Shown: one piece after another, positions 1 to 64,000 of the stretch
Layout of the letters: every line of letters starts with the position of its first letter
Numbering within the stretch: position 1 is the first letter of the stretch
Origin: Ralstonia soli
GTDB taxonomy: Bacteria; Pseudomonadota; Gammaproteobacteria; Burkholderiales; Burkholderiaceae
Direction: 5' to 3'
Length of the DNA stretch: 64,000 bases
NCBI RefSeq assembly: GCF_023955655.1
Contig: NZ_JAMXHT010000002.1
Span: forward strand, 372,001-436,000
Made by a program: the position numbers and the translations under genes
The notes under the pieces: model-generated
Databases searched by the model: none
What the model saw: the letters and a program-made list of their open reading frames with translations, nothing else
Told to the model about the DNA's origin: nothing

Positions 1-43
1 TGTAGTCGACAACGCGAATACCTTCGAGTGGGCGGGCCTGCAT
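1..43 (-). CDS. CaiB/BaiF family CoA-transferase, N-terminal fragment
   Basis: Only the first 14 codons lie in the window. They read MQARPLEGIRVVDY, which matches the usual opening (PL.G.RV.D) of class III CoA-transferases that move CoA between carboxylic acids. The ATG at 43-41 shares its A with the TGA stop of the MaoC gene upstream, so translation is probably coupled. A CoA-transferase beside a MaoC hydratase suggests activation of a short or branched dicarboxylic acid followed by hydration; the substrate is not readable. The family call rests on a short N-terminus and is moderate. Confidence 0.6.
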   Translation of the reverse strand, partial: MQARPLEGIRVVDY

Positions 44-501
44 CAGAACGCTCCCGGCCGGCGCGGCACCATCAGGCGGTGCTCACCGCGTTGCACGACC
101 TGGCCATCTTGATTGATCAGCTCCGAGGGCAGCACGACGATGCCCCAGCCCGGACGGCTCTTGCTCGCCCGCATCTCCCCGACCCGGAACTTCACGTGCA
201 AGACGTCGTTGACCTTGATCGGCAGCAGGAAATCCCACGTCCAGCCGAGCGACATGCCGGGCAGGAAGCGGTAGTCGCTCTGCGTCTTCAGGCCGTCCGC
301 AATCGACAAGCCGAACAAGCCATGCGCGACGATGCAGCCGAAGTGGCTCGCATTGGCGTAGGCCTCGTCCACATGCACGGGCGTGTGGTCGCCGGTGAGG
401 TCGGCGTAAGCGAGGATGCGTTCTTTCGTGACGGTGTAGCTCGGGCTCACGCACGTGTCGCCCTCTTGGGCGTCGTCCCAGTATTTTTCAACGATCGTCA
501 T
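43..501 (-). CDS. MaoC family (R)-hydratase/dehydratase
   Basis: A 152-residue single hot-dog protein with the hydratase-2 motif around residues 37-63: GDHTPVHVDEAYA, then an IVAHG-type segment. The Asp and His there are the catalytic pair that adds water to enoyl-CoA thioesters. I chose the ATG at 501 (MTIVEKYWDD) because family proteins start here; the open frame extends upstream but those residues resemble nothing. It lies 2 nt after the VOC gene and overlaps the CoA-transferase start, so it is the third gene of a minus-strand operon. A mesaconyl- or other branched enoyl-CoA is a plausible substrate, but that is inference. Confidence 0.85.
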   Translation of the reverse strand: MTIVEKYWDDAQEGDTCVSPSYTVTKERILAYADLTGDHTPVHVDEAYANASHFGCIVAHGLFGLSIADGLKTQSDYRFLPGMSLGWTWDFLLPIKVNDVLHVKFRVGEMRASKSRPGWGIVVLPSELINQDGQVVQRGEHRLMVPRRPGAF

Positions 502-503
502 AT

Positions 504-896
504 CTATGCCTGCGCACGGGGGTTGATTGCCAATGCCTGCGCCACGCACGACGCAGGCTTGGCCTGAATGAGTTCGACCGCCAGGCCGTCTGGCAAGCGC
601 AACCAGTTGCGGCCCTGCGGCATTTCGGTCACGCCAAAGCCGTGCGCGAGAGCCAGCGCGGCTTCCAGGTCTTCGCACATCACGCCCAAGTGGGCGAGTC
701 GGCCTTCGGGGCCTTCGTACTCGGGGGCATGGATGAACTGCAGGCCACCGAGCGTCCAGTATTGCCGGGGCGCTTCACGCGTGCCGTCGATCTCGCGCAG
801 GGTCATGCCGAGCACCTCTTCGAAAAAGCGAATGTGCCAGTGGATGTCCTTCACCCAGATGGCGACGTGTTCCACATAGGCCTTGGGCGTGCTCAT
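504..896 (-). CDS. VOC (glyoxalase/bleomycin resistance/dioxygenase) family protein
   Basis: A 130-residue protein with the vicinal-oxygen-chelate fold: VEHVAIWVKD at residues 8-17, FFEEVLGM at 24-31, a second metal-ligand region LAHLGV near 68 and GLAVELIQ near 105. The His, His and Glu in these segments would bind a divalent metal. Its ATG overlaps the stop of the PanE-like gene by 4 nt and the MaoC gene follows, so it belongs to one operon. VOC members next to CoA-acid genes are sometimes epimerases or lyases; the reaction here is unknown. Confidence 0.8.
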   Translation of the reverse strand: MSTPKAYVEHVAIWVKDIHWHIRFFEEVLGMTLREIDGTREAPRQYWTLGGLQFIHAPEYEGPEGRLAHLGVMCEDLEAALALAHGFGVTEMPQGRNWLRLPDGLAVELIQAKPASCVAQALAINPRAQA

Positions 897-1861
897 GCGG
901 TTGTCTCCGTGTGTTGTCGTTGTTGGTCAGCCAGTTGGTCCGCCATCGCGCGCTCGATCCCCTTGATGCAAGCGACCAGCGTGGCATTGACGGGAGTCGG
1001 CACACCGTACCGCTGCCCGCAACGCACAACCGAACCGTTGATGAAATCGATCTCGGTGATCGTCCCTTTCTCCAGGCTTTGCAGCATCGAGGTCTTGAAT
1101 GCGGCCGGCAGGCCTTCGGCGGCGAGCGTCCATGCCTGTTCGGGGTCCGTCATCGACAGCTTCACGCCTGCGGCCTGTGCCGCTGCAATCGCCTCGGCCA
1201 CGGCCGCAAGCGAGGTCGCCTTGAGCAGCGGTTCGTCGTAGAGCTGGCCGTAGGTCAGGCGGGTGATGCCAGTGAGCGCACCAGTGGCCACGTTGACGAG
1301 GAGCTTGTCCCACATCGTGCCGACGATGTTGTCGGTGACCGTGGTCGCCAGCCCAGCGGCATTGAAGGCTTCCGCAACGGCCTGCACGCGGGGCGTCAGA
1401 CGGCCATCCAGTTCGCCGATGTAGGTGGCTTTGCCAACCACGCCCGATTGAATATGCGCGGGGCCCCGCATCACCCCGCCAACATAGGTCTTGCCTGCCA
1501 GCACGCGTTCACGGCCCACGATGTCGCCGAGGATCTCTTCGTGCCCCAGGCCGTTCTGCAGCGACAGCACCAGCGTATCGGGGCCGACCAGATCCACGGC
1601 ACCGCGCATGGCGGCATCGGTCTCGAATGATTTGACCAGCACGATCACCAGCTCTGCGACCCCCACCTCTGCAGCGCGCGTCGCCGCCCGTACCTGAATG
1701 TGTCGTGTGCCTTGTGCATCGTCCACCCGCAGGCCTTCGCTTCGCATGGCATTGATGCGAGCCGGCGAGCGGCCAATCAGCCAGGTCTCGTGGCCGGCTT
1801 CAGTGAGGGTGGCCCCAATGGCGCAGCCCAGTGCGCCGGCACCCAGAATCGCAATCTTCAA
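893..1861 (-). CDS. Ketopantoate reductase (PanE/ApbA) family oxidoreductase
   Basis: About 322 residues. The N-terminal Rossmann motif is KIAILGAGALGCAIG, and the C-terminal domain carries the family signature with Lys and Asn in WDKLLVNVATGALTGITR. The enzyme should reduce a 2-oxo acid with NAD(P)H. I prefer a TTG start at 1861: it puts the Rossmann motif at the extreme N-terminus and has AAAGGAG six bases upstream, while the GTG at 1888 lacks a ribosome site. It is first in an operon with VOC, MaoC and CoA-transferase genes, so a catabolic 2-oxo-acid or branched-hydroxyacid role is more likely than pantothenate synthesis. Confidence 0.85.
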   Translation of the reverse strand: MKIAILGAGALGCAIGATLTEAGHETWLIGRSPARINAMRSEGLRVDDAQGTRHIQVRAATRAAEVGVAELVIVLVKSFETDAAMRGAVDLVGPDTLVLSLQNGLGHEEILGDIVGRERVLAGKTYVGGVMRGPAHIQSGVVGKATYIGELDGRLTPRVQAVAEAFNAAGLATTVTDNIVGTMWDKLLVNVATGALTGITRLTYGQLYDEPLLKATSLAAVAEAIAAAQAAGVKLSMTDPEQAWTLAAEGLPAAFKTSMLQSLEKGTITEIDFINGSVVRCGQRYGVPTPVNATLVACIKGIERAMADQLADQQRQHTETTA

Positions 1862-1926
1862 TGGCGTCTCCTTTACGTGTGGTTGCACGATAGGAGACCA
1901 CCCTTATACTGGCAATACAATGATCA

Positions 1927-1940
1927 CAATATCGTTATTG
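1927..1940. promoter_or_regulatory. Dyad CAATA-N4-TATTG, likely LysR operator
   Basis: A perfect 5+5 inverted repeat, preceded directly by the palindrome TGATCA (1921-1926), lies in the 81-bp gap between the divergent reductase and LysR genes. Autoregulating LysR proteins usually bind AT-rich dyads in such gaps. The position 2 bp before the LysR ATG suggests self-repression. Function is inferred. Confidence 0.45.
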
Positions 1941-1942
1941 CT

Positions 1943-2863
1943 ATGGACAATAATGCTGGGGCGCTTGCCGACCTGCCTGATCTGAAGCTGCTACAACTGT
2001 TCGACCTGCTGTACGACGTTCGCAACGTCAGCCGTGTTGCCGAGCAGCTTGGGCAGAGCCAGCCAACGGTCAGCATCTGGCTCGGGCAACTACGGGACTA
2101 CATACGGGATCCCCTGTTCATTCGCACGCCCGGCGGCATGGCACCCACGCCGCAGGCGGACGCGCTGATCGGGCCGTGCCGGGAGATCCTCGAATCGCTC
2201 AGGCGTTTTGCTGCCTGGGAGATTGCGTTCGACCCCGCGACGGCACAGCGGCGGTTTCGTATCTGCATGACCGATGCGAGCCATATCACGCTGCTGCCGC
2301 GTCTTCTGGCGCATGTTCGCGCGCAGGCGCCCGGTGTCCGCTTGGAGGCCGCCAGAATTGACGGCAATACGGAACGCACGCTGGAATCCGGCGAAGCCGA
2401 CCTCGCGATTGGCTACGTGCCCTGGCTGAGCGGCAGCATCTATCAGCAGCAGTTGTACGAGCAGGATTGGGTCTGCCTGGCCAATCGCCACCATCCGAGA
2501 ATCCGCACCCGGTTTGGCGCGAAGCAATACAGCGCGGAAGGGCACGTCGCGGTCACGGCGGGTACCGGGGCGCAACTGCTCCAACAGGCGCTGACGCGCG
2601 AGCGCATCGAGCGTCAGATCGTGCTGGAGCTGCCGGGCTTCCTGGGGCTGGGCGCGATTATCCAAACGACCGACCTGATCACCACGCTGCCCCGCCACAT
2701 CGGCGAAACGCTCGCCAAGGCCAATGACCTGGCCGTGCGCGCGTGCCCATTCCCCGTGGAAGGCTTTGCCGTGCGGCAGCACTGGCATGCCAGGTATCAC
2801 CATGAAGCAGGCAACCGTTGGCTGCGCGGCGTGGTCAGTCAACTTTTTGGCGCGGCGCGCTAG
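1943..2863 (+). CDS. LysR family transcriptional regulator
   Basis: 306 residues from the ATG at 1943 (MDNNAGALAD). The N-terminal winged helix spans about residues 10-70, with VSRVAEQLGQSQPTVSIWLGQL as the recognition region, followed by a substrate-binding effector domain from about residue 95. The open frame continues upstream, but those residues overlap the divergent reductase and are not LysR-like. It is divergent from the reductase/VOC/MaoC/CoA-transferase operon and most likely controls it in response to an acid intermediate. Confidence 0.9.
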   Translation: MDNNAGALADLPDLKLLQLFDLLYDVRNVSRVAEQLGQSQPTVSIWLGQLRDYIRDPLFIRTPGGMAPTPQADALIGPCREILESLRRFAAWEIAFDPATAQRRFRICMTDASHITLLPRLLAHVRAQAPGVRLEAARIDGNTERTLESGEADLAIGYVPWLSGSIYQQQLYEQDWVCLANRHHPRIRTRFGAKQYSAEGHVAVTAGTGAQLLQQALTRERIERQIVLELPGFLGLGAIIQTTDLITTLPRHIGETLAKANDLAVRACPFPVEGFAVRQHWHARYHHEAGNRWLRGVVSQLFGAAR

Positions 2864-2967
2864 TTGAAGGCTCGGTTTGGTATGCAGATGGTTGGTTTCC
2901 GGCGAGTGCGCGTGCGGCCGGTCACGAGGTCAGCGCGGCCCCGCCGATTCGGCTACAATTATTAGTT

Positions 2968-2990
2968 GACTCATCAATCGTTGATGTATC
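2968..2990. promoter_or_regulatory. Inverted repeat upstream of the MFS exporter, likely MarR operator
   Basis: Arms 2968-2977 and 2981-2990 pair as GAnnCATCAA / TTGATGnnTC around TCG. The dyad covers a TTGACT -35-like hexamer at 2966-2971 and sits 24 bp before the exporter ATG. A MarR gene lies immediately downstream of the exporter, so repression through this site is likely. A TACAAT hexamer at 2954-2959 could be an alternative -10. Confidence 0.55.
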
Positions 2991-3013
2991 ATTTGTATTG
3001 TCTCCCCTCCGCC

Positions 3014-4606
3014 ATGGCCGTCCACACTGCGCTCCCGCACTCCCATACCCAGGTCTTGCCGTTCAAGGAATCGCTGCTGGCGATGATCGGTATTTGCTTT
3101 GTCGTGGTTCTGGTGGCATTCGACCAGACCGTAGTCGGTACTGCACTGCCGACGGTGGTGGCCGAGCTTAAGGGCTTCGAGCTGTATGCGTGGGTGGCGA
3201 CGTCGTATCTGCTGACCTCGGTGGTGACGGTGCCGATCTTCGGGCGCCTGGGTGATTTCTATGGGCGCAAGCCGTTCGTGATTGCATCCATCGTGGTGTT
3301 CACGCTGGCGTCGGTCATGTGCGGCATGGCGGGCAGTATGGGGTTCCTGGTGTGGTCGCGGGCGCTGCAGGGTATCGGTGGCGGTATGTTGGTCGGCACC
3401 GCGTATGCCTGTATTCCCGACCTGTTTCCCGATGCACGTGTACGTTTGCGCTGGCAGGTCATGCTGAGTGCCTCGTTCGGGATCGCCAACGCCATCGGCC
3501 CGACGCTGGGCGGCTGGATGACGCAGGCGTTCGGCTGGCGCTCGGTGTTCTACGTGAATATTCCGTTTGGTGTGTTGGGGCTGTGGTTTGCGTGGCGTTT
3601 CCTGCCGCATTTGCGCCAGAACCTGCACACGGGGCGGATCCGGCTGGACTGGCAGGGCGCAGTGCTGATTACGGTGGCGCTGGGTGCGCTACAGCTGTTC
3701 GTTGAGTGGCTGCCGCGTCACGGCATGTCGCTGGCGATGGTGGGTTGGCTGGTGCTGTCTGGTGCGGCGTTCGTTGCACTGTGGTGGTGGGAGCAACGCG
3801 CTGAACAGCCGCTGCTGCCGTTCGACATGCTGCGCAATCCGTCATTGGCGGCGCTGTTCATGCTGGCGCTGCTGTCGGGGTTTTCGATGTTTGCGGTGCT
3901 GTTCTATGCGCCGCTGCTGTTCCAGGGCGGGTTCGGCATGTCGCCGCAGGAGGCGGGGCTGGTCATCACGCCGCTCGTTGTGTGCATCACGCTGGGCAGC
4001 ATCATCAACGGGCGCATCGTCACGCGCATTCCGAAGCCCAACGCCATGCTGTATGCCGGGTTTGCGCTGCTGACGGTGGCGGTGGCCGGCATGGCGATGT
4101 CGTCCAAGGGTATGCCGCATGCGGTGCTGACGCTGCTGATGCTGCTGGCGGGTCTCGGCCTCGGCTTCGTGCTGCCCAACCTGACCGTGTTTGCCCAGCA
4201 GACGGCCGGGCGTGCGCACCTGGGCATTGCCACGGCGCTGCTGCAATCGCTGCGCATGGTGGGCGGCATGGTGGGCACGGCGCTGGTTGGCACACTGGTG
4301 AGCGAGCGCTATGCCTCCGGCGTGGCCAATGCGCTCAGCGCCGACAACGCCAAGCAATGGCTGCACCAGCTTGCCGATCCCGAAATTCTCATCGATCATG
4401 ACGCGCAGGCCGCCGTGCTCGCGCAGATGCATGCGGCGGGCCACGATGGCGTGGCGCTGCTCGAAGCCGCGCGGCATGTGCTGGTGAGTGCCATCCATAT
4501 CGGCCTGATCGTGGCGACGGTGGTGGCGCTGATCGGCCTGTGGCGGGTGCGCCGGGTGCCGCCGGTGGTGCTGCACCATGTTGAGCCTGTGCAACATGCC
4601 GAGTAG
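3014..4606 (+). CDS. EmrB/QacA-type (DHA2) MFS multidrug exporter
   Basis: 530 residues with about 14 hydrophobic segments, the DHA2 layout. FDQTVVGTALP (about 36-46) is the TM1 motif D1 and GRLGDFYGRK (77-86) is motif A between TM2 and TM3. The LxxxRxxQGxGGG-type motif is present as RALQGIGGGMLVG. The protein should export toxic compounds in exchange for protons at the inner membrane. I chose the ATG at 3014, because an earlier in-frame TTG lies inside the operator-like dyad. No membrane-fusion partner is adjacent. The MarR gene 71 bp downstream is the probable regulator. Confidence 0.92.
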   Translation: MAVHTALPHSHTQVLPFKESLLAMIGICFVVVLVAFDQTVVGTALPTVVAELKGFELYAWVATSYLLTSVVTVPIFGRLGDFYGRKPFVIASIVVFTLASVMCGMAGSMGFLVWSRALQGIGGGMLVGTAYACIPDLFPDARVRLRWQVMLSASFGIANAIGPTLGGWMTQAFGWRSVFYVNIPFGVLGLWFAWRFLPHLRQNLHTGRIRLDWQGAVLITVALGALQLFVEWLPRHGMSLAMVGWLVLSGAAFVALWWWEQRAEQPLLPFDMLRNPSLAALFMLALLSGFSMFAVLFYAPLLFQGGFGMSPQEAGLVITPLVVCITLGSIINGRIVTRIPKPNAMLYAGFALLTVAVAGMAMSSKGMPHAVLTLLMLLAGLGLGFVLPNLTVFAQQTAGRAHLGIATALLQSLRMVGGMVGTALVGTLVSERYASGVANALSADNAKQWLHQLADPEILIDHDAQAAVLAQMHAAGHDGVALLEAARHVLVSAIHIGLIVATVVALIGLWRVRRVPPVVLHHVEPVQHAE

Positions 4607-4677
4607 GCGCCGGATAGGCACCAACAAGCCGGAGCAGTTAGGATGCGCGGTTTCCCAGCAATCTCAGCCCGTGATCG

Positions 4678-5175
4678 ATGACCTCTGAACGCGAACGCTT
4701 CGCCGTCATGCACCAGTTTGGCCGCACCTACCGTGCCTTCATGGCCGCCTTCGAGGCGCATGTCGGCCAGCCGGTGCCGCGCTGGCGCATCCTGCTCGCG
4801 CTGCACGACAACACCGGCGGTGGCATCGCCCAGAAGCAGCTGGCCGAGCGCGTGCGGATGGACCCCGGCGCGCTGACGCGCCAGCTCAAGGTGCTCGAGC
4901 AGCTCGGCTGGATCGAACGCACCACCGACGCGCGCGACAACCGCCTGACCAACGTGTCGCTCTCCGACGCCGGCCTGGCGGTCGTGCTCGAATGCATGCC
5001 GCGCCGCGTCGCGTTCATCAACGCCACGCTCGATGGGCTGCCCGACGATCTCGTCCACGCGCTGTCCGAAGCGCTCGCGCAGATCGAGGCACGCCTGGCC
5101 GAAGTGCCGGCGCCGGCAACCACTGCATCCGCCTCGCCTGACATCAAAAGCGCCGATCAGCCCGAAGACCGCTAA
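4678..5175 (+). CDS. MarR family transcriptional regulator
   Basis: 165 residues with a winged helix at about 35-100: IAQKQLAERVRMDPGALTRQLKVLEQLGWIERTT-type sequence followed by the wing DARDNRLTNVSLSDAG. The DxRxxR-like wing and the spacing match MarR repressors. The C-terminal 20 residues are Ala/Ser/Pro rich and probably disordered. It is on the same strand as the exporter, 71 bp away, and should repress it through the dyad at 2968-2990 until a phenolic or lipophilic ligand binds. Confidence 0.9.
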   Translation: MTSERERFAVMHQFGRTYRAFMAAFEAHVGQPVPRWRILLALHDNTGGGIAQKQLAERVRMDPGALTRQLKVLEQLGWIERTTDARDNRLTNVSLSDAGLAVVLECMPRRVAFINATLDGLPDDLVHALSEALAQIEARLAEVPAPATTASASPDIKSADQPEDR

Positions 5176-5202
5176 CGCGCTGACTGTGCCCGGAGACACG
5201 CC

Positions 5203-6174
5203 ATGCCCATGGTGATCAACAGCGCGCTGTACCGTAACGGCAAGCGCGAACGTGACCTTTCTGTCGAGGCCATCAGCGATGTGCTGCACACGCCGGGCTC
5301 GTTTGTCTGGCTCGGCCTGCACGAGCCGGACGACGCCATGCTCAAGCAGGTGCAGGAAGAATTCCACCTGCACGACCTCGCCATCGAAGACGCACGCAAC
5401 GCGCATCAGCGCCCCAAGCTGGAGACCTACGGCGACACGCTATTCATCGTGCTGAACACCGCGCAGATGGAAGACGGCAACGTTGTTTTTGGCGAGACGC
5501 ATCTGTTCATCGGCAAGGATTTTCTCGTCTCGGTGCGGCACGGGCCGTCGGCCTCGTATTCGCCGGTGCGCGAGCGCTGCGAGCGCACGCCGCAATTGCT
5601 GGCCAAGGGCGCCCCGTTTGCGCTGTACGCGGTGATGGACTTCGTGGTCGACAACTACCAGCCTGTGCTCCATCGCATGCAGGAGGAGTTCGAGCAGATC
5701 GAGAGCCAGATCTTTGGCGACACGTTCGACCGCGCGGCCATCGAGCGGCTCTATACGCTCAAGCGCCAGCTCTTGCGGCTGCGCAATGCCGCGCTGCCGG
5801 TGGAAGACATTGCCGGCCAGCTCGTGCGCCTGCACGAAGACGTGGTGCCCAAGGAGCTGCGCGCGTACTTCCGTGACATTGCCGACCATGCGCATCGCGT
5901 AGTGGGCGCGCTCGACGTGATCCGAGAAATGCTGACCACGGCCATCTCCGTGAACGTCGCGCTGGTGTCGGTCACGCAGAACGACATCGTCAAACGTCTG
6001 GCAGGGTGGGGCGCCATTCTGGCGATCCCGACCGTGGTGTTCAGCAACTACGGCATGAACTTCAAGGGCATGCCGGAGCTGGAGCACCCGGCGGGGTATC
6101 CGATCGTGCTCGCGTGCACGGCCACCGCGTGCGTTTGGCTCTACCGCAAGCTGCGCAAGTCAGGCTGGATATAG
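5203..6174 (+). CDS. corA: CorA-type divalent cation transporter
   Basis: 323 residues. A long, soluble, charged N-terminal domain is followed by two C-terminal transmembrane helices, with the signature loop YGMNF (GMN at about 284-286) between them. GMN forms the selectivity ring of the pentameric Mg2+/Co2+ channel. The helical stalk carries the typical MQEEFEQIESQ coiled sequence. GGAG precedes the ATG. It follows the MarR gene by 27 bp and precedes tag by 10 bp, so these may share a transcript, but the functions look unrelated. Mg2+ transport is the family expectation; CorA paralogs for other metals exist. Confidence 0.93.
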   Translation: MPMVINSALYRNGKRERDLSVEAISDVLHTPGSFVWLGLHEPDDAMLKQVQEEFHLHDLAIEDARNAHQRPKLETYGDTLFIVLNTAQMEDGNVVFGETHLFIGKDFLVSVRHGPSASYSPVRERCERTPQLLAKGAPFALYAVMDFVVDNYQPVLHRMQEEFEQIESQIFGDTFDRAAIERLYTLKRQLLRLRNAALPVEDIAGQLVRLHEDVVPKELRAYFRDIADHAHRVVGALDVIREMLTTAISVNVALVSVTQNDIVKRLAGWGAILAIPTVVFSNYGMNFKGMPELEHPAGYPIVLACTATACVWLYRKLRKSGWI

Positions 6175-6184
6175 GAGATACGAG

Positions 6185-6748
6185 ATGACGAAGGCGCGCT
6201 GCTGCTGGGCGGGTGAAGACCCGCAGATGATTGCGTACCACGACACCGAATGGGGCGTGCCCTCGCACGATGATCGCCGCCTCTACGAGATGCTGATTCT
6301 CGAAGGGGCGCAGGCCGGCCTGTCGTGGCAGACCATCCTGCGCAAGCGGGCACGCTATCAGGAAGTGTTCGAGGGGTTTGATGCGGCACGCGTGGCGCGC
6401 TTCACGCCCGCGCGTATTGAGAAGCTGCTCGCCGACCCCGGCATCGTGCGCAACCGCGCCAAGGTGGAAGGCGCCGTCATCAACGCACGCAAGGTGCTGG
6501 AGCTGCAGGAAGAAGTGGGTTCGCTCGATGCGTTCCTGTGGGCGTTCGTCGATGGCAAGACCATCGTCAACCGTTGGAACAGCTACCGCGACGCGCCCGC
6601 CGCCACCGACGCCTCCAAGGCGATGAGCAAGGCGCTGGTCAAGCGCGGTTTCAAGTTTGTCGGCCCCACCATCTGCTACGCCTTCATGCAGGCCACCGGC
6701 ATGGTTGATGACCACGAGGCCGGGTGCTTTCGCGCCGGCAAGTCATAG
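6185..6748 (+). CDS. tag: DNA-3-methyladenine glycosylase I
   Basis: 187 residues that align with E. coli Tag at every key position, offset by two. The zinc ligands are Cys6, His19, His177 and Cys181, and the base-pocket Glu40 and Trp48 lie in LILEGAQAGLSWQTIL. The enzyme removes 3-methyladenine from alkylated DNA in base excision repair. The ATG is preceded by AGGAGATACGAG. The stop lies 3 bp from the stop of the convergent cytochrome gene. Confidence 0.97.
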   Translation: MTKARCCWAGEDPQMIAYHDTEWGVPSHDDRRLYEMLILEGAQAGLSWQTILRKRARYQEVFEGFDAARVARFTPARIEKLLADPGIVRNRAKVEGAVINARKVLELQEEVGSLDAFLWAFVDGKTIVNRWNSYRDAPAATDASKAMSKALVKRGFKFVGPTICYAFMQATGMVDDHEAGCFRAGKS

Positions 6749-6751
6749 CGC

Positions 6752-7081
6752 TTACTTGGCAGCAACCGGCTTGAGCTGCATCACCCAATGCGCGAACTGG
6801 TCTGCCTCTTCGGGCGTGATCGCGTTCGGCGGCATGGTGCCGGCGCCCCATTTGCCGCTGCTGCCTTCGAGCATGCTCTTCTTCAGTTTCGCAATCGCGT
6901 CCGGATCGGTTTTGTAACGCTCGGCAATCGCGCGGAACGGCGGTCCGACTTTGGTCGTGTCCATCGCGTGGCACGCGCGGCAGGTGTCTTCGCTGGAAGA
7001 AGAGGCGGCGTGCCCGGGCACAACCAGCATGCCGGACAACGCCGCAAACATGGAGAGCACTGCCGATTTCATCAACGTCAT
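6752..7081 (-). CDS. Periplasmic class I cytochrome c
   Basis: 109 residues from MTLMKSAV. A signal peptide runs to about residue 26 (GHAA), then the heme site CRACH has Cys34, Cys37 and His38 and the distal ligand is Met83 in GTMPPN. Size and spacing fit a c5/c551-type single-heme electron carrier. The upstream alternative start (7114) adds a charged stretch before the signal peptide and is less likely. It is the last gene after a porin and an LVIVD-repeat protein on the same strand, 70 bp downstream of the latter. It may take electrons from a periplasmic oxidation in that operon; this is inference. Confidence 0.9.
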   Translation of the reverse strand: MTLMKSAVLSMFAALSGMLVVPGHAASSSSEDTCRACHAMDTTKVGPPFRAIAERYKTDPDAIAKLKKSMLEGSSGKWGAGTMPPNAITPEEADQFAHWVMQLKPVAAK

Positions 7082-7151
7082 GGAATTCCGTTCTTGTGCA
7101 GGCGCCCGCTGCAAGCCTGCGCAGGCGGGCGCCGGATTGGCTACAGGCTGA

Positions 7152-8975
7152 TCAGCGATGCGGCCAGGGTTTGGCAGGTGCGCCCATCACAGGCTCGCCC
7201 AGCAGCGGCGTCGACAGGGCGTAGGCGCCGTCTTCGGTAAAGGCCCAGATGATGTTGCGGTCGTACTCGGTGTAGATCGCGAACACGCCCTTGCCCAGCG
7301 TATACGACGGCAATTGCGTCTCGTCAGCCAGCGCAGGGATGAAGTAGCCCGCGATGGACGGGTGCGCAGGGTCCTTCACGTCATAGATCTGCACGCCCGC
7401 GTTGTAGAACGAATACGGCACCACGCCCTGTTTCCAGCCGCCCGGCTGGCCGATGGCGTTGGCACGTTTCGGGCCGTAGTTGCCGCCGCGCTGGCAGAAG
7501 CTGGTGAACGGCGCGCCTGGCGGGATCTCCGGCTCCGGCAGCTTGGTCGCGATCTTCAGGTGCTTCGGGTCGCGCGCGTCGACCACGAAGATGTCCTTGT
7601 ACGGCTCGTAGCAATCGCGGTTCATCGGATAGCCGTTGGTGAACACGTAGCCGGTGCGCGCGTATTGGCTCACGTCGGCGTTGTCGTATTCGGTACCGGC
7701 AAAGCTCGGTGGCGTGTTCACGTTGCTGAGCAGCTTCGGCTTGGCCGGGTCCGACAGGTCGAACGAATACAGCCCTAGGCCGCCCATCGCGCCGAAGCCG
7801 ATCTTGCCGCCGGCTTCCAGCGGCTTGGGCAGGAAGATCGGATTGCGCGAGCCCATCCACGACGTGCGGTTGCCGGCGCGCGGGTTCATCAAGTAGGCCT
7901 GCTCATGTTCGGCATTGCCCAGGATCTGGCCCGGCACGGCAATCTGCGAGACGAACTTCGGGTCGGCCGGGTCGGACATGTCCCACACCTGGTAGCCCGG
8001 TGAATACAGATAGTTCGGGTACTCGGTCAGCGCATAGCTGTCGTCTGGTGCGGAAGACAGGATCATGTACTTGCCACCGTAGTACTCGGGCGCATCCAGC
8101 GAACCCGAGCCCTGCTGCTGGCCGATCGGTGCATCGGGGTGCTGGTAGTCGGTCGTGCGGGTGGCGAGCAGCTTCCACTGGTCGGGCAGCGGGCCGTCCA
8201 TCTCGAACACCTTGAAGCCCTTGAGCGAGTTGTAGTTGCGCTGGGCGGCCACCTTGTCTGGCTGATCGATCTTCTCGGTCATCAGGCCATAGCGCCCGAT
8301 CTCGAACGAGGCCACCAGCACCGGCTTGCCGAGCTTCTTGCTCCACGCAATCGTGGCGCCGCCCAGGTAGTCCTGCACGGTGTTCGGGTTGTACTTCTCG
8401 CTCGAACCCTTCGGGCCCCACACGCCGCCCTTGGAGAACACGACCTTGCCGTTGGCCGGGTCGGTCACATCCATGATGCGCAGGTAGTCGCGGTCGTGGA
8501 TGTAGAGGTAACGCTTGCCCTGGAAGTCGACGATGTTGTTCCACGCGTGGAAGGGGGAGCCGACGCCCGGATAGAACGCCAGCACTTTCACGTTCTTGGC
8601 GTAGCTCTTTTTGTCCCAGGTGGTCATTTCACCGGGGAAGCGCTTGCCTTCGTGCACTTCCGGCGAGGCCTTCGGCCAGATGAACTTGCCGGTGGCCGGG
8701 TCCATGCCGTAGTCGACGCCGGCTTTGAGCGGCGCCGGTTTGCGGTCGGGCGTCAGGCGCAGCCAGCCGGCCAGGTACGGGTCTTTGACGTTGGGGGTGC
8801 CGGGCGTGCCAGACGGGGCGGCTGCGGGCGCCTGGCTGGCAGTCGCCTCGCCATGTGCGGCAGGGGCCGGCGGCTCGGACGCCGTCACCAGCGACGAGGC
8901 CGTGGCAAGGATGAACGCGAGCGTCGCACCCTGGGTCAGGGCGGTTTGCAGACGCTGATGTCGCGATCGAAGCAT
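7152..8975 (-). CDS. Secreted LVIVD-repeat (beta-propeller-like) protein
   Basis: 607 residues with a signal peptide ending near residue 32 and an Ala/Pro-rich linker. Repeated units then carry the LVIVD signature: LRIMDVTDPANG, YQVWDMSDPADP, LYSFDLSDPAKP, IFVVDARDPKHL and VQIYDVKDPAHP. Such repeats build propeller-like surfaces. Only two cysteines are evident in the mature part (NRDCYEP and SFCQRG), so one disulfide is possible. No catalytic motif is recognisable. It lies 27 bp downstream of a porin gene and 70 bp upstream of a cytochrome c gene on one strand. A role in periplasmic binding or oxidation of the compound admitted by the porin is speculation. Confidence 0.8.
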   Translation of the reverse strand: MLRSRHQRLQTALTQGATLAFILATASSLVTASEPPAPAAHGEATASQAPAAAPSGTPGTPNVKDPYLAGWLRLTPDRKPAPLKAGVDYGMDPATGKFIWPKASPEVHEGKRFPGEMTTWDKKSYAKNVKVLAFYPGVGSPFHAWNNIVDFQGKRYLYIHDRDYLRIMDVTDPANGKVVFSKGGVWGPKGSSEKYNPNTVQDYLGGATIAWSKKLGKPVLVASFEIGRYGLMTEKIDQPDKVAAQRNYNSLKGFKVFEMDGPLPDQWKLLATRTTDYQHPDAPIGQQQGSGSLDAPEYYGGKYMILSSAPDDSYALTEYPNYLYSPGYQVWDMSDPADPKFVSQIAVPGQILGNAEHEQAYLMNPRAGNRTSWMGSRNPIFLPKPLEAGGKIGFGAMGGLGLYSFDLSDPAKPKLLSNVNTPPSFAGTEYDNADVSQYARTGYVFTNGYPMNRDCYEPYKDIFVVDARDPKHLKIATKLPEPEIPPGAPFTSFCQRGGNYGPKRANAIGQPGGWKQGVVPYSFYNAGVQIYDVKDPAHPSIAGYFIPALADETQLPSYTLGKGVFAIYTEYDRNIIWAFTEDGAYALSTPLLGEPVMGAPAKPWPHR

Positions 8976-9002
8976 GGGGTTCCTCCTGAAAATGAAGACG
9001 GA

Positions 9003-10043
9003 TCAGAATGCGTGTCGGATACCGACCTGGAAGCCGGTCGGGCTCTGGCCGGCGTTCGGGTAGGCCTGCCACGTCACCGGGTAGGGGACGGACACGTTGT
9101 TCTTGAGCTTGATGTGCGCGACCGTCGCGTACAGGTCGGTCCGCTTGGACAGCCCGTAGATGTAGCCGGCCACGAAGCCCACGGCGTTGGAGACCTTCAC
9201 GTTGTTGTCGTCGTGGCGGTACACGGCGCTGGCGTAGACGCGGCTGCGGCCGTCGATGTTCCAGCGTGCACCGAGCTGCGCATCCCAGCCGCGCGAGTTG
9301 AACGCAACGTACGGCGGGTAGGCGTAGTAGCCGTTGTAGGTGTGGAAGATGGCCGTGGGCTCGAAGCCGCCGATCTTGTAGACGGCCGAAAAGTAGTTGT
9401 CGCGCGACGAGTTGATGCGCCCGCTGTTGAAGATGTCGCGCGTGTATTGCAGTTCGCTCACCGCGCCCAGGAAGATCGGGCCGTTGCGGTATTCCAGGCT
9501 CGTGCTCAGGAAGCGCCCGGCGCGCGTGGTGTCTTCCAGACCGGTGGCATACATGACGCGGCCGGTGAAGTTGTAGAAGGTGGGCGTCTTGTACTGGATG
9601 GCGTTGTCCACGCGGTACGACGCGTAGAAGAACTCCATGTTGTTGACCATGCTGAAGTCCGCCGCCCAGCTCGGGTCGGCATAGCCGGCAATCCAGTACG
9701 ACGGCGTGAACTGGCGGCCCAGCGTGATCTCCCCATACTTGTCACTCTTCAGACCCACGAAGGATTGGCGGAACTGCGTCGCTTGCTTGCCGTCGTCTGC
9801 CGTGAACATCGGCTCGATCGTGAACACGGCGCGGTTGCCGTCGCCCAGGTCTTCCACGCCACTGATGTTGAAGCGCGAGTTGTTCAGCCCGCCGCTGGAC
9901 AGGCGCGTGGTCGTGCCGTTGCCGGACGAGATCAGGTGCGAGATGTTCAGGTCGACGTAGCCCGACAGCCGGACACGCGAGTCAGCCTGCGCCGTGGCGC
10001 ACACGCACAGCAGGGCGCCGGCGGCGATGAGGTTCCTTTTCAT
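9003..10043 (-). CDS. Gram-negative general porin, OmpC-like
   Basis: 346 residues with a signal peptide cleaved near ATAQA-D (about 21). The N-terminus has porin beta-strands (VRLSGYVDLN), and GVEDLGDGNRAVFTIEPMF and GEITLGRQFTPSYW are standard betaproteobacterial porin segments. It ends in the BAM-recognised VGIRHAF with terminal Phe. It should form a trimeric outer-membrane channel. It is the first gene of an operon with the LVIVD protein and cytochrome c. A TATAAT -10 candidate (10186-10181, minus strand) and a TGTGTATACACA palindrome lie upstream, so substrate-dependent expression through the GntR regulator is likely. Confidence 0.93.
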   Translation of the reverse strand: MKRNLIAAGALLCVCATAQADSRVRLSGYVDLNISHLISSGNGTTTRLSSGGLNNSRFNISGVEDLGDGNRAVFTIEPMFTADDGKQATQFRQSFVGLKSDKYGEITLGRQFTPSYWIAGYADPSWAADFSMVNNMEFFYASYRVDNAIQYKTPTFYNFTGRVMYATGLEDTTRAGRFLSTSLEYRNGPIFLGAVSELQYTRDIFNSGRINSSRDNYFSAVYKIGGFEPTAIFHTYNGYYAYPPYVAFNSRGWDAQLGARWNIDGRSRVYASAVYRHDDNNVKVSNAVGFVAGYIYGLSKRTDLYATVAHIKLKNNVSVPYPVTWQAYPNAGQSPTGFQVGIRHAF

Positions 10044-10157
10044 TGGGTCTCCGAGTTCTTGTGTTTTTACTGCAGGGAGGGCGGCGCGTGCAGCGGCAGA
10101 TCGTGCTGTCCGCCTTGTGCTGGCGTGGCCGGCTCTAAGGCCCTACCTGTCTGCGTT

Positions 10158-10169
10158 TGTGTATACACA
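10158..10169. promoter_or_regulatory. TGTGTATACACA palindrome, proposed GntR operator site A
   Basis: A perfect 12-bp palindrome, 115 bp before the porin ATG (10043, minus strand). Reading toward the porin it lies 11 bp downstream of a TATAAT hexamer (10186-10181), so it would cover the transcription start. The same GTATAC-centred palindrome recurs at 12821 and 15743, both at promoters in this island. A half-like copy, TTTATACAAAAC, lies at 10221-10232. The GntR-FCD gene at 14875 is the obvious candidate for the binding protein. Confidence 0.6.
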
Positions 10170-10275
10170 GACTGGAAAAAATTATACGTAGAGATTCATT
10201 TGAATTTAGAGCTTTATTTTTTTATACAAAACGGCGATTTGGTTATAGCGGGTTCACCCGGATAGCCAGCGCGCG

Positions 10276-11295
10276 TCAGAACAGATGCCGGATGCCCACG
10301 GCATACGTCATTGCCGTGGAAGAACCGCTTTGCCGGTCGTAGAGCGCCACGGCATAGACGTCCGTGCGCTTGGAGAACGCGTAGTCGAGCCCCGCCGCAG
10401 CCGTATTGCGCGTGCTGGAGACGCCGTGCGGCGCAGTACGGCGCGTGTTGGCCCATTCGCCCAAGAGCGACAGCTGCGCGGTCAGGGGCACGGACGCACC
10501 CACCTCATAGGTGTGCGAGCCGATATCGGTGGCGTTGGTGCGCGTGCCCTGGACGGCGCCATACAGCTTCAGCCAGGCAAAGTCGTAGGTGGCGCCGGCC
10601 AGGTAGGCGTCCTGGCTGGGCGCGGGTGTCCCCGCGACGATCCGGTTGCGTTGCACGGTTGCGACGGCAGTGAACGGCCCCGCCGTGTAATGCAGCGATG
10701 CGGCAGCGTTGTACATGCCCGACATGCCGGGTTTGCCGCCCAGCGCATACACGGCCGTCGCTTTCAGGCCGTTGAGGCTGGGTGTGCTGTACTGGATGCC
10801 GTCGTTCCACACCGTGTCGCCTGCGGTGGCGCCGCCGTATGACGCGACAAACGTCTGCATCACCAGCGGCGAGAACAGGATCGACGCCTGGAACGGGTTC
10901 AGCGTCTGCTCGCCCAGATACATCAGGTTGGTATGCCGCCCGAACGTCAGCTTGCCGAAATTGCCCTCCAGGCCGACATAGCTGTTGCGGCCCCAGAACG
11001 GGTCGGCCGAGGTGCGGCCGGTACCGCCGGTGTCGGGCTGGAAGAAGCTTTCCAGCACGGCGATGGCACGGGTGCCGCCGCCCAGGTCTTCGGTGGTCTT
11101 GATGCCCCAGTAGGGCGCGGTCAGGCCAGGAGCCTGCTGCATCAGCGTGGCGGGTGGGCCGCCACTGCGCTTGGAGCTCGCCATGTCGAGTCCAACCAGG
11201 CCGTACAGCGTGACAGAGGTTTGCGCCGGGGCGCAGTGCGACACGGACAGGCTGGCCACGCAAAGGGCCAGCGCAGGCAACGAGCGAGCGTGCAT
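10276..11295 (-). CDS. Gram-negative porin, second copy
   Basis: 339 residues from MHARSLPAL, with GGGGGA five bases before the ATG. A signal peptide runs to about residue 25 and is followed by the porin start TSVTLYGLVGLD. GIKTTEDLGGGTRAIAVLESFF and GKLTFGRHTN are family segments, and the C-terminus is VGIRHLF with terminal Phe. It is distinct from the other porin gene 230 bp away. It is the last gene after a VOC and a D-2-hydroxyacid dehydrogenase gene, 71 bp past the latter. Two catabolic-operon porins on both sides of one operator region suggest dedicated uptake. Confidence 0.93.
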   Translation of the reverse strand: MHARSLPALALCVASLSVSHCAPAQTSVTLYGLVGLDMASSKRSGGPPATLMQQAPGLTAPYWGIKTTEDLGGGTRAIAVLESFFQPDTGGTGRTSADPFWGRNSYVGLEGNFGKLTFGRHTNLMYLGEQTLNPFQASILFSPLVMQTFVASYGGATAGDTVWNDGIQYSTPSLNGLKATAVYALGGKPGMSGMYNAAASLHYTAGPFTAVATVQRNRIVAGTPAPSQDAYLAGATYDFAWLKLYGAVQGTRTNATDIGSHTYEVGASVPLTAQLSLLGEWANTRRTAPHGVSSTRNTAAAGLDYAFSKRTDVYAVALYDRQSGSSTAMTYAVGIRHLF

Positions 11296-11366
11296 GAAGA
11301 TCCCCCAGGGTTTGGGAGTGGGCGGGAAGGCGCAGCCGGCTTTCGCGCTGGCCGCGCCGGCGGCTT

Positions 11367-12311
11367 TCAGGCGCTGGGTATTGCGAGCTCCACGCGGGCG
11401 CGCGCGAAGTGCTGAGACAGGCTGGCGAGCAGCGCATCCCGTTGCGCCAGCCACGACGCGGGCGAACGGCCGGCCATGTGCGGCGTGATCAGGACGTCCC
11501 GGTGGCCGAAGAGCGCGGCGGGCACCTCCGGCTCGTTCTCGATGACGTCGAGCCCTACGCCGGCAATCTCCCCGGCATCCAAGGCATCGAGCAGCGCGCG
11601 GGTATCCAGCACCGAACCGCGCGACACGTTCACGACGTAGCCCGATTTGCCGAGCGCCTGCAGCACGGGGCGATCGACCAGATGCCGCGTCTCGGGGCCG
11701 CCGTTGCAGGCGATGACGAGGAAGTCGCTCACAGCGGCCAGTGCCGTTGCGCTGGCGTAGTACTGGCCCGGCGCATCGCGCTGCGGGCGGCGACCGTGAT
11801 AGCCGATCGTCATTGCAAAGCCTTGCGCGCGGGCGGCAATCAGCCTGCCGATGCGGCCCATGCCGACAATGCCGAGCGTGGCGCCGGTCAGCGTGGGTCG
11901 GGCCTGGCGCGACTGCTGCCACCGGCCCTGCTGCACGGCGGCGGTGAGCGGCGCATAGCCTCGCGCCAAGGCCAGCAGCATGCCGAACGCATGGTCGGCC
12001 ACCGTGTCGGCATTGGTGCCCGGCGCATGCGTGACGACGATGCCGCGCTGCGCTGCTGTTTTCATGTCGACGTTTTCATACCCGGCACCAAACGCGCAGA
12101 CGATCTCCAATGCTGGCAACTGCGTCATCTGCGCATCGGACAAGCCCGTCGAACCATTGGTGACGACGGCCCGGATTGTGGCGGCGTCCGGCACATCGCG
12201 CGGCATGCCGTCGGGGTAGTGGTGCAGCGTGTACTGCTTGCGCAATGCCGCGAGCGTCGATTCCGGCAACGCGATCAGGGCGAGCACCGCGGGCGGCGCC
12301 AGCTTGCTCAT
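11367..12311 (-). CDS. D-2-hydroxyacid dehydrogenase (NAD-dependent)
   Basis: 314 residues. The Rossmann motif GIVGMGRIGRLIA lies near residues 149-161. The catalytic triad is visible as Arg in VNVSRGSVLD, Glu in GLDVIENEP and His in LITPHMAG. The enzyme interconverts a 2-hydroxy and a 2-oxo acid; hydroxypyruvate/glyoxylate reductases are the nearest named group. Its ATG overlaps the VOC stop by 4 nt, and I rejected longer upstream starts for that reason. It probably handles an oxo acid released by the DapA-like or FAH-type enzymes of the same regulon; that is inference. Confidence 0.9.
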   Translation of the reverse strand: MSKLAPPAVLALIALPESTLAALRKQYTLHHYPDGMPRDVPDAATIRAVVTNGSTGLSDAQMTQLPALEIVCAFGAGYENVDMKTAAQRGIVVTHAPGTNADTVADHAFGMLLALARGYAPLTAAVQQGRWQQSRQARPTLTGATLGIVGMGRIGRLIAARAQGFAMTIGYHGRRPQRDAPGQYYASATALAAVSDFLVIACNGGPETRHLVDRPVLQALGKSGYVVNVSRGSVLDTRALLDALDAGEIAGVGLDVIENEPEVPAALFGHRDVLITPHMAGRSPASWLAQRDALLASLSQHFARARVELAIPSA

Positions 12312-12718
12312 GACTGTGCGGGCGCCACGTCTTTCACCGCGCCTTTCCAGCCGTTCTCGGTGATGTCGAAGACGGTGCCGTCGGGCATGCGGTACTTCAC
12401 CTCGTAGAACACGTTCGGGTCTTTCTCGTGGCGCCCGGTCAGGTAGGTGCCGCCTGCGGCCACGACACGCGCGGCCGTCTCTTCCACGCTGTCGACCCAC
12501 ATGCCGAAGTGGATCACGCCGCGCACGTCTTTCAGGCCGGCGTAGCCCGGTACGGTCTCGTCCTTGAAGTTGAGCAGCGCGACGTTCATCGTGCCGTCCG
12601 TCATGTAGATGCCGCGCATGGCGTTGCCGGCGCGGCGCATGCCGAAGGCTTTCTCAAAGAATTGGGCGGCGGCTTCCGGGTCTTCAACGGAAAGCGCGAT
12701 ATGGCGAAGTTTGTCCAT
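12308..12718 (-). CDS. VOC family protein (glyoxalase/dioxygenase superfamily)
   Basis: 136 residues from MDKLRHIALSVED. The fold markers are RHIALSVEDPEAAAQFFEKAFGM at the N-terminus (first metal His at 6), VIHFGMWVDSVEE in the middle and MPDGTVFDITENGW at the end. These give a VOC metal site with His/His/Asp-Glu type ligands. The start at 12718 is preferred over 12799, because GAGG lies upstream and family proteins begin with this motif. It is the first gene of the minus operon with the dehydrogenase and a porin, divergent from the hydrolase/DapA genes across the site B operator. Confidence 0.85.
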   Translation of the reverse strand: MDKLRHIALSVEDPEAAAQFFEKAFGMRRAGNAMRGIYMTDGTMNVALLNFKDETVPGYAGLKDVRGVIHFGMWVDSVEETAARVVAAGGTYLTGRHEKDPNVFYEVKYRMPDGTVFDITENGWKGAVKDVAPAQS

Positions 12719-12820
12719 ATGGGTGTCCTCAATGCGGGGTCGGCGTGCGACGGGATGGAAGGTGTCGCGACTGTGCCGCAAGTTCGGCGGCTCATTCATT
12801 GGGTATACTACTTACACATC

Positions 12821-12830
12821 GTGTATACAC
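12821..12830. promoter_or_regulatory. GTGTATACAC palindrome, proposed GntR operator site B
   Basis: A perfect 10-bp palindrome in the 209-bp gap between the divergent VOC (12718, minus) and alpha/beta hydrolase (12928, plus) genes, followed by AAAAC as at site C. GGTATACT lies 18 bp away at 12802-12809 and could serve as a -10 on either strand. One bound dimer could control both divergent operons. The remainder of the gap shows no other gene-like feature. Confidence 0.55.
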
Positions 12831-12927
12831 AAAACAGAATTTATATACCAGAATAAGCCTCAATCGCCGTTCGAGAGAAATCCCCAGCCGGTGGACTTCG
12901 CTTCGGATGTCACGCAGGAGGCCTTGG

Positions 12928-13875
12928 ATGCACGCTTTGCAGGAACCGCTCGGCAATCTTTCCGCCGAGCTCAGGCAGCGCTTTGCGCAGATCGGCGCGG
13001 TATGGGGGCGTGATATCAACGCGCACCGCGATCTGGTGATCGCGGCCTATACGCCGCTGGTGGCGGCGGCGGCCAATGACGTGGCGGACGCCTGTGAAGT
13101 GCAGCGTGACCAGCCCTACGGGCCGGACGAGCGCCAGCGACTGGACGTCTTCGTTCACACCGCAACGCGCGAGGCGGGCCAGGCTGATGTGGTGGTGTTC
13201 GTGCACGGCGGCGCGTTTTTGCGCGGCAGCAAGAGCTTCAACGGGCTGATCTACGACAACGTGTCGCGCTGGTTTGCGCGGCAGGGGTGCGTGGCGATCA
13301 ACGTGGAATACCGGCTGGCACCGCAGGCGCCGTATCCCGCCGGGGCGGAGGATGTTGCGGCCGCGCTCGACTGGGTGCGCACGCATGCCGCTGGGCTGGG
13401 TGGCAATCCGCAGCGGATCTTCCTGGTCGGGCACTCGGCGGGTGGAGCGCATGTCGCCACGTACCTCGCCGATCCGGTATTGGCTGCGCGGCGCAGCGTG
13501 CCGGTGGCAGGTGCGGTGCTGATCAGCGCCCGCGTGGTTGCCGACGTGCTGCCCGACAACCCCAACGCAGCCGGCGTGCGTGCGTATTTCGGGGATGACG
13601 CTGCCTTGTATGAAGAGCGCTCACCGCTCGCCCATGCAGAGCGCATCGACGTGCCGCTGATGGTGGTCGTGGCCGAACACGAAAACCCGTATCTCGACGC
13701 TTATGGCGCGGCCTTCTTCGAGCGCGTAGCCCAGGCACGCCAGCGCACGGGCCGCCCTGCGCGGGCGCCGCGCTTCGTGCAGATGCTCCGGCACAACCAC
13801 ACCTCGGTGGTCGCGCATTTCGATTCCGGCGAGACGCTGCTCGGCGACGCGATGCTCGATTTCTTCCGCGCCTGA
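12928..13875 (+). CDS. Alpha/beta hydrolase of the HGG (carboxylesterase/arylformamidase-like) type
   Basis: 315 residues from the ATG at 12928, which has AGGAGG six bases upstream. The oxyanion-hole motif HGGAF lies at 93-97 and the nucleophile elbow GHSAGG at 168-173 (Ser170). The acid is probably in AEHENPYLD and the His is in LRHNHTSV. YGPDERQRLDVF before the first strand resembles kynurenine formamidase-like members, but short-chain esterases share it. It probably opens an ester, lactone or amide. DapA follows 49 bp downstream in the same operon. Confidence 0.88.
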   Translation: MHALQEPLGNLSAELRQRFAQIGAVWGRDINAHRDLVIAAYTPLVAAAANDVADACEVQRDQPYGPDERQRLDVFVHTATREAGQADVVVFVHGGAFLRGSKSFNGLIYDNVSRWFARQGCVAINVEYRLAPQAPYPAGAEDVAAALDWVRTHAAGLGGNPQRIFLVGHSAGGAHVATYLADPVLAARRSVPVAGAVLISARVVADVLPDNPNAAGVRAYFGDDAALYEERSPLAHAERIDVPLMVVVAEHENPYLDAYGAAFFERVAQARQRTGRPARAPRFVQMLRHNHTSVVAHFDSGETLLGDAMLDFFRA

Positions 13876-13924
13876 GGGCTTGCCGTTCCGTTCATCCAAC
13901 AGGAAAAGAAAACAGGAGATCCGC

Positions 13925-14848
13925 ATGTCCGCATTTGGCAAGCCGCGCGTGTTCGTGCCCGTCGTCACGCCGTTCCGTCCTGATCTGAGCGTCGATACGC
14001 CGCGTTTTGTCGCGTTCTGCCGCTGGGTGGTCGAGCAGGGCGCGGGGCTGGCCGTGTTCGGTACCAACAGCGAGGCCAACTCGCTGAGCCTGGCCGAACG
14101 CCGCGCGGTGCTCGATGCGGTGCTCGACGCCGACATCGACCCCGCGCAACTGCTGCCGGGCACCGGCGCCTGCGCCATCACCGAGGCGATTGAACTGACG
14201 CGCCATGCGGCGGCAGCCCATTGCGCGGGCGTGCTCATGCTGCCGCCGTTCTACTACCAGGGCGTGAGCGACGACGGCCTGTTTGCGTATTACTCCGAGG
14301 TCATCCAGGCTGTGGGGTCGGACACGCTGCGGGTGCTGCTGTATCACATCCCGCAGTTCACAGGCGTGCCGATCTCGCATGCGCTGATCGAGCGCCTGAT
14401 CGCCGCTTACCCGAACACCGTGGTCGGCATCAAGGACAGTTCAGGCGATTGGGCGAATACCGAGGCCATGCTCAAGCGCTTTCCTGGCTTTGCCGTGTTT
14501 CCTGCATCCGAAGCGTTGCTCGGCAAGGCACTGCCGCTGGGCGCGGCGGGCTGCATTTCAGCCACGGCCAACCTGCAGCCGCATGCGATTGCCCGCCTGC
14601 TGGCGGCGACCACGGCCGAAGACCGTGCCGTGTGGGAAAACAAGGTGACGGCGTTGCGCACGATCGTGCAGGCGCTGCCGATGATTCCAGCGCTCAAGGC
14701 CGTGGTGGCGCATCACATGCTGCACGCCGGCTGGGCCCGCGTGCGCCCGCCGCTGACGGCGTTCAGTGCAGAACAGGCAAGTGCGCTGCTGGCGCAGCTC
14801 GATGCGTTGGGGTTCTCGATGCCGCCGGCAGAGCAGGTGACGGCATGA
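13925..14848 (+). CDS. DapA/NAL superfamily aldolase or hydro-lyase
   Basis: 307 residues forming a class I Schiff-base TIM barrel. Lys170 in GIKDSSGD should bind the oxo-acid substrate, and Tyr140 in YHIPQFTG is the proton shuttle. The loop normally GTTGE is GTNSE here (46-50), so it is not ordinary dihydrodipicolinate synthase. The expected reaction is cleavage or dehydration of a 4-hydroxy-2-oxo acid giving pyruvate or a semialdehyde. It follows the alpha/beta hydrolase and converges with the gntR gene. Its catabolic context argues against lysine synthesis. Confidence 0.88.
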   Translation: MSAFGKPRVFVPVVTPFRPDLSVDTPRFVAFCRWVVEQGAGLAVFGTNSEANSLSLAERRAVLDAVLDADIDPAQLLPGTGACAITEAIELTRHAAAAHCAGVLMLPPFYYQGVSDDGLFAYYSEVIQAVGSDTLRVLLYHIPQFTGVPISHALIERLIAAYPNTVVGIKDSSGDWANTEAMLKRFPGFAVFPASEALLGKALPLGAAGCISATANLQPHAIARLLAATTAEDRAVWENKVTALRTIVQALPMIPALKAVVAHHMLHAGWARVRPPLTAFSAEQASALLAQLDALGFSMPPAEQVTA

Positions 14849-14874
14849 GCGTGATGTGCCGGTCGGAGGTGGCC

Positions 14875-15537
14875 TCAGGCGCTGGCGCGATTGCCGTGCT
14901 GCTGCTTCTTCAGGCGGCCCAGCACGACGATCGACAGCCGCGCGGTGTGGTCGCGCATCGCGTTGTAGGCGCGTTCCGGATCGGCGGCCAGGATGGCGGA
15001 GACGATCTCGCGGTGCTCGTCGGTAGCGGCTTCGAAGCGCGACGGCGTTGCCGGCTGCGCGGCGCGGAAGCCCGCCAGGCGCTGGCGCTGCACCGCAATG
15101 ATCGACGCCAGCGACTTGCTCTGCGCGCCCTTGCAGATCAGCTCGTGGAACTCGCGGTTGAGCTCGAAGTAGAGGGCTTCGTCACCGCGCGCGATGGCCT
15201 CGTTCATATCGCTCTGGAGCACCTCGAGCTGCTTCTTCTCGACCACGCTCATGCGTTGCGCGCTCAGGCGGCAGCAGAGCGCTTCAAGCTCGCACATGGC
15301 TTCGAGCATGTCGGCCAGTTCTTCGATGCTGAACTGTGCGACCACCACGCCCTTGCGCGGCGTGAGCTCGACCAGCCCGCGGACGGCCAGCTCGCGCAGG
15401 GCCTCGCGGATGGGCGTGCGCGACGCATTGAAACGCTCGGCCAGCGCCGCTTCTTCGAGCTTCTGACCGGGTTCAAGCGTGCCGTCGATGATCTCGTCGC
15501 ACAGCAGTCGATAGATTTTGGAAGAGAGCGTCGTCAT
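14875..15537 (-). CDS. GntR family regulator, FadR/FCD subfamily
   Basis: 220 residues. The N-terminal winged helix has KIYRLLCDEIIDGTLEPGQKL, then RFNASRTPIREALREL as the recognition helix (about 34-49). The all-helical FCD effector domain from about residue 85 includes Asp/His positions typical of metal-assisted carboxylate binding. It is divergent from the FAH/ABC operon and convergent with the DapA operon. The repeated TGTATACA palindromes in this island fit the short, symmetric sites such dimers bind. I propose it as the local repressor, released by a pathway acid. Confidence 0.93.
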   Translation of the reverse strand: MTTLSSKIYRLLCDEIIDGTLEPGQKLEEAALAERFNASRTPIREALRELAVRGLVELTPRKGVVVAQFSIEELADMLEAMCELEALCCRLSAQRMSVVEKKQLEVLQSDMNEAIARGDEALYFELNREFHELICKGAQSKSLASIIAVQRQRLAGFRAAQPATPSRFEAATDEHREIVSAILAADPERAYNAMRDHTARLSIVVLGRLKKQQHGNRASA

Positions 15538-15721
15538 CGTGGCAAGGGTGGGGTTGAGCGCAACGGCGTCTGCAGAGATGTGCGTCGCATTATGCGCCAG
15601 CCGCCCCCAAGGGCAACCCGATGCGATGCGTTGCGCGCGCAGTCTTTGGCATCAGCGGCTTGCCTGGGCGAGCCCATGGTCTGCCGGTTTTTCTGGAATG
15701 GGAGTATACGCTAGTTACATG

Positions 15722-15750
15722 TTGAATACATAGATTGATATATGTATACA
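15722..15750 (+). promoter_or_regulatory. Promoter TTGAAT-N17-TATACA with overlapping operator site C (TGTATACA)
   Basis: A TTGAAT hexamer at 15722-15727 and a TATACA hexamer at 15745-15750 are spaced by exactly 17 bp, giving a good sigma-70 promoter 36 bp before the FAH gene. The palindrome TGTATACA (15743-15750) covers the -10 and is followed by AAAC. This is the cleanest case for direct repression by the divergent GntR protein. The rest of the 248-bp gap (15538-15785) shows another GTATAC at 15703-15708 and nothing else. Confidence 0.65.
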
Positions 15751-15785
15751 AAACAAATTCACTCATCACGACAGTGGGGACACAA

Positions 15786-16706
15786 GTGATCAGGTTCGGG
15801 ATTGCAAGCTATGAATTGAATGGCCGCGTTGCTGCCGGATTGAGCGTTGGCGACGCGCTTTACGATGCGCAGACCGCGTTGAAAGCGGCGACAGGACACG
15901 CCGCGCCGATAGACGTCGACGGCTTGGTCCGAGGCTGGGACCAGAACGGCGCGGCCACCGTGCAGCAATTCGAGGAGGCGGCACGCGCCATTGCCGAGGG
16001 CACCATCGACGCCAAGCCGCTCACCGGCTACCGGCTGCGCGTGCCGTTCACGCCGCGCCGCATCTTTGCCGCGGCTTCCAACTATTACGAGCACGCCCGC
16101 GAGATGGGCACCGAGCTGGCGCCGCGCGAGGAAAGCACGCCCTACATGTTCATGAAGGCCGAAACCAGCGTGGTGCCGACATTGGCTGAAGTGCGCATTC
16201 CGCCGCAGGCCGAACGTGTGGATTGGGAGGTGGAACTGGCCGTGGTGATCGGCAAGCCGGGTCGGCATATTGCCCTTGAAGATGCGCTGGATTACGTGGC
16301 CGGCTACACGGTGCTGAACGACGTGAGCGCGCGCGATCTCAACCGCCGGACGGACTATCCGTTCAAACACGACTGGTTTCGCGGCAAGAGTTTCGATACC
16401 TTCGGGCCCCTGGGGCCGTGGCTGGTGCCCCGTGCGTGCATTGCCGAACCGCAGAACCTGCGCATGCGGCTGACCGTCAACGGCGAGACCATGCAGGACG
16501 GCAACACGTCGGAGATGATCTTCAGCGTGGCCGAGCAGATTCACTATCTGTCGTCGATCCTGACGCTGCAGCCGGGCGACGTGATTGCGACGGGCACGCC
16601 GACGGGGGTCGGCATGGGCCGCGGCATCTACCTGAAGCCGGGCGACGTGATGGTGGCGTCCATTGACGGCATCGGTTCGATCGAGAATCCGCTGGTGCAG
16701 GGGTAA
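15786..16706 (+). CDS. Fumarylacetoacetate hydrolase (FAH) family protein
   Basis: 306 residues from a GTG at 15786 (MIRFGIASYE), with GGGGA about seven bases upstream. The earlier TTG lies inside the promoter and is excluded. The C-terminal FAH domain (about 95-304) holds the metal ligands in RVDWEVELAVVIGK and NDVSARDLN, and the closing GDVIATGTPTGVG. The family hydrolyses or decarboxylates acylpyruvate-like ring-cleavage products. As the first gene before an ABC transporter and an extradiol-type VOC gene, it probably acts just after ring opening. It is not the tyrosine-pathway enzyme, which is present at 48546. Confidence 0.9.
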   Translation: MIRFGIASYELNGRVAAGLSVGDALYDAQTALKAATGHAAPIDVDGLVRGWDQNGAATVQQFEEAARAIAEGTIDAKPLTGYRLRVPFTPRRIFAAASNYYEHAREMGTELAPREESTPYMFMKAETSVVPTLAEVRIPPQAERVDWEVELAVVIGKPGRHIALEDALDYVAGYTVLNDVSARDLNRRTDYPFKHDWFRGKSFDTFGPLGPWLVPRACIAEPQNLRMRLTVNGETMQDGNTSEMIFSVAEQIHYLSSILTLQPGDVIATGTPTGVGMGRGIYLKPGDVMVASIDGIGSIENPLVQG

Positions 16707-16760
16707 TGCCCATCACGCACGCAGTGCGGTCCGGCCAGACCACATCTTGACGGAGGAGAC

Positions 16761-17762
16761 ATGCTGGAGCGGGTAAGTGCCCTGGTCCGCGGGCTGGTGC
16801 TTGCGGCGGGGCTTGGGGTTGGGTCGATGCCAGTCGCGCATGCGGCCGACGCCGTGCGCGTCAACCTGGCATGGCTGCCCCAGGGCAGCACGGGCGGCAT
16901 TCTGCTCGCCCAGGCCAAGGGCTACTACAAGGAAGCCGGCCTGGACGTGACCGTCATGCGCGGCTACGGCGGCCAACGCACGGTCAACGAGGTCGACGCC
17001 GGGCTCTTCGAGTTCGGCTACGGCGACCCCGTGAGCGTGACGCTGAACCGCGCCCACGGCGGCCGCACGGTGATGGTGGGCGCAATCAACACGCGCTGGC
17101 CGGGTGCCATGTGTTACGTGGAGCGGCCTGGCTTCAAGGTGACTTCTCTGAAGGACCTGGCCGGCATGACGCTGGGCGGCGGCGGTGCATCGGCGGTGCA
17201 GAACATCGTGCCGGCCTGGCTCAAGCAGAACGGCATGGCGCCCGACGCGATCAAGCTGGTGCGACTGGACCCGGCGGTGATCAACACCGCGCTGCTGCAA
17301 AAGCGCATCGACCTGTCGGAATGCTGGGAGGGCGCGAGCCTGCCCGTGCAGCAGGCGTTCGCACAGCGGGCGGGCCAGAAGCTGGGCAAGGTGTACTACC
17401 GCGATTTCGGCCTGGACATGATGGGCAGCGGCATTGTCACGACCGACCGCTACATCGCGCAGCATCCGGATGTAGTCAAGCGTTTTGTCGAGGCCACGTA
17501 CCGCGGCTACGCCTTCATGCGTGATCAGCCCAAGGCCGCGGCGGACGCGATCGTCGCGCAGCAGCCGCTGCTCGATCGCGCCATCCTGCAAGAGCAGATT
17601 GCGGAAACCAACAAACTGATCTCCGACGAACCGGCCAAGCACAAGATCGGCTGGCTGCGGCCTGAACGCATCAACGCGACGGTCGATTTCCTGTCGCGCG
17701 CGTTTGATCTGGGTGGCAAGGTGAAGGCCGCCGACCTGTACACCAACCGCTTCGTCGAATGA
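16761..17762 (+). CDS. ABC transporter substrate-binding protein, NMT1/SsuA/THI5 type
   Basis: 333 residues with a signal peptide cleaved after AHAADA (about 29). VNLAWLPQGSTGGILLAQAKGYYKEAGLDV is the standard first lobe of NMT1-like binding proteins. The two-lobed fold continues with SVTLNR, GGGGASAVQN and NTALLQKR segments. Relatives bind sulfonates, pyrimidines, nitrate, riboflavin or phthalate-like aromatics, so the ligand cannot be read. It precedes the VOC enzyme, permease and ATPase genes on one strand and forms a complete importer with them. Confidence 0.9.
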   Translation: MLERVSALVRGLVLAAGLGVGSMPVAHAADAVRVNLAWLPQGSTGGILLAQAKGYYKEAGLDVTVMRGYGGQRTVNEVDAGLFEFGYGDPVSVTLNRAHGGRTVMVGAINTRWPGAMCYVERPGFKVTSLKDLAGMTLGGGGASAVQNIVPAWLKQNGMAPDAIKLVRLDPAVINTALLQKRIDLSECWEGASLPVQQAFAQRAGQKLGKVYYRDFGLDMMGSGIVTTDRYIAQHPDVVKRFVEATYRGYAFMRDQPKAAADAIVAQQPLLDRAILQEQIAETNKLISDEPAKHKIGWLRPERINATVDFLSRAFDLGGKVKAADLYTNRFVE

Positions 17763-17840
17763 TTGCTGAGTAGGCGTGGAACAAATTCGGGGCTGCGGCC
17801 CAACCCGCCCGCCATGCACGGGCACATTGGAGTGAGACAC

Positions 17841-18431
17841 ATGAACAGCTTGCGTCCCAAGCGGCTTGGACACATGGTTTTGATGGTGCGGGACATCCAG
17901 CGCTCGGCCAAGTTCTATACCGAAGTCCTGGGCCTGAAGGTCTCGGACTGGATCGGCGACCAGATGGTCTTCCTGCGCGCCGGCACCGACCACCACGACC
18001 TGGCGCTGTCCCAGCTGCCGAAAGATTCGCCCGACTTCAACGACCTGCCGCGCTACTCGCGTCCGGGGCTGGAGCACTTCTCCTACCTGATCGACAGCGT
18101 TGAAGAGATGGAGCGCTCGGTCAAGGTGTTGCAGGAGCACGGCGTGGAGATTGTGCGCGGCATCGGCCGTCACGGCCCGGGCGACAACTACTTCCTCGTC
18201 TTCAAGGACCCGGACGGCAACAACGTCGAGGTCTACTGCAACATGGAGCAGATTGGCGAGCGTGACCCCCGCGAGGCCCAGGTGTGGGAGCGCAGTATCG
18301 AATCGTTCGACCAGTACCGCTTCGAGCGCTTTGTCGTGCCGCCGCCGCCGCATCTTGTTGCGCAAAAGTCGGGCGCATCGGCACCCAAGGCGGAGCCAGC
18401 CGACAAAGAGCATCCTGGAGACAAGTCATGA
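17841..18431 (+). CDS. Extradiol-dioxygenase-like VOC protein inside the ABC operon
   Basis: 196 residues from the ATG at 17841 (GGAG eight bases upstream). One VOC pair carries GHMVLMVRD (His11), a second ligand region at GLEHFSYLID (about 78) and DPDGNNVEVYC (Glu about 128), which is the His/His/Glu layout of Fe(II) extradiol dioxygenases. The last 40 residues are Pro/Ala/Lys rich and probably disordered. The stop overlaps the permease ATG by 4 nt, so synthesis is coupled to the transporter. Cleavage of an imported catechol-like ring is plausible; non-dioxygenase VOC activity is not excluded. Confidence 0.85.
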   Translation: MNSLRPKRLGHMVLMVRDIQRSAKFYTEVLGLKVSDWIGDQMVFLRAGTDHHDLALSQLPKDSPDFNDLPRYSRPGLEHFSYLIDSVEEMERSVKVLQEHGVEIVRGIGRHGPGDNYFLVFKDPDGNNVEVYCNMEQIGERDPREAQVWERSIESFDQYRFERFVVPPPPHLVAQKSGASAPKAEPADKEHPGDKS

Positions 18432-19171
18432 AGCGCGTGCTCGAAACCGCCGCGTTCTGGATCGTCGTCGGGCTGGTGTGGGAGTTTGGCGTGCGCTGGA
18501 GCGGTGCGCCGGAGTATGTATGGCCATCGCTGTCGTCCGTGCTGGCTGCGGGGTGGGAGATGCGCGCACAACTGCTGAGCGATACCGCCACCACGGCGGG
18601 TGAAGTTTTTGCAGGCTTCATGCTCGCGCTGGTGAGCGGTCTTGCGCTGGGGTTGCTGGCCAGTGCATCGGCCATCGCGCGGCGCACGCTGTTCCCGCTC
18701 GTGACGGCTCTGCAGAGCATGCCCAAGATCGCGCTGGCACCGTTGCTGATCGTCTGGTTTGGCTACGGGTTTGCCTCCAAGCTGGCGGCGGCGGTGTTGT
18801 TTGCGTTCTTCCCGATTGTGGTGGCCACCATGGGCGGGCTGGCTGGTGTGCCGCAGAACCTGGACGAGCATTTCCGCGCGCTCGGCGCATCGGCTTCGCG
18901 CACGTTCTGGCACCTGCGTCTGCCCGCCGCCATGCCCGCCTTGATGGACGGCCTGAAGATCGCCATGCCGCTCGCGGTGATCGGCGCGATCGTGGGCGAG
19001 TTCATCGGCTCGGAGTCGGGGCTTGGGCATCTGATCGTGTTCGCAACGTCGAATGCGCAAACGCCGCTGTGCTTTGCGGCCATCCTGATGGTGACGGCGC
19101 TGGCCATGGTGTTCTACGCCGTGGTCGATTGGGTCTCGCGTGCTGTCTGGTGGAGAGGAGTCACGGTCTGA
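18428..19171 (+). CDS. ABC transporter permease, SsuC/TauC type
   Basis: 247 residues with about six membrane segments and the permease-ATPase coupling motif around EHFRALGASASRTFWHLRLPAAMP (EAA loop). It is the inner-membrane channel for the NMT1-type binding protein at 16761. The ATG overlaps the VOC stop, and its own stop overlaps the ATPase ATG (TGATG), so the three genes are translated as a unit. Much longer in-frame starts are shadows of the VOC gene. Confidence 0.92.
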   Translation: MKRVLETAAFWIVVGLVWEFGVRWSGAPEYVWPSLSSVLAAGWEMRAQLLSDTATTAGEVFAGFMLALVSGLALGLLASASAIARRTLFPLVTALQSMPKIALAPLLIVWFGYGFASKLAAAVLFAFFPIVVATMGGLAGVPQNLDEHFRALGASASRTFWHLRLPAAMPALMDGLKIAMPLAVIGAIVGEFIGSESGLGHLIVFATSNAQTPLCFAAILMVTALAMVFYAVVDWVSRAVWWRGVTV

Positions 19172-20022
19172 TGGCAATCGTCAATCTGTCGCGCGCTGTG
19201 CCGCGCGAAACCGCAGTGCTTGCTGCCGCCAATCCGGCCCCGCAGGATACGGAAGCTCGCGTGATGATCGATGTCGACAACGTCGGCAAGCGGTTTGCTG
19301 CGCGCGGTGGCGCTGCTGCATTCAATGCGCTGGAAGACGTATCGATGCAGGTGCGGCAGCGCGAGTTCGTCTCCATCCTGGGGCCGAGCGGCTGCGGCAA
19401 GAGCACGCTGCTGCGCATGGTGTCGGGGCTTGTGGCGTGCGACGCGGGCGAGATCCGCGTCGACGGCCGGTCGATCAACGCGCCCGTCCCCGAGATCGGC
19501 GTGGTGTTCCAGACCAGCAACATGCTGCCCTGGCTTACCGTGGGCGACAACATCCGCCTGGGCGCCAAGCTGCGCAATCTGCCGAGCGTGAAGACCGAGG
19601 CGCGCCTGCCGGGCCTGCTCGATACGCTAGGCCTCACGCAGTTTGTCGACCGCTATCCGCACGAGCTGTCGGGAGGCATGCGTCAGCGCGCGGCCATCGG
19701 CCAGATCCTGCTGCTGGAGCCGCGTGTGATGCTGATGGACGAGCCGTTCGGTGCGTTGGATGCGCTCACGCGCGACAAGCTCAACGTCGAGCTGCTGCGC
19801 ATCTGGCAGCAGAGCACGTTGACCGTGCTGCTGGTCACGCACAGCATTCACGAGGCGGTGTTCCTGTCGGACCGCGTGCTGGTGATGTCGCCACGGCCCG
19901 GCCGGGTGCAGCACGACGTGAAGATCGACCTGCCGCGTCCCCGCCAGCCGGACGAGATCAAGCGCGACCCGCGCTACGGCGAGTACGTGTCGGAACTGTC
20001 CCGCATGATGGGGGTGTTCTGA
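19171..20022 (+). CDS. ABC transporter ATP-binding protein, SsuB/TauB type
   Basis: 283 residues. Walker A is GPSGCGKST (71-79), the Q-loop lies in VFQTSNMLPW, the signature is ELSGGMRQR, Walker B is VMLMDEPFG and the switch His is in VTHSIHEA. It powers the importer formed with the binding protein and permease upstream. An N-terminal extension of about 30 residues precedes the usual start of the domain, and the internal MIDVDNVGKRF could be an alternative start. A GC-rich hairpin follows the gene. Confidence 0.94.
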   Translation: MAIVNLSRAVPRETAVLAAANPAPQDTEARVMIDVDNVGKRFAARGGAAAFNALEDVSMQVRQREFVSILGPSGCGKSTLLRMVSGLVACDAGEIRVDGRSINAPVPEIGVVFQTSNMLPWLTVGDNIRLGAKLRNLPSVKTEARLPGLLDTLGLTQFVDRYPHELSGGMRQRAAIGQILLLEPRVMLMDEPFGALDALTRDKLNVELLRIWQQSTLTVLLVTHSIHEAVFLSDRVLVMSPRPGRVQHDVKIDLPRPRQPDEIKRDPRYGEYVSELSRMMGVF

Positions 20023-20043
20023 CTGGATTGCGGGTTCTGATCG

Positions 20044-20079
20044 GGGCGGGCCGCTGCTACGATCCGGCATCGCCCGCCC
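20044..20079 (+). terminator. GC-rich hairpin after the ABC operon, possible terminator
   Basis: An 8-bp perfect stem GGGCGGGC (20044-20051) / GCCCGCCC (20072-20079) with a 20-nt loop lies in the 60-bp gap before the LysR gene. There is no T-run, so it is either a weak or factor-dependent terminator or a 5' structure of the LysR message. Confidence 0.35.
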
Positions 20080-20082
20080 TGA

Positions 20083-21072
20083 ATGCAAACTGACATGCAA
20101 GCCAATCCGCTCAGCGAGATCTCCCTGATCCGCCGGCTGAAACTGAATCAACTGATGATCTTCGAGCGCGTGCTGGAAACGCGCTCGGTGGTGCGCGCCG
20201 CCAACGAGATGCGGCTGACGCAGCCCGCGGTGACCAAGGTCATCCACGAACTGGAGTCATGCTTTGACGGCGCGCTGTTCTCGCGCTCCAACCGTGGGGT
20301 GGTGCCGACGGAACTGGGGCTGATGCTGGGCCGGCGCGTAAAGTCGTTGATGGCCGAGCTGCGTTACATGACCGACGAGCTGAACGACTTCCGGCTCGGC
20401 ACCAGCGGGCATGTGATCGTCGGCACGTTGATCTCGGCATCGGCGCGGTTGTTGCCGCGCGCCATCGCCATGCTCAAGGCGCGCACGCCCAATGTGTTGG
20501 TCACCGTGCGTGAAGGCACGACCGCACACCTGTTTCCAGCGCTGGCGACGGGCGATCTGGATATCGTCGTCGGCCGCCTGCCTGAACGGGAGTTGCCGAT
20601 TGCGAGCGCGTTTCCGCTGACGCACGAAGCGTTGTTCGATGAGTCGCTGTGCGCGGTGGTGGGCAAGGGCTATGGCGCCTTGCCCGAGCGAGTGGCGCAT
20701 CTGTCGGAGCTGGCGGGCTCGCCGTGGATTCTGCCGACGCCGGATTCCCCCGCGCGCTTGGCGGCTGAGCACCTGTTCCGCTCCGCTGGCTTGCCGTTGC
20801 CGACCGACATCGTGGAATCGCTTTCGCTGCTGACCAACATCGGTTTGCTGCTGGAAACGCCCCGCATTGCGTTGATGCCGCGCGTGGCGGCCCGGCAGTT
20901 TGCCGATGCGGGCCTGCTGCGCATTCTCGACCTGCCGGAGACGGCTGCGTTCGGCACCGTGGGGTTCTCGCTGCGCTCGCACAAGGAGCAGAGCGCAGCG
21001 TGCCGCGCCTTTATCGAATGCTTGCAGGAAGCCGCGCAGGCGGCCGCGCCCGAATCCGGCGCACTGGCCTGA
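20083..21072 (+). CDS. LysR family regulator of the 3-hydroxyanthranilate operon
   Basis: 329 residues from ATG 20083, with a second ATG at 20095. The helix-turn-helix lies at about 25-65 (VVRAANEMRLTQPAVTKVIHELE), and the effector domain resembles the GbpR/CbnR-like branch with GTLISASARLLPRAI. It lies upstream of and on the same strand as the nba-type operon, 127 bp away. Because it is not divergent, it could be expressed from its own promoter or by read-through from the ABC operon. An nbaR-like activator role is inferred from position. Confidence 0.88.
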   Translation: MQTDMQANPLSEISLIRRLKLNQLMIFERVLETRSVVRAANEMRLTQPAVTKVIHELESCFDGALFSRSNRGVVPTELGLMLGRRVKSLMAELRYMTDELNDFRLGTSGHVIVGTLISASARLLPRAIAMLKARTPNVLVTVREGTTAHLFPALATGDLDIVVGRLPERELPIASAFPLTHEALFDESLCAVVGKGYGALPERVAHLSELAGSPWILPTPDSPARLAAEHLFRSAGLPLPTDIVESLSLLTNIGLLLETPRIALMPRVAARQFADAGLLRILDLPETAAFGTVGFSLRSHKEQSAACRAFIECLQEAAQAAAPESGALA

Positions 21073-21100
21073 AACCCAGGCGGGACAAGGCTTGCGCTGG

Positions 21101-21117
21101 TATTCCGGTTTGGGATA
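21101..21117. promoter_or_regulatory. Dyad TATTCC-N5-GGGATA, candidate LysR box
   Basis: An imperfect inverted repeat containing a T-N11-A core lies 83 bp before the GTG of the aldehyde dehydrogenase gene, which heads the operon. The placement fits an activator site upstream of a promoter in the 127-bp gap. The LysR gene immediately upstream is the likely binder. Confidence 0.4.
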
Positions 21118-21199
21118 CTCAGCGCCGAATGTTTCATTGTTCTTCTCTGCCGCGGGTCCCTAGACTCCTGCCAAACCTTCAACGAGCGCAGGAGACGTT

Positions 21200-22690
21200 G
21201 TGAATCAGGAACCGGCTGACGCCGCACGCACGCCGCGGCTTTTACGGCACTACATCAACGGCGGGTTCGTGGCGAGCGCCACGACGTTTGCCGATGTCAG
21301 CCCAGTCGACGGCACGCTAGTCGCCCAGGTATGCGAGGCCGACGCGGCCACCGTGGACCAGGCCGTTCGCGCCGCGCGTGCCGCGCAACTGGCTGGCTGG
21401 CGTGACACCACCCCCGCCCAACGCGCCGACTGGCTGCACCGCATTGCCGACGGCATCCAGGCGAGGTTCGACGAATTCGTCACCGCCGAAGTCGCCGATA
21501 CCGGCCGCCCGCTCACGCAGGCCCGCACGCTGGACGTGGCACGCGGCATCGCCAACTTCCGCACGTTTGCCGACCTGATCCGCACGGCCAACAGTGAATT
21601 CTTCGAAACCCACACGCCGGACGGCAGCGCGTACATCAACTACGTGCGACGCAAGCCGCTGGGCGTGATCGGCATCATCTCGCCGTGGAACCTGCCGCTG
21701 CTGCTCTTCTCGTGGAAGGTGGCACCGGCGCTGGCCATGGGCAACTGCGTGGTGGCCAAGCCGTCGGAAGAAACCCCGGGCTCCGCCACGTTGCTGGCCG
21801 AGGTGATGCACGACGTGGGCTTGCCGCCTGGCGTGTTCAACCTGATCCACGGCCACGGGCCGAACGCAGCGGGGGAGTTCCTCACCCGCCATCCGGACAT
21901 CAGCGCCATCACCTTCACGGGCGAATCGCGCACCGGCAGCACGATCATGAAGACCGTGGCCGATGGCGTGAAGGAAATCTCGTTCGAGCTGGGCGGCAAG
22001 AACGCTGCCGTGGTGTTTGCCGATGCGGATTTCGATGCCGCTGTGGATGGTGTCGTCAAATCCAGCTTCACCAACGCCGGGCAGGTATGCCTGTGCAGCG
22101 AGCGCGTGTATGTCGAGCGCCCGATCTTCGATCGCTTCGTTGCCGCGTTGAAGGCGCGCACGGAGAAGCTGTGCATCGGTGCGCCGGACGATCCCGCCAC
22201 GACCATGGGCCCGCTCATCTCGCGCGGCCATCGCGAGAAGGTGCTGTCGTACTTCCGCTTGGCGGTGGAAGAGGGCGCGACGGTCGTCACTGGCGGCGGG
22301 GTGCCGCAGTTTGGCGACGCGCGCGATGACGGTGCCTTTGTGCTGCCGACCATCTGGACCGGGCTGCCCGACACCGCACGCTGCGTAACCGAAGAGATCT
22401 TCGGCCCTGTGTGCCACATCGCCCCGTTCGACACGGAGGAAGAGGTGATCCGCCGCGTCAACGACAGCGCCTACGGCCTGGCTGCCAGTATCTGGACGAC
22501 CCAGCTCGCACGCGGCCACCGCGTTGCCAAGCAGATCGAAACGGGCATCGTGTGGGTCAACGCGTGGTTTGTGCGCGACCTGCGCACGCCGTTTGGCGGT
22601 GCCAAGCTCTCCGGCATTGGCCGGGAAGGCGGACGCCATTCGCTCGACTTCTATTCCGAGTTGACCAACGTCTGCGTGAGGGTCGCATGA
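21200..22690 (+). CDS. nbaE: 2-aminomuconate 6-semialdehyde dehydrogenase
   Basis: 496 residues from a GTG with AGGAG five bases upstream. The ALDH core is intact: [12 protein letters not shown], the general-base Glu in [13 protein letters not shown] and the catalytic Cys in [13 protein letters not shown]. The last is typical of hydroxymuconic/aminomuconic semialdehyde dehydrogenases. It oxidises 2-aminomuconate semialdehyde to 2-aminomuconate with NAD+. Gene order with the following seven genes matches the nba cluster of 2-nitrobenzoate degraders, which supports the aminated substrate. 2-Hydroxymuconic semialdehyde is the alternative. Confidence 0.92.
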
Positions 22691-23508
22691 GCGCCATCGA
22701 TAGGAACGCGGCCATCGCCCTGGCCCACCAGCTGTGGCAGGCCGAGCAGGAGCGTACGCCGTGTGCGCCGGTGCGCGACGCCATTGCCGCACTCGGTGGT
22801 GATCCGCTGGAAGCCGCATACGCCGTGCAGCGCGTCAACACCGAGCGCAAGCTGGCCAGCGGCCGTCGCCTGGTCGGCCGCAAGATCGGCCTGACCTCGA
22901 AAGCGGTACAGGCGCAACTCGGTGTGGACCAGCCTGACTTCGGCATGTTGTTCGACGATATGGCGATTGCCGATGGTGAAGAGATCGCCCTGTCGCGCAC
23001 GCTGCAGCCGAAGGTGGAGGCCGAAATCGCGCTCGTGCTGGAGCACGACCTGCCGCACGAGCGCCACACCATTGCTGACCTGATCCGCGCCACCGGCTAT
23101 GCACTGCCCGCCATCGAGATCGTCGGCAGCCGCATCGCCAACTGGGACATCCGCCTGACCGATACCGTGGCCGACAACGCTTCCAGCGGCCTGTTTGTGC
23201 TCGGCAACCGACCGGTCAAGCTCGACGCGTTTGACGCCATCCAATGCGGCATGGTGATGGAGCGCCGCGGTGACCAGGTGAGCGTGGGTGCCGGCGCGGC
23301 GTGCCTGGGCAACCCGCTGCATGCCGCCCTGTGGCTGGCCAACACCATGACGCGCGTTGGGGCGCCGCTCAAGGCGGGCGACATCGTGCTGACGGGCGCA
23401 TTGGGGCCGATGGTCGCCGTTGCGCCGGGCGATGTCTTCACCGCGTATATCGAAGGCCTCGGCAGCGTGAGCGCTTGTTTCTCCACCCAACCGGATTCCG
23501 CGCAATGA
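22687..23508 (+). CDS. nbaH: 2-oxopent-4-enoate hydratase
   Basis: 273 residues of the MhpD/hydratase-decarboxylase family. Markers are [38 protein letters not shown] with the metal-binding Glu pair, and [13 protein letters not shown]. It adds water to 2-oxopent-4-enoate to give 4-hydroxy-2-oxovalerate, the step after decarboxylation of 4-oxalocrotonate. The ATG overlaps the dehydrogenase stop by 4 nt and its stop overlaps the next ATG. The related decarboxylase is a separate gene at 25512, so the pair mirrors DmpE/DmpH. Confidence 0.92.
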
Positions 23509-24446
23509 ACGGCAATCACAAGCAGGCCGTTGCCATCATCGGCTCCGGCAATATCGGCACTGATCTGATGATCAAGGTGCTGCGCAATGCCCAGCTTCTG
23601 GAGATGGGCGCGATGGTCGGCATCGATGCCAGCTCCGATGGACTGGCACGTGCGGCGCGCCTCGGCGTGCCGACGACCGCCCAAGGTATCGAGGGGTTGG
23701 TCGCCATGCCCAACTTTGGCGATATCCGCATCGCGTTCGATGCCACCTGGGCCGGCGCGCATGCGCACCATGCAGAAGTGTTGCGCAAGCACGGTGTGCA
23801 GGTGATCGACCTGACACCGGCGGCCATTGGCCCCTTTGTCGTACCGGTCGTGAATCTGTTCGAGCATCTGGACGCACCGAACGTGAACATGGTGACCTGT
23901 GGCGGCCAGGCAACGATCCCCATCGTGCATGCCGTCTCACGCGTGGCGCCTGTGCACTACGCGGAGATCGTCGCGTCCATCGCCAGCCGCTCCGCAGGGC
24001 CCGGCACGCGTGCCAACATCGACGAGTTCACGGAGACCACCTCCAAGGCCATCGAGACCGTGGGTGGCGCCGCGCGCGGCAAGGCGATCATCGTGCTGAA
24101 CCCGGCCGAGCCGCCGCTGATGATGCGCGACACCGTCTATTGCCTGACCGATGAAGAGGCTGACACCACCGCCATTGCCGATTCGATTGAAGCCATGGTG
24201 GCCGCCGTCGCCAGCTACGTGCCGGGCTATCGCCTCAAGCAAGCCGTGCAGTTTGACCGCTACACGGCTGCCGGTCCGCTTGCGCTGCACGCGAACGACC
24301 GCCGCGCTGGGCTGAAGGTGAGCGTGTTCCTGGAGGTGGAGGGCGCCGCGCACTACCTGCCGTCTTACGCGGGCAATCTCGACATCATGACCTCGGCGGC
24401 GCTGGCGGCGGCCGAGCAGATCGCGGCAAGCCGCGTTGCAGCCTGA
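23505..24446 (+). CDS. nbaJ: Acetaldehyde dehydrogenase (acylating)
   Basis: 313 residues. The Rossmann motif [13 protein letters not shown] opens the protein and the thioester Cys is in [37 protein letters not shown] is characteristic of the MhpF/DmpF family. It converts acetaldehyde to acetyl-CoA with NAD+ and CoA and normally works as a complex that channels acetaldehyde from the aldolase encoded next. The start overlaps the hydratase stop by 4 nt. Confidence 0.96.
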
Positions 24447-24459
24447 CCGGAGATCGACC

Positions 24460-25515
24460 ATGACCACCCATACCAAGAAGATCTACGTCTCCGACGTGAC
24501 GCTGCGCGACGGCATGCACGCGATCCGTCATCAATACTCGCTGGATCAGGCCGTTGCCATTGCCAGTGCGCTGGACGATGCAGGCGTCGACAGCATTGAA
24601 GTTGCGCACGGCGACGGGCTGTCGGGTTCGAGCTTCAACTACGGCTTTGGCGCGCATACCGATCTGGAATGGATCGCCGCTGTTGCAGGCACCGTCAAAC
24701 GTGCGCGTGTAGCGACGCTGCTGCTGCCCGGTATCGGCACCGTGCATGACTTGCGCGCCGCGTACGATGCCGGCGCCCGCGTGGTGCGTATCGCCACGCA
24801 TTGCACCGAGGCGGACATCTCGAAGCAGCACATCGAGTACGCCCGCTCGCTCGGCATGGATACGGTCGGCTTTCTGATGATGTCGCACATGACCACGCCG
24901 CAGGCGCTGGGTGTGCAGGCCAAGCTGATGGAAAGCTACGGCGCGCAATGCGTCTATGTGGTGGATTCCGGCGGTGCGCTGAGCATGCGTGACGTGGCCG
25001 AGCGCTTTGATGCACTGAAGGGCGTGCTCGACCCTGCCACGCAGACGGGCATGCACGCCCACCACAACCTTGCGCTGGGTGTGGCCAACTCCATCGTCGC
25101 GCTTGAACACGGATGCGACCGTGTCGATGCCTCGCTGACGGGCATGGGTGCAGGTGCCGGCAACGCGCCGCTGGAGGTGTTCATTGCGGCTGTCGACCGC
25201 ATGAAGCTCAACCATGGCTGCGACGTGAAGAAGCTGATCGACGCCGCCGAAGACATCGTGCGGCCGCTGCAGGAGCGCCCCGTGCGCGTGGATCGCGAAA
25301 CGCTCGCGCTGGGCTACGCCGGGGTGTATTCCAGCTTCCTGCGTCATACCGAAGCGGCGGCGGCCAAGTATGGTCTGTCTGCGTTCGACATCATGGTCGA
25401 GCTGGGTCGTCGCCGCATGGTCGGAGGCCAGGAGGACATGATCGTCGACGTAGCGCTCGACATGCTGAAGGCCCGTGAGTCGACGCAGCAATCGCCGAGC
25501 ACGGAGGCCGCATGA
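24460..25515 (+). CDS. nbaI: 4-hydroxy-2-oxovalerate aldolase
   Basis: 351 residues with the DRE-TIM barrel motif [14 protein letters not shown] at the N-terminus and the metal-ligand HAHHNL segment in the middle. The C-terminal communication domain of DmpG-type aldolases follows. It splits 4-hydroxy-2-oxovalerate into pyruvate and acetaldehyde and should pair with the acylating dehydrogenase 13 bp upstream. The next gene overlaps its stop by 4 nt. Confidence 0.96.
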
Positions 25516-26276
25516 TCGATCTCAATGCCATTGCCGCACGCGTGGATGATGCCGCGCGCTATGCCGAACCGATTGGCCAATTGACCGACGACGCAGGCTT
25601 CTCGCTGGAGGAAGCCTATGAAATTCAGCGTGCGTCCATCGAGCGCCGCATCCATCGCGGTGAAAGCATGGTTGGGGTCAAGCTGGGGTTCACCAGCCGG
25701 GCCAAGATGGTGCAGATGGGCGTCGACAGCCTGATCTGGGGCTGGCTGACTGACACGATGCTTGAAGAAGACGGCGGGCGCGTGCTGCTCGATCGCTTCA
25801 TTCATCCGCGGGTCGAGCCCGAGGTGTGCTTTCTGACCAGCCGCGAGATCGACCGCCCGCTCACGCTGCTGGAAGCCGCGAGCTATCTGGATGCCGTGGC
25901 ACCAGCCATGGAGATCATCGACTCGCGCTACCGCAACTTCAAGTTCACGCTCGAAGACGTGGTGGCCGACAACTGCTCGTCGGCAGGCCTTGTCATCGGG
26001 CCTTGGACACGCCGCTTCGACACGCTGCGCAATGCGGGCGTGCTGATGCGCATGGATGGGCGTGCCGTGCAGGTGGGCTCCACGGCGGCCATCCTGGGCG
26101 ACCCGTTGCGCTCGGTCGTGCAGGCTTCACGGCTGATCTCGCAGAGCGGGCTGGTGCTGCCTGCGGGCTCGCTCGTCATGGCCGGCGCGGCGACCGCTGC
26201 CCAGGCGCTGCCACGCGGCGTGCATGTGCAGTGCGTCGTCAACGGACTCGGCGCCACCGAATTCACTACCTACTGA
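25512..26276 (+). CDS. nbaG: 4-oxalocrotonate decarboxylase
   Basis: 254 residues of the hydratase/decarboxylase family. [17 protein letters not shown], the metal Glu pair in [14 protein letters not shown] and [23 protein letters not shown] are typical of DmpH/NbaG. It removes CO2 from 4-oxalocrotonate to give 2-oxopent-4-enoate for the hydratase at 22687. DmpE and DmpH are known to form a complex, and both are present here. The start is coupled to the aldolase stop. Confidence 0.92.
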
Positions 26277-26295
26277 GACTGAACCTCGGATTGCT

Positions 26296-27284
<989 letters not shown>

Positions 27285-27321
27285 CGGTCTGGCGTTCCCC
27301 CACAAGCAATTGCAATTGACG

Positions 27322-28332
27322 ATGACACTTCGAATCGACATGCATTCGCACTTCTTCCCGCCCATCACGCGGGAGGAGGCGGCAAGCCTCGATGCAGAAC
27401 AGGCCCCGTGGCTGCGCATCGACGCCGACGGCGAGCGCGGCATGATCATGGCCGGTGAGCGTGCGTTCCGCCCGGTCTACCGCGCGCTGTGGGATCCGGC
27501 AAAGCGCATTGAAGAGATGGATGCGCTCGGCGTGGATGTGCAGCTCGTCTGCGCCACACCCGTGATGTTTGGCTACGGTTACGACGGCGCCGCCGCGCAT
27601 GATTGGGCAGCTCGCATGAACGATCGCGCGCTGGAGCTCTGTGCCCATGCGCCCAAGCGCCTGAAGGCGCTGGCGCAGGTGCCGCTGCAGGACATCGACC
27701 TGGCGTGCCGCGAGGCCACGCGTGCCCATCGCGCAGGCCACCACGGCGTGCAGATCGGCAACCACCTCGGGCCGCGCGATCTGGACGACGCGCACCTCGT
27801 CTCCTTCCTCACGCACTGCGCCAACGACGGCATTCCCGTGCTCGTGCACCCGTGGGACATGATGACCGACGGTCGCATGAAGAAATGGATGCTGCCGTGG
27901 CTGGTGGCCATGCCGGCGGAGACGCAGTTGAGCATGGTCTCGCTCATCCTGTCCGGCGCGTTCGAGCGGATTCCAAAGTCGCTCAAGCTTTGCTTTGCGC
28001 ACGGCGGCGGCAGCTTCGCGTTCTTGCTCGGGCGCGTGCAGAACGCCTGGGAGCAGCGCGACATCGTGCGTGAAGACTGCCCGAACCCGCCCGTCTCGTA
28101 CCTCGATCGTTTCTACGTGGACAGCGCCGTGTTCGACCCGCGCGCGCTGAGCCTGCTGGTCGACACCATGGGTGAAGACCGCGTGCTGCTCGGCTCGGAT
28201 TATCCGTTTCCGCTGGGCGAGCAGAAGATCGGCGATCTGGTTGCCAGCCATGCGCAGCTGAGCGACACCGCCAAGGCCAAGATCCTGGGCGGCAACGCGG
28301 CGCGCTTCTTCGATCTTCCCGATGCGGCCTGA
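27322..28332 (+). CDS. nbaD: 2-amino-3-carboxymuconate-6-semialdehyde decarboxylase
   Basis: 336 residues of the amidohydrolase superfamily. The zinc motif HSH is at 8-10 ([11 protein letters not shown]), another ligand is in VLVHPWDMM, and the Asp ligand is in [12 protein letters not shown], the ACMSD signature. It decarboxylates 2-amino-3-carboxymuconate semialdehyde to 2-aminomuconate semialdehyde and thereby diverts flux from quinolinate to energy metabolism. I chose the ATG at 27322; a ribosome site is weak and TTG two codons earlier is possible. Confidence 0.95.
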
Positions 28333-28373
28333 ATGGCCCCGCCACGAACCTTTAAAACACACAGCAAGACACC

Positions 28374-29612
28374 ATGACTTCGAAGATGACTCGGGACGAC
28401 TGCGCCGCACTGGACGCGGCCGACACCCTGGCCCATTGCCGCTCGCGTTTCGACCTGCCCGCCGACACGATCTACCTCGACGGCAACTCGTTGGGCGCCA
28501 TGCCCGCCAACGTGCCCGCACGCATGAAGCAGGCGCTGGAGCAGGAGTGGGCGCACGGCCTGATCCGCTCGTGGAACGATGCCGACTGGTATCCCGCACC
28601 GCAGCGCACCGGCGACAAGATCGCCAGGCTGATCGGCGCCGGGCCGGGCGAGGTGATCGTGGCCGATTCCACCTCGGTGAACCTGTTCAAGGTGCTGGTG
28701 GCTGCCACGCGCATGCAGCCCGGCCGCCGCGTGATCCTGGCCGAGCGCACGAACTTCCCGACCGACGTGTACATTGCCAGCAGCGCGGCTGAAATGACCG
28801 GCTGCGAACTGCGTTGCGTCGATCCAGGCGAGGTGTTGGCCGCGATTGACGAGTCCGTTGCCATCGTGTCGCTCACGCACGTGAATTACAAGACCGGCAA
28901 GCGTTACGACATGGAAGCCCTGACGCGCCGCGCGCACGAAGTCGGCGCACTGATCGTCTGGGACTTGTGCCACACGGCCGGCGCCATGCCGGTGCATCTC
29001 AATGCGTGCGAAGCCGATTTCGCCGTGGGCTGCGGCTATAAGTACCTGAACGGTGGCCCGGGTGCGCCGGCCTTTGTGTTCGTGGCGTCGCGCCACTTGG
29101 CTGCGGTGCGTCAACCGCTGACGGGTTGGCACGGTCACGCCAAGCCGTTCGAGTTCACGCACGACTACGCGCCGCATCCCGCCATCGACCGCATGCTGAC
29201 GGGCACCGCGCCGCAGCTCGGCGTGATCGCGCTGGAGAGCGCGCTCGATGCGTTTGATGGCGTGGACCTCGACACGCTGCGCGAGAAGAGCGTCGCGCTG
29301 GGCAATCTGTTCATTGCGTTGGCCGATCAGGAGCTCGCAGGGCTTGGCTGCGGGCTGGCTTCGCCGCGCGATGCGGACCAGCGCGGCAGCCAGGTCTCGC
29401 TTACGCATGAAGAGGGCTACGCGATCATGCAGGCGCTGATCGACCGCAACGTGATCGGCGATTTCCGTGCGCCGGACATCCTGCGCTTCGGCTTCGCGCC
29501 GCTCTATGTCCGCTACGTCGACATCTGGGACACCATCGCCGCGCTCAAGGACATCATCGCGACCGGCGCGTGGAACACCCCGGAATTCCGTACGCGCAAA
29601 TCCGTGACCTGA
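28374..29612 (+). CDS. kynU: Kynureninase
   Basis: 412 residues, fold type I PLP enzyme. The Schiff-base lysine is Lys223 in CGYKYLNGGPG, the cofactor Asp is at 197 in WDLCHTAGA, and YLDGNSLGAMP and HGLIRSWNDADWYPAP are substrate-side kynureninase segments. It cleaves kynurenine or 3-hydroxykynurenine to (3-hydroxy)anthranilate plus alanine. It follows the ACMSD gene by 41 bp in the same orientation, so here it should feed 3-hydroxyanthranilate to the dioxygenase. Confidence 0.96.
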   Translation: MTSKMTRDDCAALDAADTLAHCRSRFDLPADTIYLDGNSLGAMPANVPARMKQALEQEWAHGLIRSWNDADWYPAPQRTGDKIARLIGAGPGEVIVADSTSVNLFKVLVAATRMQPGRRVILAERTNFPTDVYIASSAAEMTGCELRCVDPGEVLAAIDESVAIVSLTHVNYKTGKRYDMEALTRRAHEVGALIVWDLCHTAGAMPVHLNACEADFAVGCGYKYLNGGPGAPAFVFVASRHLAAVRQPLTGWHGHAKPFEFTHDYAPHPAIDRMLTGTAPQLGVIALESALDAFDGVDLDTLREKSVALGNLFIALADQELAGLGCGLASPRDADQRGSQVSLTHEEGYAIMQALIDRNVIGDFRAPDILRFGFAPLYVRYVDIWDTIAALKDIIATGAWNTPEFRTRKSVT

Positions 29613-29702
29613 CCGCCGGGTCCTGGATCTGGACTGTCGGCAATCCCATTACGAACAAGCGGCCGCACCCTCGCGGCGCCGGCCGCAGCAAGGAGACACA
29701 CC

Positions 29703-31100
29703 GTGAGGCAACAACACGGATTTGACTCGATTGTCGAGCGGGAAAAGGGGCTGCAGCGTGGCCTGTCTACCGCGCAGCTTTCGATGATTGCCATTGGCGG
29801 TGCGATTGGCACGGGCCTGTTCCTGGGCAGCGGTTTCGCCATCGGCTTTGCCGGGCCCAGCGTGCTGGTGAGCTACGCGATCGGCGCGCTGATCGCCTTG
29901 CTGCTGATGGGCTGCCTGGCCGAGATGACGGTTGCCCACCCCACGTCCGGTTCGTTCGGCGCGTATGCCGAGCACTACATCGGACCGTGGGCCGGGTTTC
30001 TGGTGCGCTATGCGTATTGGTCGTCGATCGTGCTGGCGGTGGGCGCGGAGGTCACGGCCATCGCCGTCTACATGAAGTACTGGTTTCCGGCGGTGCCGGG
30101 GTGGTACTGGATCGTCGGCTTCTCAGCAGCGCTCGTTGGTGTGAACGTCGTGAGCGTGAAGGTGTTCGGCGCGGTGGAGTACGTGTTCTCGATGCTGAAG
30201 ATCGCGGCCATCGTCGGCTTCATCCTGCTGGGTGCGTATGTGGTGTTCCGCGCGCCGGCCGGCTCGGGCATCGGCCTGGCGAACTACCAGGTGCAGGGCG
30301 GCTTCTTCCCGAAGGGCGCGTGGGGCACGTGGGTGGCGGTGATCGTGTCGATCTTCAGCTACCTGAGCATCGAGATGATTGCCGTGGCTGCCGGCGAGGC
30401 GCGTGACCCGCACAAGGCCATCACGCGCGCCTTTCGCGCCACGATGATCCGGCTGGTGGTCTTCTACCTGCTGACGCTCGCGCTGATGCTGGCCATCGTG
30501 CCGTGGACGTCCGCCGGTGCCAACGAGAGCCCGTTCGTCAAGGTGATGGCCGCCACGTCGCTGCCAGGCGCTGCCGGGGTGTTCAACTTCGTGATCCTGG
30601 TTGCCGCGCTCTCGGCCATGAACAGCCAGCTCTACATCACCACGCGCATGATGTTCAGCCTGTCGCGCGCCGGTTACGCACCCAAGGCGCTGGGTCGCCT
30701 GAATGCGAGCGGTGTGCCGACCGGGGCGCTGCTGCTCTCCGCGGTGGGCATTGCCGTGGCGACGGTGCTCAACGCGCTGTATCCGGAGAGCGCCTTCCTG
30801 CTGATGATGTCGGTGTCGATGTTCGGCGCGATGTTTACGTGGCTGATGATCTTCATTACGCATCTGTTCTTCCGCCGGCAGCACCGCGGTCAGGTGCTGG
30901 CATTCCGCATGTGGGGGTTCCCGGTGACGTCGCTGCTGGGCGCGGCACTGATGGCGGCGGCGCTGGCCACCACCTACTTCACGGCGGAGTTCCGCATGAC
31001 GCTGCTGTGCGGCGTGCCGTTCATGATTGCGCTGTCGGCGGTGTACGGCCTGTGGTATCGCAACCAGACGCACACTGCCCGGGCTGTCACCTCTTCTTGA
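29703..31100 (+). CDS. APC family amino acid permease
   Basis: 465 residues from a GTG with AAGGAG about eight bases upstream, and about 12 membrane segments. AIGGAIGTGLFLGSG is the first-helix substrate motif of the AAT branch (relatives of AroP, PheP, CycA and GabP). EMTVAHPTSGSFGAYAE and SYLSIEMIAVAAGEARDP are conserved family segments. It closes the kynureninase operon 90 bp downstream, so kynurenine, tryptophan or 3-hydroxykynurenine uptake is the obvious inference; the specificity is not visible in sequence. Confidence 0.9.
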   Translation: MRQQHGFDSIVEREKGLQRGLSTAQLSMIAIGGAIGTGLFLGSGFAIGFAGPSVLVSYAIGALIALLLMGCLAEMTVAHPTSGSFGAYAEHYIGPWAGFLVRYAYWSSIVLAVGAEVTAIAVYMKYWFPAVPGWYWIVGFSAALVGVNVVSVKVFGAVEYVFSMLKIAAIVGFILLGAYVVFRAPAGSGIGLANYQVQGGFFPKGAWGTWVAVIVSIFSYLSIEMIAVAAGEARDPHKAITRAFRATMIRLVVFYLLTLALMLAIVPWTSAGANESPFVKVMAATSLPGAAGVFNFVILVAALSAMNSQLYITTRMMFSLSRAGYAPKALGRLNASGVPTGALLLSAVGIAVATVLNALYPESAFLLMMSVSMFGAMFTWLMIFITHLFFRRQHRGQVLAFRMWGFPVTSLLGAALMAAALATTYFTAEFRMTLLCGVPFMIALSAVYGLWYRNQTHTARAVTSS

Positions 31101-31154
31101 TCGGCCAAATGTCCGTTATTCTCGCCAGTCCCAACATTGACGGAGTCGTTCTTC

Positions 31155-31700
31155 ATGTCGCTGAATTTTCTCGGCATTGCCGGTAGCCTGCGCCGTAAAT
31201 CCACCAACCAGGGCCTGCTGCGTGCGGCATCCACGCGCCTGCCGGCGGGCGTTGAAATGGACTTGGCCGATCTGACGGACATTCCGTTCTACAACGCTGA
31301 CGTCACGGAAAAGCCGGCCTCGGTGCTGCGCGTGTTGCAGCAGATCGAGCGCGCCGACGCGCTGGTGCTGGCCTGCCCCGAGTACAACTACTCGCTGGCG
31401 CCAGCGCTGAAGAACATCCTCGACTGGGCTTCGCGTGAACCGAACAACGCGTTGCTGGCCGGCAAGCCGGTCGCGATCCTGGGGGCGGGCGGTGGCATGG
31501 GCACGTCGCGCGCGCAGTACCACCTGCGTCAGGTGTGCGTATATCTGGATCTGCATCCGCTGAACAAGCCGGAGGTGTTTGCGAATGCGTTTGCCGGCGG
31601 CTTCACCGCCGAGGGCGATCTGACGGACGAGCGCATCTCCGGTCTGGTCACCGAGCAGATGCAGGCGCTGGCCAACTGGACGAAGAAGCTCAAGGGCTGA
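31155..31700 (+). CDS. NADPH-dependent FMN reductase family protein (ChrR/YieF type)
   Basis: 181 residues with a flavodoxin-like fold. The FMN phosphate loop is GSLRRKSTNQ (10-19) and the isoalloxazine loop is PEYNYSLAP (75-83), followed by GAGGGMGTSRAQ. Relatives reduce quinones by two electrons and also chromate. It starts 54 bp after the permease gene and could be a last operon member or an independent gene. A role against quinonoid aminophenol products would fit but is not shown. Confidence 0.9.
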   Translation: MSLNFLGIAGSLRRKSTNQGLLRAASTRLPAGVEMDLADLTDIPFYNADVTEKPASVLRVLQQIERADALVLACPEYNYSLAPALKNILDWASREPNNALLAGKPVAILGAGGGMGTSRAQYHLRQVCVYLDLHPLNKPEVFANAFAGGFTAEGDLTDERISGLVTEQMQALANWTKKLKG

Positions 31701-31718
31701 CAGACGCCCCTGTGTGAT

Positions 31719-32948
31719 TCACTCGCCGGCGTGCAATGTGCGATTGCGCCCGGCGAGCATGCCCGCCACGATGGACGCCAGCGCAATCGCGCTGAACAGC
31801 CACCCCATCACCGCCCAACTGCCGGTCAGGTCGTGCAGCACGCCCATGAGATACGGCCCCGCAGCGGCCATCGTGTAACCGATGCCCTGCGTCATGGCGG
31901 ACAGGCTGGCCGCCACACGCGCATCGGCCGAGCGCAGCACGATCAACGACAGCGCCACGCTGAAGTTGCCGCCCTGGCCCAGCCCCAGCAGCACCGCCCA
32001 CCACCACAGCGTTGAGAGCGGCGCGTACAGGCAGCCAATCAGGCCGGCCCAGCACATCAGCATCATCAGCAGCACGGCGGGGCGTTGATCCCGGCCGAGG
32101 CGCGCCACGAACGGCCCGCCCAGCGCGGTGATGAGCTGAACCAGAATTGACACCGCCACCACCACGCCCGATTGCACGGCAGACAGCCCACGGTCTTGCA
32201 GGATCACGGGCAGCCAGCCGAACACGCAGTACGCCAGCGACGATTGCAGCCCCATGTAGAGCGTCACCTGCCAGGCGATCGGCTTGTTCCACAGCGACAC
32301 GCGTTCCAGCCGCATCGCCGCGCCCTTGCCGTGTGCATGCCGCATGTGCGGCCACCAGCCGATGAAGGCCAGCAATGCGGGCAGGGCCCAGAACGCCAGT
32401 GCCGGCTGCCAGCCGCCCAGCCACGCCGAGAGCGGTGCGCTCGCGCCAGCCGCCACCGCCGCGCCAAAGCACAGCGCCATGGTGTAGACGCCGGTCATCA
32501 GGTCGGCCTGCCGGCCAAAGTCACGCTTGACGATGCCCGGTAGCAGGATGCCCGTCACGCCAATACAGGCGCCCGCCGCCAGCGTGCCGATGAAGAGCGG
32601 CGCGACGCCACCCGCGCTGCGCAGGGCAATGCCTGCTGCCAGCGCAATCAGCAAACCGCCCACTGCGCGCTCCGCGCCAAAGCGCCGGGCCAGCACCGCC
32701 GCCGCCGGGGCAAAGAGGCCCAGGCACAGCACCGGCAATGTCGTCAGCAGCCCCGCCGTGGCGCCCGACAACCCCGTGCCCGCCGCCACCTGCTTGAGTA
32801 CGGGCGACAGGCTTGACAGTGCGGGCCGCAGGTTCACGCCCACCAGCACCAGCCCGACCACGAGCATGATCAGCGCGCCGGCCGAGCGGTTTCTGTCGGA
32901 GTGATGCGTAGGGGAAGGGGATTGCGGCGACAGCGGTGATTGGGACAT
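31719..32948 (-). CDS. MFS transporter, CynX/NimT (cyanate transporter-like) family
   Basis: 409 residues with about 12 membrane segments. The start MSQSPLSPQSP at 32948 is chosen over a farther-upstream frame because the preceding residues are not conserved. LVLVGVNLRPALSSLSPVL is the signature first helix of the CynX/NimT group, which moves small organic anions, cyanate or 2-nitroimidazole. The gene converges with the FMN reductase gene, 18 bp stop to stop. Substrate unknown. Confidence 0.9.
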   Translation of the reverse strand: MSQSPLSPQSPSPTHHSDRNRSAGALIMLVVGLVLVGVNLRPALSSLSPVLKQVAAGTGLSGATAGLLTTLPVLCLGLFAPAAAVLARRFGAERAVGGLLIALAAGIALRSAGGVAPLFIGTLAAGACIGVTGILLPGIVKRDFGRQADLMTGVYTMALCFGAAVAAGASAPLSAWLGGWQPALAFWALPALLAFIGWWPHMRHAHGKGAAMRLERVSLWNKPIAWQVTLYMGLQSSLAYCVFGWLPVILQDRGLSAVQSGVVVAVSILVQLITALGGPFVARLGRDQRPAVLLMMLMCWAGLIGCLYAPLSTLWWWAVLLGLGQGGNFSVALSLIVLRSADARVAASLSAMTQGIGYTMAAAGPYLMGVLHDLTGSWAVMGWLFSAIALASIVAGMLAGRNRTLHAGE

Positions 32949-33038
32949 GGCGGGGCACTTTGCGGGCAAGGCGCCGATTGTAGGGCGTGCGCCGGATTGG
33001 TGCATGCTCGCCGCCCAATCCCAATGATGGCGACGTCG

Positions 33039-33920
33039 TTATTGCGTCCGGTCGATTCGCGTCGCGAGGTCGGCCAGCACGTCGGCTGGCGGCGCGCCGC
33101 GTTCGGCGGCCAGGGCCAGTGCGCGCCGCGTGAGTGCGGTGTACAGCGCGGCGTGATCTGCACCGAGCGTATCGAGCGCGTGCAGATGCTTGTCGATCAC
33201 GCCGCCGTCTCCGCGCGAGACCGGGCCTGCCAGCGCACCAGCCAGGCCCCGTGCTCGGGCGGCGGCCAGCGTGCCGTCGACCAGCGGCCACATGGCGGCG
33301 ACAGCGGCATCACGATCGATGCCGGCGGCTTGCCACAGCGTGGCGGCCTCATGCAGCGCGCACAGCAGGAAGCTGGCGGCATAGTTGGCTCCGGCGTGGT
33401 ACAGCGCGCGTTGTCCGGCACGCACCTTCAACGGCGTGCAGCCGAGGCGTTGCGCAAAGCTGGCAAGCGCTGCGTCGTGCGGCGCGTCGGCATCGATGGC
33501 GATGGATGCGCCGCCCAGCCGTTCGGCCTCGTCCGGCAAGCCGGCAAAGAGAAACAGCGGGTGGAAGCTGGCCGTGTCAGCACCGGCCTGGCGGGCAGCG
33601 TTCAGCAGGTCGCGTTCACTCGCGCCGCTGCAGTGGAGCACGAGCTGCCCCGGGCGCCAGCGCACGCGCTCGACCACGCTGGGGATGGCGTCATCCGGCA
33701 CAGTCACGAATACCCAATCAGCGGCATCCGCCACGCCTTGCGCGTCGAGCGCGCGGGCGCCGGTGGCCCGCGCGAGCCACGCCGCGGGTTGCGGTGAACG
33801 GCTGGCCACAGCCACGGTGCGGATGCCCGCGTCATGTGCGCGCATGGCTACCGCTCGCGCAAGCCGCCCCGCACCAATCCAGCCTACCGACACCGGCGCT
33901 TCGATCGCAAAAGACGTCAT
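33039..33920 (-). CDS. Rossmann-like/DUF2520 domain dehydrogenase
   Basis: 293 residues. The N-terminal NAD(P) motif is GWIGAGRLARAVA, and VFVTVPDDAIPSV follows as in ProC/F420-dependent oxidoreductase folds. The C-terminal helical DUF2520 domain contains HCSGA, ASFHPLFLF and ALYHAGANYAASF. The physiological reaction of this family is not established. It is 90 bp upstream of the CynX-type transporter on the same strand. Confidence 0.85.
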   Translation of the reverse strand: MTSFAIEAPVSVGWIGAGRLARAVAMRAHDAGIRTVAVASRSPQPAAWLARATGARALDAQGVADAADWVFVTVPDDAIPSVVERVRWRPGQLVLHCSGASERDLLNAARQAGADTASFHPLFLFAGLPDEAERLGGASIAIDADAPHDAALASFAQRLGCTPLKVRAGQRALYHAGANYAASFLLCALHEAATLWQAAGIDRDAAVAAMWPLVDGTLAAARARGLAGALAGPVSRGDGGVIDKHLHALDTLGADHAALYTALTRRALALAAERGAPPADVLADLATRIDRTQ

Positions 33921-34091
33921 ACCGAACCCCTGTTCTGAATCGTCCGCATCTTATAGCGAAGCGTCGTTCGGAGAACGAGGTGCGAGGCCGTGGTGGCATG
34001 ACCGGTACACTGCTCGCCTTCGCCCGGCAGCGTTGGAGCGGTCGCGGGCGAGTGGTTTCCTTAGGCAGACAGGTCAGTGCAGACAAGCGTT

Positions 34092-35024
34092 ATGCAAAGC
34101 AAAAGCAGGGCAACACTCATCGGGCTCATCGCGGTGTTGTTGTGGAGTTCGATCGTGGGCCTCATCCGCGGCGTGAGCCAGAGCCTGGGCGCCGTGGGTG
34201 GTGCTGCCATGATCTATAGCGTTGCGTCGGTGCTGCTGCTGTTCTCGGTGGGTTTCGTCAATGTGAAGACGTTTCCGCGGCGCTACCTGGTATGGGGCAG
34301 CTTCCTGTTCGTGTCGTACGAGCTGTGCCTGTCTCTGTCGATCGGCTATGCCAACAGCGGCCGGCAGGCCATCGAGGTCGGCATGGTCAACTACCTGTGG
34401 CCGACGTTCACGATGCTCTCAGCTATCGCGTTCAACAAGCAGCGGGCGAATGCGCTGATCGTTCCGGGTGCGCTGATCTCCATCCTCGGGATCTGCCTGG
34501 TGCTCGGCGGTGACCAGGGGCTGGATCTCGCCGGCATGGCCGGCAACGTCAAGGACAACCCGCTCAGCTACGGACTTGCCTTCACGGGCGCGGTGATCTG
34601 GGCGGCGTATTGCACCGTCACCAACCGCATTGCCGAGGGTAAGAATGGCGTCACGCTGTTCTTCATGCTGACGGCGCTGACGTTGTGGATCAAGTTCCTC
34701 GCCACGGGCGGCGGCGCGATGCACTTCAGCTTCTCGGCGGTCATCTACCTGGTGCTGGCCGCTTCCGCGATGGGGTTTGGCTATGCGGCGTGGAACGTCG
34801 GCATTCTGCACGGCAACGTCACGGTGCTGGCCGGTGCGTCCTACTTCATCCCGGTGTTGTCTGCCGCCCTGGCGGCTGCGCTGCTGGATGCGCCGCTGTC
34901 CTTCGCGTTCTGGAAGGGCGCCTCGATGGTGGTTGCGGGGTCGATCCTGTGCTGGCTTGCCACGCGCGGGCAGCGGGCACGCGCCTCGTCGTTGCCCCAG
35001 CGTTCCAGGGTGCCGACCGACTAA
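34092..35024 (+). CDS. yddG: Aromatic amino acid exporter, YddG/DMT family
   Basis: 310 residues with ten predicted membrane helices (two EamA halves). The sequence tracks E. coli YddG closely: ATLIGLIAVLLWSSIVGLIRGVS at the start, then QAIEVGMVNYLWP, IWAAYCTVTN and YAAWNVGILHGNVT. YddG exports phenylalanine, tyrosine, tryptophan and analogues. The in-frame GTG at 34077 is possible, but the ATG at 34092 matches the family start. The gene sits near, but not in, the kynurenine operon. Confidence 0.92.
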   Translation: MQSKSRATLIGLIAVLLWSSIVGLIRGVSQSLGAVGGAAMIYSVASVLLLFSVGFVNVKTFPRRYLVWGSFLFVSYELCLSLSIGYANSGRQAIEVGMVNYLWPTFTMLSAIAFNKQRANALIVPGALISILGICLVLGGDQGLDLAGMAGNVKDNPLSYGLAFTGAVIWAAYCTVTNRIAEGKNGVTLFFMLTALTLWIKFLATGGGAMHFSFSAVIYLVLAASAMGFGYAAWNVGILHGNVTVLAGASYFIPVLSAALAAALLDAPLSFAFWKGASMVVAGSILCWLATRGQRARASSLPQRSRVPTD

Positions 35025-35101
35025 AAGGCTTGGTGGCTACGGAGTGCGGATGCTATTTCGCAATTAACCGCCAAGTTTTCCGTGAAACCGTAGACCTAGC
35101 C

Positions 35102-35161
35102 AGCACGGGAACGGGGCGTGCTAGATGCCGGGTAAGCCGCTGCCCAGCCACGGGCAGCGGC
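35102..35161 (+). other. Tandem RNA hairpins upstream of the DUF3309 gene
   Basis: Two stems lie in the 163-bp gap: AGCACG/CGTGCT (35102-35107 with 35117-35122) and a perfect 10-bp stem GCCGCTGCCC/GGGCAGCGGC (35136-35145 with 35152-35161, loop AGCCAC). Neither is followed by a T-run. They may terminate the exporter transcript or structure the leader of the small membrane protein gene. Confidence 0.4.
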
Positions 35162-35187
35162 ATACCAACACGGAACCAGGAGGCATC

Positions 35188-35343
35188 ATGTTGAGCACCA
35201 TTCTCATCGTCGTTCTCATCCTGCTGCTGATCGGCGCGCTGCCGTCGTGGCCGTACAGCCGCAGTTGGGGCTATGGACCAACGGGCGGGCTCGGGTTGAT
35301 CGTGGTGATCGTCGTCATTCTTGTGCTGCTGGGCTACATCTGA
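35188..35343 (+). CDS. DUF3309 small membrane protein
   Basis: 51 residues: one hydrophobic helix at about 3-17, the turn GALPSWPYSRSWGYGPTGG and a second helix to LLGYI. This is the complete DUF3309 pattern, found widely in proteobacteria and of unknown function. The ATG has AGGAGG four bases upstream. Longer in-frame starts add a hydrophilic stretch that crosses the hairpins and are rejected. It is probably a stress-related inner-membrane mini-protein; no partner is visible. Confidence 0.88.
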   Translation: MLSTILIVVLILLLIGALPSWPYSRSWGYGPTGGLGLIVVIVVILVLLGYI

Positions 35344-35470
35344 TGCCGGTCCATGTCTCTGAGCATTGCCTGACCGGTGATCGCGCGGTGGCTTAGCACG
35401 CGAAGATGGCGGGTGTCTTGCGGACGCTTGACTGGGCATAATTCCAGCTGCGTTTTACAGGACACTTTCC

Positions 35471-37063
35471 ATGAAGACAGGTCGACGCCCTGGCTGCGGT
35501 CGGGCGGGAGGCGGTCCTGCCCGATTTGCCCCGTTGGCGCTGGCGATGCTGCTGGCTGGCTGCGCGGTCGGGCCCGATTACCGCACGCCCCAGCTGACCG
35601 GCACCGAAGCACCGCAGGGCTGGCACGCCACGCTGCCTCACCATGGCAGCCGCATGGCGCTGGCTCGCTGGTGGGAGCAGTTTCAGGACCCCGTGCTGAC
35701 AGAACTGGTGGAGCAGGCCGATGCCGGTAGCCCCACCATCGCGCAAGCCGTGGGTCGCCTGCGTGAGGCACGCGCCAGCGTTTCCAGCAGCCAGGCGGCA
35801 CTGTTCCCGCAACTGAAGGGTTCCGGCTCGGCCACGCGGCAAGGCGGGTTTGGCAGCAGCGAATTGACCGGCGGCGGCCCGGGCCTGAGTGGCTTGCCTG
35901 CTGGCGGGCTCAGCCCGACGCTTGGGCTGGGCACCATCACCACCCTGGCCGCCCAGGCCGATGCCTCATGGGAGATCGACCTCTTCGGCGGCAAGCGCCG
36001 CAGCCTGGAGGGCGCCGACGCACGACTCGTCGCCAGCGAGGCCGATTGGCACGACGCCCGTGTCTCGCTCGCCGCCGAGGTCGCCAATACCTATCTGCAG
36101 CAGCGCGAATGCGAAGCGCTGGTCGACATCGGTGCGGCCACGCTGTCGTCCCGGCAAGAGACGCTGCAACTGACTGAACGCAAATTCCGCGCAGGCTTTG
36201 TCGCCCCGGCGGATTACGCGCAGGCACAGGCCACCGTTGGCGACGCCGTCAACGCGTTGGAAGCGCAGCGGGCGCAGTGCGCGCAGGGGATGGACAAGCT
36301 CGTCACGCTCACCGGCTTCGACCACGACGCGCTACAGGGTCTGCTGGTCAAGGCCACCGCCCAGATACCCGCGCCGCCCGATGCCGGCGTGCCCGATGTG
36401 CCGGCGCAGGTGCTGTCGCAGCGGCCCGACGTGTCATCCGCCGAGCGTGCGGTGGCCGCAGCCAGCGCCGACATTGGCGTGGCTGTGGCGAGCCGATTGC
36501 CGTCGATCACGCTGGCTGGGTCCATCGGCATCAACGTGTTCCGGCTTAGCGGGCAATCGTTTACGAGCAAGTCGTGGTCGTTCGGGCCATCGGTGTCGTT
36601 GCCGATCTTTGATGGCGGGGCGGGGGCGGCGCGCGTGGAAACGGCACGTGCGCGCTACGACCAGGCGCTGGCCAGCTACCGCGGCAAGGTCCGGCAGGCC
36701 GTGCAGGAAGTGGAAGACGCTCTGGTGCGCCTGGATGCGTCCGACCGCCGGCTCGATGCGGCCACGATGGCTGACGCGCAATACGCGAAGGTGTTGGAAG
36801 CGTCCAACGCGCGCTATCGCCTGGGTGCCGGCAGCCTGCTGCAGCTCGAAGACGTGCGGCGCACGGCGTTGCAGGCGTCGCAGTCGCTGGCGGCCGTCAA
36901 GCTCGAACGTGCGCAGGCGTGGGTGGCGCTGTACAAGGCCGTTGGCGGTGGCTGGCGCGATGACAGCGCCCATGCGCAATCCGACGCCTCCCTTCTGCAT
37001 ACCTACCCCAATACCAATGCCCCGGCCGAACAAGGCCGCGCGCGCACCGGAAACGCTTCATGA
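35471..37063 (+). CDS. RND efflux outer-membrane lipoprotein, NodT/OprM type
   Basis: 530 residues. The lipobox LLAGC puts the lipidated Cys at 31 and is followed by AVGPDYRTP, typical of OprM/NodT proteins. Two OEP repeats form the beta-barrel and periplasmic tunnel. WWEQFQDPVL and the GKRRSLEGADA segment are conserved. It is somewhat longer than usual because of a Gly/Ser-rich insertion near residues 115-160 and a polar C-terminal tail. The stop overlaps the adaptor ATG by 4 nt. Confidence 0.93.
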   Translation: MKTGRRPGCGRAGGGPARFAPLALAMLLAGCAVGPDYRTPQLTGTEAPQGWHATLPHHGSRMALARWWEQFQDPVLTELVEQADAGSPTIAQAVGRLREARASVSSSQAALFPQLKGSGSATRQGGFGSSELTGGGPGLSGLPAGGLSPTLGLGTITTLAAQADASWEIDLFGGKRRSLEGADARLVASEADWHDARVSLAAEVANTYLQQRECEALVDIGAATLSSRQETLQLTERKFRAGFVAPADYAQAQATVGDAVNALEAQRAQCAQGMDKLVTLTGFDHDALQGLLVKATAQIPAPPDAGVPDVPAQVLSQRPDVSSAERAVAAASADIGVAVASRLPSITLAGSIGINVFRLSGQSFTSKSWSFGPSVSLPIFDGGAGAARVETARARYDQALASYRGKVRQAVQEVEDALVRLDASDRRLDAATMADAQYAKVLEASNARYRLGAGSLLQLEDVRRTALQASQSLAAVKLERAQAWVALYKAVGGGWRDDSAHAQSDASLLHTYPNTNAPAEQGRARTGNAS

Positions 37064-38199
37064 CTGAACAACGTGTTTGGAAGACCGCGCTGGCGGTGAT
37101 GCTGGCCGGCGCGCTCGCGGCGTGCGGCAAATCTGGGCCCGAGAACAAGAGCAAGGAACGGCCGCCCGCCAAGCCGGCGCTGGCTGTCAACGTTGCACAT
37201 CTGGGGCAGCACGTCTGGCCGCGCATCGCCACGGCCAGCGGTGCCGTGCAGCCTTGGCAGGAGGCCAGCATTGGCGCCGAGGTGGGTGGGTTGAAGCTGG
37301 CGGAGGTGCTCGTCAACGTGGGCGATGTGGTCAAGCAGGGCCAATTGCTGGCGCGCATGTCGGATGAGACCGTGCGTGCCGATGTGGCCGCGCAGCGCGC
37401 CAGCCTGGCCGAAGCCGAAGCCTCCGCCGCACAGGCCTCCGGCGAAGCCCGCCGCGCGCATGAACTCGACAAGAGCGGTGCCATCAGCCAGCAGGATCTG
37501 ATCCAGTACGACACGCAGGCCAAGACCGCCACCGCCAAGCTGGCCGCCGCACGCGCGCAGTTCGACAGCCAGCAGCTACGCCTGCGCTACACGCGCGTGG
37601 TGGCACCGGATGACGGTGTGATCAGCGCACGCACGGCAACCGTGGGCGCTGTGGTGTCGTCGGGCACCGAGCTGTTCAAGCTCATCCGCAAGAACCGCCT
37701 GGAATGGCGCGCGGAAATGCACGGCGACGTGCTGCCGCGCATCCTGCCCGGCCAGGCCGCACGCGTGCGCCGCATGGACGGCGGCGTGGTGAACGGCCGC
37801 GTGCGGCAGGTCGCGCCCACGGTCGATGCCAACACGCGCAACGGCCTCGTCTATGTCGACCTGCCGCCGGAAGCTGCCACGTCCGGCGTGAAGGCCGGCA
37901 TGTATCTCTCCGGCGATGTGCTGCTGGGCGACACACCGGCCACAACGCTGCCCGAGACCGCCGTGTTCTCGCGCGATGGTTATGACTACGTGATGGTGCT
38001 CGACCAGCAAGGCCGCGTGCATCAGACCAAAGTCACGCTCGGACGCCGCCAGGATGGGCAGGTGGAAATCGTGCAGGGCATCGGCGCGAACGACGGGGTG
38101 GTTGCTGCTGGCGCCGCTTTCCTGAGCGATGGCGATGTGGTGCGCCTGGCGGCTGCCGGCGCAGCGTCGGCACCGGTTGCGGCGGGGGCCAAGCCATGA
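37060..38199 (+). CDS. RND efflux periplasmic adaptor (membrane-fusion) protein
   Basis: 379 residues. A lipoprotein signal ends at Cys22 (ALAACG). The lipoyl half-motifs flank a coiled-coil hairpin (RADVAAQRASLAEAEASAAQASGEARRAHELD region), then beta-barrel and membrane-proximal domains follow. It bridges the inner-membrane pump and the outer-membrane channel encoded on either side. The ATGA overlap with both neighbours shows tight coupling. Confidence 0.93.
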   Translation: MTEQRVWKTALAVMLAGALAACGKSGPENKSKERPPAKPALAVNVAHLGQHVWPRIATASGAVQPWQEASIGAEVGGLKLAEVLVNVGDVVKQGQLLARMSDETVRADVAAQRASLAEAEASAAQASGEARRAHELDKSGAISQQDLIQYDTQAKTATAKLAAARAQFDSQQLRLRYTRVVAPDDGVISARTATVGAVVSSGTELFKLIRKNRLEWRAEMHGDVLPRILPGQAARVRRMDGGVVNGRVRQVAPTVDANTRNGLVYVDLPPEAATSGVKAGMYLSGDVLLGDTPATTLPETAVFSRDGYDYVMVLDQQGRVHQTKVTLGRRQDGQVEIVQGIGANDGVVAAGAAFLSDGDVVRLAAAGAASAPVAAGAKP

Positions 38200-41100
38200 A
38201 CTTTTCCGCGTGGGCGATCCGCAAGCCGATTCCGTCGATCCTGTTGTTCATCCTGATCACGGTGGCGGGGCTGGTGTCGTTCAAGATGCTGTCGATCCAG
38301 AACTTTCCGGACATCGACTTTCCTGCCGTCTCCGTGACCGCCAGCCTGCCGGGCGCGACGCCCACGCAGATGGAAACCGAGGTCACGCGCAAGATCGAAG
38401 ACAGCATCGCCAGCATCGGTGCGATCAAGCACATCACTTCCACCATCAACGACGGCAGCTCGACCACGATGGTCGAATTCCAGCTCGAGAAGGATGTGCA
38501 GGAAGCCGTGAACGACGTGCGCGATTCAGTCAGCCGCATCCGCGCGCAGTTGCCGTCTGACGTGCAGGAGCCCGTCATCTCGCGCGTGACGTTCGCCAGC
38601 ATGCCGGTGTTGACCTACGCCATCGAGGCGACCGACATGGACGCGGAGGACCTCTCCTGGTTCGTCGACAACACTGTCAACAAGCGGTTGCTGTCGGTGC
38701 ACGGCGTGGCCAAGGTCACGCGCCAGGGAGGGGTGGACCGCGAGGTGCGCGTGCAGCTCGACCCCGTGCGCCTGCAGGCGCTGAACGTCACTGCCGCCGA
38801 CATCAGCGCGCAGGTGCGCGGCATGCAGCAGGAGGCACCGGGCGGACGCGGCAACATCGGCGGGCAGGAGCAGGCGGTGCGCACGCTCGGCACGGTGAAG
38901 AGCGCGCGCGAGCTGGCACAGATGGACATCCCGCTCTCGGACGGACGCCGCATCCGCCTGTCGGACGTGGCTGACGTGCGCGACACCGCCGCCGAGCCGC
39001 GCCAGATGGCCTTGCTCGACGGCAAGCAGGTGGTGAGCTTCCAGGTGTTCCGCTCGCGCGGCGCGAGTGAAATCACCGTTGCCAAGGGCGTGCGCGAGGC
39101 GATTGCCAAGCTGCAGGCCGAGCGCCCGAACGTGCATGTGACCGAGGTCTACAACATGGTCAAGCCGGTGTCGGACGCGTACACCGCATCGATGCATGCG
39201 CTGTACGAGGGCGCCATCCTGGCCGTGCTGGTGGTGTGGCTGTTCCTGCGCGACTGGCGCGCGACGTTCGTGTCGGCGGTGGCGCTGCCGCTGTCGATCA
39301 TCCCGACGTTCGCGGCCATGCAGCTGCTGGATTTCACGCTCAACGGCATCACGCTGCTGGCGCTCACGCTGGTGGTGGGGATTCTCGTTGACGATGCCAT
39401 CGTCGAGGTGGAGAACATCGTGCGCCACCTGCGCAACGGCAAGAGGCCGCTGGAGGCCGCCATGGAGGCCGCACAGGAGATCGGCCTAGCGGTGGTGGCC
39501 ACTTCGCTCACGCTGGTGGCGGTGTTCCTGCCGACGGCCTTCATGGGCGGCATCTCGGGCAAGTTCTTCAAGCAGTTCGGGTGGACGGCGTCGCTGGCGG
39601 TGCTGGCCTCGCTGCTGGTGGCGCGGCTGCTCACACCCATGATGGCGGCGTACATGCTCAAGCCCCAGGACAAGCCCAACCGCGATGGCTGGATCATGAC
39701 GCGCTACCTGCAGGCCGCGCGCTGGTGCCTGATCCACCCGTGGAAGACGGGCGGCATGGCCGCGGCGTTCTTCGTTGTGTCGGTGGCCATCATCGGGCTG
39801 ATTCCGGCGACGTTCCTGCCGCCCGAAGACTGGGCGCAATTGCAGATGACCGTCGAAAGCCCGCCCGGCAGCACCATCGCCCAGACGCGTGAGAACACCG
39901 AGCGCGTGCGCAGGATCGTGATGCAGCACAAAGAGGTGCGCCGCGTGTACACCGCCATCGGCTCTGGCGTGATGGCCGGTGTGCCGGGCTCCAGCGGCGG
40001 CGAGGTGCGCACCGGCACGCTCACGATCTCGCTCACGGGCCAGCACGACCGGCACATCAAACAGCAGGACGTGCAGCGCCAGTTGCGCGAGATGCTGGAA
40101 GGCGTGCCGGGCGTACGCATCTCCTTTGGCGCGGTCGGCTCGGGCGAGCAGTTGCAGGTTGTGCTGACGGGCGATGACCCTGCCACGCTGCAGCAGGCCG
40201 CGCGCGATGTGATGCGCGATCTGCGCACCGTGCCCGGGCTTGGGGCCGTCACATCATCGGCGAGCTTGCTGCGGCCGGAAATCGTCATCCGCCCGGACTT
40301 TGCACGCGCGGCACAGCAGGGCGTAACAGCAGCCGCCATCGGCCAGGCCGTGCGTGTGGCGACCGCGGGCGACTACGACGTCAACCTGCCCAAGCTGAAC
40401 CTGCCCGAACGGCAGGTCTACATCCGCGTTGAACTGGACCCGAAGGCGCGTAACCAGATCGACACGATCCGCCAATTGCGCGTGCTGGGCCGCAATGGCG
40501 CGGTGCCACTGGAGAACATTGCCGACATCTCCATTGCCAGCGGCCCCGCGCAGATCGACCGCTACGACCGCAGCCGCAACGTCACCATCAGCGTGGGGCT
40601 GGAGGGCCGGGCGCTGGGCGAGACCAACATGGCGGTGGAGGCGCTGCCGTCCATCAAGAACCTGCCACAGGGCGTGCGCCGCATTGCCTCGGGCGATGTG
40701 GAGGGCATGCAGGAATTGTTCAGCAGCTTCTTCCTCGCCATGTTTGCCGGCGTGCTGTGCGTGTATGCGGTGCTGGTGCTGCTGTTCCACGACTTCACGC
40801 AGCCGGTGACGATCCTGGCGGCGCTGCCGCTGTCGGTGGGCGGTGCGTTCGGGCTGCTGGCGCTGTTCGGCTTCAGCCTGTCGCTGCCGGCGCTGATCGG
40901 CCTGCTGATGCTGATGGGCATCGTGACCAAGAACTCGATCCTGCTGGTGGAGTACGCCATCGTTGCGCGGCGCGATCTGGGCATGTCGCGCACCGAGGCC
41001 ATCCTCGATGCCTGCCACAAGCGCGCCCGCCCCATCGTCATGACCACCGTGGCGATGACCGCCGGCATGGTGCCCATGGCGCTCGGCCTGGAGGGCGATG

Positions 41101-41291
41101 CGGGCTTCCGCGCGCCGATGGCCGTGGCGGTGATCGGCGGCCTGCTGACTTCCACCTTGCTGAGCCTGCTGGTGGTGCCTGTTGTGTTCGAGAAGGTGGA
41201 CGACTTCAAGGAGTGGACGCTGCGCAAGTTGCGTGGCGCGCGCCATCACGGGCACAAGACGGAGCCGGCATCGGAACACGGCCCGCGCTAG
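38196..41291 (+). CDS. RND multidrug efflux pump, inner-membrane HAE1-type subunit
   Basis: 1031 residues with 12 membrane helices and two large periplasmic loops. The proton-relay Asp pair is at about 399-400 in VVGILVDDAIVEVEN, and FPDIDFPAVSVTASLPGAT is the conserved N-terminal porter start. The second half carries LIGLLMLMGIVTKNSILLVEYA. It exports hydrophobic compounds using protons. The operon (channel, adaptor, pump) has no adjacent regulator. The order with the channel gene first is less common than adaptor-pump-channel. Confidence 0.95.
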   Translation: MNFSAWAIRKPIPSILLFILITVAGLVSFKMLSIQNFPDIDFPAVSVTASLPGATPTQMETEVTRKIEDSIASIGAIKHITSTINDGSSTTMVEFQLEKDVQEAVNDVRDSVSRIRAQLPSDVQEPVISRVTFASMPVLTYAIEATDMDAEDLSWFVDNTVNKRLLSVHGVAKVTRQGGVDREVRVQLDPVRLQALNVTAADISAQVRGMQQEAPGGRGNIGGQEQAVRTLGTVKSARELAQMDIPLSDGRRIRLSDVADVRDTAAEPRQMALLDGKQVVSFQVFRSRGASEITVAKGVREAIAKLQAERPNVHVTEVYNMVKPVSDAYTASMHALYEGAILAVLVVWLFLRDWRATFVSAVALPLSIIPTFAAMQLLDFTLNGITLLALTLVVGILVDDAIVEVENIVRHLRNGKRPLEAAMEAAQEIGLAVVATSLTLVAVFLPTAFMGGISGKFFKQFGWTASLAVLASLLVARLLTPMMAAYMLKPQDKPNRDGWIMTRYLQAARWCLIHPWKTGGMAAAFFVVSVAIIGLIPATFLPPEDWAQLQMTVESPPGSTIAQTRENTERVRRIVMQHKEVRRVYTAIGSGVMAGVPGSSGGEVRTGTLTISLTGQHDRHIKQQDVQRQLREMLEGVPGVRISFGAVGSGEQLQVVLTGDDPATLQQAARDVMRDLRTVPGLGAVTSSASLLRPEIVIRPDFARAAQQGVTAAAIGQAVRVATAGDYDVNLPKLNLPERQVYIRVELDPKARNQIDTIRQLRVLGRNGAVPLENIADISIASGPAQIDRYDRSRNVTISVGLEGRALGETNMAVEALPSIKNLPQGVRRIASGDVEGMQELFSSFFLAMFAGVLCVYAVLVLLFHDFTQPVTILAALPLSVGGAFGLLALFGFSLSLPALIGLLMLMGIVTKNSILLVEYAIVARRDLGMSRTEAILDACHKRARPIVMTTVAMTAGMVPMALGLEGDAGFRAPMAVAVIGGLLTSTLLSLLVVPVVFEKVDDFKEWTLRKLRGARHHGHKTEPASEHGPR

Positions 41292-41354
41292 GTGTAGCAT
41301 CGGGCGGCCAGCCAGCCTGCCAGCGTGGAGCAAGCCAAACCACGGAGACCGCAC

Positions 41355-42140
41355 ATGTCCGATGCCGTGCTGTTCCAGACCGATGGCCCGGTCTGCACCA
41401 TCCTGCTCAACCGGCCCGACTGCCGCAACGCGGTCGACGGGCCAACCGCCACCGCGCTGCTCGCCGCGTTCGAGCGCTTTGAAACGGACGACGCGCTACG
41501 CGTTGCCGTGCTCGGCGGCACCGGTGGCCACTTCTGCGCCGGCGCCGACCTGACGGCGGTGGGCGATCCGGCCCGACGCAATCACCTTGACCCCGATGGC
41601 GCAGCGCCTGGCCCGATGGGGCCGTCGCGCATGGCGTTGTCCAAGCCGCTTATCGCGGCGGTCAGAGGCTATGCGGTGGCGGGCGGCCTGGAGCTGGCGC
41701 TGCTCGCAGACCTGCGTGTGGTTGAGCGCGATGCCGTGTTCGGCGTGTTCTGCCGCCGCTGGGGTGTGCCGCTCATCGACGGTGGCACGGTGCGCCTGCC
41801 GCGCGTTGTCGGCATGGGGCGGGCGCTGGACATGATCCTGACCGGCCGCGCCGTGCCGGCAGACGAAGCCCTCGCCATGGGCCTGGCCAATCGTCTGGTG
41901 GAGTACGGCGAATCGCTTGTCGCAGCTCAGCAACTCGCGCGAGATATTGCTGCGTTTCCGCAGCAGTGCATGCTCGCCGACCGGGCATCGGCGTATGCGC
42001 AGTGGAGTCTGCCGTTGGCAGAGGCGTTGCAGCAGGAGGGTGCGCGTGGGACCCCCATGGTGTTTGCCGAAGGCGTGGCGGGTGCCGCGCGATTTGCCGA
42101 CGGCGCCGGCCGGCATGGAAAGCCGGATACCGCTGACTGA
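41355..42140 (+). CDS. Enoyl-CoA hydratase/isomerase (crotonase) family protein
   Basis: 261 residues. Crotonase landmarks are LNRPDCRNAVDGPTA, the oxyanion-hole segment GGTGGHFCAGADLTAV and AVRGYAVAGGLELALLADLRV. The first catalytic Glu position of true hydratases is replaced within the FCRRWGVPLIDGGTVRLPR segment, so the reaction is uncertain. It starts 63 bp after the RND pump gene and ends at a strong bidirectional terminator. The link with efflux is probably only positional. Confidence 0.88.
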   Translation: MSDAVLFQTDGPVCTILLNRPDCRNAVDGPTATALLAAFERFETDDALRVAVLGGTGGHFCAGADLTAVGDPARRNHLDPDGAAPGPMGPSRMALSKPLIAAVRGYAVAGGLELALLADLRVVERDAVFGVFCRRWGVPLIDGGTVRLPRVVGMGRALDMILTGRAVPADEALAMGLANRLVEYGESLVAAQQLARDIAAFPQQCMLADRASAYAQWSLPLAEALQQEGARGTPMVFAEGVAGAARFADGAGRHGKPDTAD

Positions 42141-42153
42141 GGCGCCAATGGAA

Positions 42154-42189
42154 AAACGCCAACCGGAAGCCAAGCCGGTTGGCGTTTTG
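42154..42189. terminator. Bidirectional rho-independent terminator
   Basis: A perfect 14-bp stem AAAACGCCAACCGG / CCGGTTGGCGTTTT with an 8-nt loop lies between the converging enoyl-CoA hydratase and metE genes. A-runs and T-runs at the stem base make it work in both directions. Confidence 0.9.
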
Positions 42190-42206
42190 CTCAGCTAAGG
42201 CAGAAG

Positions 42207-44528
42207 TTAAGCGATCGCACTTTCTGCGTGCGCAACCTTGCTGCCGGCGTGCTGCGCCTTGGCATGCTTGGCACGCAGGCGTCGCGTGGCTTCCACCATG
42301 CCTTGCAGTGCCGCTTCCACCTCGGGCCAGCCGCGCGTCTTCAGGCCGCAGTCCGGGTTCACCCACAGGCGCTGCACCGGCACCACCTGGGCGGCCTTGT
42401 CGAGCAACGCTTCCATCTCTTCCACGTGCGGCACGCGCGGCGAGTGGATGTCGTACACGCCCGGACCGATCTCGTTCGGGTAGGCAAATTCGCCAAACGC
42501 ATCCAGCAGTTCCATGTTCGAGCGCGAGGTCTCGATGGTGATCACGTCGGCATCCATGGACGCGATGGCCGGCAGGATGTCGTTGAACTCCGAATAGCAC
42601 ATGTGCGTGTGGATCTGCGTGTCGTTACGCACGCCCGAGGCCGATACACGGAATGCGCGCGCGGCCCATTCCAGATAGCCCGGCACATCGGAAGCGCGCA
42701 GCGGCAGGCCTTCGCGGAAAGCCGGTTCGTCGATCTGAATGGCGGCAATGCCGGCCGCTTCCAGGTCGCACACCTCGTCGCGCAGTGCCAGGGCGATCTG
42801 CAGCGCTGTCTGCTCGCGCGGCTGGTCATCACGCACGAACGACCACTGCAGCATCGTCACCGGGCCGGTCAGCATGCCCTTCATTGGCTTGGTGGTCTGG
42901 CTTTGCGCGTACTTGGACCACTCGACCGTCATGGCTTCGGGGCGATACACATCACCGTAGATGACGGGCGGCTTCACGCAGCGCGAGCCGTAGCTCTGCA
43001 CCCAGCCGTTGGCGGTGAATGCGTAACCCCACAGCAGCTCGCCGAAGTACTCGACCATGTCGTTGCGCTCGGCTTCGCCGTGCACGAGCATGTCAAGGCC
43101 CAGCGCCTCCTGGCGGCGCACGACGTCGGTGATTTCAGCGCGCATGCGTTGCAGGTAGTCCAGCGCAGGCAGCTCGCCGCGCTTGTGCTGGGCGCGCGCC
43201 TGGCGAATCTCCGCCGTCTGCGGGAACGAGCCGATGGTGGTGGTCGGCAGCAGCGGCAGGTTCAGGCGGGCCTGCTGTGCTTCGGCACGCGCTGGGTACG
43301 CCGCGGCGCGTTCGGCGTCTTCCGCGCGGATGGCCGCCACGCGCTTCTTCACGCCGGCGTTGTGCACGCGGCGCGATTCGGCGCGCGAGGCGATGGCGGC
43401 GCGGTTGTCGTCGAGCGCCCGTTGCACGGCGGCTGGGCCTTCAATGACTGCGCGCTTGAGCACGGCCAGCTCATCCAGCTTCTGACGAGCAAAGGCCAGC
43501 CAGCCCTTGAGTTCGTCATCGAGCTTGGTTTCGGCGGACAGATCTACCGGCACGTGCAACAGCGAGCAGCTCGGCGCAATCCAGAGGCGATCGCCGAGCG
43601 CCTTGGCCAGCGGCGTGACGCGCTCCAGCACACGGGCGAGATCCGAGCGCCAGATGTTGCGGCCATCGACCACACCCACCGACAGTACCTTGTCGGCCGG
43701 CCACGGCGCGAACGCGTCGAGCTGTTGCGGCGCGCGCACGAGGTCCAGGTGCACGCCGGCCACCGGCAGCGATTGGATGAGCGCTGCGTGGTGCGAAGCG
43801 GCTTCAAAGTACGTGGCCAGCAACAGCTTGGGGCCGTTGGCTGCGGCCAGTGCCTGATACGCGGGGCCGATTGCATCGACCCAGGCCTGCGGCAGGTCCA
43901 GCACCAGCGCCGGTTCGTCGATCTGCACCCATTCCACGTTGAGCGCGGCCAGACGCTGCAGCACGGCGGTGTACGCCTGCAGCACCTGCGGCAGCAGCGC
44001 GAGTTTGTCAGTCAGCCCGCCGCGTGCCTTGGCCAGATGCAGGAACGTGACCGGCCCGATGAGCGCAACCTTCACGCGGTACCCCGCGGTCTGTGCCTCG
44101 CGCACCTCGTCGAACAGCCATTCGGTGCCGGCGCCGAAGCGCGAGTCGGGCGTCAGTTCCGGCACGAGGTAGTGGTAGTTGGTGTCGAACCACTTGGTCA
44201 TTTCCATGGCCGCGTGGTCGGCATTGCCGCGTGCGAGCACGAACGATTGGGCCAGGGTCAACTGCGCAGCGTCAAAGCCATAGCGCGTGGGGATGGCGCC
44301 GAGCAGCGCGGCCGTTTGCAGCACCTGGTCGTACCAGGCGAAATCGCCCACGGTCACAAAGTCGAGGCCGGCGTCACGCTGGGCCGCCCAGTGGCGCTCG
44401 CGCAATGCGCGGCCCGTGGCGCGCAGGTCGTCTTCCGAGGAAGCGCCTCTCCAGAACGATTCGAGGGCGAACTTGAGCTCGCGTTGCGCGCCGATGCGCG
44501 GATAGCCGAGGGTGTGGATGGTCGTCAT
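42207..44528 (-). CDS. metE: Cobalamin-independent methionine synthase
   Basis: 773 residues with the two-barrel MetE layout. The N-terminal half begins [22 protein letters not shown]. The C-terminal catalytic barrel has zinc ligands in HTHMCYSEF (His and Cys), a Glu about 22 residues later and the Cys in [11 protein letters not shown]. It transfers methyl from 5-methyl-tetrahydropteroyl triglutamate to homocysteine. The divergent metR gene and a MetR box in between show classical control by homocysteine. The ATG at 44528 matches the family start. Confidence 0.98.
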
Positions 44529-44619
44529 TGTTCTTCGCAGGAGAGCGGATTCGTTTTCGAGTTCTGCGATGATCGGCGACCATCGATCATGAATCAAATG
44601 ATATTATTTTTGATAACGT

Positions 44620-44632
44620 TGAATGATATTCA
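44620..44632. promoter_or_regulatory. MetR box TGAA-N5-TTCA
   Basis: TGAATGATATTCA is a perfect match to the MetR consensus in the 123-bp metE/metR gap. A second degenerate copy starts at 44590 (TGAATCAAATGAT). Paired boxes are usual for MetR activation of metE. The surrounding AT-rich stretch 44598-44637 probably holds both promoters. Confidence 0.8.
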
Positions 44633-44651
44633 TATATTGGAGCCCCGGCCG

Positions 44652-45569
44652 ATGCTTGAAATCCGACATCTACGCACTTTGATCGCCCTGGCCGATGGCG
44701 GGTCGGTCTCGCGTGCCGCTGAACGGCTGCACCTGACGCAATCGGCGCTGTCGCACCAGTTGCGTGCGCTCGAATCGCACTATGGGTTGGCCGTCGTCCG
44801 CCGCAAGGGCCAGACGGTGGAGCTGACCGAAGCTGGCGAGCGCCTGCTCGAGCTTGCACAAAAGGTCGTCGCCGATATGCAGACCGCCGAGCGTGACTTG
44901 GAGCGCATCAAGGGCCGCGCTGCTGGCACGTTACGTATCGCGCTGGAATGCCACACCTGCTTCGACTGGCTGATGCCCGTGATGGACGCCTTCCGCCAGC
45001 GCTGGCCCGAGGTGGAGATGGACCTCGTCTCCGGCTTCCACACCGATCCGCTTGCGCTGCTCAAGGACGGCCGCGCCGACGTCATCATCGGCTCCGACGC
45101 CAAGATACGCCGGGGCGTGGTGTTTGCACCGCTGTTCCGTTTCGAAATCCTGGCCGTCCTGCCCGTGGACCATGCGCTGCGCAACAAGAAATGGCTGGAA
45201 GCGAAGGACTTTACCGACCAGACGCTCATCACGTACCCCGTGCCCGAAGAGCGCATCGACCTGATCCGGCAGGTGCTGACGCCCGCCGGCATTGCGTTCA
45301 ATCGGCGCACGGCGGAACTGACCATCGCCGTACTGCAGCTCGTCGCCAGCCGCCGCGGGCTGGCCGCGCTGCCGAGCTGGGGCATCAAGAACTACGTCGA
45401 CTACGAATACGTGGTGGCCAAGCGCGTCGGCAAGGAGGGCGTGTGGAGCGACCTCTACGCAGCCATGACGCGCGACTATGCGCAGGCACCGTTTGCGCAG
45501 GACTTTATCGAGACGGCCAAGTCGATCTGCTTTGCGCAGTTGCCGGGGTTGATGCCACTGGAGGCGTAA
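44652..45569 (+). CDS. metR: LysR family regulator MetR
   Basis: 305 residues from ATG 44652. The winged helix at about 1-62 has LIALADGGSVSRAAERLHLTQSALSHQLRALE, and ALECHTCFDWLMPVMDAFRQRWPEVEMDL in the effector domain is characteristic of MetR. It should activate metE with homocysteine as coeffector. The same frame stays open far upstream through antisense of metE; this is a GC artefact. The stop directly abuts the stop of the next, convergent LysR gene. Confidence 0.95.
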   Translation: MLEIRHLRTLIALADGGSVSRAAERLHLTQSALSHQLRALESHYGLAVVRRKGQTVELTEAGERLLELAQKVVADMQTAERDLERIKGRAAGTLRIALECHTCFDWLMPVMDAFRQRWPEVEMDLVSGFHTDPLALLKDGRADVIIGSDAKIRRGVVFAPLFRFEILAVLPVDHALRNKKWLEAKDFTDQTLITYPVPEERIDLIRQVLTPAGIAFNRRTAELTIAVLQLVASRRGLAALPSWGIKNYVDYEYVVAKRVGKEGVWSDLYAAMTRDYAQAPFAQDFIETAKSICFAQLPGLMPLEA

Positions 45570-46490
45570 TCAGGCGCGCTCTTTCTCTGGCAGGCGCGGC
45601 AGCTTGCCCTGCAACCCATCCTTCAGGAAATCCAGCAGGTGCCGCGTCGCCAGCGTCCGATACCGGCTCGGCATCGCCAGCATGTACAGGCGGCTGCCAA
45701 ATACGCTGAACCGATAGCCCGGCAGCACGCGCTTGACGTGCCCATCGCTCAAATCTTCGGCTGCCGCGTAGTAGGGCAGGATGCCCAGCCCATTGCCGCC
45801 GCGCACCGCGGCTTGCAGGAACAGGTAGTTGTCGGAGGAGATGCCCGGGTCGAGCGTGACCGTCGTGCGCTCGTCGCCCATCTGCGCCGATAGCCGCAGC
45901 GGTTGCCCCACGGCCGGCGCGCTGACGATGGTGTGGTCGGCCAATGCATCGAGCGTTTTCGGCACACCGTGCGCTGCCAGGTAATCCGGAGCCGCGCACA
46001 GCACCCAGTCGACCTCGTCGATCAGTGTGGCGACGAGCGATTCCGGTGGGTTCGAGACGATGCGCAGCGCGACGTCCACATCCTCGCCGATGAGGTCGGA
46101 CACGCGGTTATCGAATCGCACGTCGAGCCGGATATCCGGATAAGCACGCTTGAACGCCACCAGCAGCGGCGACACCAGCAGGTGCCCCAGCCCCGTCGGC
46201 ACCGACAACCGCACGCTGCCCTGCAGCGATTTGCCGAGCGACGACACCAGCGCATCGGCGGCAGCCATCTCGCGCAGGATGCTGCGTCCGTGCTCGTAGA
46301 TGCCGGCGCCCACCTCCGTGGGCTCCACGCGGCGGGTGGTGCGGCGCAGCAGTTGCACGCCGAGCGCGCGTTCGAACGCCTTGAGCCGGTGGCTCACGTT
46401 GGAGCGTGTGGTCTGCAGCCGCCGTGCGGCCGCCGAGAGGTTGCCGGCATCGACGATTTCCACGAACAGCTTGAGCGCATTCAGGTCCAT
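45570..46490 (-). CDS. LysR family transcriptional regulator
   Basis: 306 residues from MDLNALKLFVEIVDAG at 46490. The helix-turn-helix is NLSAAARRLQTTRSNVSHRLKAFE, and the effector domain belongs to the CrgA-like branch (SVRLSVPTGLGHLLVSPLL). It is divergent from the acyl-CoA dehydrogenase gene across a 113-bp gap and probably regulates it. Its stop touches the metR stop with no spacer, so both 3' ends must overlap in transcription. Confidence 0.9.
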   Translation of the reverse strand: MDLNALKLFVEIVDAGNLSAAARRLQTTRSNVSHRLKAFERALGVQLLRRTTRRVEPTEVGAGIYEHGRSILREMAAADALVSSLGKSLQGSVRLSVPTGLGHLLVSPLLVAFKRAYPDIRLDVRFDNRVSDLIGEDVDVALRIVSNPPESLVATLIDEVDWVLCAAPDYLAAHGVPKTLDALADHTIVSAPAVGQPLRLSAQMGDERTTVTLDPGISSDNYLFLQAAVRGGNGLGILPYYAAAEDLSDGHVKRVLPGYRFSVFGSRLYMLAMPSRYRTLATRHLLDFLKDGLQGKLPRLPEKERA

Positions 46491-46603
46491 GTTGACCGTC
46501 AGGATTGGTGAATCAGATTCGACATTCTGTTGATACAAGACCGGATTGTCAAAACCCGCCAACACGGTAACATCGTTCGCAACATCCCACAGGAGTAAGC
46601 GAC

Positions 46604-47761
46604 ATGGCGCTCGACGACGAATCCTTCGGTCTGCTGCAGCAATCGGTGCAGCGCTTCATCCAGGAACGGCTCGTGCCGGCGGAAAACATCCTCGAAGAAG
46701 AGGACGACGTGCCCGCCGACATCGTCGCCGACATGAAGGAGATGGGGCTGTTCGGCCTGTCGATTCCGGAGGAGCACGGCGGCATTGGCCTGTCGATGGC
46801 GCAGGAGTGCGAGGTGGGGTACGACCTCGGGCACACCGCGCTGGCGTTTCGCTCGGTATTCGGCACCAACGTCGGCATTGGCTCGCAGGGCATCCTGATG
46901 GATGGCACCGACGCGCAGAAGGCCGATTACCTGCCACGCATCGCCAGCGGCGAGCTGATCATCTCGTTTGCGCTGACCGAGCCGAACGCCGGTTCGGACG
47001 CAGCATCACTGCAGACGCGCGCCACGCTGGATGGCGACCACTACGTCATCAACGGCACCAAGCGCTTCATTACCAATGCGCCGCGCGCCGGGGCCTTTAC
47101 GCTGATGGCGCGTACTGGCGGCGAGGGCGCCGGTGGCATCTCGGCCTTTATCGTGCCGGCCGACACGCCGGGCATCACCCTCGGCAAGCCGGACAAGAAG
47201 ATGGGCCAGCGCGGCACCAAGACCTGCGACGTTGTGCTCGACAACGTGCGTGTGCCGGCTGCCAACATTATCGGCGGCGTGGCGGGGCAGGGCTTCAAGA
47301 CGGCGATGAAGGTGCTGGATCGCGGCCGCCTGCACATCTCGTCCCTGGCGTGCGGCATGGCGCATCGGCTGATTACGGATGCGGTGGCCTACGCCAAGGA
47401 GCGCAAGCAGTTCGGCCAGCCCATCGCCGATTTCCAACTGATCCAGGCCATGCTGGCCGACAGCCAGGCCGAGCTGTACGCTGGTCTGTCGATGGTGCGC
47501 GACTGCGCCCGCCGCTACGACGCCAAGCCCGTCGGCAAACAGGACCACGAAGTCAGCATGCTGGCCTCGTGCACGAAGATGTTCTGCACCGAGATGGTCG
47601 GCCGGGTGGCGGACCGCGCGGTGCAGATCCACGGCGGCGCCGGCTACATTGCCGAGTACAAGGCCGAGCGCTTCTATCGCGATGTGCGTCTGCTGCGCCT
47701 GTATGAAGGCACCACGCAGATCCAGCAGCTGATCATCGCCAAACAGCTGTTGCGGGACTGA
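46604..47761 (+). CDS. Acyl-CoA dehydrogenase
   Basis: 385 residues with the full flavoprotein fold. ISFALTEPNAGSDAASLQT and YVINGTKRFITNAP are FAD and substrate contact segments. The C-terminal YRDVRLLRLYEGTTQIQQLIIA contains the usual catalytic Glu (YEGT). It oxidises an acyl-CoA to the 2,3-enoyl-CoA and passes electrons to ETF. An AGGAG lies ahead of the ATG. The chain-length class cannot be read. Control by the divergent LysR gene is likely. Confidence 0.94.
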   Translation: MALDDESFGLLQQSVQRFIQERLVPAENILEEEDDVPADIVADMKEMGLFGLSIPEEHGGIGLSMAQECEVGYDLGHTALAFRSVFGTNVGIGSQGILMDGTDAQKADYLPRIASGELIISFALTEPNAGSDAASLQTRATLDGDHYVINGTKRFITNAPRAGAFTLMARTGGEGAGGISAFIVPADTPGITLGKPDKKMGQRGTKTCDVVLDNVRVPAANIIGGVAGQGFKTAMKVLDRGRLHISSLACGMAHRLITDAVAYAKERKQFGQPIADFQLIQAMLADSQAELYAGLSMVRDCARRYDAKPVGKQDHEVSMLASCTKMFCTEMVGRVADRAVQIHGGAGYIAEYKAERFYRDVRLLRLYEGTTQIQQLIIAKQLLRD

Positions 47762-47763
47762 GC

Positions 47764-47806
47764 TGGCTCCAATAAACCGGTCAGATTTGGCTCTGTTTTG
47801 GAGCCA
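47764..47806. promoter_or_regulatory. Inverted repeat and TGGCTC-like repeats before the PaiB-type gene
   Basis: TGGCTCCAA (47764-47772) and TTGGAGCCA (47798-47806) are perfect inverted arms 25 nt apart. A third copy TTGGCTCT sits between them and CTGGTTCA follows at 47811. Such repeated TGG-type elements resemble operators for dimeric or MocR-like regulators. No such regulator gene is adjacent. The site is 60-100 bp before the ATG. Confidence 0.4.
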
Positions 47807-47866
47807 CGTTCTGGTTCAGAATGGGCGTCCACCTATCTGATCGGCACCGTTGCTGCCATAGCTGCC

Positions 47867-48505
47867 ATGTACGTTCCTGCTCATTTCGAAGAATCGCGGC
47901 TCGAGGCGCTGCACGACCTGATCGCGCAGAACCCGTTCGGCACGCTCGTCACGCATGGAGAGCATGGGCTGGACGCCAACCACATCCCCTTCTTACTGCT
48001 GCCGGAAGAGGGCAAGGTGGGCACGCTGCATGCCCACGTGGCGCGCGCCAACCCGGTCTGGCAGGACGTGGCTAACGGCGATGAAGTGCTGGTCATCTTT
48101 CGCGCGGGCGATGCGTACATTTCGCCGACGTGGTATCCGAGCAAGCACGAAGCTCACAGACAGGTGCCGACGTGGAACTACCGGGTGGCGCATGCTCACG
48201 GCCGCATCACTGTGCGCGACGACGAGCGTTTTGTGCGCGGCGTGGTGGGGCGCCTGACGCGCGCGCAGGAGGCAACGCAGCCTGCGCCGTGGAAGATGTC
48301 CGACGCGCCGGCCGACTACACCGACACGCTGCTCAAGATGATTGTCGGCATCGAGATCGAGATCACGCGCCTCGAAGGCAAGCTCAAGCTGAGCCAGAAC
48401 AAGGAGAGGCGGGATATCGTTGGCGCTGGCGAGGCGCTCAAGGCCAACGGCGAGCGCGTGATCAGCGAGGCCATGCTGGCCTGCGCTGCCAGTAAGCCGG
48501 AATAA
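47867..48505 (+). CDS. FMN-binding negative transcriptional regulator (PaiB family)
   Basis: 212 residues from MYVPAHFEESRLEALHDLI. PFGTLVTHGEHGLDANHIPFLL, the FMN-site segment SPTWYPSKHEAHRQVPTWNYRVAHAHG and a C-terminal helix ending in KLSQNKERRD are the PaiB pattern. PaiB proteins have a split-barrel flavin fold; the founding Bacillus member affects sporulation and protease genes, but in proteobacteria the role is poorly known. The upstream in-frame start is rejected because it crosses the inverted repeat. Confidence 0.9.
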   Translation: MYVPAHFEESRLEALHDLIAQNPFGTLVTHGEHGLDANHIPFLLLPEEGKVGTLHAHVARANPVWQDVANGDEVLVIFRAGDAYISPTWYPSKHEAHRQVPTWNYRVAHAHGRITVRDDERFVRGVVGRLTRAQEATQPAPWKMSDAPADYTDTLLKMIVGIEIEITRLEGKLKLSQNKERRDIVGAGEALKANGERVISEAMLACAASKPE

Positions 48506-48536
48506 AAAGAGAGCGACGGACTGTGAATCCGTCGCT
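48501..48536 (-). terminator. Rho-independent terminator of the homogentisate operon
   Basis: A 9-bp stem AGCGACGGA/TCCGTCGCT (48512-48520 with 48528-48536) has a 7-nt loop. On the minus strand it is followed by CTCTTTTTATT, a classic T-run. It lies directly after fahA and also separates it from the convergent PaiB-type gene. Confidence 0.85.
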
Positions 48537-48545
48537 TAGGCGGCT

Positions 48546-49817
48546 TTACTTCGCGCCGCGCGCCGGCAGGATCTCGCCGCGCACTTCACCAAAGCCCACG
48601 CGATAGCCATCGCCCTGGCACCAGCCGGTCATGATGACTTCGTCGCCGTCTTCCAGGAACGCACGCTTGGCGCCGTTGCCAAGGTCGAGCGGCTGCTTGC
48701 CATTGACGGTCAGCTCCAGCAGGCTGCCATACGAATCGGGCGTGGTGCCGCTGATGGTGCCGGAGCCCATCAGGTCGCCCACGCGTACGTTGCAGCCGGA
48801 CACGGTGTGGTGCGCCAGTTGCTGCGCCATCGTCCAGTACATCGCGCGGAAGTTCGTGCGGGCGATGGTGGCGCGCTTACCACCATGCGGGCGCAGTGCG
48901 GTTTCCAGTGCGATGTCGTAGGCGTTGGGGTGGTTCTGGCGCAGGTACTCCAGCGGCTCGGGCGATTGCGCCGGGTTGGCCACGCGGAACGGCTCCAGCG
49001 CTTCCATCGTCACGATCCACGGCGAGATCGAGGTGCCGAACCCCTTCGAGTTGAACGGGCCCAGCGGCACGTATTCCCATTGCTGGATGTCGCGTGCGCT
49101 CCAGTCGTTGAGCAGCACCACGCCGAACATGTGGTCCGGTGCGGCATCGACGGACACCGGTTCGCCCAGCGCGCTCGGCTTGCCGACCACGAAGGCCATC
49201 TCCAGTTCGTAATCCAGCTTGCGGCAGGCCGTGAAGATCGGGCGCGGCTGGTCGGGCAGCTTGATCTGGCCCATCGGGCGGTGCAGCGGCGTGCCGCTCA
49301 CCACCACCGAGCTGGCGCGGCCGTTGTAGCCGATCGGGATTTCCAGCCAGTTGGGCAGCAGCGCGTTTTCCGGATCACGGAACATGCGGCCGACGTTGGT
49401 GGCGTGTTCCTTGGAGGAATAGAAATCCGTGTAGCCGGGGATGTCGATCGGCAGGTGCATCACGGCGTGGGATTGCGGCACCAGTGCGCGTGCATGCAGC
49501 GTGGCGTTGTCGCGCACGTGGGTATCGGCAACGCTGAAGAGTGCTTGCAGCTTCTTGCGGGTTTCGTGCCACACGGGCTTGCCGAGGGCGATGAAGGTGT
49601 TGAGTGTGCCGGTGCGGAAGGTACCGCGCGTGGAGGCGGGCAGCAGGCCAGCGTCATCCAGCACGCCGAGGTCGATCACCTGGTCGCCCAGGGCCACGCC
49701 GGCGCGCGGCGAGGGGTTGTCCTTGGTGGAGAAGATGCCGAAGGGCAGGTTCTCCAGCGGGAAGTGGGTGTCGGGGGTGTTGGCGGATTCCAGCCAGCTC
49801 AGTTGTCGTGTGGTCAT
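48546..49817 (-). CDS. fahA: Fumarylacetoacetase
   Basis: 423 residues, the full length of two-domain fumarylacetoacetases. Metal and catalytic residues are present: Asp and His in DFYSSKEHATNVG, the Glu pair in KLDYELEMAFVVGK and Asp in LNDWSARDIQQWEY. It splits fumarylacetoacetate into fumarate and acetoacetate, the last step of tyrosine and phenylalanine breakdown. hmgA lies upstream on the same strand, but a 303-bp palindromic gap separates them. The middle enzyme, maleylacetoacetate isomerase, is not in the window. Confidence 0.97.
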   Translation of the reverse strand: MTTRQLSWLESANTPDTHFPLENLPFGIFSTKDNPSPRAGVALGDQVIDLGVLDDAGLLPASTRGTFRTGTLNTFIALGKPVWHETRKKLQALFSVADTHVRDNATLHARALVPQSHAVMHLPIDIPGYTDFYSSKEHATNVGRMFRDPENALLPNWLEIPIGYNGRASSVVVSGTPLHRPMGQIKLPDQPRPIFTACRKLDYELEMAFVVGKPSALGEPVSVDAAPDHMFGVVLLNDWSARDIQQWEYVPLGPFNSKGFGTSISPWIVTMEALEPFRVANPAQSPEPLEYLRQNHPNAYDIALETALRPHGGKRATIARTNFRAMYWTMAQQLAHHTVSGCNVRVGDLMGSGTISGTTPDSYGSLLELTVNGKQPLDLGNGAKRAFLEDGDEVIMTGWCQGDGYRVGFGEVRGEILPARGAK

Positions 49818-49899
49818 GGTGGGGGCAGTTCGTTTGGGGCGGTTATTTCTTGACGCTGTTGGTGCGTCCGCTATTTCACCCCCTGCCGGGGGCGACTCA

Positions 49900-49936
49900 C
49901 TTTCTTTGTCTTGCCAAAGAAAGTAAGCAAAGAAAG
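49900..49936. repeat. Hairpin plus direct repeat CTTTCTTTG/CAAAGAAAG
   Basis: CTTTCTTTG (49900-49908) and CAAAGAAAG (49915-49923) form a 9-bp stem with a 6-nt loop. A second CAAAGAAAG follows at 49928-49936. I recognise this type of unit as a recurrent intergenic repeat in Ralstonia/Burkholderia relatives. It forms the fahA-proximal part of the 303-bp gap 49818-50120. Confidence 0.6.
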
Positions 49937-49945
49937 GCGCGCCCG

Positions 49946-50061
49946 AGATGGCGAAAGACTCCTTGAATTTATGTCGCAGAGAGGGGAAGGGGAAAACTCG
50001 CTTCGCTCAGACAGTTCCCCTTCCTTTTTCCTCTCTGCAACAAAAATTCAAGGCGCCATCT
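49946..50061. repeat. 116-nt interrupted palindrome between hmgA and fahA
   Basis: Three nested arm pairs fold on each other: AGATGGCG/CGCCATCT (49946-49953 with 50054-50061), CCTTGAATTT/AAATTCAAGG (49961-49970 with 50044-50053), and the purine tract from GCAGAGAG (49976-49994) with TTCCCCTTCC and CCTCTCTGC (50015-50038). The loop is about 20 nt. It looks like a miniature inverted element or a large mRNA structure inside the operon. No coding potential is evident. Confidence 0.75.
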
Positions 50062-50094
50062 AGGGCAGAGTACGGCCACACCTTCTGGGTGCTT

Positions 50095-50110
50095 GCCTTG
50101 GCGCCAAGGC
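50095..50110. repeat. Perfect 16-bp palindrome at the hmgA 3' end
   Basis: GCCTTGGCGCCAAGGC is self-complementary, 10 bp downstream of the hmgA stop (minus-strand reading). It has no loop, so it is more likely a protein-binding or element-end sequence than a terminator. Confidence 0.5.
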
Positions 50111-50120
50111 GAATTCGGTG

Positions 50121-51467
50121 TTAGCGCTTCGTCGGGTCGAAATGCTTTTTCAGGCCTTGCCAACATTCGAAGTACTTGGCTTGCAGTTGTGCCGATTCGG
50201 CTGCGAAGCGCGTGGGGCGGATCACCGCCGGCGTTTCGAACATGAAGGCCATCGTGGCGTCCACCTTGTGCGGCTTGCTGGTGTCGCCGTTGCTGGCTTT
50301 CTCGAACGTGTCGGCGTCGGGGCCGTGGCCGCTCATGCAGTTGTGCAGGCTGGCACCGCCGGGCACGAAACCTTCGGCCTTGGCGTCGTACACGCCTTGA
50401 ATCAGGCCCATGAATTCGCTGGCGACGTTGCGGTGGAACCAGGGCGGGCGGAATGTGTTCTCGGCCGCCAGCCAGCGCGGCGGGAAGATCACGAAGTCGA
50501 TGGTGTCCACGCCGGGCACGGCGGAGGGGCTCTGCAGCACCAGGAAGATCGACGGGTCCGGGTGGTCGTAGCTGATCGAGCCGATGGTGTTGAACAGGCG
50601 CAGGTCGTACTTGTACGGTGCGAGGTTGCCGTGCCAGGCCACCACGTCCAGCGGCGAGTGGCCGATCTTCGCGGTCCACAAGCTGCCCTGGAATTTGGCG
50701 ACGAGTTCGAAATCGCCCTCGCGGTCTTCGTACCAGGCATGCGGCGTGAGGAAGTCGCGCGGGTTGGCCAGGCCGTTGGAGCCGATCACGCCCAGATCGG
50801 GCAGGCGGAAGAGCGCACCGAAGTTCTCGCAGATGTAGCCGCGGGCTTCACCGTCCGGCAATTCGACGCGGAAGCGCACGCCGCGCGGGATGACGGCAAT
50901 CTCCAGCGGCTCGACATCGACCACGCCCATCTCGGTCAGCAGACGCAGGCGGCCTTGCTGCGGAACGATCAACAGCTCGCCGTCGGCGTTGTAGAAGAAG
51001 CGGTCGGTCATGTCCGCGTTCGCGGCGTACAGGTGGATGCCGCAGCCGGTTTGCGCGTCGGGGCCGCCATTGCCGGCAAAGGTGACGATGCCGTCGACGA
51101 AATCCGTGCCGGCGGCCGGAGCGGGCAGCGGGTCCCAGCGCAACTGGTTGGGCGAGGGCGGCACTTCGTTGAAGTTGCTGTGGAAGCGGCTCTGCCCGAC
51201 GGCCTCGAACGGCAGGTGCACGGCGCCCGGGCGGATGCGGTAGAACCATGAGCGGCGGTTATGCGCGCGCGGTGCGGTGAAGGCCGTACCGGAGATTTGC
51301 TCGGCATACAGGCCATACGGCGCTTTTTGCGGCGAGTTCTGGCCGTGCGGCAGTGCGCCCGGCAGGGCTTCGGTGGCGAACTCGTTGCCGAAGCCGCTCT
51401 GGTAAGCGGGGCGGTCCAGCGACGCGGGGGTGAATGCGTTCTTGGCCGTCGGGGCGAGCATGTTCAT
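50121..51467 (-). CDS. hmgA: Homogentisate 1,2-dioxygenase
   Basis: 448 residues from [10 protein letters not shown] (AAGGA before the ATG). The iron ligands are visible: His and Glu in [16 protein letters not shown] and His in the [12 protein letters not shown] region. [19 protein letters not shown] is the family N-terminus. It opens homogentisate to maleylacetoacetate in phenylalanine/tyrosine breakdown. It lies 63 bp downstream of an aromatic-acid transporter gene and upstream of fahA. Confidence 0.98.
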
Positions 51468-51530
51468 GGTGAAGTCCTTGGAGAAAAAGTCGTGAGGTTC
51501 TTCAGGGAAAGCGTAGTCGTTAAAGCGCAA

Positions 51531-52910
51531 TCAGGCCGGCTTGCGCGCCGCAAAGCGTGCGGCGTCCGCGCCACTGGCGGCCAGCGTGAGCATCAGCACC
51601 ATGCCGAACGACACCAGCGCCGGCACCGCCGCCGCCTGGAACAGCGCCTGGCCCGTCCACTGCATGGCGATCAACTGTCCGCCGACCACGGGGCCGAGCA
51701 CCGAGCCGATGCGGCCCACGCCCAGGCTCCAGCCGATGCCGGTGGCGCGCAGCGTGGTCGGGTAATACGTGGCGGCCAGCGCATTCACGGCCGGCTGCCC
51801 GCCGACGATGCAGAAGCCGGCGACAAACACCACTGCCACCAGCAGCGGCAGCGCCGCCGCCACATGGCCGATCAGCGCGACGGTGGCGCAGGCGATCAGG
51901 AAGCACACGGCCAGCACGCGCACAAAGCCAAGGCGATCAATCAACCGGCCCAGCGTGAGCGTGCCGACTACGCCGCCCACCTGCAGAGCGGTCGCCACCA
52001 GCACGGCGGTGTCCGTCGCGTAGCCCGCTTCGCGGATCAGCGTCGGCAGCCAGTTCGACAGGAAATACAGGTCGATCAGATTCATGAAATTGATGACCCA
52101 CAGCACCAGCGTCACCTTGGCGCGGCCTTCGGTGAACAAGGCGGACACCGGCATGCCGCGTGCAGGCGCCTCGGGCACCACGAACTGCGTCTGCGCATTC
52201 ACCTGCAGTTGCGGGGCCAGCTTGCCCAGCCAGCGCGCGAGGCGTTGATGGCGCGTTTGCGGATCACCTTTGAGAACCAGGTATTGCAGCGATTCGGGCA
52301 GCCACAGCACCATCATCACGCCAATGGCCAGCGGCACCAGGCCGCCCACCAGAAACACCGCCTGCCAGCCAAAGCGCGACAGTAGCGCCGCGCTCACAAA
52401 GCCGCCCAGTGCCGCGCCCACGGTAAAGCCGCACGACACCAGCATCATCCACGTCACGCGCGAGCGCGCCGGGCTGAACTCACCGGCCAGCGCCATCGCG
52501 TTGGGCATGATGCAGCCTAGCCCCAGGCCGGTGATAAAGCGCAGCACCAGCAGTGCTTGCACCGTCTGCACCTGTGTGGTGGCCAGCATGCAAGCCGCAA
52601 AGAAGAAGGTGGCGACAATCAGCACCGGCCGCCGCCCGAAGCGGTCGCCCAGCACGCCGAATACAAGTGCGCCGACCAGCATCCCGAAGAGCCCCGCGCC
52701 GAACACCGGCCCGAGGCTCGCTTTGGTGATGTTCCAGTCCTTGACGATGGCCGGCGCCACGTAGCCCATGGCTTGCACGTCAAAGCCGTCGATAATCAGG
52801 CACAGCCCGCAGATGGCGAGCAGCAGCATCTGGAAGGCGCCGACCTTGCCCTGGTCGATCAGGCGGGCGAGGTCAATGGACGCGGACGGTGCAGCGGGGG
52901 CAGGGCGCAT
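51531..52910 (-). CDS. MFS aromatic acid:H+ symporter (AAHS family)
   Basis: 459 residues from ATG 52910 (GGAG upstream) and 12 membrane helices. ICGLCLIIDGFDVQAMGYVAPAI is the AAHS first-helix motif with the key Asp (DGFD), and GDRFGRRPVLI is motif A. Relatives such as PcaK and BenK import aromatic acids. As the first gene of the hmgA/fahA operon, it probably brings in homogentisate or a hydroxyphenylacetate precursor. The ligand is inferred. Confidence 0.92.
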   Translation of the reverse strand: MRPAPAAPSASIDLARLIDQGKVGAFQMLLLAICGLCLIIDGFDVQAMGYVAPAIVKDWNITKASLGPVFGAGLFGMLVGALVFGVLGDRFGRRPVLIVATFFFAACMLATTQVQTVQALLVLRFITGLGLGCIMPNAMALAGEFSPARSRVTWMMLVSCGFTVGAALGGFVSAALLSRFGWQAVFLVGGLVPLAIGVMMVLWLPESLQYLVLKGDPQTRHQRLARWLGKLAPQLQVNAQTQFVVPEAPARGMPVSALFTEGRAKVTLVLWVINFMNLIDLYFLSNWLPTLIREAGYATDTAVLVATALQVGGVVGTLTLGRLIDRLGFVRVLAVCFLIACATVALIGHVAAALPLLVAVVFVAGFCIVGGQPAVNALAATYYPTTLRATGIGWSLGVGRIGSVLGPVVGGQLIAMQWTGQALFQAAAVPALVSFGMVLMLTLAASGADAARFAARKPA

Positions 52911-53004
52911 GGATGGTCTCCGGTGATGGGCTGGCGGCATCGGTCGGCCGCTCTGTCGTTCTGGTTCGGGTCTGCCGTATTGTCCGGATCGGGTGAAAAT
53001 TTGG

Positions 53005-53037
53005 AATATCAATGCGAGAATGCATGCTATTGATATT
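53005..53037. promoter_or_regulatory. Inverted repeat AATATCAAT-N15-ATTGATATT, LysR operator
   Basis: Perfect 9-bp arms (53005-53013 and 53029-53037) sit in the 147-bp divergent gap between the AAHS transporter and the LysR gene, 20 bp before the LysR ATG. A further AATATTG follows at 53041. It is well placed to control both directions. Confidence 0.6.
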
Positions 53038-53057
53038 GTGAATATTGAGCCGACGCT

Positions 53058-53975
53058 ATGCTGAACCTGCGGGATGTAGACCTGAACCTGCTAGTGGTTT
53101 TTCAGGAAATCCTGCGCGAGAAGCGCATTTCCGCCGTGGCGGAGCGCCTGGGCTTGTCGCAGCCGGCGGTGAGCAACGCGCTGGCACGGCTGCGTCAGAC
53201 CTTCGACGACGAGTTGTTCGTGCGCACCCCGCGCGGCATGATGCCGACCGCACTTGCCGAGCAGTTGGCCGAGCCGGTGGCGATGGCGCTCGACACGCTG
53301 CAACGCGCCTTTGGCCAGCGCACGCACTTTGAGGCGGCCACTTCCGCGCGCACCTTCACCATCGCCATGAGCGACGTCGGCGAGGTGTATTTCATGCCGG
53401 TGCTCGCGCAGCTCTGCACGGAACAGGCACCCGGCGTGCGCATCGACACCATGCGTGCCGGCGGGTTCGACATGAAGGCGGAGATGGAGGCCGGCGCCAT
53501 CGACCTCGCGATCGGCGCGTTCGATGACCTATCGGGCGAGAGCGTTTTCCAGCGCCGCCTGTTCCAGCAGGATTACGTGACGATGTTCCGGCGCGGCCAT
53601 GCGCTGTCGGAAGGCGAGCTGACGCTGGAACGCTTTCGCGGTGCATCGCATCTGGTGGTGGCGAGCTCGGCCAGCCCGTACAACGCCATCGGGCCGCTGC
53701 TCGACAAGGCGGGGATCACGCAGTCGGCGCGTTTCTCGGTGCCGCACTTCGTGGCGGTGCCGTACATCGTCAGCACGACGGACTTAGTGGTGACGGTGCC
53801 GCGCAAGCTGGCCGAGCGCGCGGCGCCGCCGTTCGGGCTGCAGTTTGCGCCGCCGCCGCTCAAGCTGCCGGCGTTGCAGACCAACGTGTTCTGGCACCGG
53901 CGCTTTCATCAGGACGCCGGCAACCAGTGGCTGCGCAACCTGGTCGCGCAGCGGTTTGCCGAACTGCAGGGGTAA
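53058..53975 (+). CDS. LysR family regulator of the homogentisate operon
   Basis: 305 residues. MLNLRDVDLNLLVVFQEIL and the HTH RISAVAERLGLSQPAVSNALARLRQ lead into a LinR/NahR-like effector domain (LFVRTPRGMMPTALAEQL). The C-terminal FHQDAGNQWLRNLV resembles the end of the LysR at 1943 (YHHEAGNRWLRGVV). It is divergent from the transporter/hmgA/fahA operon. Activation by homogentisate or a tyrosine-derived acid is inferred. Confidence 0.92.
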   Translation: MLNLRDVDLNLLVVFQEILREKRISAVAERLGLSQPAVSNALARLRQTFDDELFVRTPRGMMPTALAEQLAEPVAMALDTLQRAFGQRTHFEAATSARTFTIAMSDVGEVYFMPVLAQLCTEQAPGVRIDTMRAGGFDMKAEMEAGAIDLAIGAFDDLSGESVFQRRLFQQDYVTMFRRGHALSEGELTLERFRGASHLVVASSASPYNAIGPLLDKAGITQSARFSVPHFVAVPYIVSTTDLVVTVPRKLAERAAPPFGLQFAPPPLKLPALQTNVFWHRRFHQDAGNQWLRNLVAQRFAELQG

Positions 53976-54034
53976 GGGCGATGGCGGTCACGCTGCCGGC
54001 GCGAGCGTGACCTGTTGCGCCAACCGGGCCTGCG

Positions 54035-55285
54035 TCAATCGTTGAGCTTGCCCTTGCCCATGGCTTCCATCATGCGCACCGTCAGATACAGGCGCGGCAC
54101 GACGCTATCGAGGTCGGCCCATTCATCCGACGAGTGCAGCCGGTCGCCCACGATGCCCATGCCATCCAGCACGACGGGCTTGCCGGTATTGGGGTGATAA
54201 GCAAAGCCGGCATCGGTGCCGTAGCGCATGGCCACCGGCTTGATCGATTTGCCCAGCTCCTTGTAGATGCCGTCGGCCACGCCCGCCAGGCGGTCGCTGC
54301 TTGCGTTGCGGCTGAACGGCGGGCGGCGGTTCTCGACCTTCACCTTGACGTCGGTCTCAGGGATCAGCTTCTTCTGGATGATCTTGTCGGCATCGGCCTG
54401 CACGCGCTGCACTTCGGCCACGTCGGCCATGCGCATGTCAGCGGTGGCGGATGCGGCTTCCGGGATGATGTTGACGCGGTCGCCCGAGCGCACCACCGTC
54501 CAGTTGACCGTGGTGCCCTTGGCCGGGTCGCCCAGGTCTTTCAGCTGCAGGATCTGGTTGGACAGTTCGACTGCGGCATTGCGGCCGGCTTCCGGCGCCG
54601 AGCCCGCATGCGACGCGCGGCCCTTGACGTCCAGATGCACGTAGGCGATGCCGTTGGTGGCCACCGTGACCACGTCGGCCTCGGGCGGTTCGTACACGAG
54701 CACGTAGTCCTGGTCGGCCGACAGCTTGGTGATCAGCGTGCGGGAGCCGAGCGAGCTTTTCTCCTCATCGGGGTTGAAGAGCACGGTCAACGTCTTGTAG
54801 TCCTTGAAGCCGCGTTCGCGTGCGATTTCCAGCGCGTAGAGGATCAGCAGCGCGCCGCCCTTGGCATCCGCCACGCCGGGGCCGGTGGCCTTGTTGCCGG
54901 TGATCTTGAACGGGCGCTTGGCCGCTTCACCCACGCCGAAAACGGTGTCGTAGTGAATCATCAGCATGATGTTCTGCGTGCCGGTGCCGCGCAGCGTGCC
55001 CACCACGGCCTTGCCCGCAGCGGGCGGCGTAGCAACGATTTCCACGTTGGCGCCCAGCGCCTTCAGGCGTTGCGCGAGCACGGCTTCCACCTTGGCGAGG
55101 CCGTTGGCGTCGTCGGTGCCGGAGTCGATGTTGGTGAGCGTGGCCAAGTCCTTGACGAAGGCGTCCTTGCGCTGTTCTGCGGCACGGAGCAGCCCGCTGT
55201 CGGCCTGTGCAGGTTGTGCGAACGCGGTGACGGAGCTGGCGCAGGCAAGCGCTGCAGCCAATGACATCAGGTGCCGTTTTTTCAT
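54035..55285 (-). CDS. Secreted M20 family metallopeptidase (glutamate carboxypeptidase type)
   Basis: 416 residues from MKKRHLMSLAAALACASS, a signal peptide ending near AFAQPAQA. Metal-binding segments are MLMIHYDTVFGVG (His, Asp), GPGVADAKGG (Asp), NPDEEKSSLGS (Glu pair) and a late His in AYHPNTGKP. The pattern fits carboxypeptidase G2-like enzymes that release C-terminal glutamate from folates or peptides. It converges with the LysR gene and shares no operon with neighbours; a 149-bp gap follows before the DUF2783 gene. Confidence 0.9.
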   Translation of the reverse strand: MKKRHLMSLAAALACASSVTAFAQPAQADSGLLRAAEQRKDAFVKDLATLTNIDSGTDDANGLAKVEAVLAQRLKALGANVEIVATPPAAGKAVVGTLRGTGTQNIMLMIHYDTVFGVGEAAKRPFKITGNKATGPGVADAKGGALLILYALEIARERGFKDYKTLTVLFNPDEEKSSLGSRTLITKLSADQDYVLVYEPPEADVVTVATNGIAYVHLDVKGRASHAGSAPEAGRNAAVELSNQILQLKDLGDPAKGTTVNWTVVRSGDRVNIIPEAASATADMRMADVAEVQRVQADADKIIQKKLIPETDVKVKVENRRPPFSRNASSDRLAGVADGIYKELGKSIKPVAMRYGTDAGFAYHPNTGKPVVLDGMGIVGDRLHSSDEWADLDSVVPRLYLTVRMMEAMGKGKLND

Positions 55286-55434
55286 GAGTGGTCTTCTGGT
55301 TTTTGTGGGGATCAAACGATTGCGGGGAGGACCGCACCGCGATGGAGTCGCACACAATTATCGCGCGTGGCCCCCGGCGATGACGATTAGGGGAGACACG
55401 CGGTAGCGAGGCCGGGCGATGCCTGGCCTCGTTT

Positions 55435-55641
55435 TCAGGCGACGCTCGTGGGCAATGCCATGCGCGCCGCTGCCAGCGCCTCGCGCAGCACGGCCATGTC
55501 GCCGATGTGGTTGGCGAGCAGCAGGATCAACTGCGCGTTGAGCATGGCGCTGTGCTCGTCGCTGAGGTTGCGGTGCGCGTCGATCAGCGCCTCGTAGAAA
55601 TCGTCCGGGCGTGGCAGGTTCGGTTGCGTGTTCAGCGGCAT
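55435..55641 (-). CDS. DUF2783 small protein
   Basis: 68 residues, alpha-helical and soluble: LPRPDDFYEALIDAHRNLSDEHSAMLNAQLILLLANHIGD is the DUF2783 core. Such proteins are encoded next to MhpA-like FAD hydroxylases, as here, 5 bp after the hydroxylase stop. The function is unknown; a small partner or chaperone of the hydroxylase is a reasonable guess. Confidence 0.88.
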   Translation of the reverse strand: MPLNTQPNLPRPDDFYEALIDAHRNLSDEHSAMLNAQLILLLANHIGDMAVLREALAAARMALPTSVA

Positions 55642-55646
55642 GGCAG

Positions 55647-57326
55647 TCAGGCGGTGGCGGCCGCAAGGGGCGACGGGGCGGTGGTGGGGTGCCCGCTGGC
55701 ACGGAGTACGGCGGCGGCCAGCTTGGCGGCGTCGACCGTGCGCCAGCGTGCGCAGACGTGCTGGTCGGGGCGTATCAGATACAGCGTGCCGGCGCGGGCG
55801 TCATAGCGTTGGGCGACGAGGCCGTCGATGTCTTCCAGTGCGATGACGTTGGCCGAGACGGTGCCCATGCCGCCCGCCGGGAAGATCGCCAGTGTGGGCA
55901 ACGGCAAGGCGTCGACGTGTTCTCCGGCGCCGCAGAAGCGCACGGCCGTGAAGCCGTCGTGCAAGTGGCTGAGCAGCCAATCGGCGCGGCCGTCGGCGGT
56001 GCGCACCGGTGCATCGAGCGCGACAGCACCTGGCACCAGCGCACACGCGAACGGCGCTTCATCGAGGGTCTGCAAGGGCGAGCCTTCGAGCACCGTCGGC
56101 ATCGACAACCGCCCGCTGTTGACCAGTGTGCGTGCAAACGGATAGTGCTTGGCCAGCCGCAGCGTGGCATCGCGGAAGAGCCGGCTGACAGCGCTCTTGG
56201 GTGTGATGAAATCGGTCGAACGGGTGGAGTGGCGGATGTTGTCGTCCGCGGCGAATTCGCGCTCGCTCGCGTAGGTGTCGAGCAGGGCATCGGGCGCGTC
56301 GCCATTCAGGACCATGCGCAGCTTCCACGCGAGGTTTTCCGCGTCCTGCAAACCACTGTTGGCGCCGCGCGCGCCGAACGGCGACACACGGTGCGCGGCA
56401 TCGCCGATGAACAGTACGCGGCCGTGGCGGAAACGGTCCATGCGCTCGCACGAAAACGTATAGACGCTGACCCATTCCAACTCGAAATCGACGCCTTCCC
56501 CCAGCAGTGCGCGCACACGCGGGATGACGCGCTCGGGTTGCTTCTCGGCCACCGGGTCGGCGTCCCAGCCGAGCTGGAAATCGATGCGCCAGACGTTGTC
56601 GGGCTGGTGATGCAACAGCACCGACTGATTCGGGTGAAACGGCGGATCGAACCAGAACCACCGCTCGCTCGGGAAGGGCGCGTCCATGCGCACGTCGGCG
56701 ATCAGGAAGCGGTCTTTGAAGGTCTGGCCGTGGGCTTCGAGGCCCATCATCTGGCGCACCGGGCTGCGCGAGCCGTCGGCGGCCACCGCGTACTGCGCCC
56801 GCTGCGTATACGTGCCGTCGGGCGTCTCGATGGTGAGTGTTACGCCATCGGCATCCTGCGTGAGGCCCGTCACCTTGTTCTTCCAGCGCAGCTCGATGTT
56901 GGGCAGGGCCTGCGCGCGCTCCACGAGAAAGCCTTCCACGTAGTACTGCTGCAGGTTGATGAACGCCGGGCGGCGGTGGCCGGTTTCGGGCAGCAGGTCG
57001 AAGCTGTAGAGCAGTTCGTTCTTCAGGTAGACCTTGCCGACGTTCCAGCTCACACCTTTGTCGACCATGCAATCGCCGCAGCCGAGGCGGTCGAAGATCT
57101 CCAGCGAGCGCTTGGAGAAGCAGATCGCGCGCGAGCCACTGGACAGCGTGCAGTCGTCATCCACGACGACGACCGGCACGCCCTGCTGCGCCAGGTCGAT
57201 GGCCGTCGCCAGGCCAACTGGTCCTGCGCCGACGATGACGACGGGCCGGGTTGCGGTTGCCGCGCCGGGCTGCTGTTCAGCGCACGGCGTGTAGGAGAAA
57301 ACGCGGTTCTGGAAATCGGGGTTCAT
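55647..57326 (-). CDS. FAD-dependent aromatic monooxygenase, MhpA-like
   Basis: 559 residues. The dinucleotide motif VIVGAGPVGLATAIDLAQQGVP opens the protein, the DG motif is in VAADGSRSPVR and the GD motif in VLFIGDAAHRVSPFGARG. A C-terminal thioredoxin-like domain follows from about residue 400. It should hydroxylate a phenolic or aromatic acid using NAD(P)H and O2. It lies between a MBL-fold gene and DUF2783 on one strand, and a Liv-type importer gene set is divergent. The substrate is not readable. Confidence 0.92.
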   Translation of the reverse strand: MNPDFQNRVFSYTPCAEQQPGAATATRPVVIVGAGPVGLATAIDLAQQGVPVVVVDDDCTLSSGSRAICFSKRSLEIFDRLGCGDCMVDKGVSWNVGKVYLKNELLYSFDLLPETGHRRPAFINLQQYYVEGFLVERAQALPNIELRWKNKVTGLTQDADGVTLTIETPDGTYTQRAQYAVAADGSRSPVRQMMGLEAHGQTFKDRFLIADVRMDAPFPSERWFWFDPPFHPNQSVLLHHQPDNVWRIDFQLGWDADPVAEKQPERVIPRVRALLGEGVDFELEWVSVYTFSCERMDRFRHGRVLFIGDAAHRVSPFGARGANSGLQDAENLAWKLRMVLNGDAPDALLDTYASEREFAADDNIRHSTRSTDFITPKSAVSRLFRDATLRLAKHYPFARTLVNSGRLSMPTVLEGSPLQTLDEAPFACALVPGAVALDAPVRTADGRADWLLSHLHDGFTAVRFCGAGEHVDALPLPTLAIFPAGGMGTVSANVIALEDIDGLVAQRYDARAGTLYLIRPDQHVCARWRTVDAAKLAAAVLRASGHPTTAPSPLAAATA

Positions 57327-57395
57327 GTCTCGCTCGCACCTGCGGCGGTCTTGGCCGCCGCTTTGTTGGTGGATATCAGGTCATTGAAGAGAGAG

Positions 57396-58355
57396 TCAGC
57401 TTTGCAGCGCAGCCCACATTTCCTGGTCGCGCTGGGCCGTCCAGATGCGCGGGTGCTTGATGCCGCTGGCTTCGTCAAAGGCGCGCGTCACGTCAAACGG
57501 CAGGCAGTGTTCGTAGATGAAGACGTGGCCGAACTTCGGGTCCATCGCGGCGCGGGTGTGCGCCATGGCGGCCTTGAGGTCCATCTTTTGCGCGACGGCT
57601 TCCTTGCCGCGCTCCAGCAGCGTCGACACGAAATCGCGCGTGTACGCCAGGCCCTTGTCGACTTCGGCGGGGTTCAGCAGTGCGGGGCCGCGGCCGGGCA
57701 CGAGCTTGTCGGCGCCCAGCGCGCGCAGTGCATCCAGCGTGGCCGGCCATTCTTCGAGCTGCGCATCACCGCAGTAGCAGGCGGCGTCGTATTCGACCAG
57801 GTCGCCGGAGAACAGCACCTTCTGCGACGGAATCCACACCACCGTGTCACCCTTCGTGTGGCCGGCGCCCAGGTGCAGGATCTTCACTTCCAGCTTGCCC
57901 AGGAACAGCGTGAGTTCGCGCTCGAACACCAGCGTCGGCCAGGTCAGGCCGGGCACGGTTTCGACACCCGCGAACAGGCGCGGGAAGCGTTCGATCTCGG
58001 ACTTCATATCGGCCTCACCGCGCTCGACGATCATCTCGTACGTGCCGCGGCTGGCGATGATGTTCTGTGCGCCCTCGGCAAAGTACGCCGACGCGCCCAG
58101 CACGCGCACCGCGTGGTAGTGCGACAGCACCACATGCTTGATCGGCTTGTCGGTGATGGCGCGGATGCGCGCGATCAGGTCTTGCGCCATCGCCGGGGTG
58201 GCGGTGGTGTCGATGATCATCACCGAGTCGTCGCCGATGATGACGCCCGAATTGGGGTCGCCCTCGGCGGTGTAGGCATACGCGTTGGGGGAGAGCTGGG
58301 TAAAGGTGACTTGTTTGGCCTCGAGGTCAGCTTGCGAGGCGAAGGCTTTGGCCAT
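57396..58355 (-). CDS. MBL-fold metallohydrolase with altered metal motif
   Basis: 319 residues from MAKAFASQ, with AGGAG eight bases before the ATG. The metallo-beta-lactamase fold is clear, but the usual HxHxDH motif reads HYHAVR (in VVLSHYHAVRVLGASAY), so the Asp and third His are absent. Later ligands remain in LGAGHTKGDTVV and FSGDLVEY. A changed or single-metal site is likely. As first gene before the FAD hydroxylase, it may hydrolyse a lactone or thioester of the pathway. Confidence 0.88.
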   Translation of the reverse strand: MAKAFASQADLEAKQVTFTQLSPNAYAYTAEGDPNSGVIIGDDSVMIIDTTATPAMAQDLIARIRAITDKPIKHVVLSHYHAVRVLGASAYFAEGAQNIIASRGTYEMIVERGEADMKSEIERFPRLFAGVETVPGLTWPTLVFERELTLFLGKLEVKILHLGAGHTKGDTVVWIPSQKVLFSGDLVEYDAACYCGDAQLEEWPATLDALRALGADKLVPGRGPALLNPAEVDKGLAYTRDFVSTLLERGKEAVAQKMDLKAAMAHTRAAMDPKFGHVFIYEHCLPFDVTRAFDEASGIKHPRIWTAQRDQEMWAALQS

Positions 58356-58510
58356 TCTGTCACTCCTGGTGTAGTGAATTACGGTTGGGGGAATTATTCT
58401 TCGGTGATCATTGGCCGGAAAGCGTTGGGGGTGTGCAATAAGGAGCACGCTGAGATCAGGCCAAACCGAACGTTGGCAATCATAGACCGCGCGGTTTGGA
58501 GATGCGCCTA

Positions 58511-58558
58511 GGGTATACGAGAATTATTGTTAGAAGTATCGTTTATACAATGCATAAA
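58511..58558. promoter_or_regulatory. AT-rich divergent promoter region of the MBL operon and the IclR gene
   Basis: The 294-bp gap 58356-58649 contains one AT-rich island. Outer arms GTATACGA (58513-58520) and TCGTTTATAC (58540-58549) form an imperfect inverted repeat. On the minus strand, TTGTAT and ATAATT lie 17 bp apart and could serve the MBL operon. It is the probable IclR binding region. The rest of the gap shows no feature. Confidence 0.4.
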
Positions 58559-58649
58559 AATAAAACACGGTCGCCCGATGAGCGCAGCGTGCTACGCTCG
58601 CAGCACTTTTACGGCCTGACCCTCAACCCAGCCAACGTGCCCCGCGGAC

Positions 58650-59534
58650 ATGGAGACCACTGAAGTCGAAGACGAACTGCCGGCCGATGGCGATGCCGAT
58701 GATGCGCGTGCCAGCCGCGATCGCTCGGGCATCCAATCCATCGAAGTCGGCGCCCAGTTGCTGGTGGCGCTCACGCGGGCCATGCGGGCGATGGCGCTGG
58801 GCGATCTGGCGCGCGCGGCGGGCATGCACCCTTCCAAGGCGCACCGGTATCTGGTGAGCCTGCAGCGCGTGGGCGCGGTGTCACAAGACCCGCTCACCGG
58901 TCGCTATGAACTGGGCCCGTTCGCACTGCGTCTGGGGCTTGCCAGCCTCAACCGCACCGATGCCATCGTCCGCGTGCGGCCCTTGCTCGCGGATTTGCGC
59001 GACCAGACCGGCCACACCATCGGCATTGCCGTCTGGAGCGATCGCGGCCCGACCGTCGTCCACTGGGAGAAGGCGGGCGGCGCCCCCGGAGTGAACCTGC
59101 GCATCGGCGATGTCATGCCGATGCTCAATTCCGCCACCGGCCGCCTGTTCGGCGCCTATCAGCCGATGGAACAGACGCTGCCGCTGGTCGAACGCGAACT
59201 GCACGAGCGCGCCGACGACGATCTGCCCGGCCTGCCGCGCTCACTCACCGATTACTACCGTCTGTGTGAAGAGATCCGCGCCGAGGGTGCATCGTGGGTG
59301 TCGGGCAGCCTGTTGCCTGGCGTGAGCGCGTTGTCGCTACCGGTGTTCGGCGCACGGGGGCAACTCGCCCTGGTGCTGATCGCGTTGAACCTGCAGCCGC
59401 TGTTCCATGCCGAGCGCGGCGGCGAGTTGGAGGCCACATTGCGCGCCTTCGTGACGCGCCTGTCGGCGATGCTGCAGACGCCGGTGGCCGGTCCTGCCAA
59501 GACTGGCGCCCGGCGCGCAAAGACAACGCGTTAG
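58650..59534 (+). CDS. IclR family transcriptional regulator
   Basis: 294 residues. An acidic N-terminal tail (about 1-25) precedes the winged helix (about 30-95, LGDLARAAGMHPSKAHRYLVSLQRVGAV). The GAF-like effector domain includes GHTIGIAVWSDRGPTVVHWE and GLLxGVSALSLPVFG-type segments. It is divergent from the hydroxylase operon and 105 bp ahead of the Liv importer, so it probably controls both. The C-terminal tail is basic. Confidence 0.92.
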   Translation: METTEVEDELPADGDADDARASRDRSGIQSIEVGAQLLVALTRAMRAMALGDLARAAGMHPSKAHRYLVSLQRVGAVSQDPLTGRYELGPFALRLGLASLNRTDAIVRVRPLLADLRDQTGHTIGIAVWSDRGPTVVHWEKAGGAPGVNLRIGDVMPMLNSATGRLFGAYQPMEQTLPLVERELHERADDDLPGLPRSLTDYYRLCEEIRAEGASWVSGSLLPGVSALSLPVFGARGQLALVLIALNLQPLFHAERGGELEATLRAFVTRLSAMLQTPVAGPAKTGARRAKTTR

Positions 59535-59639
59535 GGTTGTCGCCAATTTCATCCTGTCGTAAGAAATTTACCATCTCGTAACTCGTGGCGCCCCGCGCGT
59601 TTCAACGCGACCCCCACGATTACAAGAACGAGGAGACTC

Positions 59640-60692
59640 ATGGACTTGTCGATTGCCGCCATCCTGGCGCAAGACGGCGTGACATCGGGCGCGATCTACG
59701 CGCTGCTGGCACTGGCGCTGGTGCTGGTGTTTTCCGTCACGCGCGTGATCTTTATCCCGCAGGGCGAGTTCGTGGCGTATGGCGCGCTCACGCTGGCGGC
59801 CATCCAGGCCAACAAGGCGCCGCTGTCGGCCAGCCTGTTGGTTGCGCTGGGGGTGCTGACCTTCCTGGTCGAGATGGGGCGCACATTGCTGCAACCGGAG
59901 TTGCGCCTGCATGCGCTGCGCACCGGTGCCATCTACGCGGGCAAATACCTGGTCTTCCCGATTGCCGTGTATGCGGCGGCCAACGCGCTTGCGCCGATGA
60001 CGCTGCCGATGGCCGCGCAGGTGGCGCTGACGCTGCTGATCGTCATTCCCATGGGCCCGATGATCTACCGCCTAGCCTATGAGCCGCTGGCCGAGGCGAG
60101 CACGCTGGTGCTGCTGATCGTCTCGGTGGGCGTGCACTTTGCGATGGTGGGGCTGGGCCTCGTGATGTTCGGCGCGGAAGGCTCGCGCACGGATGCGTTT
60201 TCCGATGCGCGCTTTGATCTGGGCGCGCTCTCGGTGTCGGGCCAGAGCCTGTGGGTGGTGGCCGTGTCGGTGCTGATGATCGTGGCGCTGTACTTTTACT
60301 TTGAGCGCACCGTGTCGGGCAAGGCGCTGCGCGCGACGGCCGTGAACCGGCTGGGTGCGCGGCTGGTCGGCATCGGCACCACGCAGGCGGGGCGGCTGGC
60401 CTTTACGCTGGCCGCGGCGCTGGGCGCGCTGTGCGGCATCCTGATCGCGCCGCTTACCACCGTGTATTACGAGTCGGGTTTCCTGATCGGCCTGAAGGGG
60501 TTCGTGGGCGCCATCGTAGGCGGGCTGGTCAGCTATCCGGTGGCGGCGCTGGGCGCGCTGCTGGTGGGGCTGCTGGAGTCGTATTCATCGTTCTGGGCGT
60601 CGGCGTTCAAGGAGGTGATCGTGTTCACGCTGATCATTCCCGTGCTGCTGTGGCGTTCGCTCACCACCAAGCATGTCGACGAAGAGGAGTAA
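59640..60692 (+). CDS. livH: Branched-chain amino acid-type ABC permease, LivH
   Basis: 350 residues, longer than typical LivH because of an inserted hydrophobic region near residues 60-130. The opening [40 protein letters not shown] is the LivH first helix pair, and the late segment [13 protein letters not shown] is the coupling loop. It forms the importer membrane part with the LivMG fusion that follows 4 bp later. In this setting it probably imports an aromatic acid, not leucine. Confidence 0.92.
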
Positions 60693-60696
60693 GCCG

Positions 60697-62523
60697 ATGA
60701 ACACGCTGACCAAATCTTCCGACAACGCCGCGCAACGCGGCTGGTTCTCGCGCAACCGTGTGCTGACAGCGCTGTTCGTGATCGTGCTGGCGCTGATTCC
60801 GGTGGTGCCGACGCCCGAGTTCTGGATCACGCTGCTCAACTACATCGGGCTCTATAGCCTTGTCGCGCTGGGCCTCGTGCTGCTCACGGGCGTGGGCGGG
60901 CTGACCTCGTTCGGGCAGGCGGCGTTTGTCGGCCTGGGCGCCTACAGCACGGCGTATCTGACGACGCAGTACGGGCTGTCCCCCTGGCTTGGTCTGCTGG
61001 CAGGGCTGGTGATCACGATGGTGTGTGCCTATGTGATCGGCTTGATCACCATGCGCATGTCGGGCCACTACCTGCCGCTGGCGACGATCGCCTGGGGCCT
61101 GTCGCTGTTCTTCCTGTTCGGCAATCTGGAGTTTCTCGGCAAGTACGACGGGCTGAACGGCATTCCGGTGCTGAACGTGCTCGGCAAGCCGCTGAACACC
61201 GGGCGCGAGATGTTCTACCTGATCTGGGCCGTGGTGGTGGTGGCCGTGCTGGCGGTGCAGAACCTGCTGAATTCGCGCCCCGGCCGCGCCATCCGCGCGC
61301 TCAAGGGCGGCGGCACGATGGCCGAGGCGATGGGTGTGAACACGGCGTGGATGAAGGTGGTGATCTTCGTGTTTGCGGCGGTGCTGGCGTGCATCTCGGG
61401 CTTTCTGTATGCGCATCTGCAACGCGCGGTGAACCCGACGCCGTTCGGCCTGAACTACGGTATCGAATACCTGTTCATGGCGGTGGTCGGCGGCGTGGGC
61501 CACGTGTGGGGCGCGGTGCTTGGCGCGGGGCTGCTGACCATTCTGAAGGACAGCCTGCAGAGCATCCTGCCCAAGCTGCTGGGCTCCAACGGCAACTTCG
61601 AGATCATCGTGTTCGGCGTGTTGCTGGTGCTGTTGCTGCAATACGCGCGCGATGGGGTGTGGCCGTTCATCCGCAAGCTGTTTCCGTCCGCCCCGACGGC
61701 ACGCGCGCCGGAAGATGCGCCTGCGCTCAAGCAGCGCGAAAAGCCGCAGGCCGGTGAACTGATCCTCGACGTACGTGCCGCGCGCAAGGAGTTCGGTGGA
61801 CTTGTCGCTGTGAACGACGTCAGCTTCCAGGTCAAGGCCGGCGAGATCATCGGCCTGATCGGCCCGAACGGCGCCGGCAAGTCGACCACCTTCAACCTCG
61901 TCACGGGGGTGCTGCCCGTCACGCGCGGTGAGGTGCTGTACCGCGGCGAACAGATCAGCGGCAAGCCCTCGCGAGAGATCGTCAAACGCGGCATCGGCCG
62001 CACCTTCCAGCACGTGCAACTGCTGTCGGGCATGACGGTGCTCGAGAACGTGGCGCTCGGCGCCCACCTGCGCGGCGACTTTGCGGCGCAGGGCGGGGTG
62101 CTCGCCAGCGTGGTGCGCATGAACCAGGGAGAAGAGCAGAAGCTGCTGTTCGAGGCGCGCCGCCAACTGGAGCGCGTGGGTCTGGCCGATTGCATGTACC
62201 AGGAAGCGGGCAGCCTGGCGCTGGGCCAGCAGCGGATTCTGGAAATCGCCCGCGCGCTGTGCTGCGACCCCGCGCTGCTGCTGCTCGACGAGCCCGCCGC
62301 CGGCCTGCGCTACAAGGAGAAGCAGGCCCTGGCTGCGCTGCTCACCAAACTCAAGGCCGAAGGCATGAGTGTGCTGCTGGTCGAGCACGACATGGACTTC
62401 GTCATGAACCTCACCGATCGGCTGGTCGTGATGGAGTTCGGCACCAAGATCGCCGAGGGGCTGCCGCAGGAAGTGCAGCAAAACCCCGCAGTGCTGGAAG
62501 CCTATCTGGGCGGCGTTGAATAA
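60697..62523 (+). CDS. LivM-LivG fusion: ABC permease joined to ATP-binding domain
   Basis: 608 residues from ATG 60697 (GAGGAG upstream). Residues about 1-330 are a LivM permease ([31 protein letters not shown]). A charged linker follows, and from about 355 to the end a LivG ATPase has Walker [10 protein letters not shown] (about 389-397), signature LALGQQRIL and Walker [12 protein letters not shown]. The two are separate genes in most bacteria. It must pair with LivH and LivF. No frameshift is needed; the fusion is continuous. Confidence 0.94.
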
Positions 62524-62534
62524 GGAGAACGCGC

Positions 62535-63278
62535 ATGTCAGTCATTCTCGAAGTGCGTGACCTGCACGTCCGCTACGGCAAGGTGGAAGCGTTGCACGGC
62601 GCCAACCTGAAGGTGGAGGCCGGGCAGATCGTCACCGTCATCGGCCCAAACGGTGCGGGCAAATCGACCATGCTGGGCGCCATCATGGGCGCGCTGCCGA
62701 CCACCGGTTCGGCCAACGGCGTGGTCTCATATCTCGGTCATAACCTGACCGGTCTGCCGGTGGAGAAGCGTGTGGCGCGCGGCATGTGCCTCGTGCCAGA
62801 AAAGCGCGAGCTGTTTGCCACCATGAGCGTGGAAGACAACCTCGTGCTCGGCGCGTACCGCCGCAAGCGCGCTGGCGAGCGCAATTATCTGGATCAGATG
62901 GAGGTGGTCTACAGCCTCTTCCCGCGCCTGAAGGAACGGCGCGCGCAGGAAGCCGGCACGCTCTCCGGCGGCGAGCGCCAGATGCTGGCCGTGGGCCGTG
63001 CGCTGATGGCCAAGCCGCAACTGCTGATGCTGGACGAGCCGAGCCTCGGCCTCGCGCCGCTGATCGTGAAAGAGATCTTCCACATCATCAGCGACCTGCG
63101 CAAAACCGGCGTGGCCACGCTGCTGATCGAGCAGAATGCGCGCGCGGCCTTGCAAGTGGCCGATTACGGCTACGTGCTCGAAACCGGCGACATGACGCTC
63201 GAAGGCCCGGCGCAGGAGCTGGCCGTGAACCCGCGCGTGATCGAGACCTACCTGGGGCTGGCGAAAAAGGCCGCTTGA
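62535..63278 (+). CDS. livF: Branched-chain amino acid-type ABC ATPase, LivF
   Basis: 247 residues. Walker A is GPNGAGKST (about 37-45), the signature LSGGERQML, Walker [12 protein letters not shown] and the switch segment [11 protein letters not shown], all typical LivF. Eleven bp separate it from the fusion gene. It completes the ATPase pair of the importer. The periplasmic binding protein gene is not adjacent, so it is either elsewhere or shared. Confidence 0.95.
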
Positions 63279-63293
63279 CCGGCAGCCTGACGA

Positions 63294-63641
63294 TCAATCG
63301 TCGTCATCGTCGTGACGGCGATGCTTCCAGTATTCGCGCTCGCGTTTGCGCTGTTCGCGCCATTGTTTCTCTTGCCACTTGCGCTCGCGCCAGTCATCGC
63401 CGTAGTAGCCGGGTGCAACAACCACGGGCTGCGGTTCGACATACACGGGTTGGGGTGCGTAAACCGGTGCGGGCGCGTAAACAGGCGCCGGCGCATATAC
63501 CGGGGCCGGTTCCACATACACCGGCGCCACCGGAATGCCGATACCGACGTCCACGTTGACCCGGGCCAGTGCCGGCTGGGATGACAACGCTGCCAGTGCG
63601 GCGGTAGCGGCCAGCGCGCATAGCGCCAAAATTTTCTGCAT
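63294..63641 (-). CDS. Secreted YAPAPV-repeat protein with basic/acidic tail
   Basis: 115 residues, GAGGAG before the ATG. A signal peptide ends at QPALA (about 26). The middle repeats PVYAPAP and PVYVEPQPV (about 39-74), giving a Pro/Tyr/Val-rich extended stretch. The C-terminus is highly charged (REREYWKHRRH then a run of Asp). No enzymatic motif is present. Similar small Pro-rich envelope proteins are common in Burkholderiales with no known function. It converges with livF. Confidence 0.8.
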   Translation of the reverse strand: MQKILALCALAATAALAALSSQPALARVNVDVGIGIPVAPVYVEPAPVYAPAPVYAPAPVYAPQPVYVEPQPVVVAPGYYGDDWRERKWQEKQWREQRKREREYWKHRRHDDDDD

Positions 63642-63711
63642 GGTGAAGCTCCTCGACGGAGCTGCACTGTAGTGGACTGGCGCCTGCGCGGTCTTACAAA
63701 AAATATACGGG

Positions 63712-63728
63712 CGTTACGAGATGTAACG
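63712..63728. promoter_or_regulatory. Inverted repeat CGTTAC-N5-GTAACG
   Basis: A perfect 6-bp dyad lies in the 106-bp gap between the secreted repeat protein and the acetyltransferase gene, with a TATATT hexamer nearby on the minus strand (63707-63702). It may be an operator for the repeat-protein gene. No regulator is adjacent. Confidence 0.35.
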
Positions 63729-63747
63729 AAGTGGCGTCAGGGCGACG

Positions 63748-64000
63748 TCAGAGTGCCGTTCGTTCCATCAATTCGGCATCGTTGCCGTAGATGGCGTGCA
63801 GCGTCGTCCGGCGCTCCCTGTCCAGGGCAACGGGCTGATAGCCGAGGCGGCGCCAGAACATATCGGCACCCTGTACGGCCACGAGGCGCGATTGATTCAG
63901 GCCCTGCGCCACGGCCGCAGCGTGCGCGGCGGCATACAGTCGCTCGCCCAAGCGCTGGGTGCGGCCGGCCGGGGCGATGGCCATGTCGTGCACGAACCAG
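63748..64000 (-). CDS. GNAT family N-acetyltransferase, C-terminal part (cut by window edge)
   Basis: The last 83 residues of a GNAT protein are in the window. WFVHDMAIAPAGRTQRLGERLYAAAHAAA is the acetyl-CoA pyrophosphate-binding motif (R/Q-x-x-G-x-G/A type), followed by LVAVQGADMFWRRLGYQPV. The frame is open through the end of the window, so the start lies beyond 64000. The substrate is unknown. Confidence 0.8.
   Translation of the reverse strand, partial: WFVHDMAIAPAGRTQRLGERLYAAAHAAAVAQGLNQSRLVAVQGADMFWRRLGYQPVALDRERRTTLHAIYGNDAELMERTAL

Follow-up and report, generated by a model that had tools for sequence, protein, structure and literature searches.

A Predicted GntR-FCD Regulon in Ralstonia soli with Operators Arrayed in 20-bp Steps

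Introduction

A stretch of 64,000 nucleotides from Ralstonia soli (contig NZ_JAMXHT010000002.1, positions 372,001 to 436,000; hereafter the window) contains three matching palindromes near the promoters of a gene cluster that includes a GntR-type regulator. This raises the question of whether the palindromes are operators of a single regulon and how such operators are laid out. Operators of the GntR family are usually described as palindromes accompanied at most by nearby half-sites.

Genes and Transcription Units of the Cluster

The regulator gene, gntR, is found on the minus strand (14875–15537) and encodes a protein of 220 aa. Matches to the GntR wHTH (PF00392, 71.3 bits, cut-off 27) and FCD (PF07729, 89.2 bits, cut-off 24.3) domains place it in the FCD (FadR) subfamily. 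Four transcription units with predicted limits would surround it. The first, on the minus strand, begins with porin1 (Porin_4 family match, 9003–10043) and probably also carries a gene for an LVIVD-repeat protein (7152–8975; PF08309, 22.2 bits, cut-off 20.2), which lies downstream of porin1 on the same strand in all 32 fetched loci holding porin1. A cytochrome c gene (6752–7114, minus strand, weak cytochrome c matches), a relative of which is present in 13 of these 32 loci, perhaps forms the end of the unit. The second unit, also on the minus strand and assigned by family matches, comprises VOC1 of the glyoxalase/dioxygenase superfamily (12308–12721), a D-2-hydroxyacid dehydrogenase (11367–12311), and porin2 (Porin_4, 10276–11295) as its likely end.

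The remaining units are on the plus strand and were likewise assigned by family matches. An alpha/beta hydrolase (Abhydrolase_3, 12928–13875) is followed by a DHDPS-family lyase (13925–14848). The fourth unit consists of an FAH-family hydrolase (15786–16706 with its predicted start, searched as 15735–16706), an NMT1-type ABC substrate-binding protein (16761–17762), the extradiol-dioxygenase-like VOC2 (17763–18431), an ABC permease (18428–19171), and an ABC ATPase frame (19069–20022; ABC_tran, 111.9 bits) which is the likely end of the unit and whose true start is probably downstream of 19069. A LysR protein is encoded at 20083, and LysR genes are found near the cluster in some relatives' loci. 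Neither the protein families nor solved structures yielded a name for the pathway substrate.

The Palindrome in the Window and in the Genome

The three palindromes reported in the initial annotation were confirmed. Site A (TGTGTATACACA, 10158–10169) lies in the promoter of porin1, directly after the -10 element; the latter is a minus-strand TATAAT at 10186–10181, which is 13 bp away from the 8-mer core. Site B (GTGTATACAC, 12821–12830) lies between VOC1 and the alpha/beta hydrolase. Site C (TGTATACA, 15743–15750) covers the -10 of a promoter-like TTGAAT-N17-TATACA for FAH (15722–15750, plus strand), whose hexamers are present as described at 15722–15727 and 15745–15750; this element was read from the sequence, and the promoter scanner made no call for it.

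The window contains three copies of the core TGTATACA, as against 0.05 expected from dinucleotide shuffles, and none of 100 shuffles reached three copies. In the whole genome (5,726,971 bases) the core is found at six places, compared with five for a reversed control pattern. The genome-wide count is therefore chance-like and it is the clustering alone which is unusual, as half of the copies (3/6) fall into a 5.6-kb stretch surrounding a single GntR-FCD gene; the refuting condition set in the initial annotation, occurrence at chance frequency across the genome, therefore applies to the number of copies and not to their distribution. Moreover, the 10-mer GTGTATACAC has sites A and B as its sole places in the genome. 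A genome-wide TGTATACA regulon was rejected, since the other three copies lie in two origin-like stretches and in a frame which we take to resemble mnmG.

Conservation of the Palindrome with the Predicted Target Genes

The palindrome is carried by 38 of 41 gntR loci (the window and L007–L046), where its neighbours are again the porin, VOC/hydrolase, FAH, and gntR genes; the palindrome recurs beside this gntR in about ten genera. In total 87 sites were collected, none of them inside the best hits of 18 reference proteins. Among 64 palindromes of like composition TGTATACA was the commonest, with 87 occurrences as against 49 for the next. On the basis of the shuffles, the control palindromes, and the position of the sites, a chance origin was rejected. 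The target genes stay the same although their order has changed in Pandoraea, Collimonas, Undibacterium, Herbaspirillum, and C. metallidurans. The exact 8-mer is present in 19 of 20 porin1 promoters of Ralstonia/Paraburkholderia-type loci, the one without it being L024, and in 11 of the 11 listed loci of the Pandoraea type. In Pandoraea terrae (L024) a single gap retains an exact site, and three Herbaspirillum loci (L030, L032, and L035) contain near-matches and no exact site. A Nocardia locus (L047, 27%) lacked the site and does not enter the counts. In P. sprentiae (L112) an FAH relative (39%) and an FCD gene were found, with no gntR match and no 7/8 copy. B. arboris was represented by locus L044 rather than by its plasmid record. 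Additional "dec" matches of about 35% in relatives' loci were taken as paralogous hydratase hits.

Within the genus, all four genomes with gntR have exactly two copies of GTGTATACAC, and all twelve without gntR have none. Outside the genus the 10-mer fails as a marker of gntR: 35 other genomes contain it without a gntR match at 1e-50, and two (G045 and G073) contain gntR and lack it. At 1e-55, gntR was detected in 3 of 399 genomes of the order, R. soli included. A plasmid search returned five records, from which Diaphorobacter and C. metallidurans were used as held-out loci.

The initial proposal of one GntR-FCD regulon spanning four transcription units is thus supported by phylogenetic footprinting, and on this comparative evidence a single regulon is very likely. 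It is highly improbable that some other regulator, whether a second FCD protein encoded in this genome or the LysR protein at 20083, binds the palindromes. Recognition helices of the SRTPxREAL type are widespread among FCD proteins, and the products of the 20 FCD genes of this genome (gntR included) may therefore overlap in specificity; LysR does occur near the cluster in some loci. However, the site accompanies this gntR in nearly all loci that hold it, including Paraburkholderia loci whose fetched stretch has no LysR gene or lower pathway. In the stretches scanned upstream of the other 19 FCD genes (that of L092 being short) no exact TGTATACA was found, and one-mismatch copies were found at three. 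Moreover, the operators differ where this regulator diverges, as described below.

The Regulator and Related Systems

The closest parallel is Atu1419 of Agrobacterium fabrum (PDB 6z74 and others), a member of the VanR group, which is marked by a six-helix FCD domain and a tetramer; Atu1419 is reported to bind ATGTATACAT (PMC7797058). Both are GntR-FCD proteins, and the core TGTATACA lies within the Atu1419 operator. By alignment, the DNA-contact residues Glu34, Arg45, Thr46, and Arg49 of Atu1419 correspond to E29, R40, T41, and R44 here, all four being invariant in a 7-row alignment (A2) and invariant or at least 90% conserved in a 20-row one (A1); Arg31 and Gly66 are replaced by K26 and R61. 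The predicted metal site, an Asn with three His residues (N127, H131, H175, and H197), aligns with the zinc ligands N137, H141, H192, and H214. Atu1419 is also described as having a palindrome over the -10, using a second, degenerate palindrome, and controlling aromatic-acid catabolism, which was counted as a shared feature (PMC7797058). Conversely, its partner sites lie at a distance of 190 or 109 bp and are brought together in a loop by a tetramer (PMC7797058), whereas 20-bp steps are found here; the genes are different, and the sequence match reaches only E 3.4e-15 (60.1 bits), which together with the different neighbour genes places the regulator outside the Atu1419 orthologue group. It also scores below the cut-offs of the TIGR03338 phnR_burk equivalog (125.4 vs 271.5 bits) and the NCBIfam NanR model (52.2 vs 260 bits).

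The GTATAC core at sites A, B, and C fits the GTM-N0-1-KAC palindrome type by sequence match. In a survey of 36 FadR-type groups, this consensus is given for the subfamily, motifs with 2-nt GT/AC spacing are reported for GntR, HpxS, HypR, MdcY, PrpR, and UxuR, and sites likewise lie in divergent gaps (PMC4494728). Weaker accessory boxes beside the main site and constant-distance pairs in some divergons are also described; however, those boxes are half-sites 7–12 nt from the centre, while whole boxes at 20, 40, and 60 are found here (PMC4494728). In fact, the partner box falls exactly at positions -20/-21, which served as background control in that survey (PMC4494728). NanR of E. coli, also of the GntR type, places three dimers on a repeated operator, but the repeats reported there are direct GGTATA repeats instead of palindromes at 20-bp steps (PMC8012715).

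AraR of Bacillus subtilis differs from the regulator here in its effector domain and targets. The shared features are a GntR-type HTH and, as mentioned in the survey, cooperative binding to several adjacent sites (PMC4494728).

Putative Operator Arrays with 20-bp Phasing

Each palindrome in the window has weaker copies beside it. At site A these span 10181–10228 on the minus strand at offsets of 21, 41, and 61 bp: a 5/8 match containing the -10 (10181–10188, minus-strand CGTATAAT), a second 5/8 match (10201–10208), and a 7/8 match (10221–10228, minus-strand TGTATAAA). Site B is flanked on either side, 20 bp away, by 6/8 boxes (GGTATACT, 12802–12809; TATATACC, 12842–12849). Site C has a 7/8 box at 20 bp, over the -35 (TGAATACA, 15723–15730), and a 6/8 box at 40 bp (AGTATACG, 15703–15710). 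The reading of three single palindromes therefore stood as to the sites themselves and had to be revised as to their isolation, each being a member of a 20-bp-phased array.

The same spacing is found in the relatives. A copy matching at least 6/8 letters lies at exactly 20 bp, on one side or the other, from 40 of the 87 sites, homologous promoters being non-independent tests of phasing. Other peaks occur at 60 and 61 (15 sites each), 40 (9), and 18 (8); the remaining offsets from 8 to 70, with 22 also left out of this background, average 0.35 sites and reach at most 4. Offset 20 exceeds the mean of the offsets by 5.9 sd. Phased groups numbered 8.7 of 20, against an average of 0.14 with shuffled flanks, and none of 400 shuffles reached the observed value. 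The 20-bp partner is present in 36 of 38 loci, the exceptions at 6/8 being L020 and L024; L068, a duplicate of L039, has three sites, whose partners on the better side score 1/8, 6/8, and 5/8. The 60/61-bp box of porin promoters recurs from Ralstonia to Pandoraea.

All five held-out promoters with an exact palindrome agree with a 20-bp partner. L066 carries two perfect copies spaced by exactly 20 bp, L067 has a 7/8 copy at 20, and C. metallidurans has 6/8 copies at 20 at all three exact sites, its counterpart of array A reading as four boxes with spacers of 12 bp. Of the five promoters, three have 20 as the sole offset reaching at least 6/8, and in the other two this level is also reached at two further offsets. 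Conversely, none of 20 control GTGTATACAC sites in genomes without gntR had a 20-bp partner; these were taken from the 45 places at which genomes outside the genus carry GTGTATACAC, and they come from 19 of the 35 genomes. At one of them (L072) the contig end cuts off the +20 side, and at another (L089) a perfect copy is found at -63. In a class-wide survey of 370 genomes, six hold two exact TGTATACA copies with a 2–32 bp spacer, the spacers being 13, 30, 10, 21, 3, and 15, and none 12. Based on these two comparisons, the 20-bp pair was rejected as a general habit of TGTATACA.

Several of the weaker boxes overlap -10 or -35 hexamers. With the regulon itself correct, the boxes could then be merely promoter hexamers, the 20-bp steps arising from a fixed distance between promoter and operator. 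TATAAT- and TTGAAT-like elements do resemble half of TGTATACA, the first weaker box at A contains the -10, and at C the weaker box is on the -35 and the strong site on the -10, so that a 17-bp promoter spacing yields a 20-bp step. We regard this explanation as unlikely, if still deserving some weight, because the two perfect copies in L066 straddle TTGACA, the same layout surrounds TTGACT in L067, and the 40-bp FAH/gntR boxes and 60/61 porin boxes fall outside the -35/-10. Moreover, in L024 the boxes flanking B, GGTGTACT and GGTATACC, keep their 20-bp steps while the middle box has decayed.

Changed Putative Operators of a Diverged Regulator

The Diaphorobacter GntR is 42% identical, and four gaps of its locus hold GGTATACC in place of TGTATACA. 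Four copies of GGTATACC occur in 17.7 kb, as against 0.04 expected, and TGTATACA is absent from the locus. A 20-bp partner of at least 6/8 was found at none of the four sites when scored against the core GGTATACC and at one of four when scored against TGTATACA; this lack of a clear partner favors the promoter-hexamer explanation.

Proposed Mechanism

Most probably, the GntR-FCD protein represses a catabolic regulon of four units through operator arrays and is released by a carboxylate. The units would be porin1-LVIVD(-cytochrome c), VOC1-hydroxyacid dehydrogenase-porin2, hydrolase-DHDPS lyase, and FAH-ABC transporter-VOC2. Each array would consist of one strong palindrome (a TGTATACA core, often TTGTGTATACACAA-like) with weaker copies on either side at 20-bp centre-to-centre steps, each amounting to about two turns of the helix. 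Aligned along a single side of the DNA, and presumably binding cooperatively, dimers or a tetramer would lie over the -35/-10 region or the start site, until a carboxylate from the imported compound binds the FCD zinc pocket and releases the repressor. Direct autoregulation of gntR is uncertain in this genome, since its own promoter-like sequence, a TTGCCC-N16-CATAAT identified by sequence scan (15616–15589, minus strand), lies over 120 bp away from site C. The GGCGCATAATG of this element is found in 21 of 23 FAH/gntR gaps.

Activation of these promoters by GntR, rather than repression, is improbable. The arrays do reach upstream of the -35 at the porin and FAH promoters, and CitO, an FCD protein, is described as an activator. 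However, the strongest box lies over the -10 (C) or just downstream of it (A), which is typical of repression, and Atu1419, with the same core, is described as a repressor (PMC7797058).

A more specific version of the repression model, on which our judgement is evenly balanced, is a 20-bp-period operator ruler, in which two to four dimers would assemble along one DNA face across the promoter, and strong and weak boxes would determine how large the assembly becomes and hence the repression of each unit.

Significance

A guess based on three sites has become a predicted regulon with an exact operator rule. The kind of protein is already known, and it is the operator layout which looks new for the otherwise familiar GntR family; among the listings and passages searched, no GntR operator with 20-bp steps was recognized, nor was this gene set. 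The regulon would unite a porin with an LVIVD protein, a transporter, and a group of lyases and dioxygenase-like enzymes in a single pathway, which is probably induced. If the ruler is true, GntR proteins would have a further mode besides single palindromes, the direct repeats of NanR, and the long loop of Atu1419. The Diaphorobacter relative, in which all operators are different, offers a way to study the joint change of regulator and sites and, if the ruler reading is true, the swap of TGTATACA for GGTATACC would be a natural pair for the recognition code.

The Island and Its Palindromes

The three palindromes from which the initial annotation had proposed one GntR-FCD regulon are present in the window where it had placed them: site A (10158-10169) at the porin1 promoter, site B (12821-12830) between VOC1 and the hydrolase, and site C (15743-15750) at the promoter of the FAH-family hydrolase (FAH). 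The regulator gene was likewise confirmed within the island, as gntR (14875-15537, minus strand) encodes a GntR winged helix-turn-helix and an FCD domain; the genome has 20 FCD genes in all. Around it lie genes for porin1, VOC1, a D-2-hydroxyacid dehydrogenase (HADH), porin2, an alpha/beta hydrolase, a DHDPS-family lyase, FAH, an NMT1-type ABC transporter, and the extradiol-like VOC2.

The 8-letter palindrome TGTATACA occurs three times in the 64 kb (0.05 expected). Across the genome the total is ordinary (6 copies against 5 for the reversed control), but three of the six are unusually clustered, within 5.6 kb, every one intergenic. For the longer form GTGTATACAC, A and B are the only genomic occurrences, and TGTGTATACACA with up to two mismatches is barely commoner (29 matches) than its reversed control (24). 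Elsewhere in the genome, one of the other three copies of TGTATACA (L004) lies inside an mnmG-like frame. The remaining two loci, L005 and L006 (G000:C30:225181 and 252033), are almost the same over a core of about 60 bp that contains TTATCCACA-like boxes, TACTACTACTATC (resembling a DnaA-trio), and TGTATACATAAAG. The cores are 26.9 kb apart, their 3-kb surroundings are unlike (903 of 3008 positions agree), and the pair resembles a two-part chromosome origin.

The porin1 unit apparently continues into the gene of an LVIVD-repeat protein (7152-8975), relatives of which (77-95% identity) adjoin porin1 and which exceeds the porin in conservation in distant loci. In all 32 fetched loci with porin1 at 50% identity or more, the LVIVD gene follows porin1 on the same strand, with a gap below 300 bp in 30 and of 305 and 347 bp in the other two; a cytochrome c relative was found in 13. 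Upstream of the porin1 array, a GGG-n4-CCCGCTATAA element (10240-10265), conserved from Ralstonia to Pandoraea, may be bound by a second regulator. Farther along, a LysR gene and its downstream set (20083-31100) include, from 21200 on, genes for 2-hydroxymuconic semialdehyde dehydrogenase, hydratase, acetaldehyde dehydrogenase, aldolase, decarboxylase, amidohydrolase, a kynureninase-like protein, and an amino acid permease. They resemble a kynurenine-type lower pathway and are probably a regulon apart from that of gntR: a search of this part of the window returned no TGTATACA, and in many Paraburkholderia loci no such genes were seen next to the gntR cluster.

Conservation Among Relatives

Scanning a single genome from each species yielded 41 loci with a gntR relative; a Nocardia locus (L047, 27% identity, no site) was set aside, and the remaining 40 together with the window make up the 41 loci counted. 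The exact palindrome is present in 38 of them, with 87 sites altogether, none of which falls within the best hits of 18 reference proteins. Compared with the other members of a set of 64 palindromes of equal composition, TGTATACA ranks first in number; the runner-up has 49 copies, 41 of them inside reference-protein hits. Loci of the Ralstonia and Paraburkholderia types carry sites between FAH and gntR, between the hydrolase and VOC1, and at the porin, an exact copy at all three not being universal. In Pandoraea, Collimonas, Undibacterium, and Herbaspirillum gene order differs, FAH being divergent from HADH and VOC1 from gntR; sites again precede the FAH/HADH and VOC1/gntR genes, and in Pandoraea also the porin. 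Three Herbaspirillum loci (L030, L032, L035) hold near-exact copies only.

Within the genus, four genomes with gntR have two GTGTATACAC each and 12 without it have none; since the whole cluster is gained or lost together, this pattern speaks to the lack of other uses of the motif there rather than to binding itself. Outside the genus GTGTATACAC fails as a marker of gntR, with 35 genomes holding the 10-mer without the gene and two the reverse. One genome without a gntR of the window type has two perfect GTGTATACAC 23 bp apart (L069, 8775 and 8798), perhaps belonging to another regulator that shares the core.

A plasmid search gave Diaphorobacter sp. HDW4B, whose regulator is 42% identical to that of the window. 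The 17.7 kb examined has no TGTATACA and four copies of GGTATACC (0.04 expected): after gntR, before a tripartite-transporter binding protein, in the VOC1/hydrolase gap, and upstream of the porin. Operators altered alike beside the same genes are what a single regulator predicts. Ahead of the recognition helix this protein has AQQF, whereas other alignment rows have AERF, SERF, or AARF. The Diaphorobacter set (L110, 3240-4930 and 13677-14099) adds a RidA-family protein, the tripartite-transporter binding protein, and an annotated malonic semialdehyde reductase, which hints at a nitrogen-containing intermediate.

Arrays at 20-bp Steps

The strong palindrome is accompanied by weaker copies at 20-bp steps, with 12 bp between 8-mers. 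In the window, C has TGAATACA at 20 bp and AGTATACG at 40 bp, B is flanked on its two sides by GGTATACT and TATATACC, each at 20 bp, and A is accompanied by boxes at 21, 41, and 61 bp, the outer one lying at 60 in two related Ralstonia loci. Among the 87, sites with a copy matching at least six of eight letters number 40 at 20 bp on either side, 15 at 60, 15 at 61, 9 at 40, and 8 at 18, against a mean of 0.35 and a maximum of 4 at the remaining offsets from 8 to 70 (22 also excluded). At least one partner at 20 bp is found in 36 of the 38 loci, L020 and L024 having none. In averages over 18 clade-and-promoter groups, offset 20 exceeds the mean across offsets by 5.9 sd; the best period is 20, with 10 a close second. 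With one random locus per group and a threshold of 7, the best secondary box was phased in 8.7 of 20 groups compared with 0.14 for shuffled flanks (0 of 400 shuffles equal), the groups being partly homologous and representing an estimated five or so independent promoter layouts.

Held-out loci, which played no part in finding the rule and were examined after it was seen, gave five promoters with an exact palindrome, all of which obey it. In L066 (gntR 55% identical) two perfect TGTATACA lie exactly 20 bp from each other, on either side of TTGACA, and L067 (52%) has TGTATACA and TGTATGCA at 20. In C. metallidurans CH34 (52%) the 36 kb contain three exact sites (0.07 expected), between FAH and HADH, between VOC1 and gntR, and before another porin, each beside a 6/8 copy at 20; its porin1 promoter reads as four boxes with 12-bp spacers, the last being AGTATACA. 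Offset 20 alone reaches 6/8 within 70 bp in three of the five promoters; in the other two, both from C. metallidurans, two further offsets also do. L068, whose contig equals that of L039 in length, was taken as the same record and left out of this count; it has a 6/8 partner at 20 for one of its three sites. Diaphorobacter speaks against the rule: a 6/8 copy of its own core lies at 20 in none of four sites, and one of TGTATACA in one. Among 20 control GTGTATACAC sites in genomes without gntR no 6/8 partner occurs at 20, where the offset profile is flat (-0.5 sd), and six exact-copy pairs in 370 genomes of the class all have spacings other than that of the array.

The weak boxes might instead be mere promoter hexamers. 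This explains part of the pattern, namely some of A and C, but accounts poorly for L066 and L067 and for the boxes farther out, 40 and 60 bp away.

Probable Mechanism and Relation to Known FCD Regulators

The arrays most likely hold side-by-side repressing dimers on one helix face. Several GntR dimers would bind adjacently, nucleated by the strong box, and would block RNA polymerase at the -10/-35 region for C, probably also for B, and at the start for A; a pathway carboxylate may then release GntR, as the FCD zinc pocket suggests. Autoregulation is doubtful in this genome because the promoter-like sequence of gntR, whose GGCGCATAATG is retained in 21 of 23 FAH-gntR gaps, is located away from site C. 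The VOC1-gntR gap does contain a site in Pandoraea and in part of the Herbaspirillum group.

The window's GntR aligns with the FCD regulator Atu1419 (E 3.4e-15), which is reported to bind ATGTATACAT with a guanine contacted by Arg45, to have an Asn/His3 zinc site, and to form a tetramer able to employ a second, degenerate palindrome (PMC7797058). R45, T46, R49, and E34 of Atu1419 correspond to R40, T41, R44, and E29, and its zinc ligands are kept as N127, H131, H175, and H197, whereas Arg31 and Gly66 are not retained. The published FadR-type consensus accommodates GTATAC, and half-boxes of lesser strength are described at distances of 7-12 nt from the centre (PMC4494728). With these residues kept and GTATAC fitting that consensus, the regulon joins a known kind as a new member, and what sets it apart is the 20-bp array.
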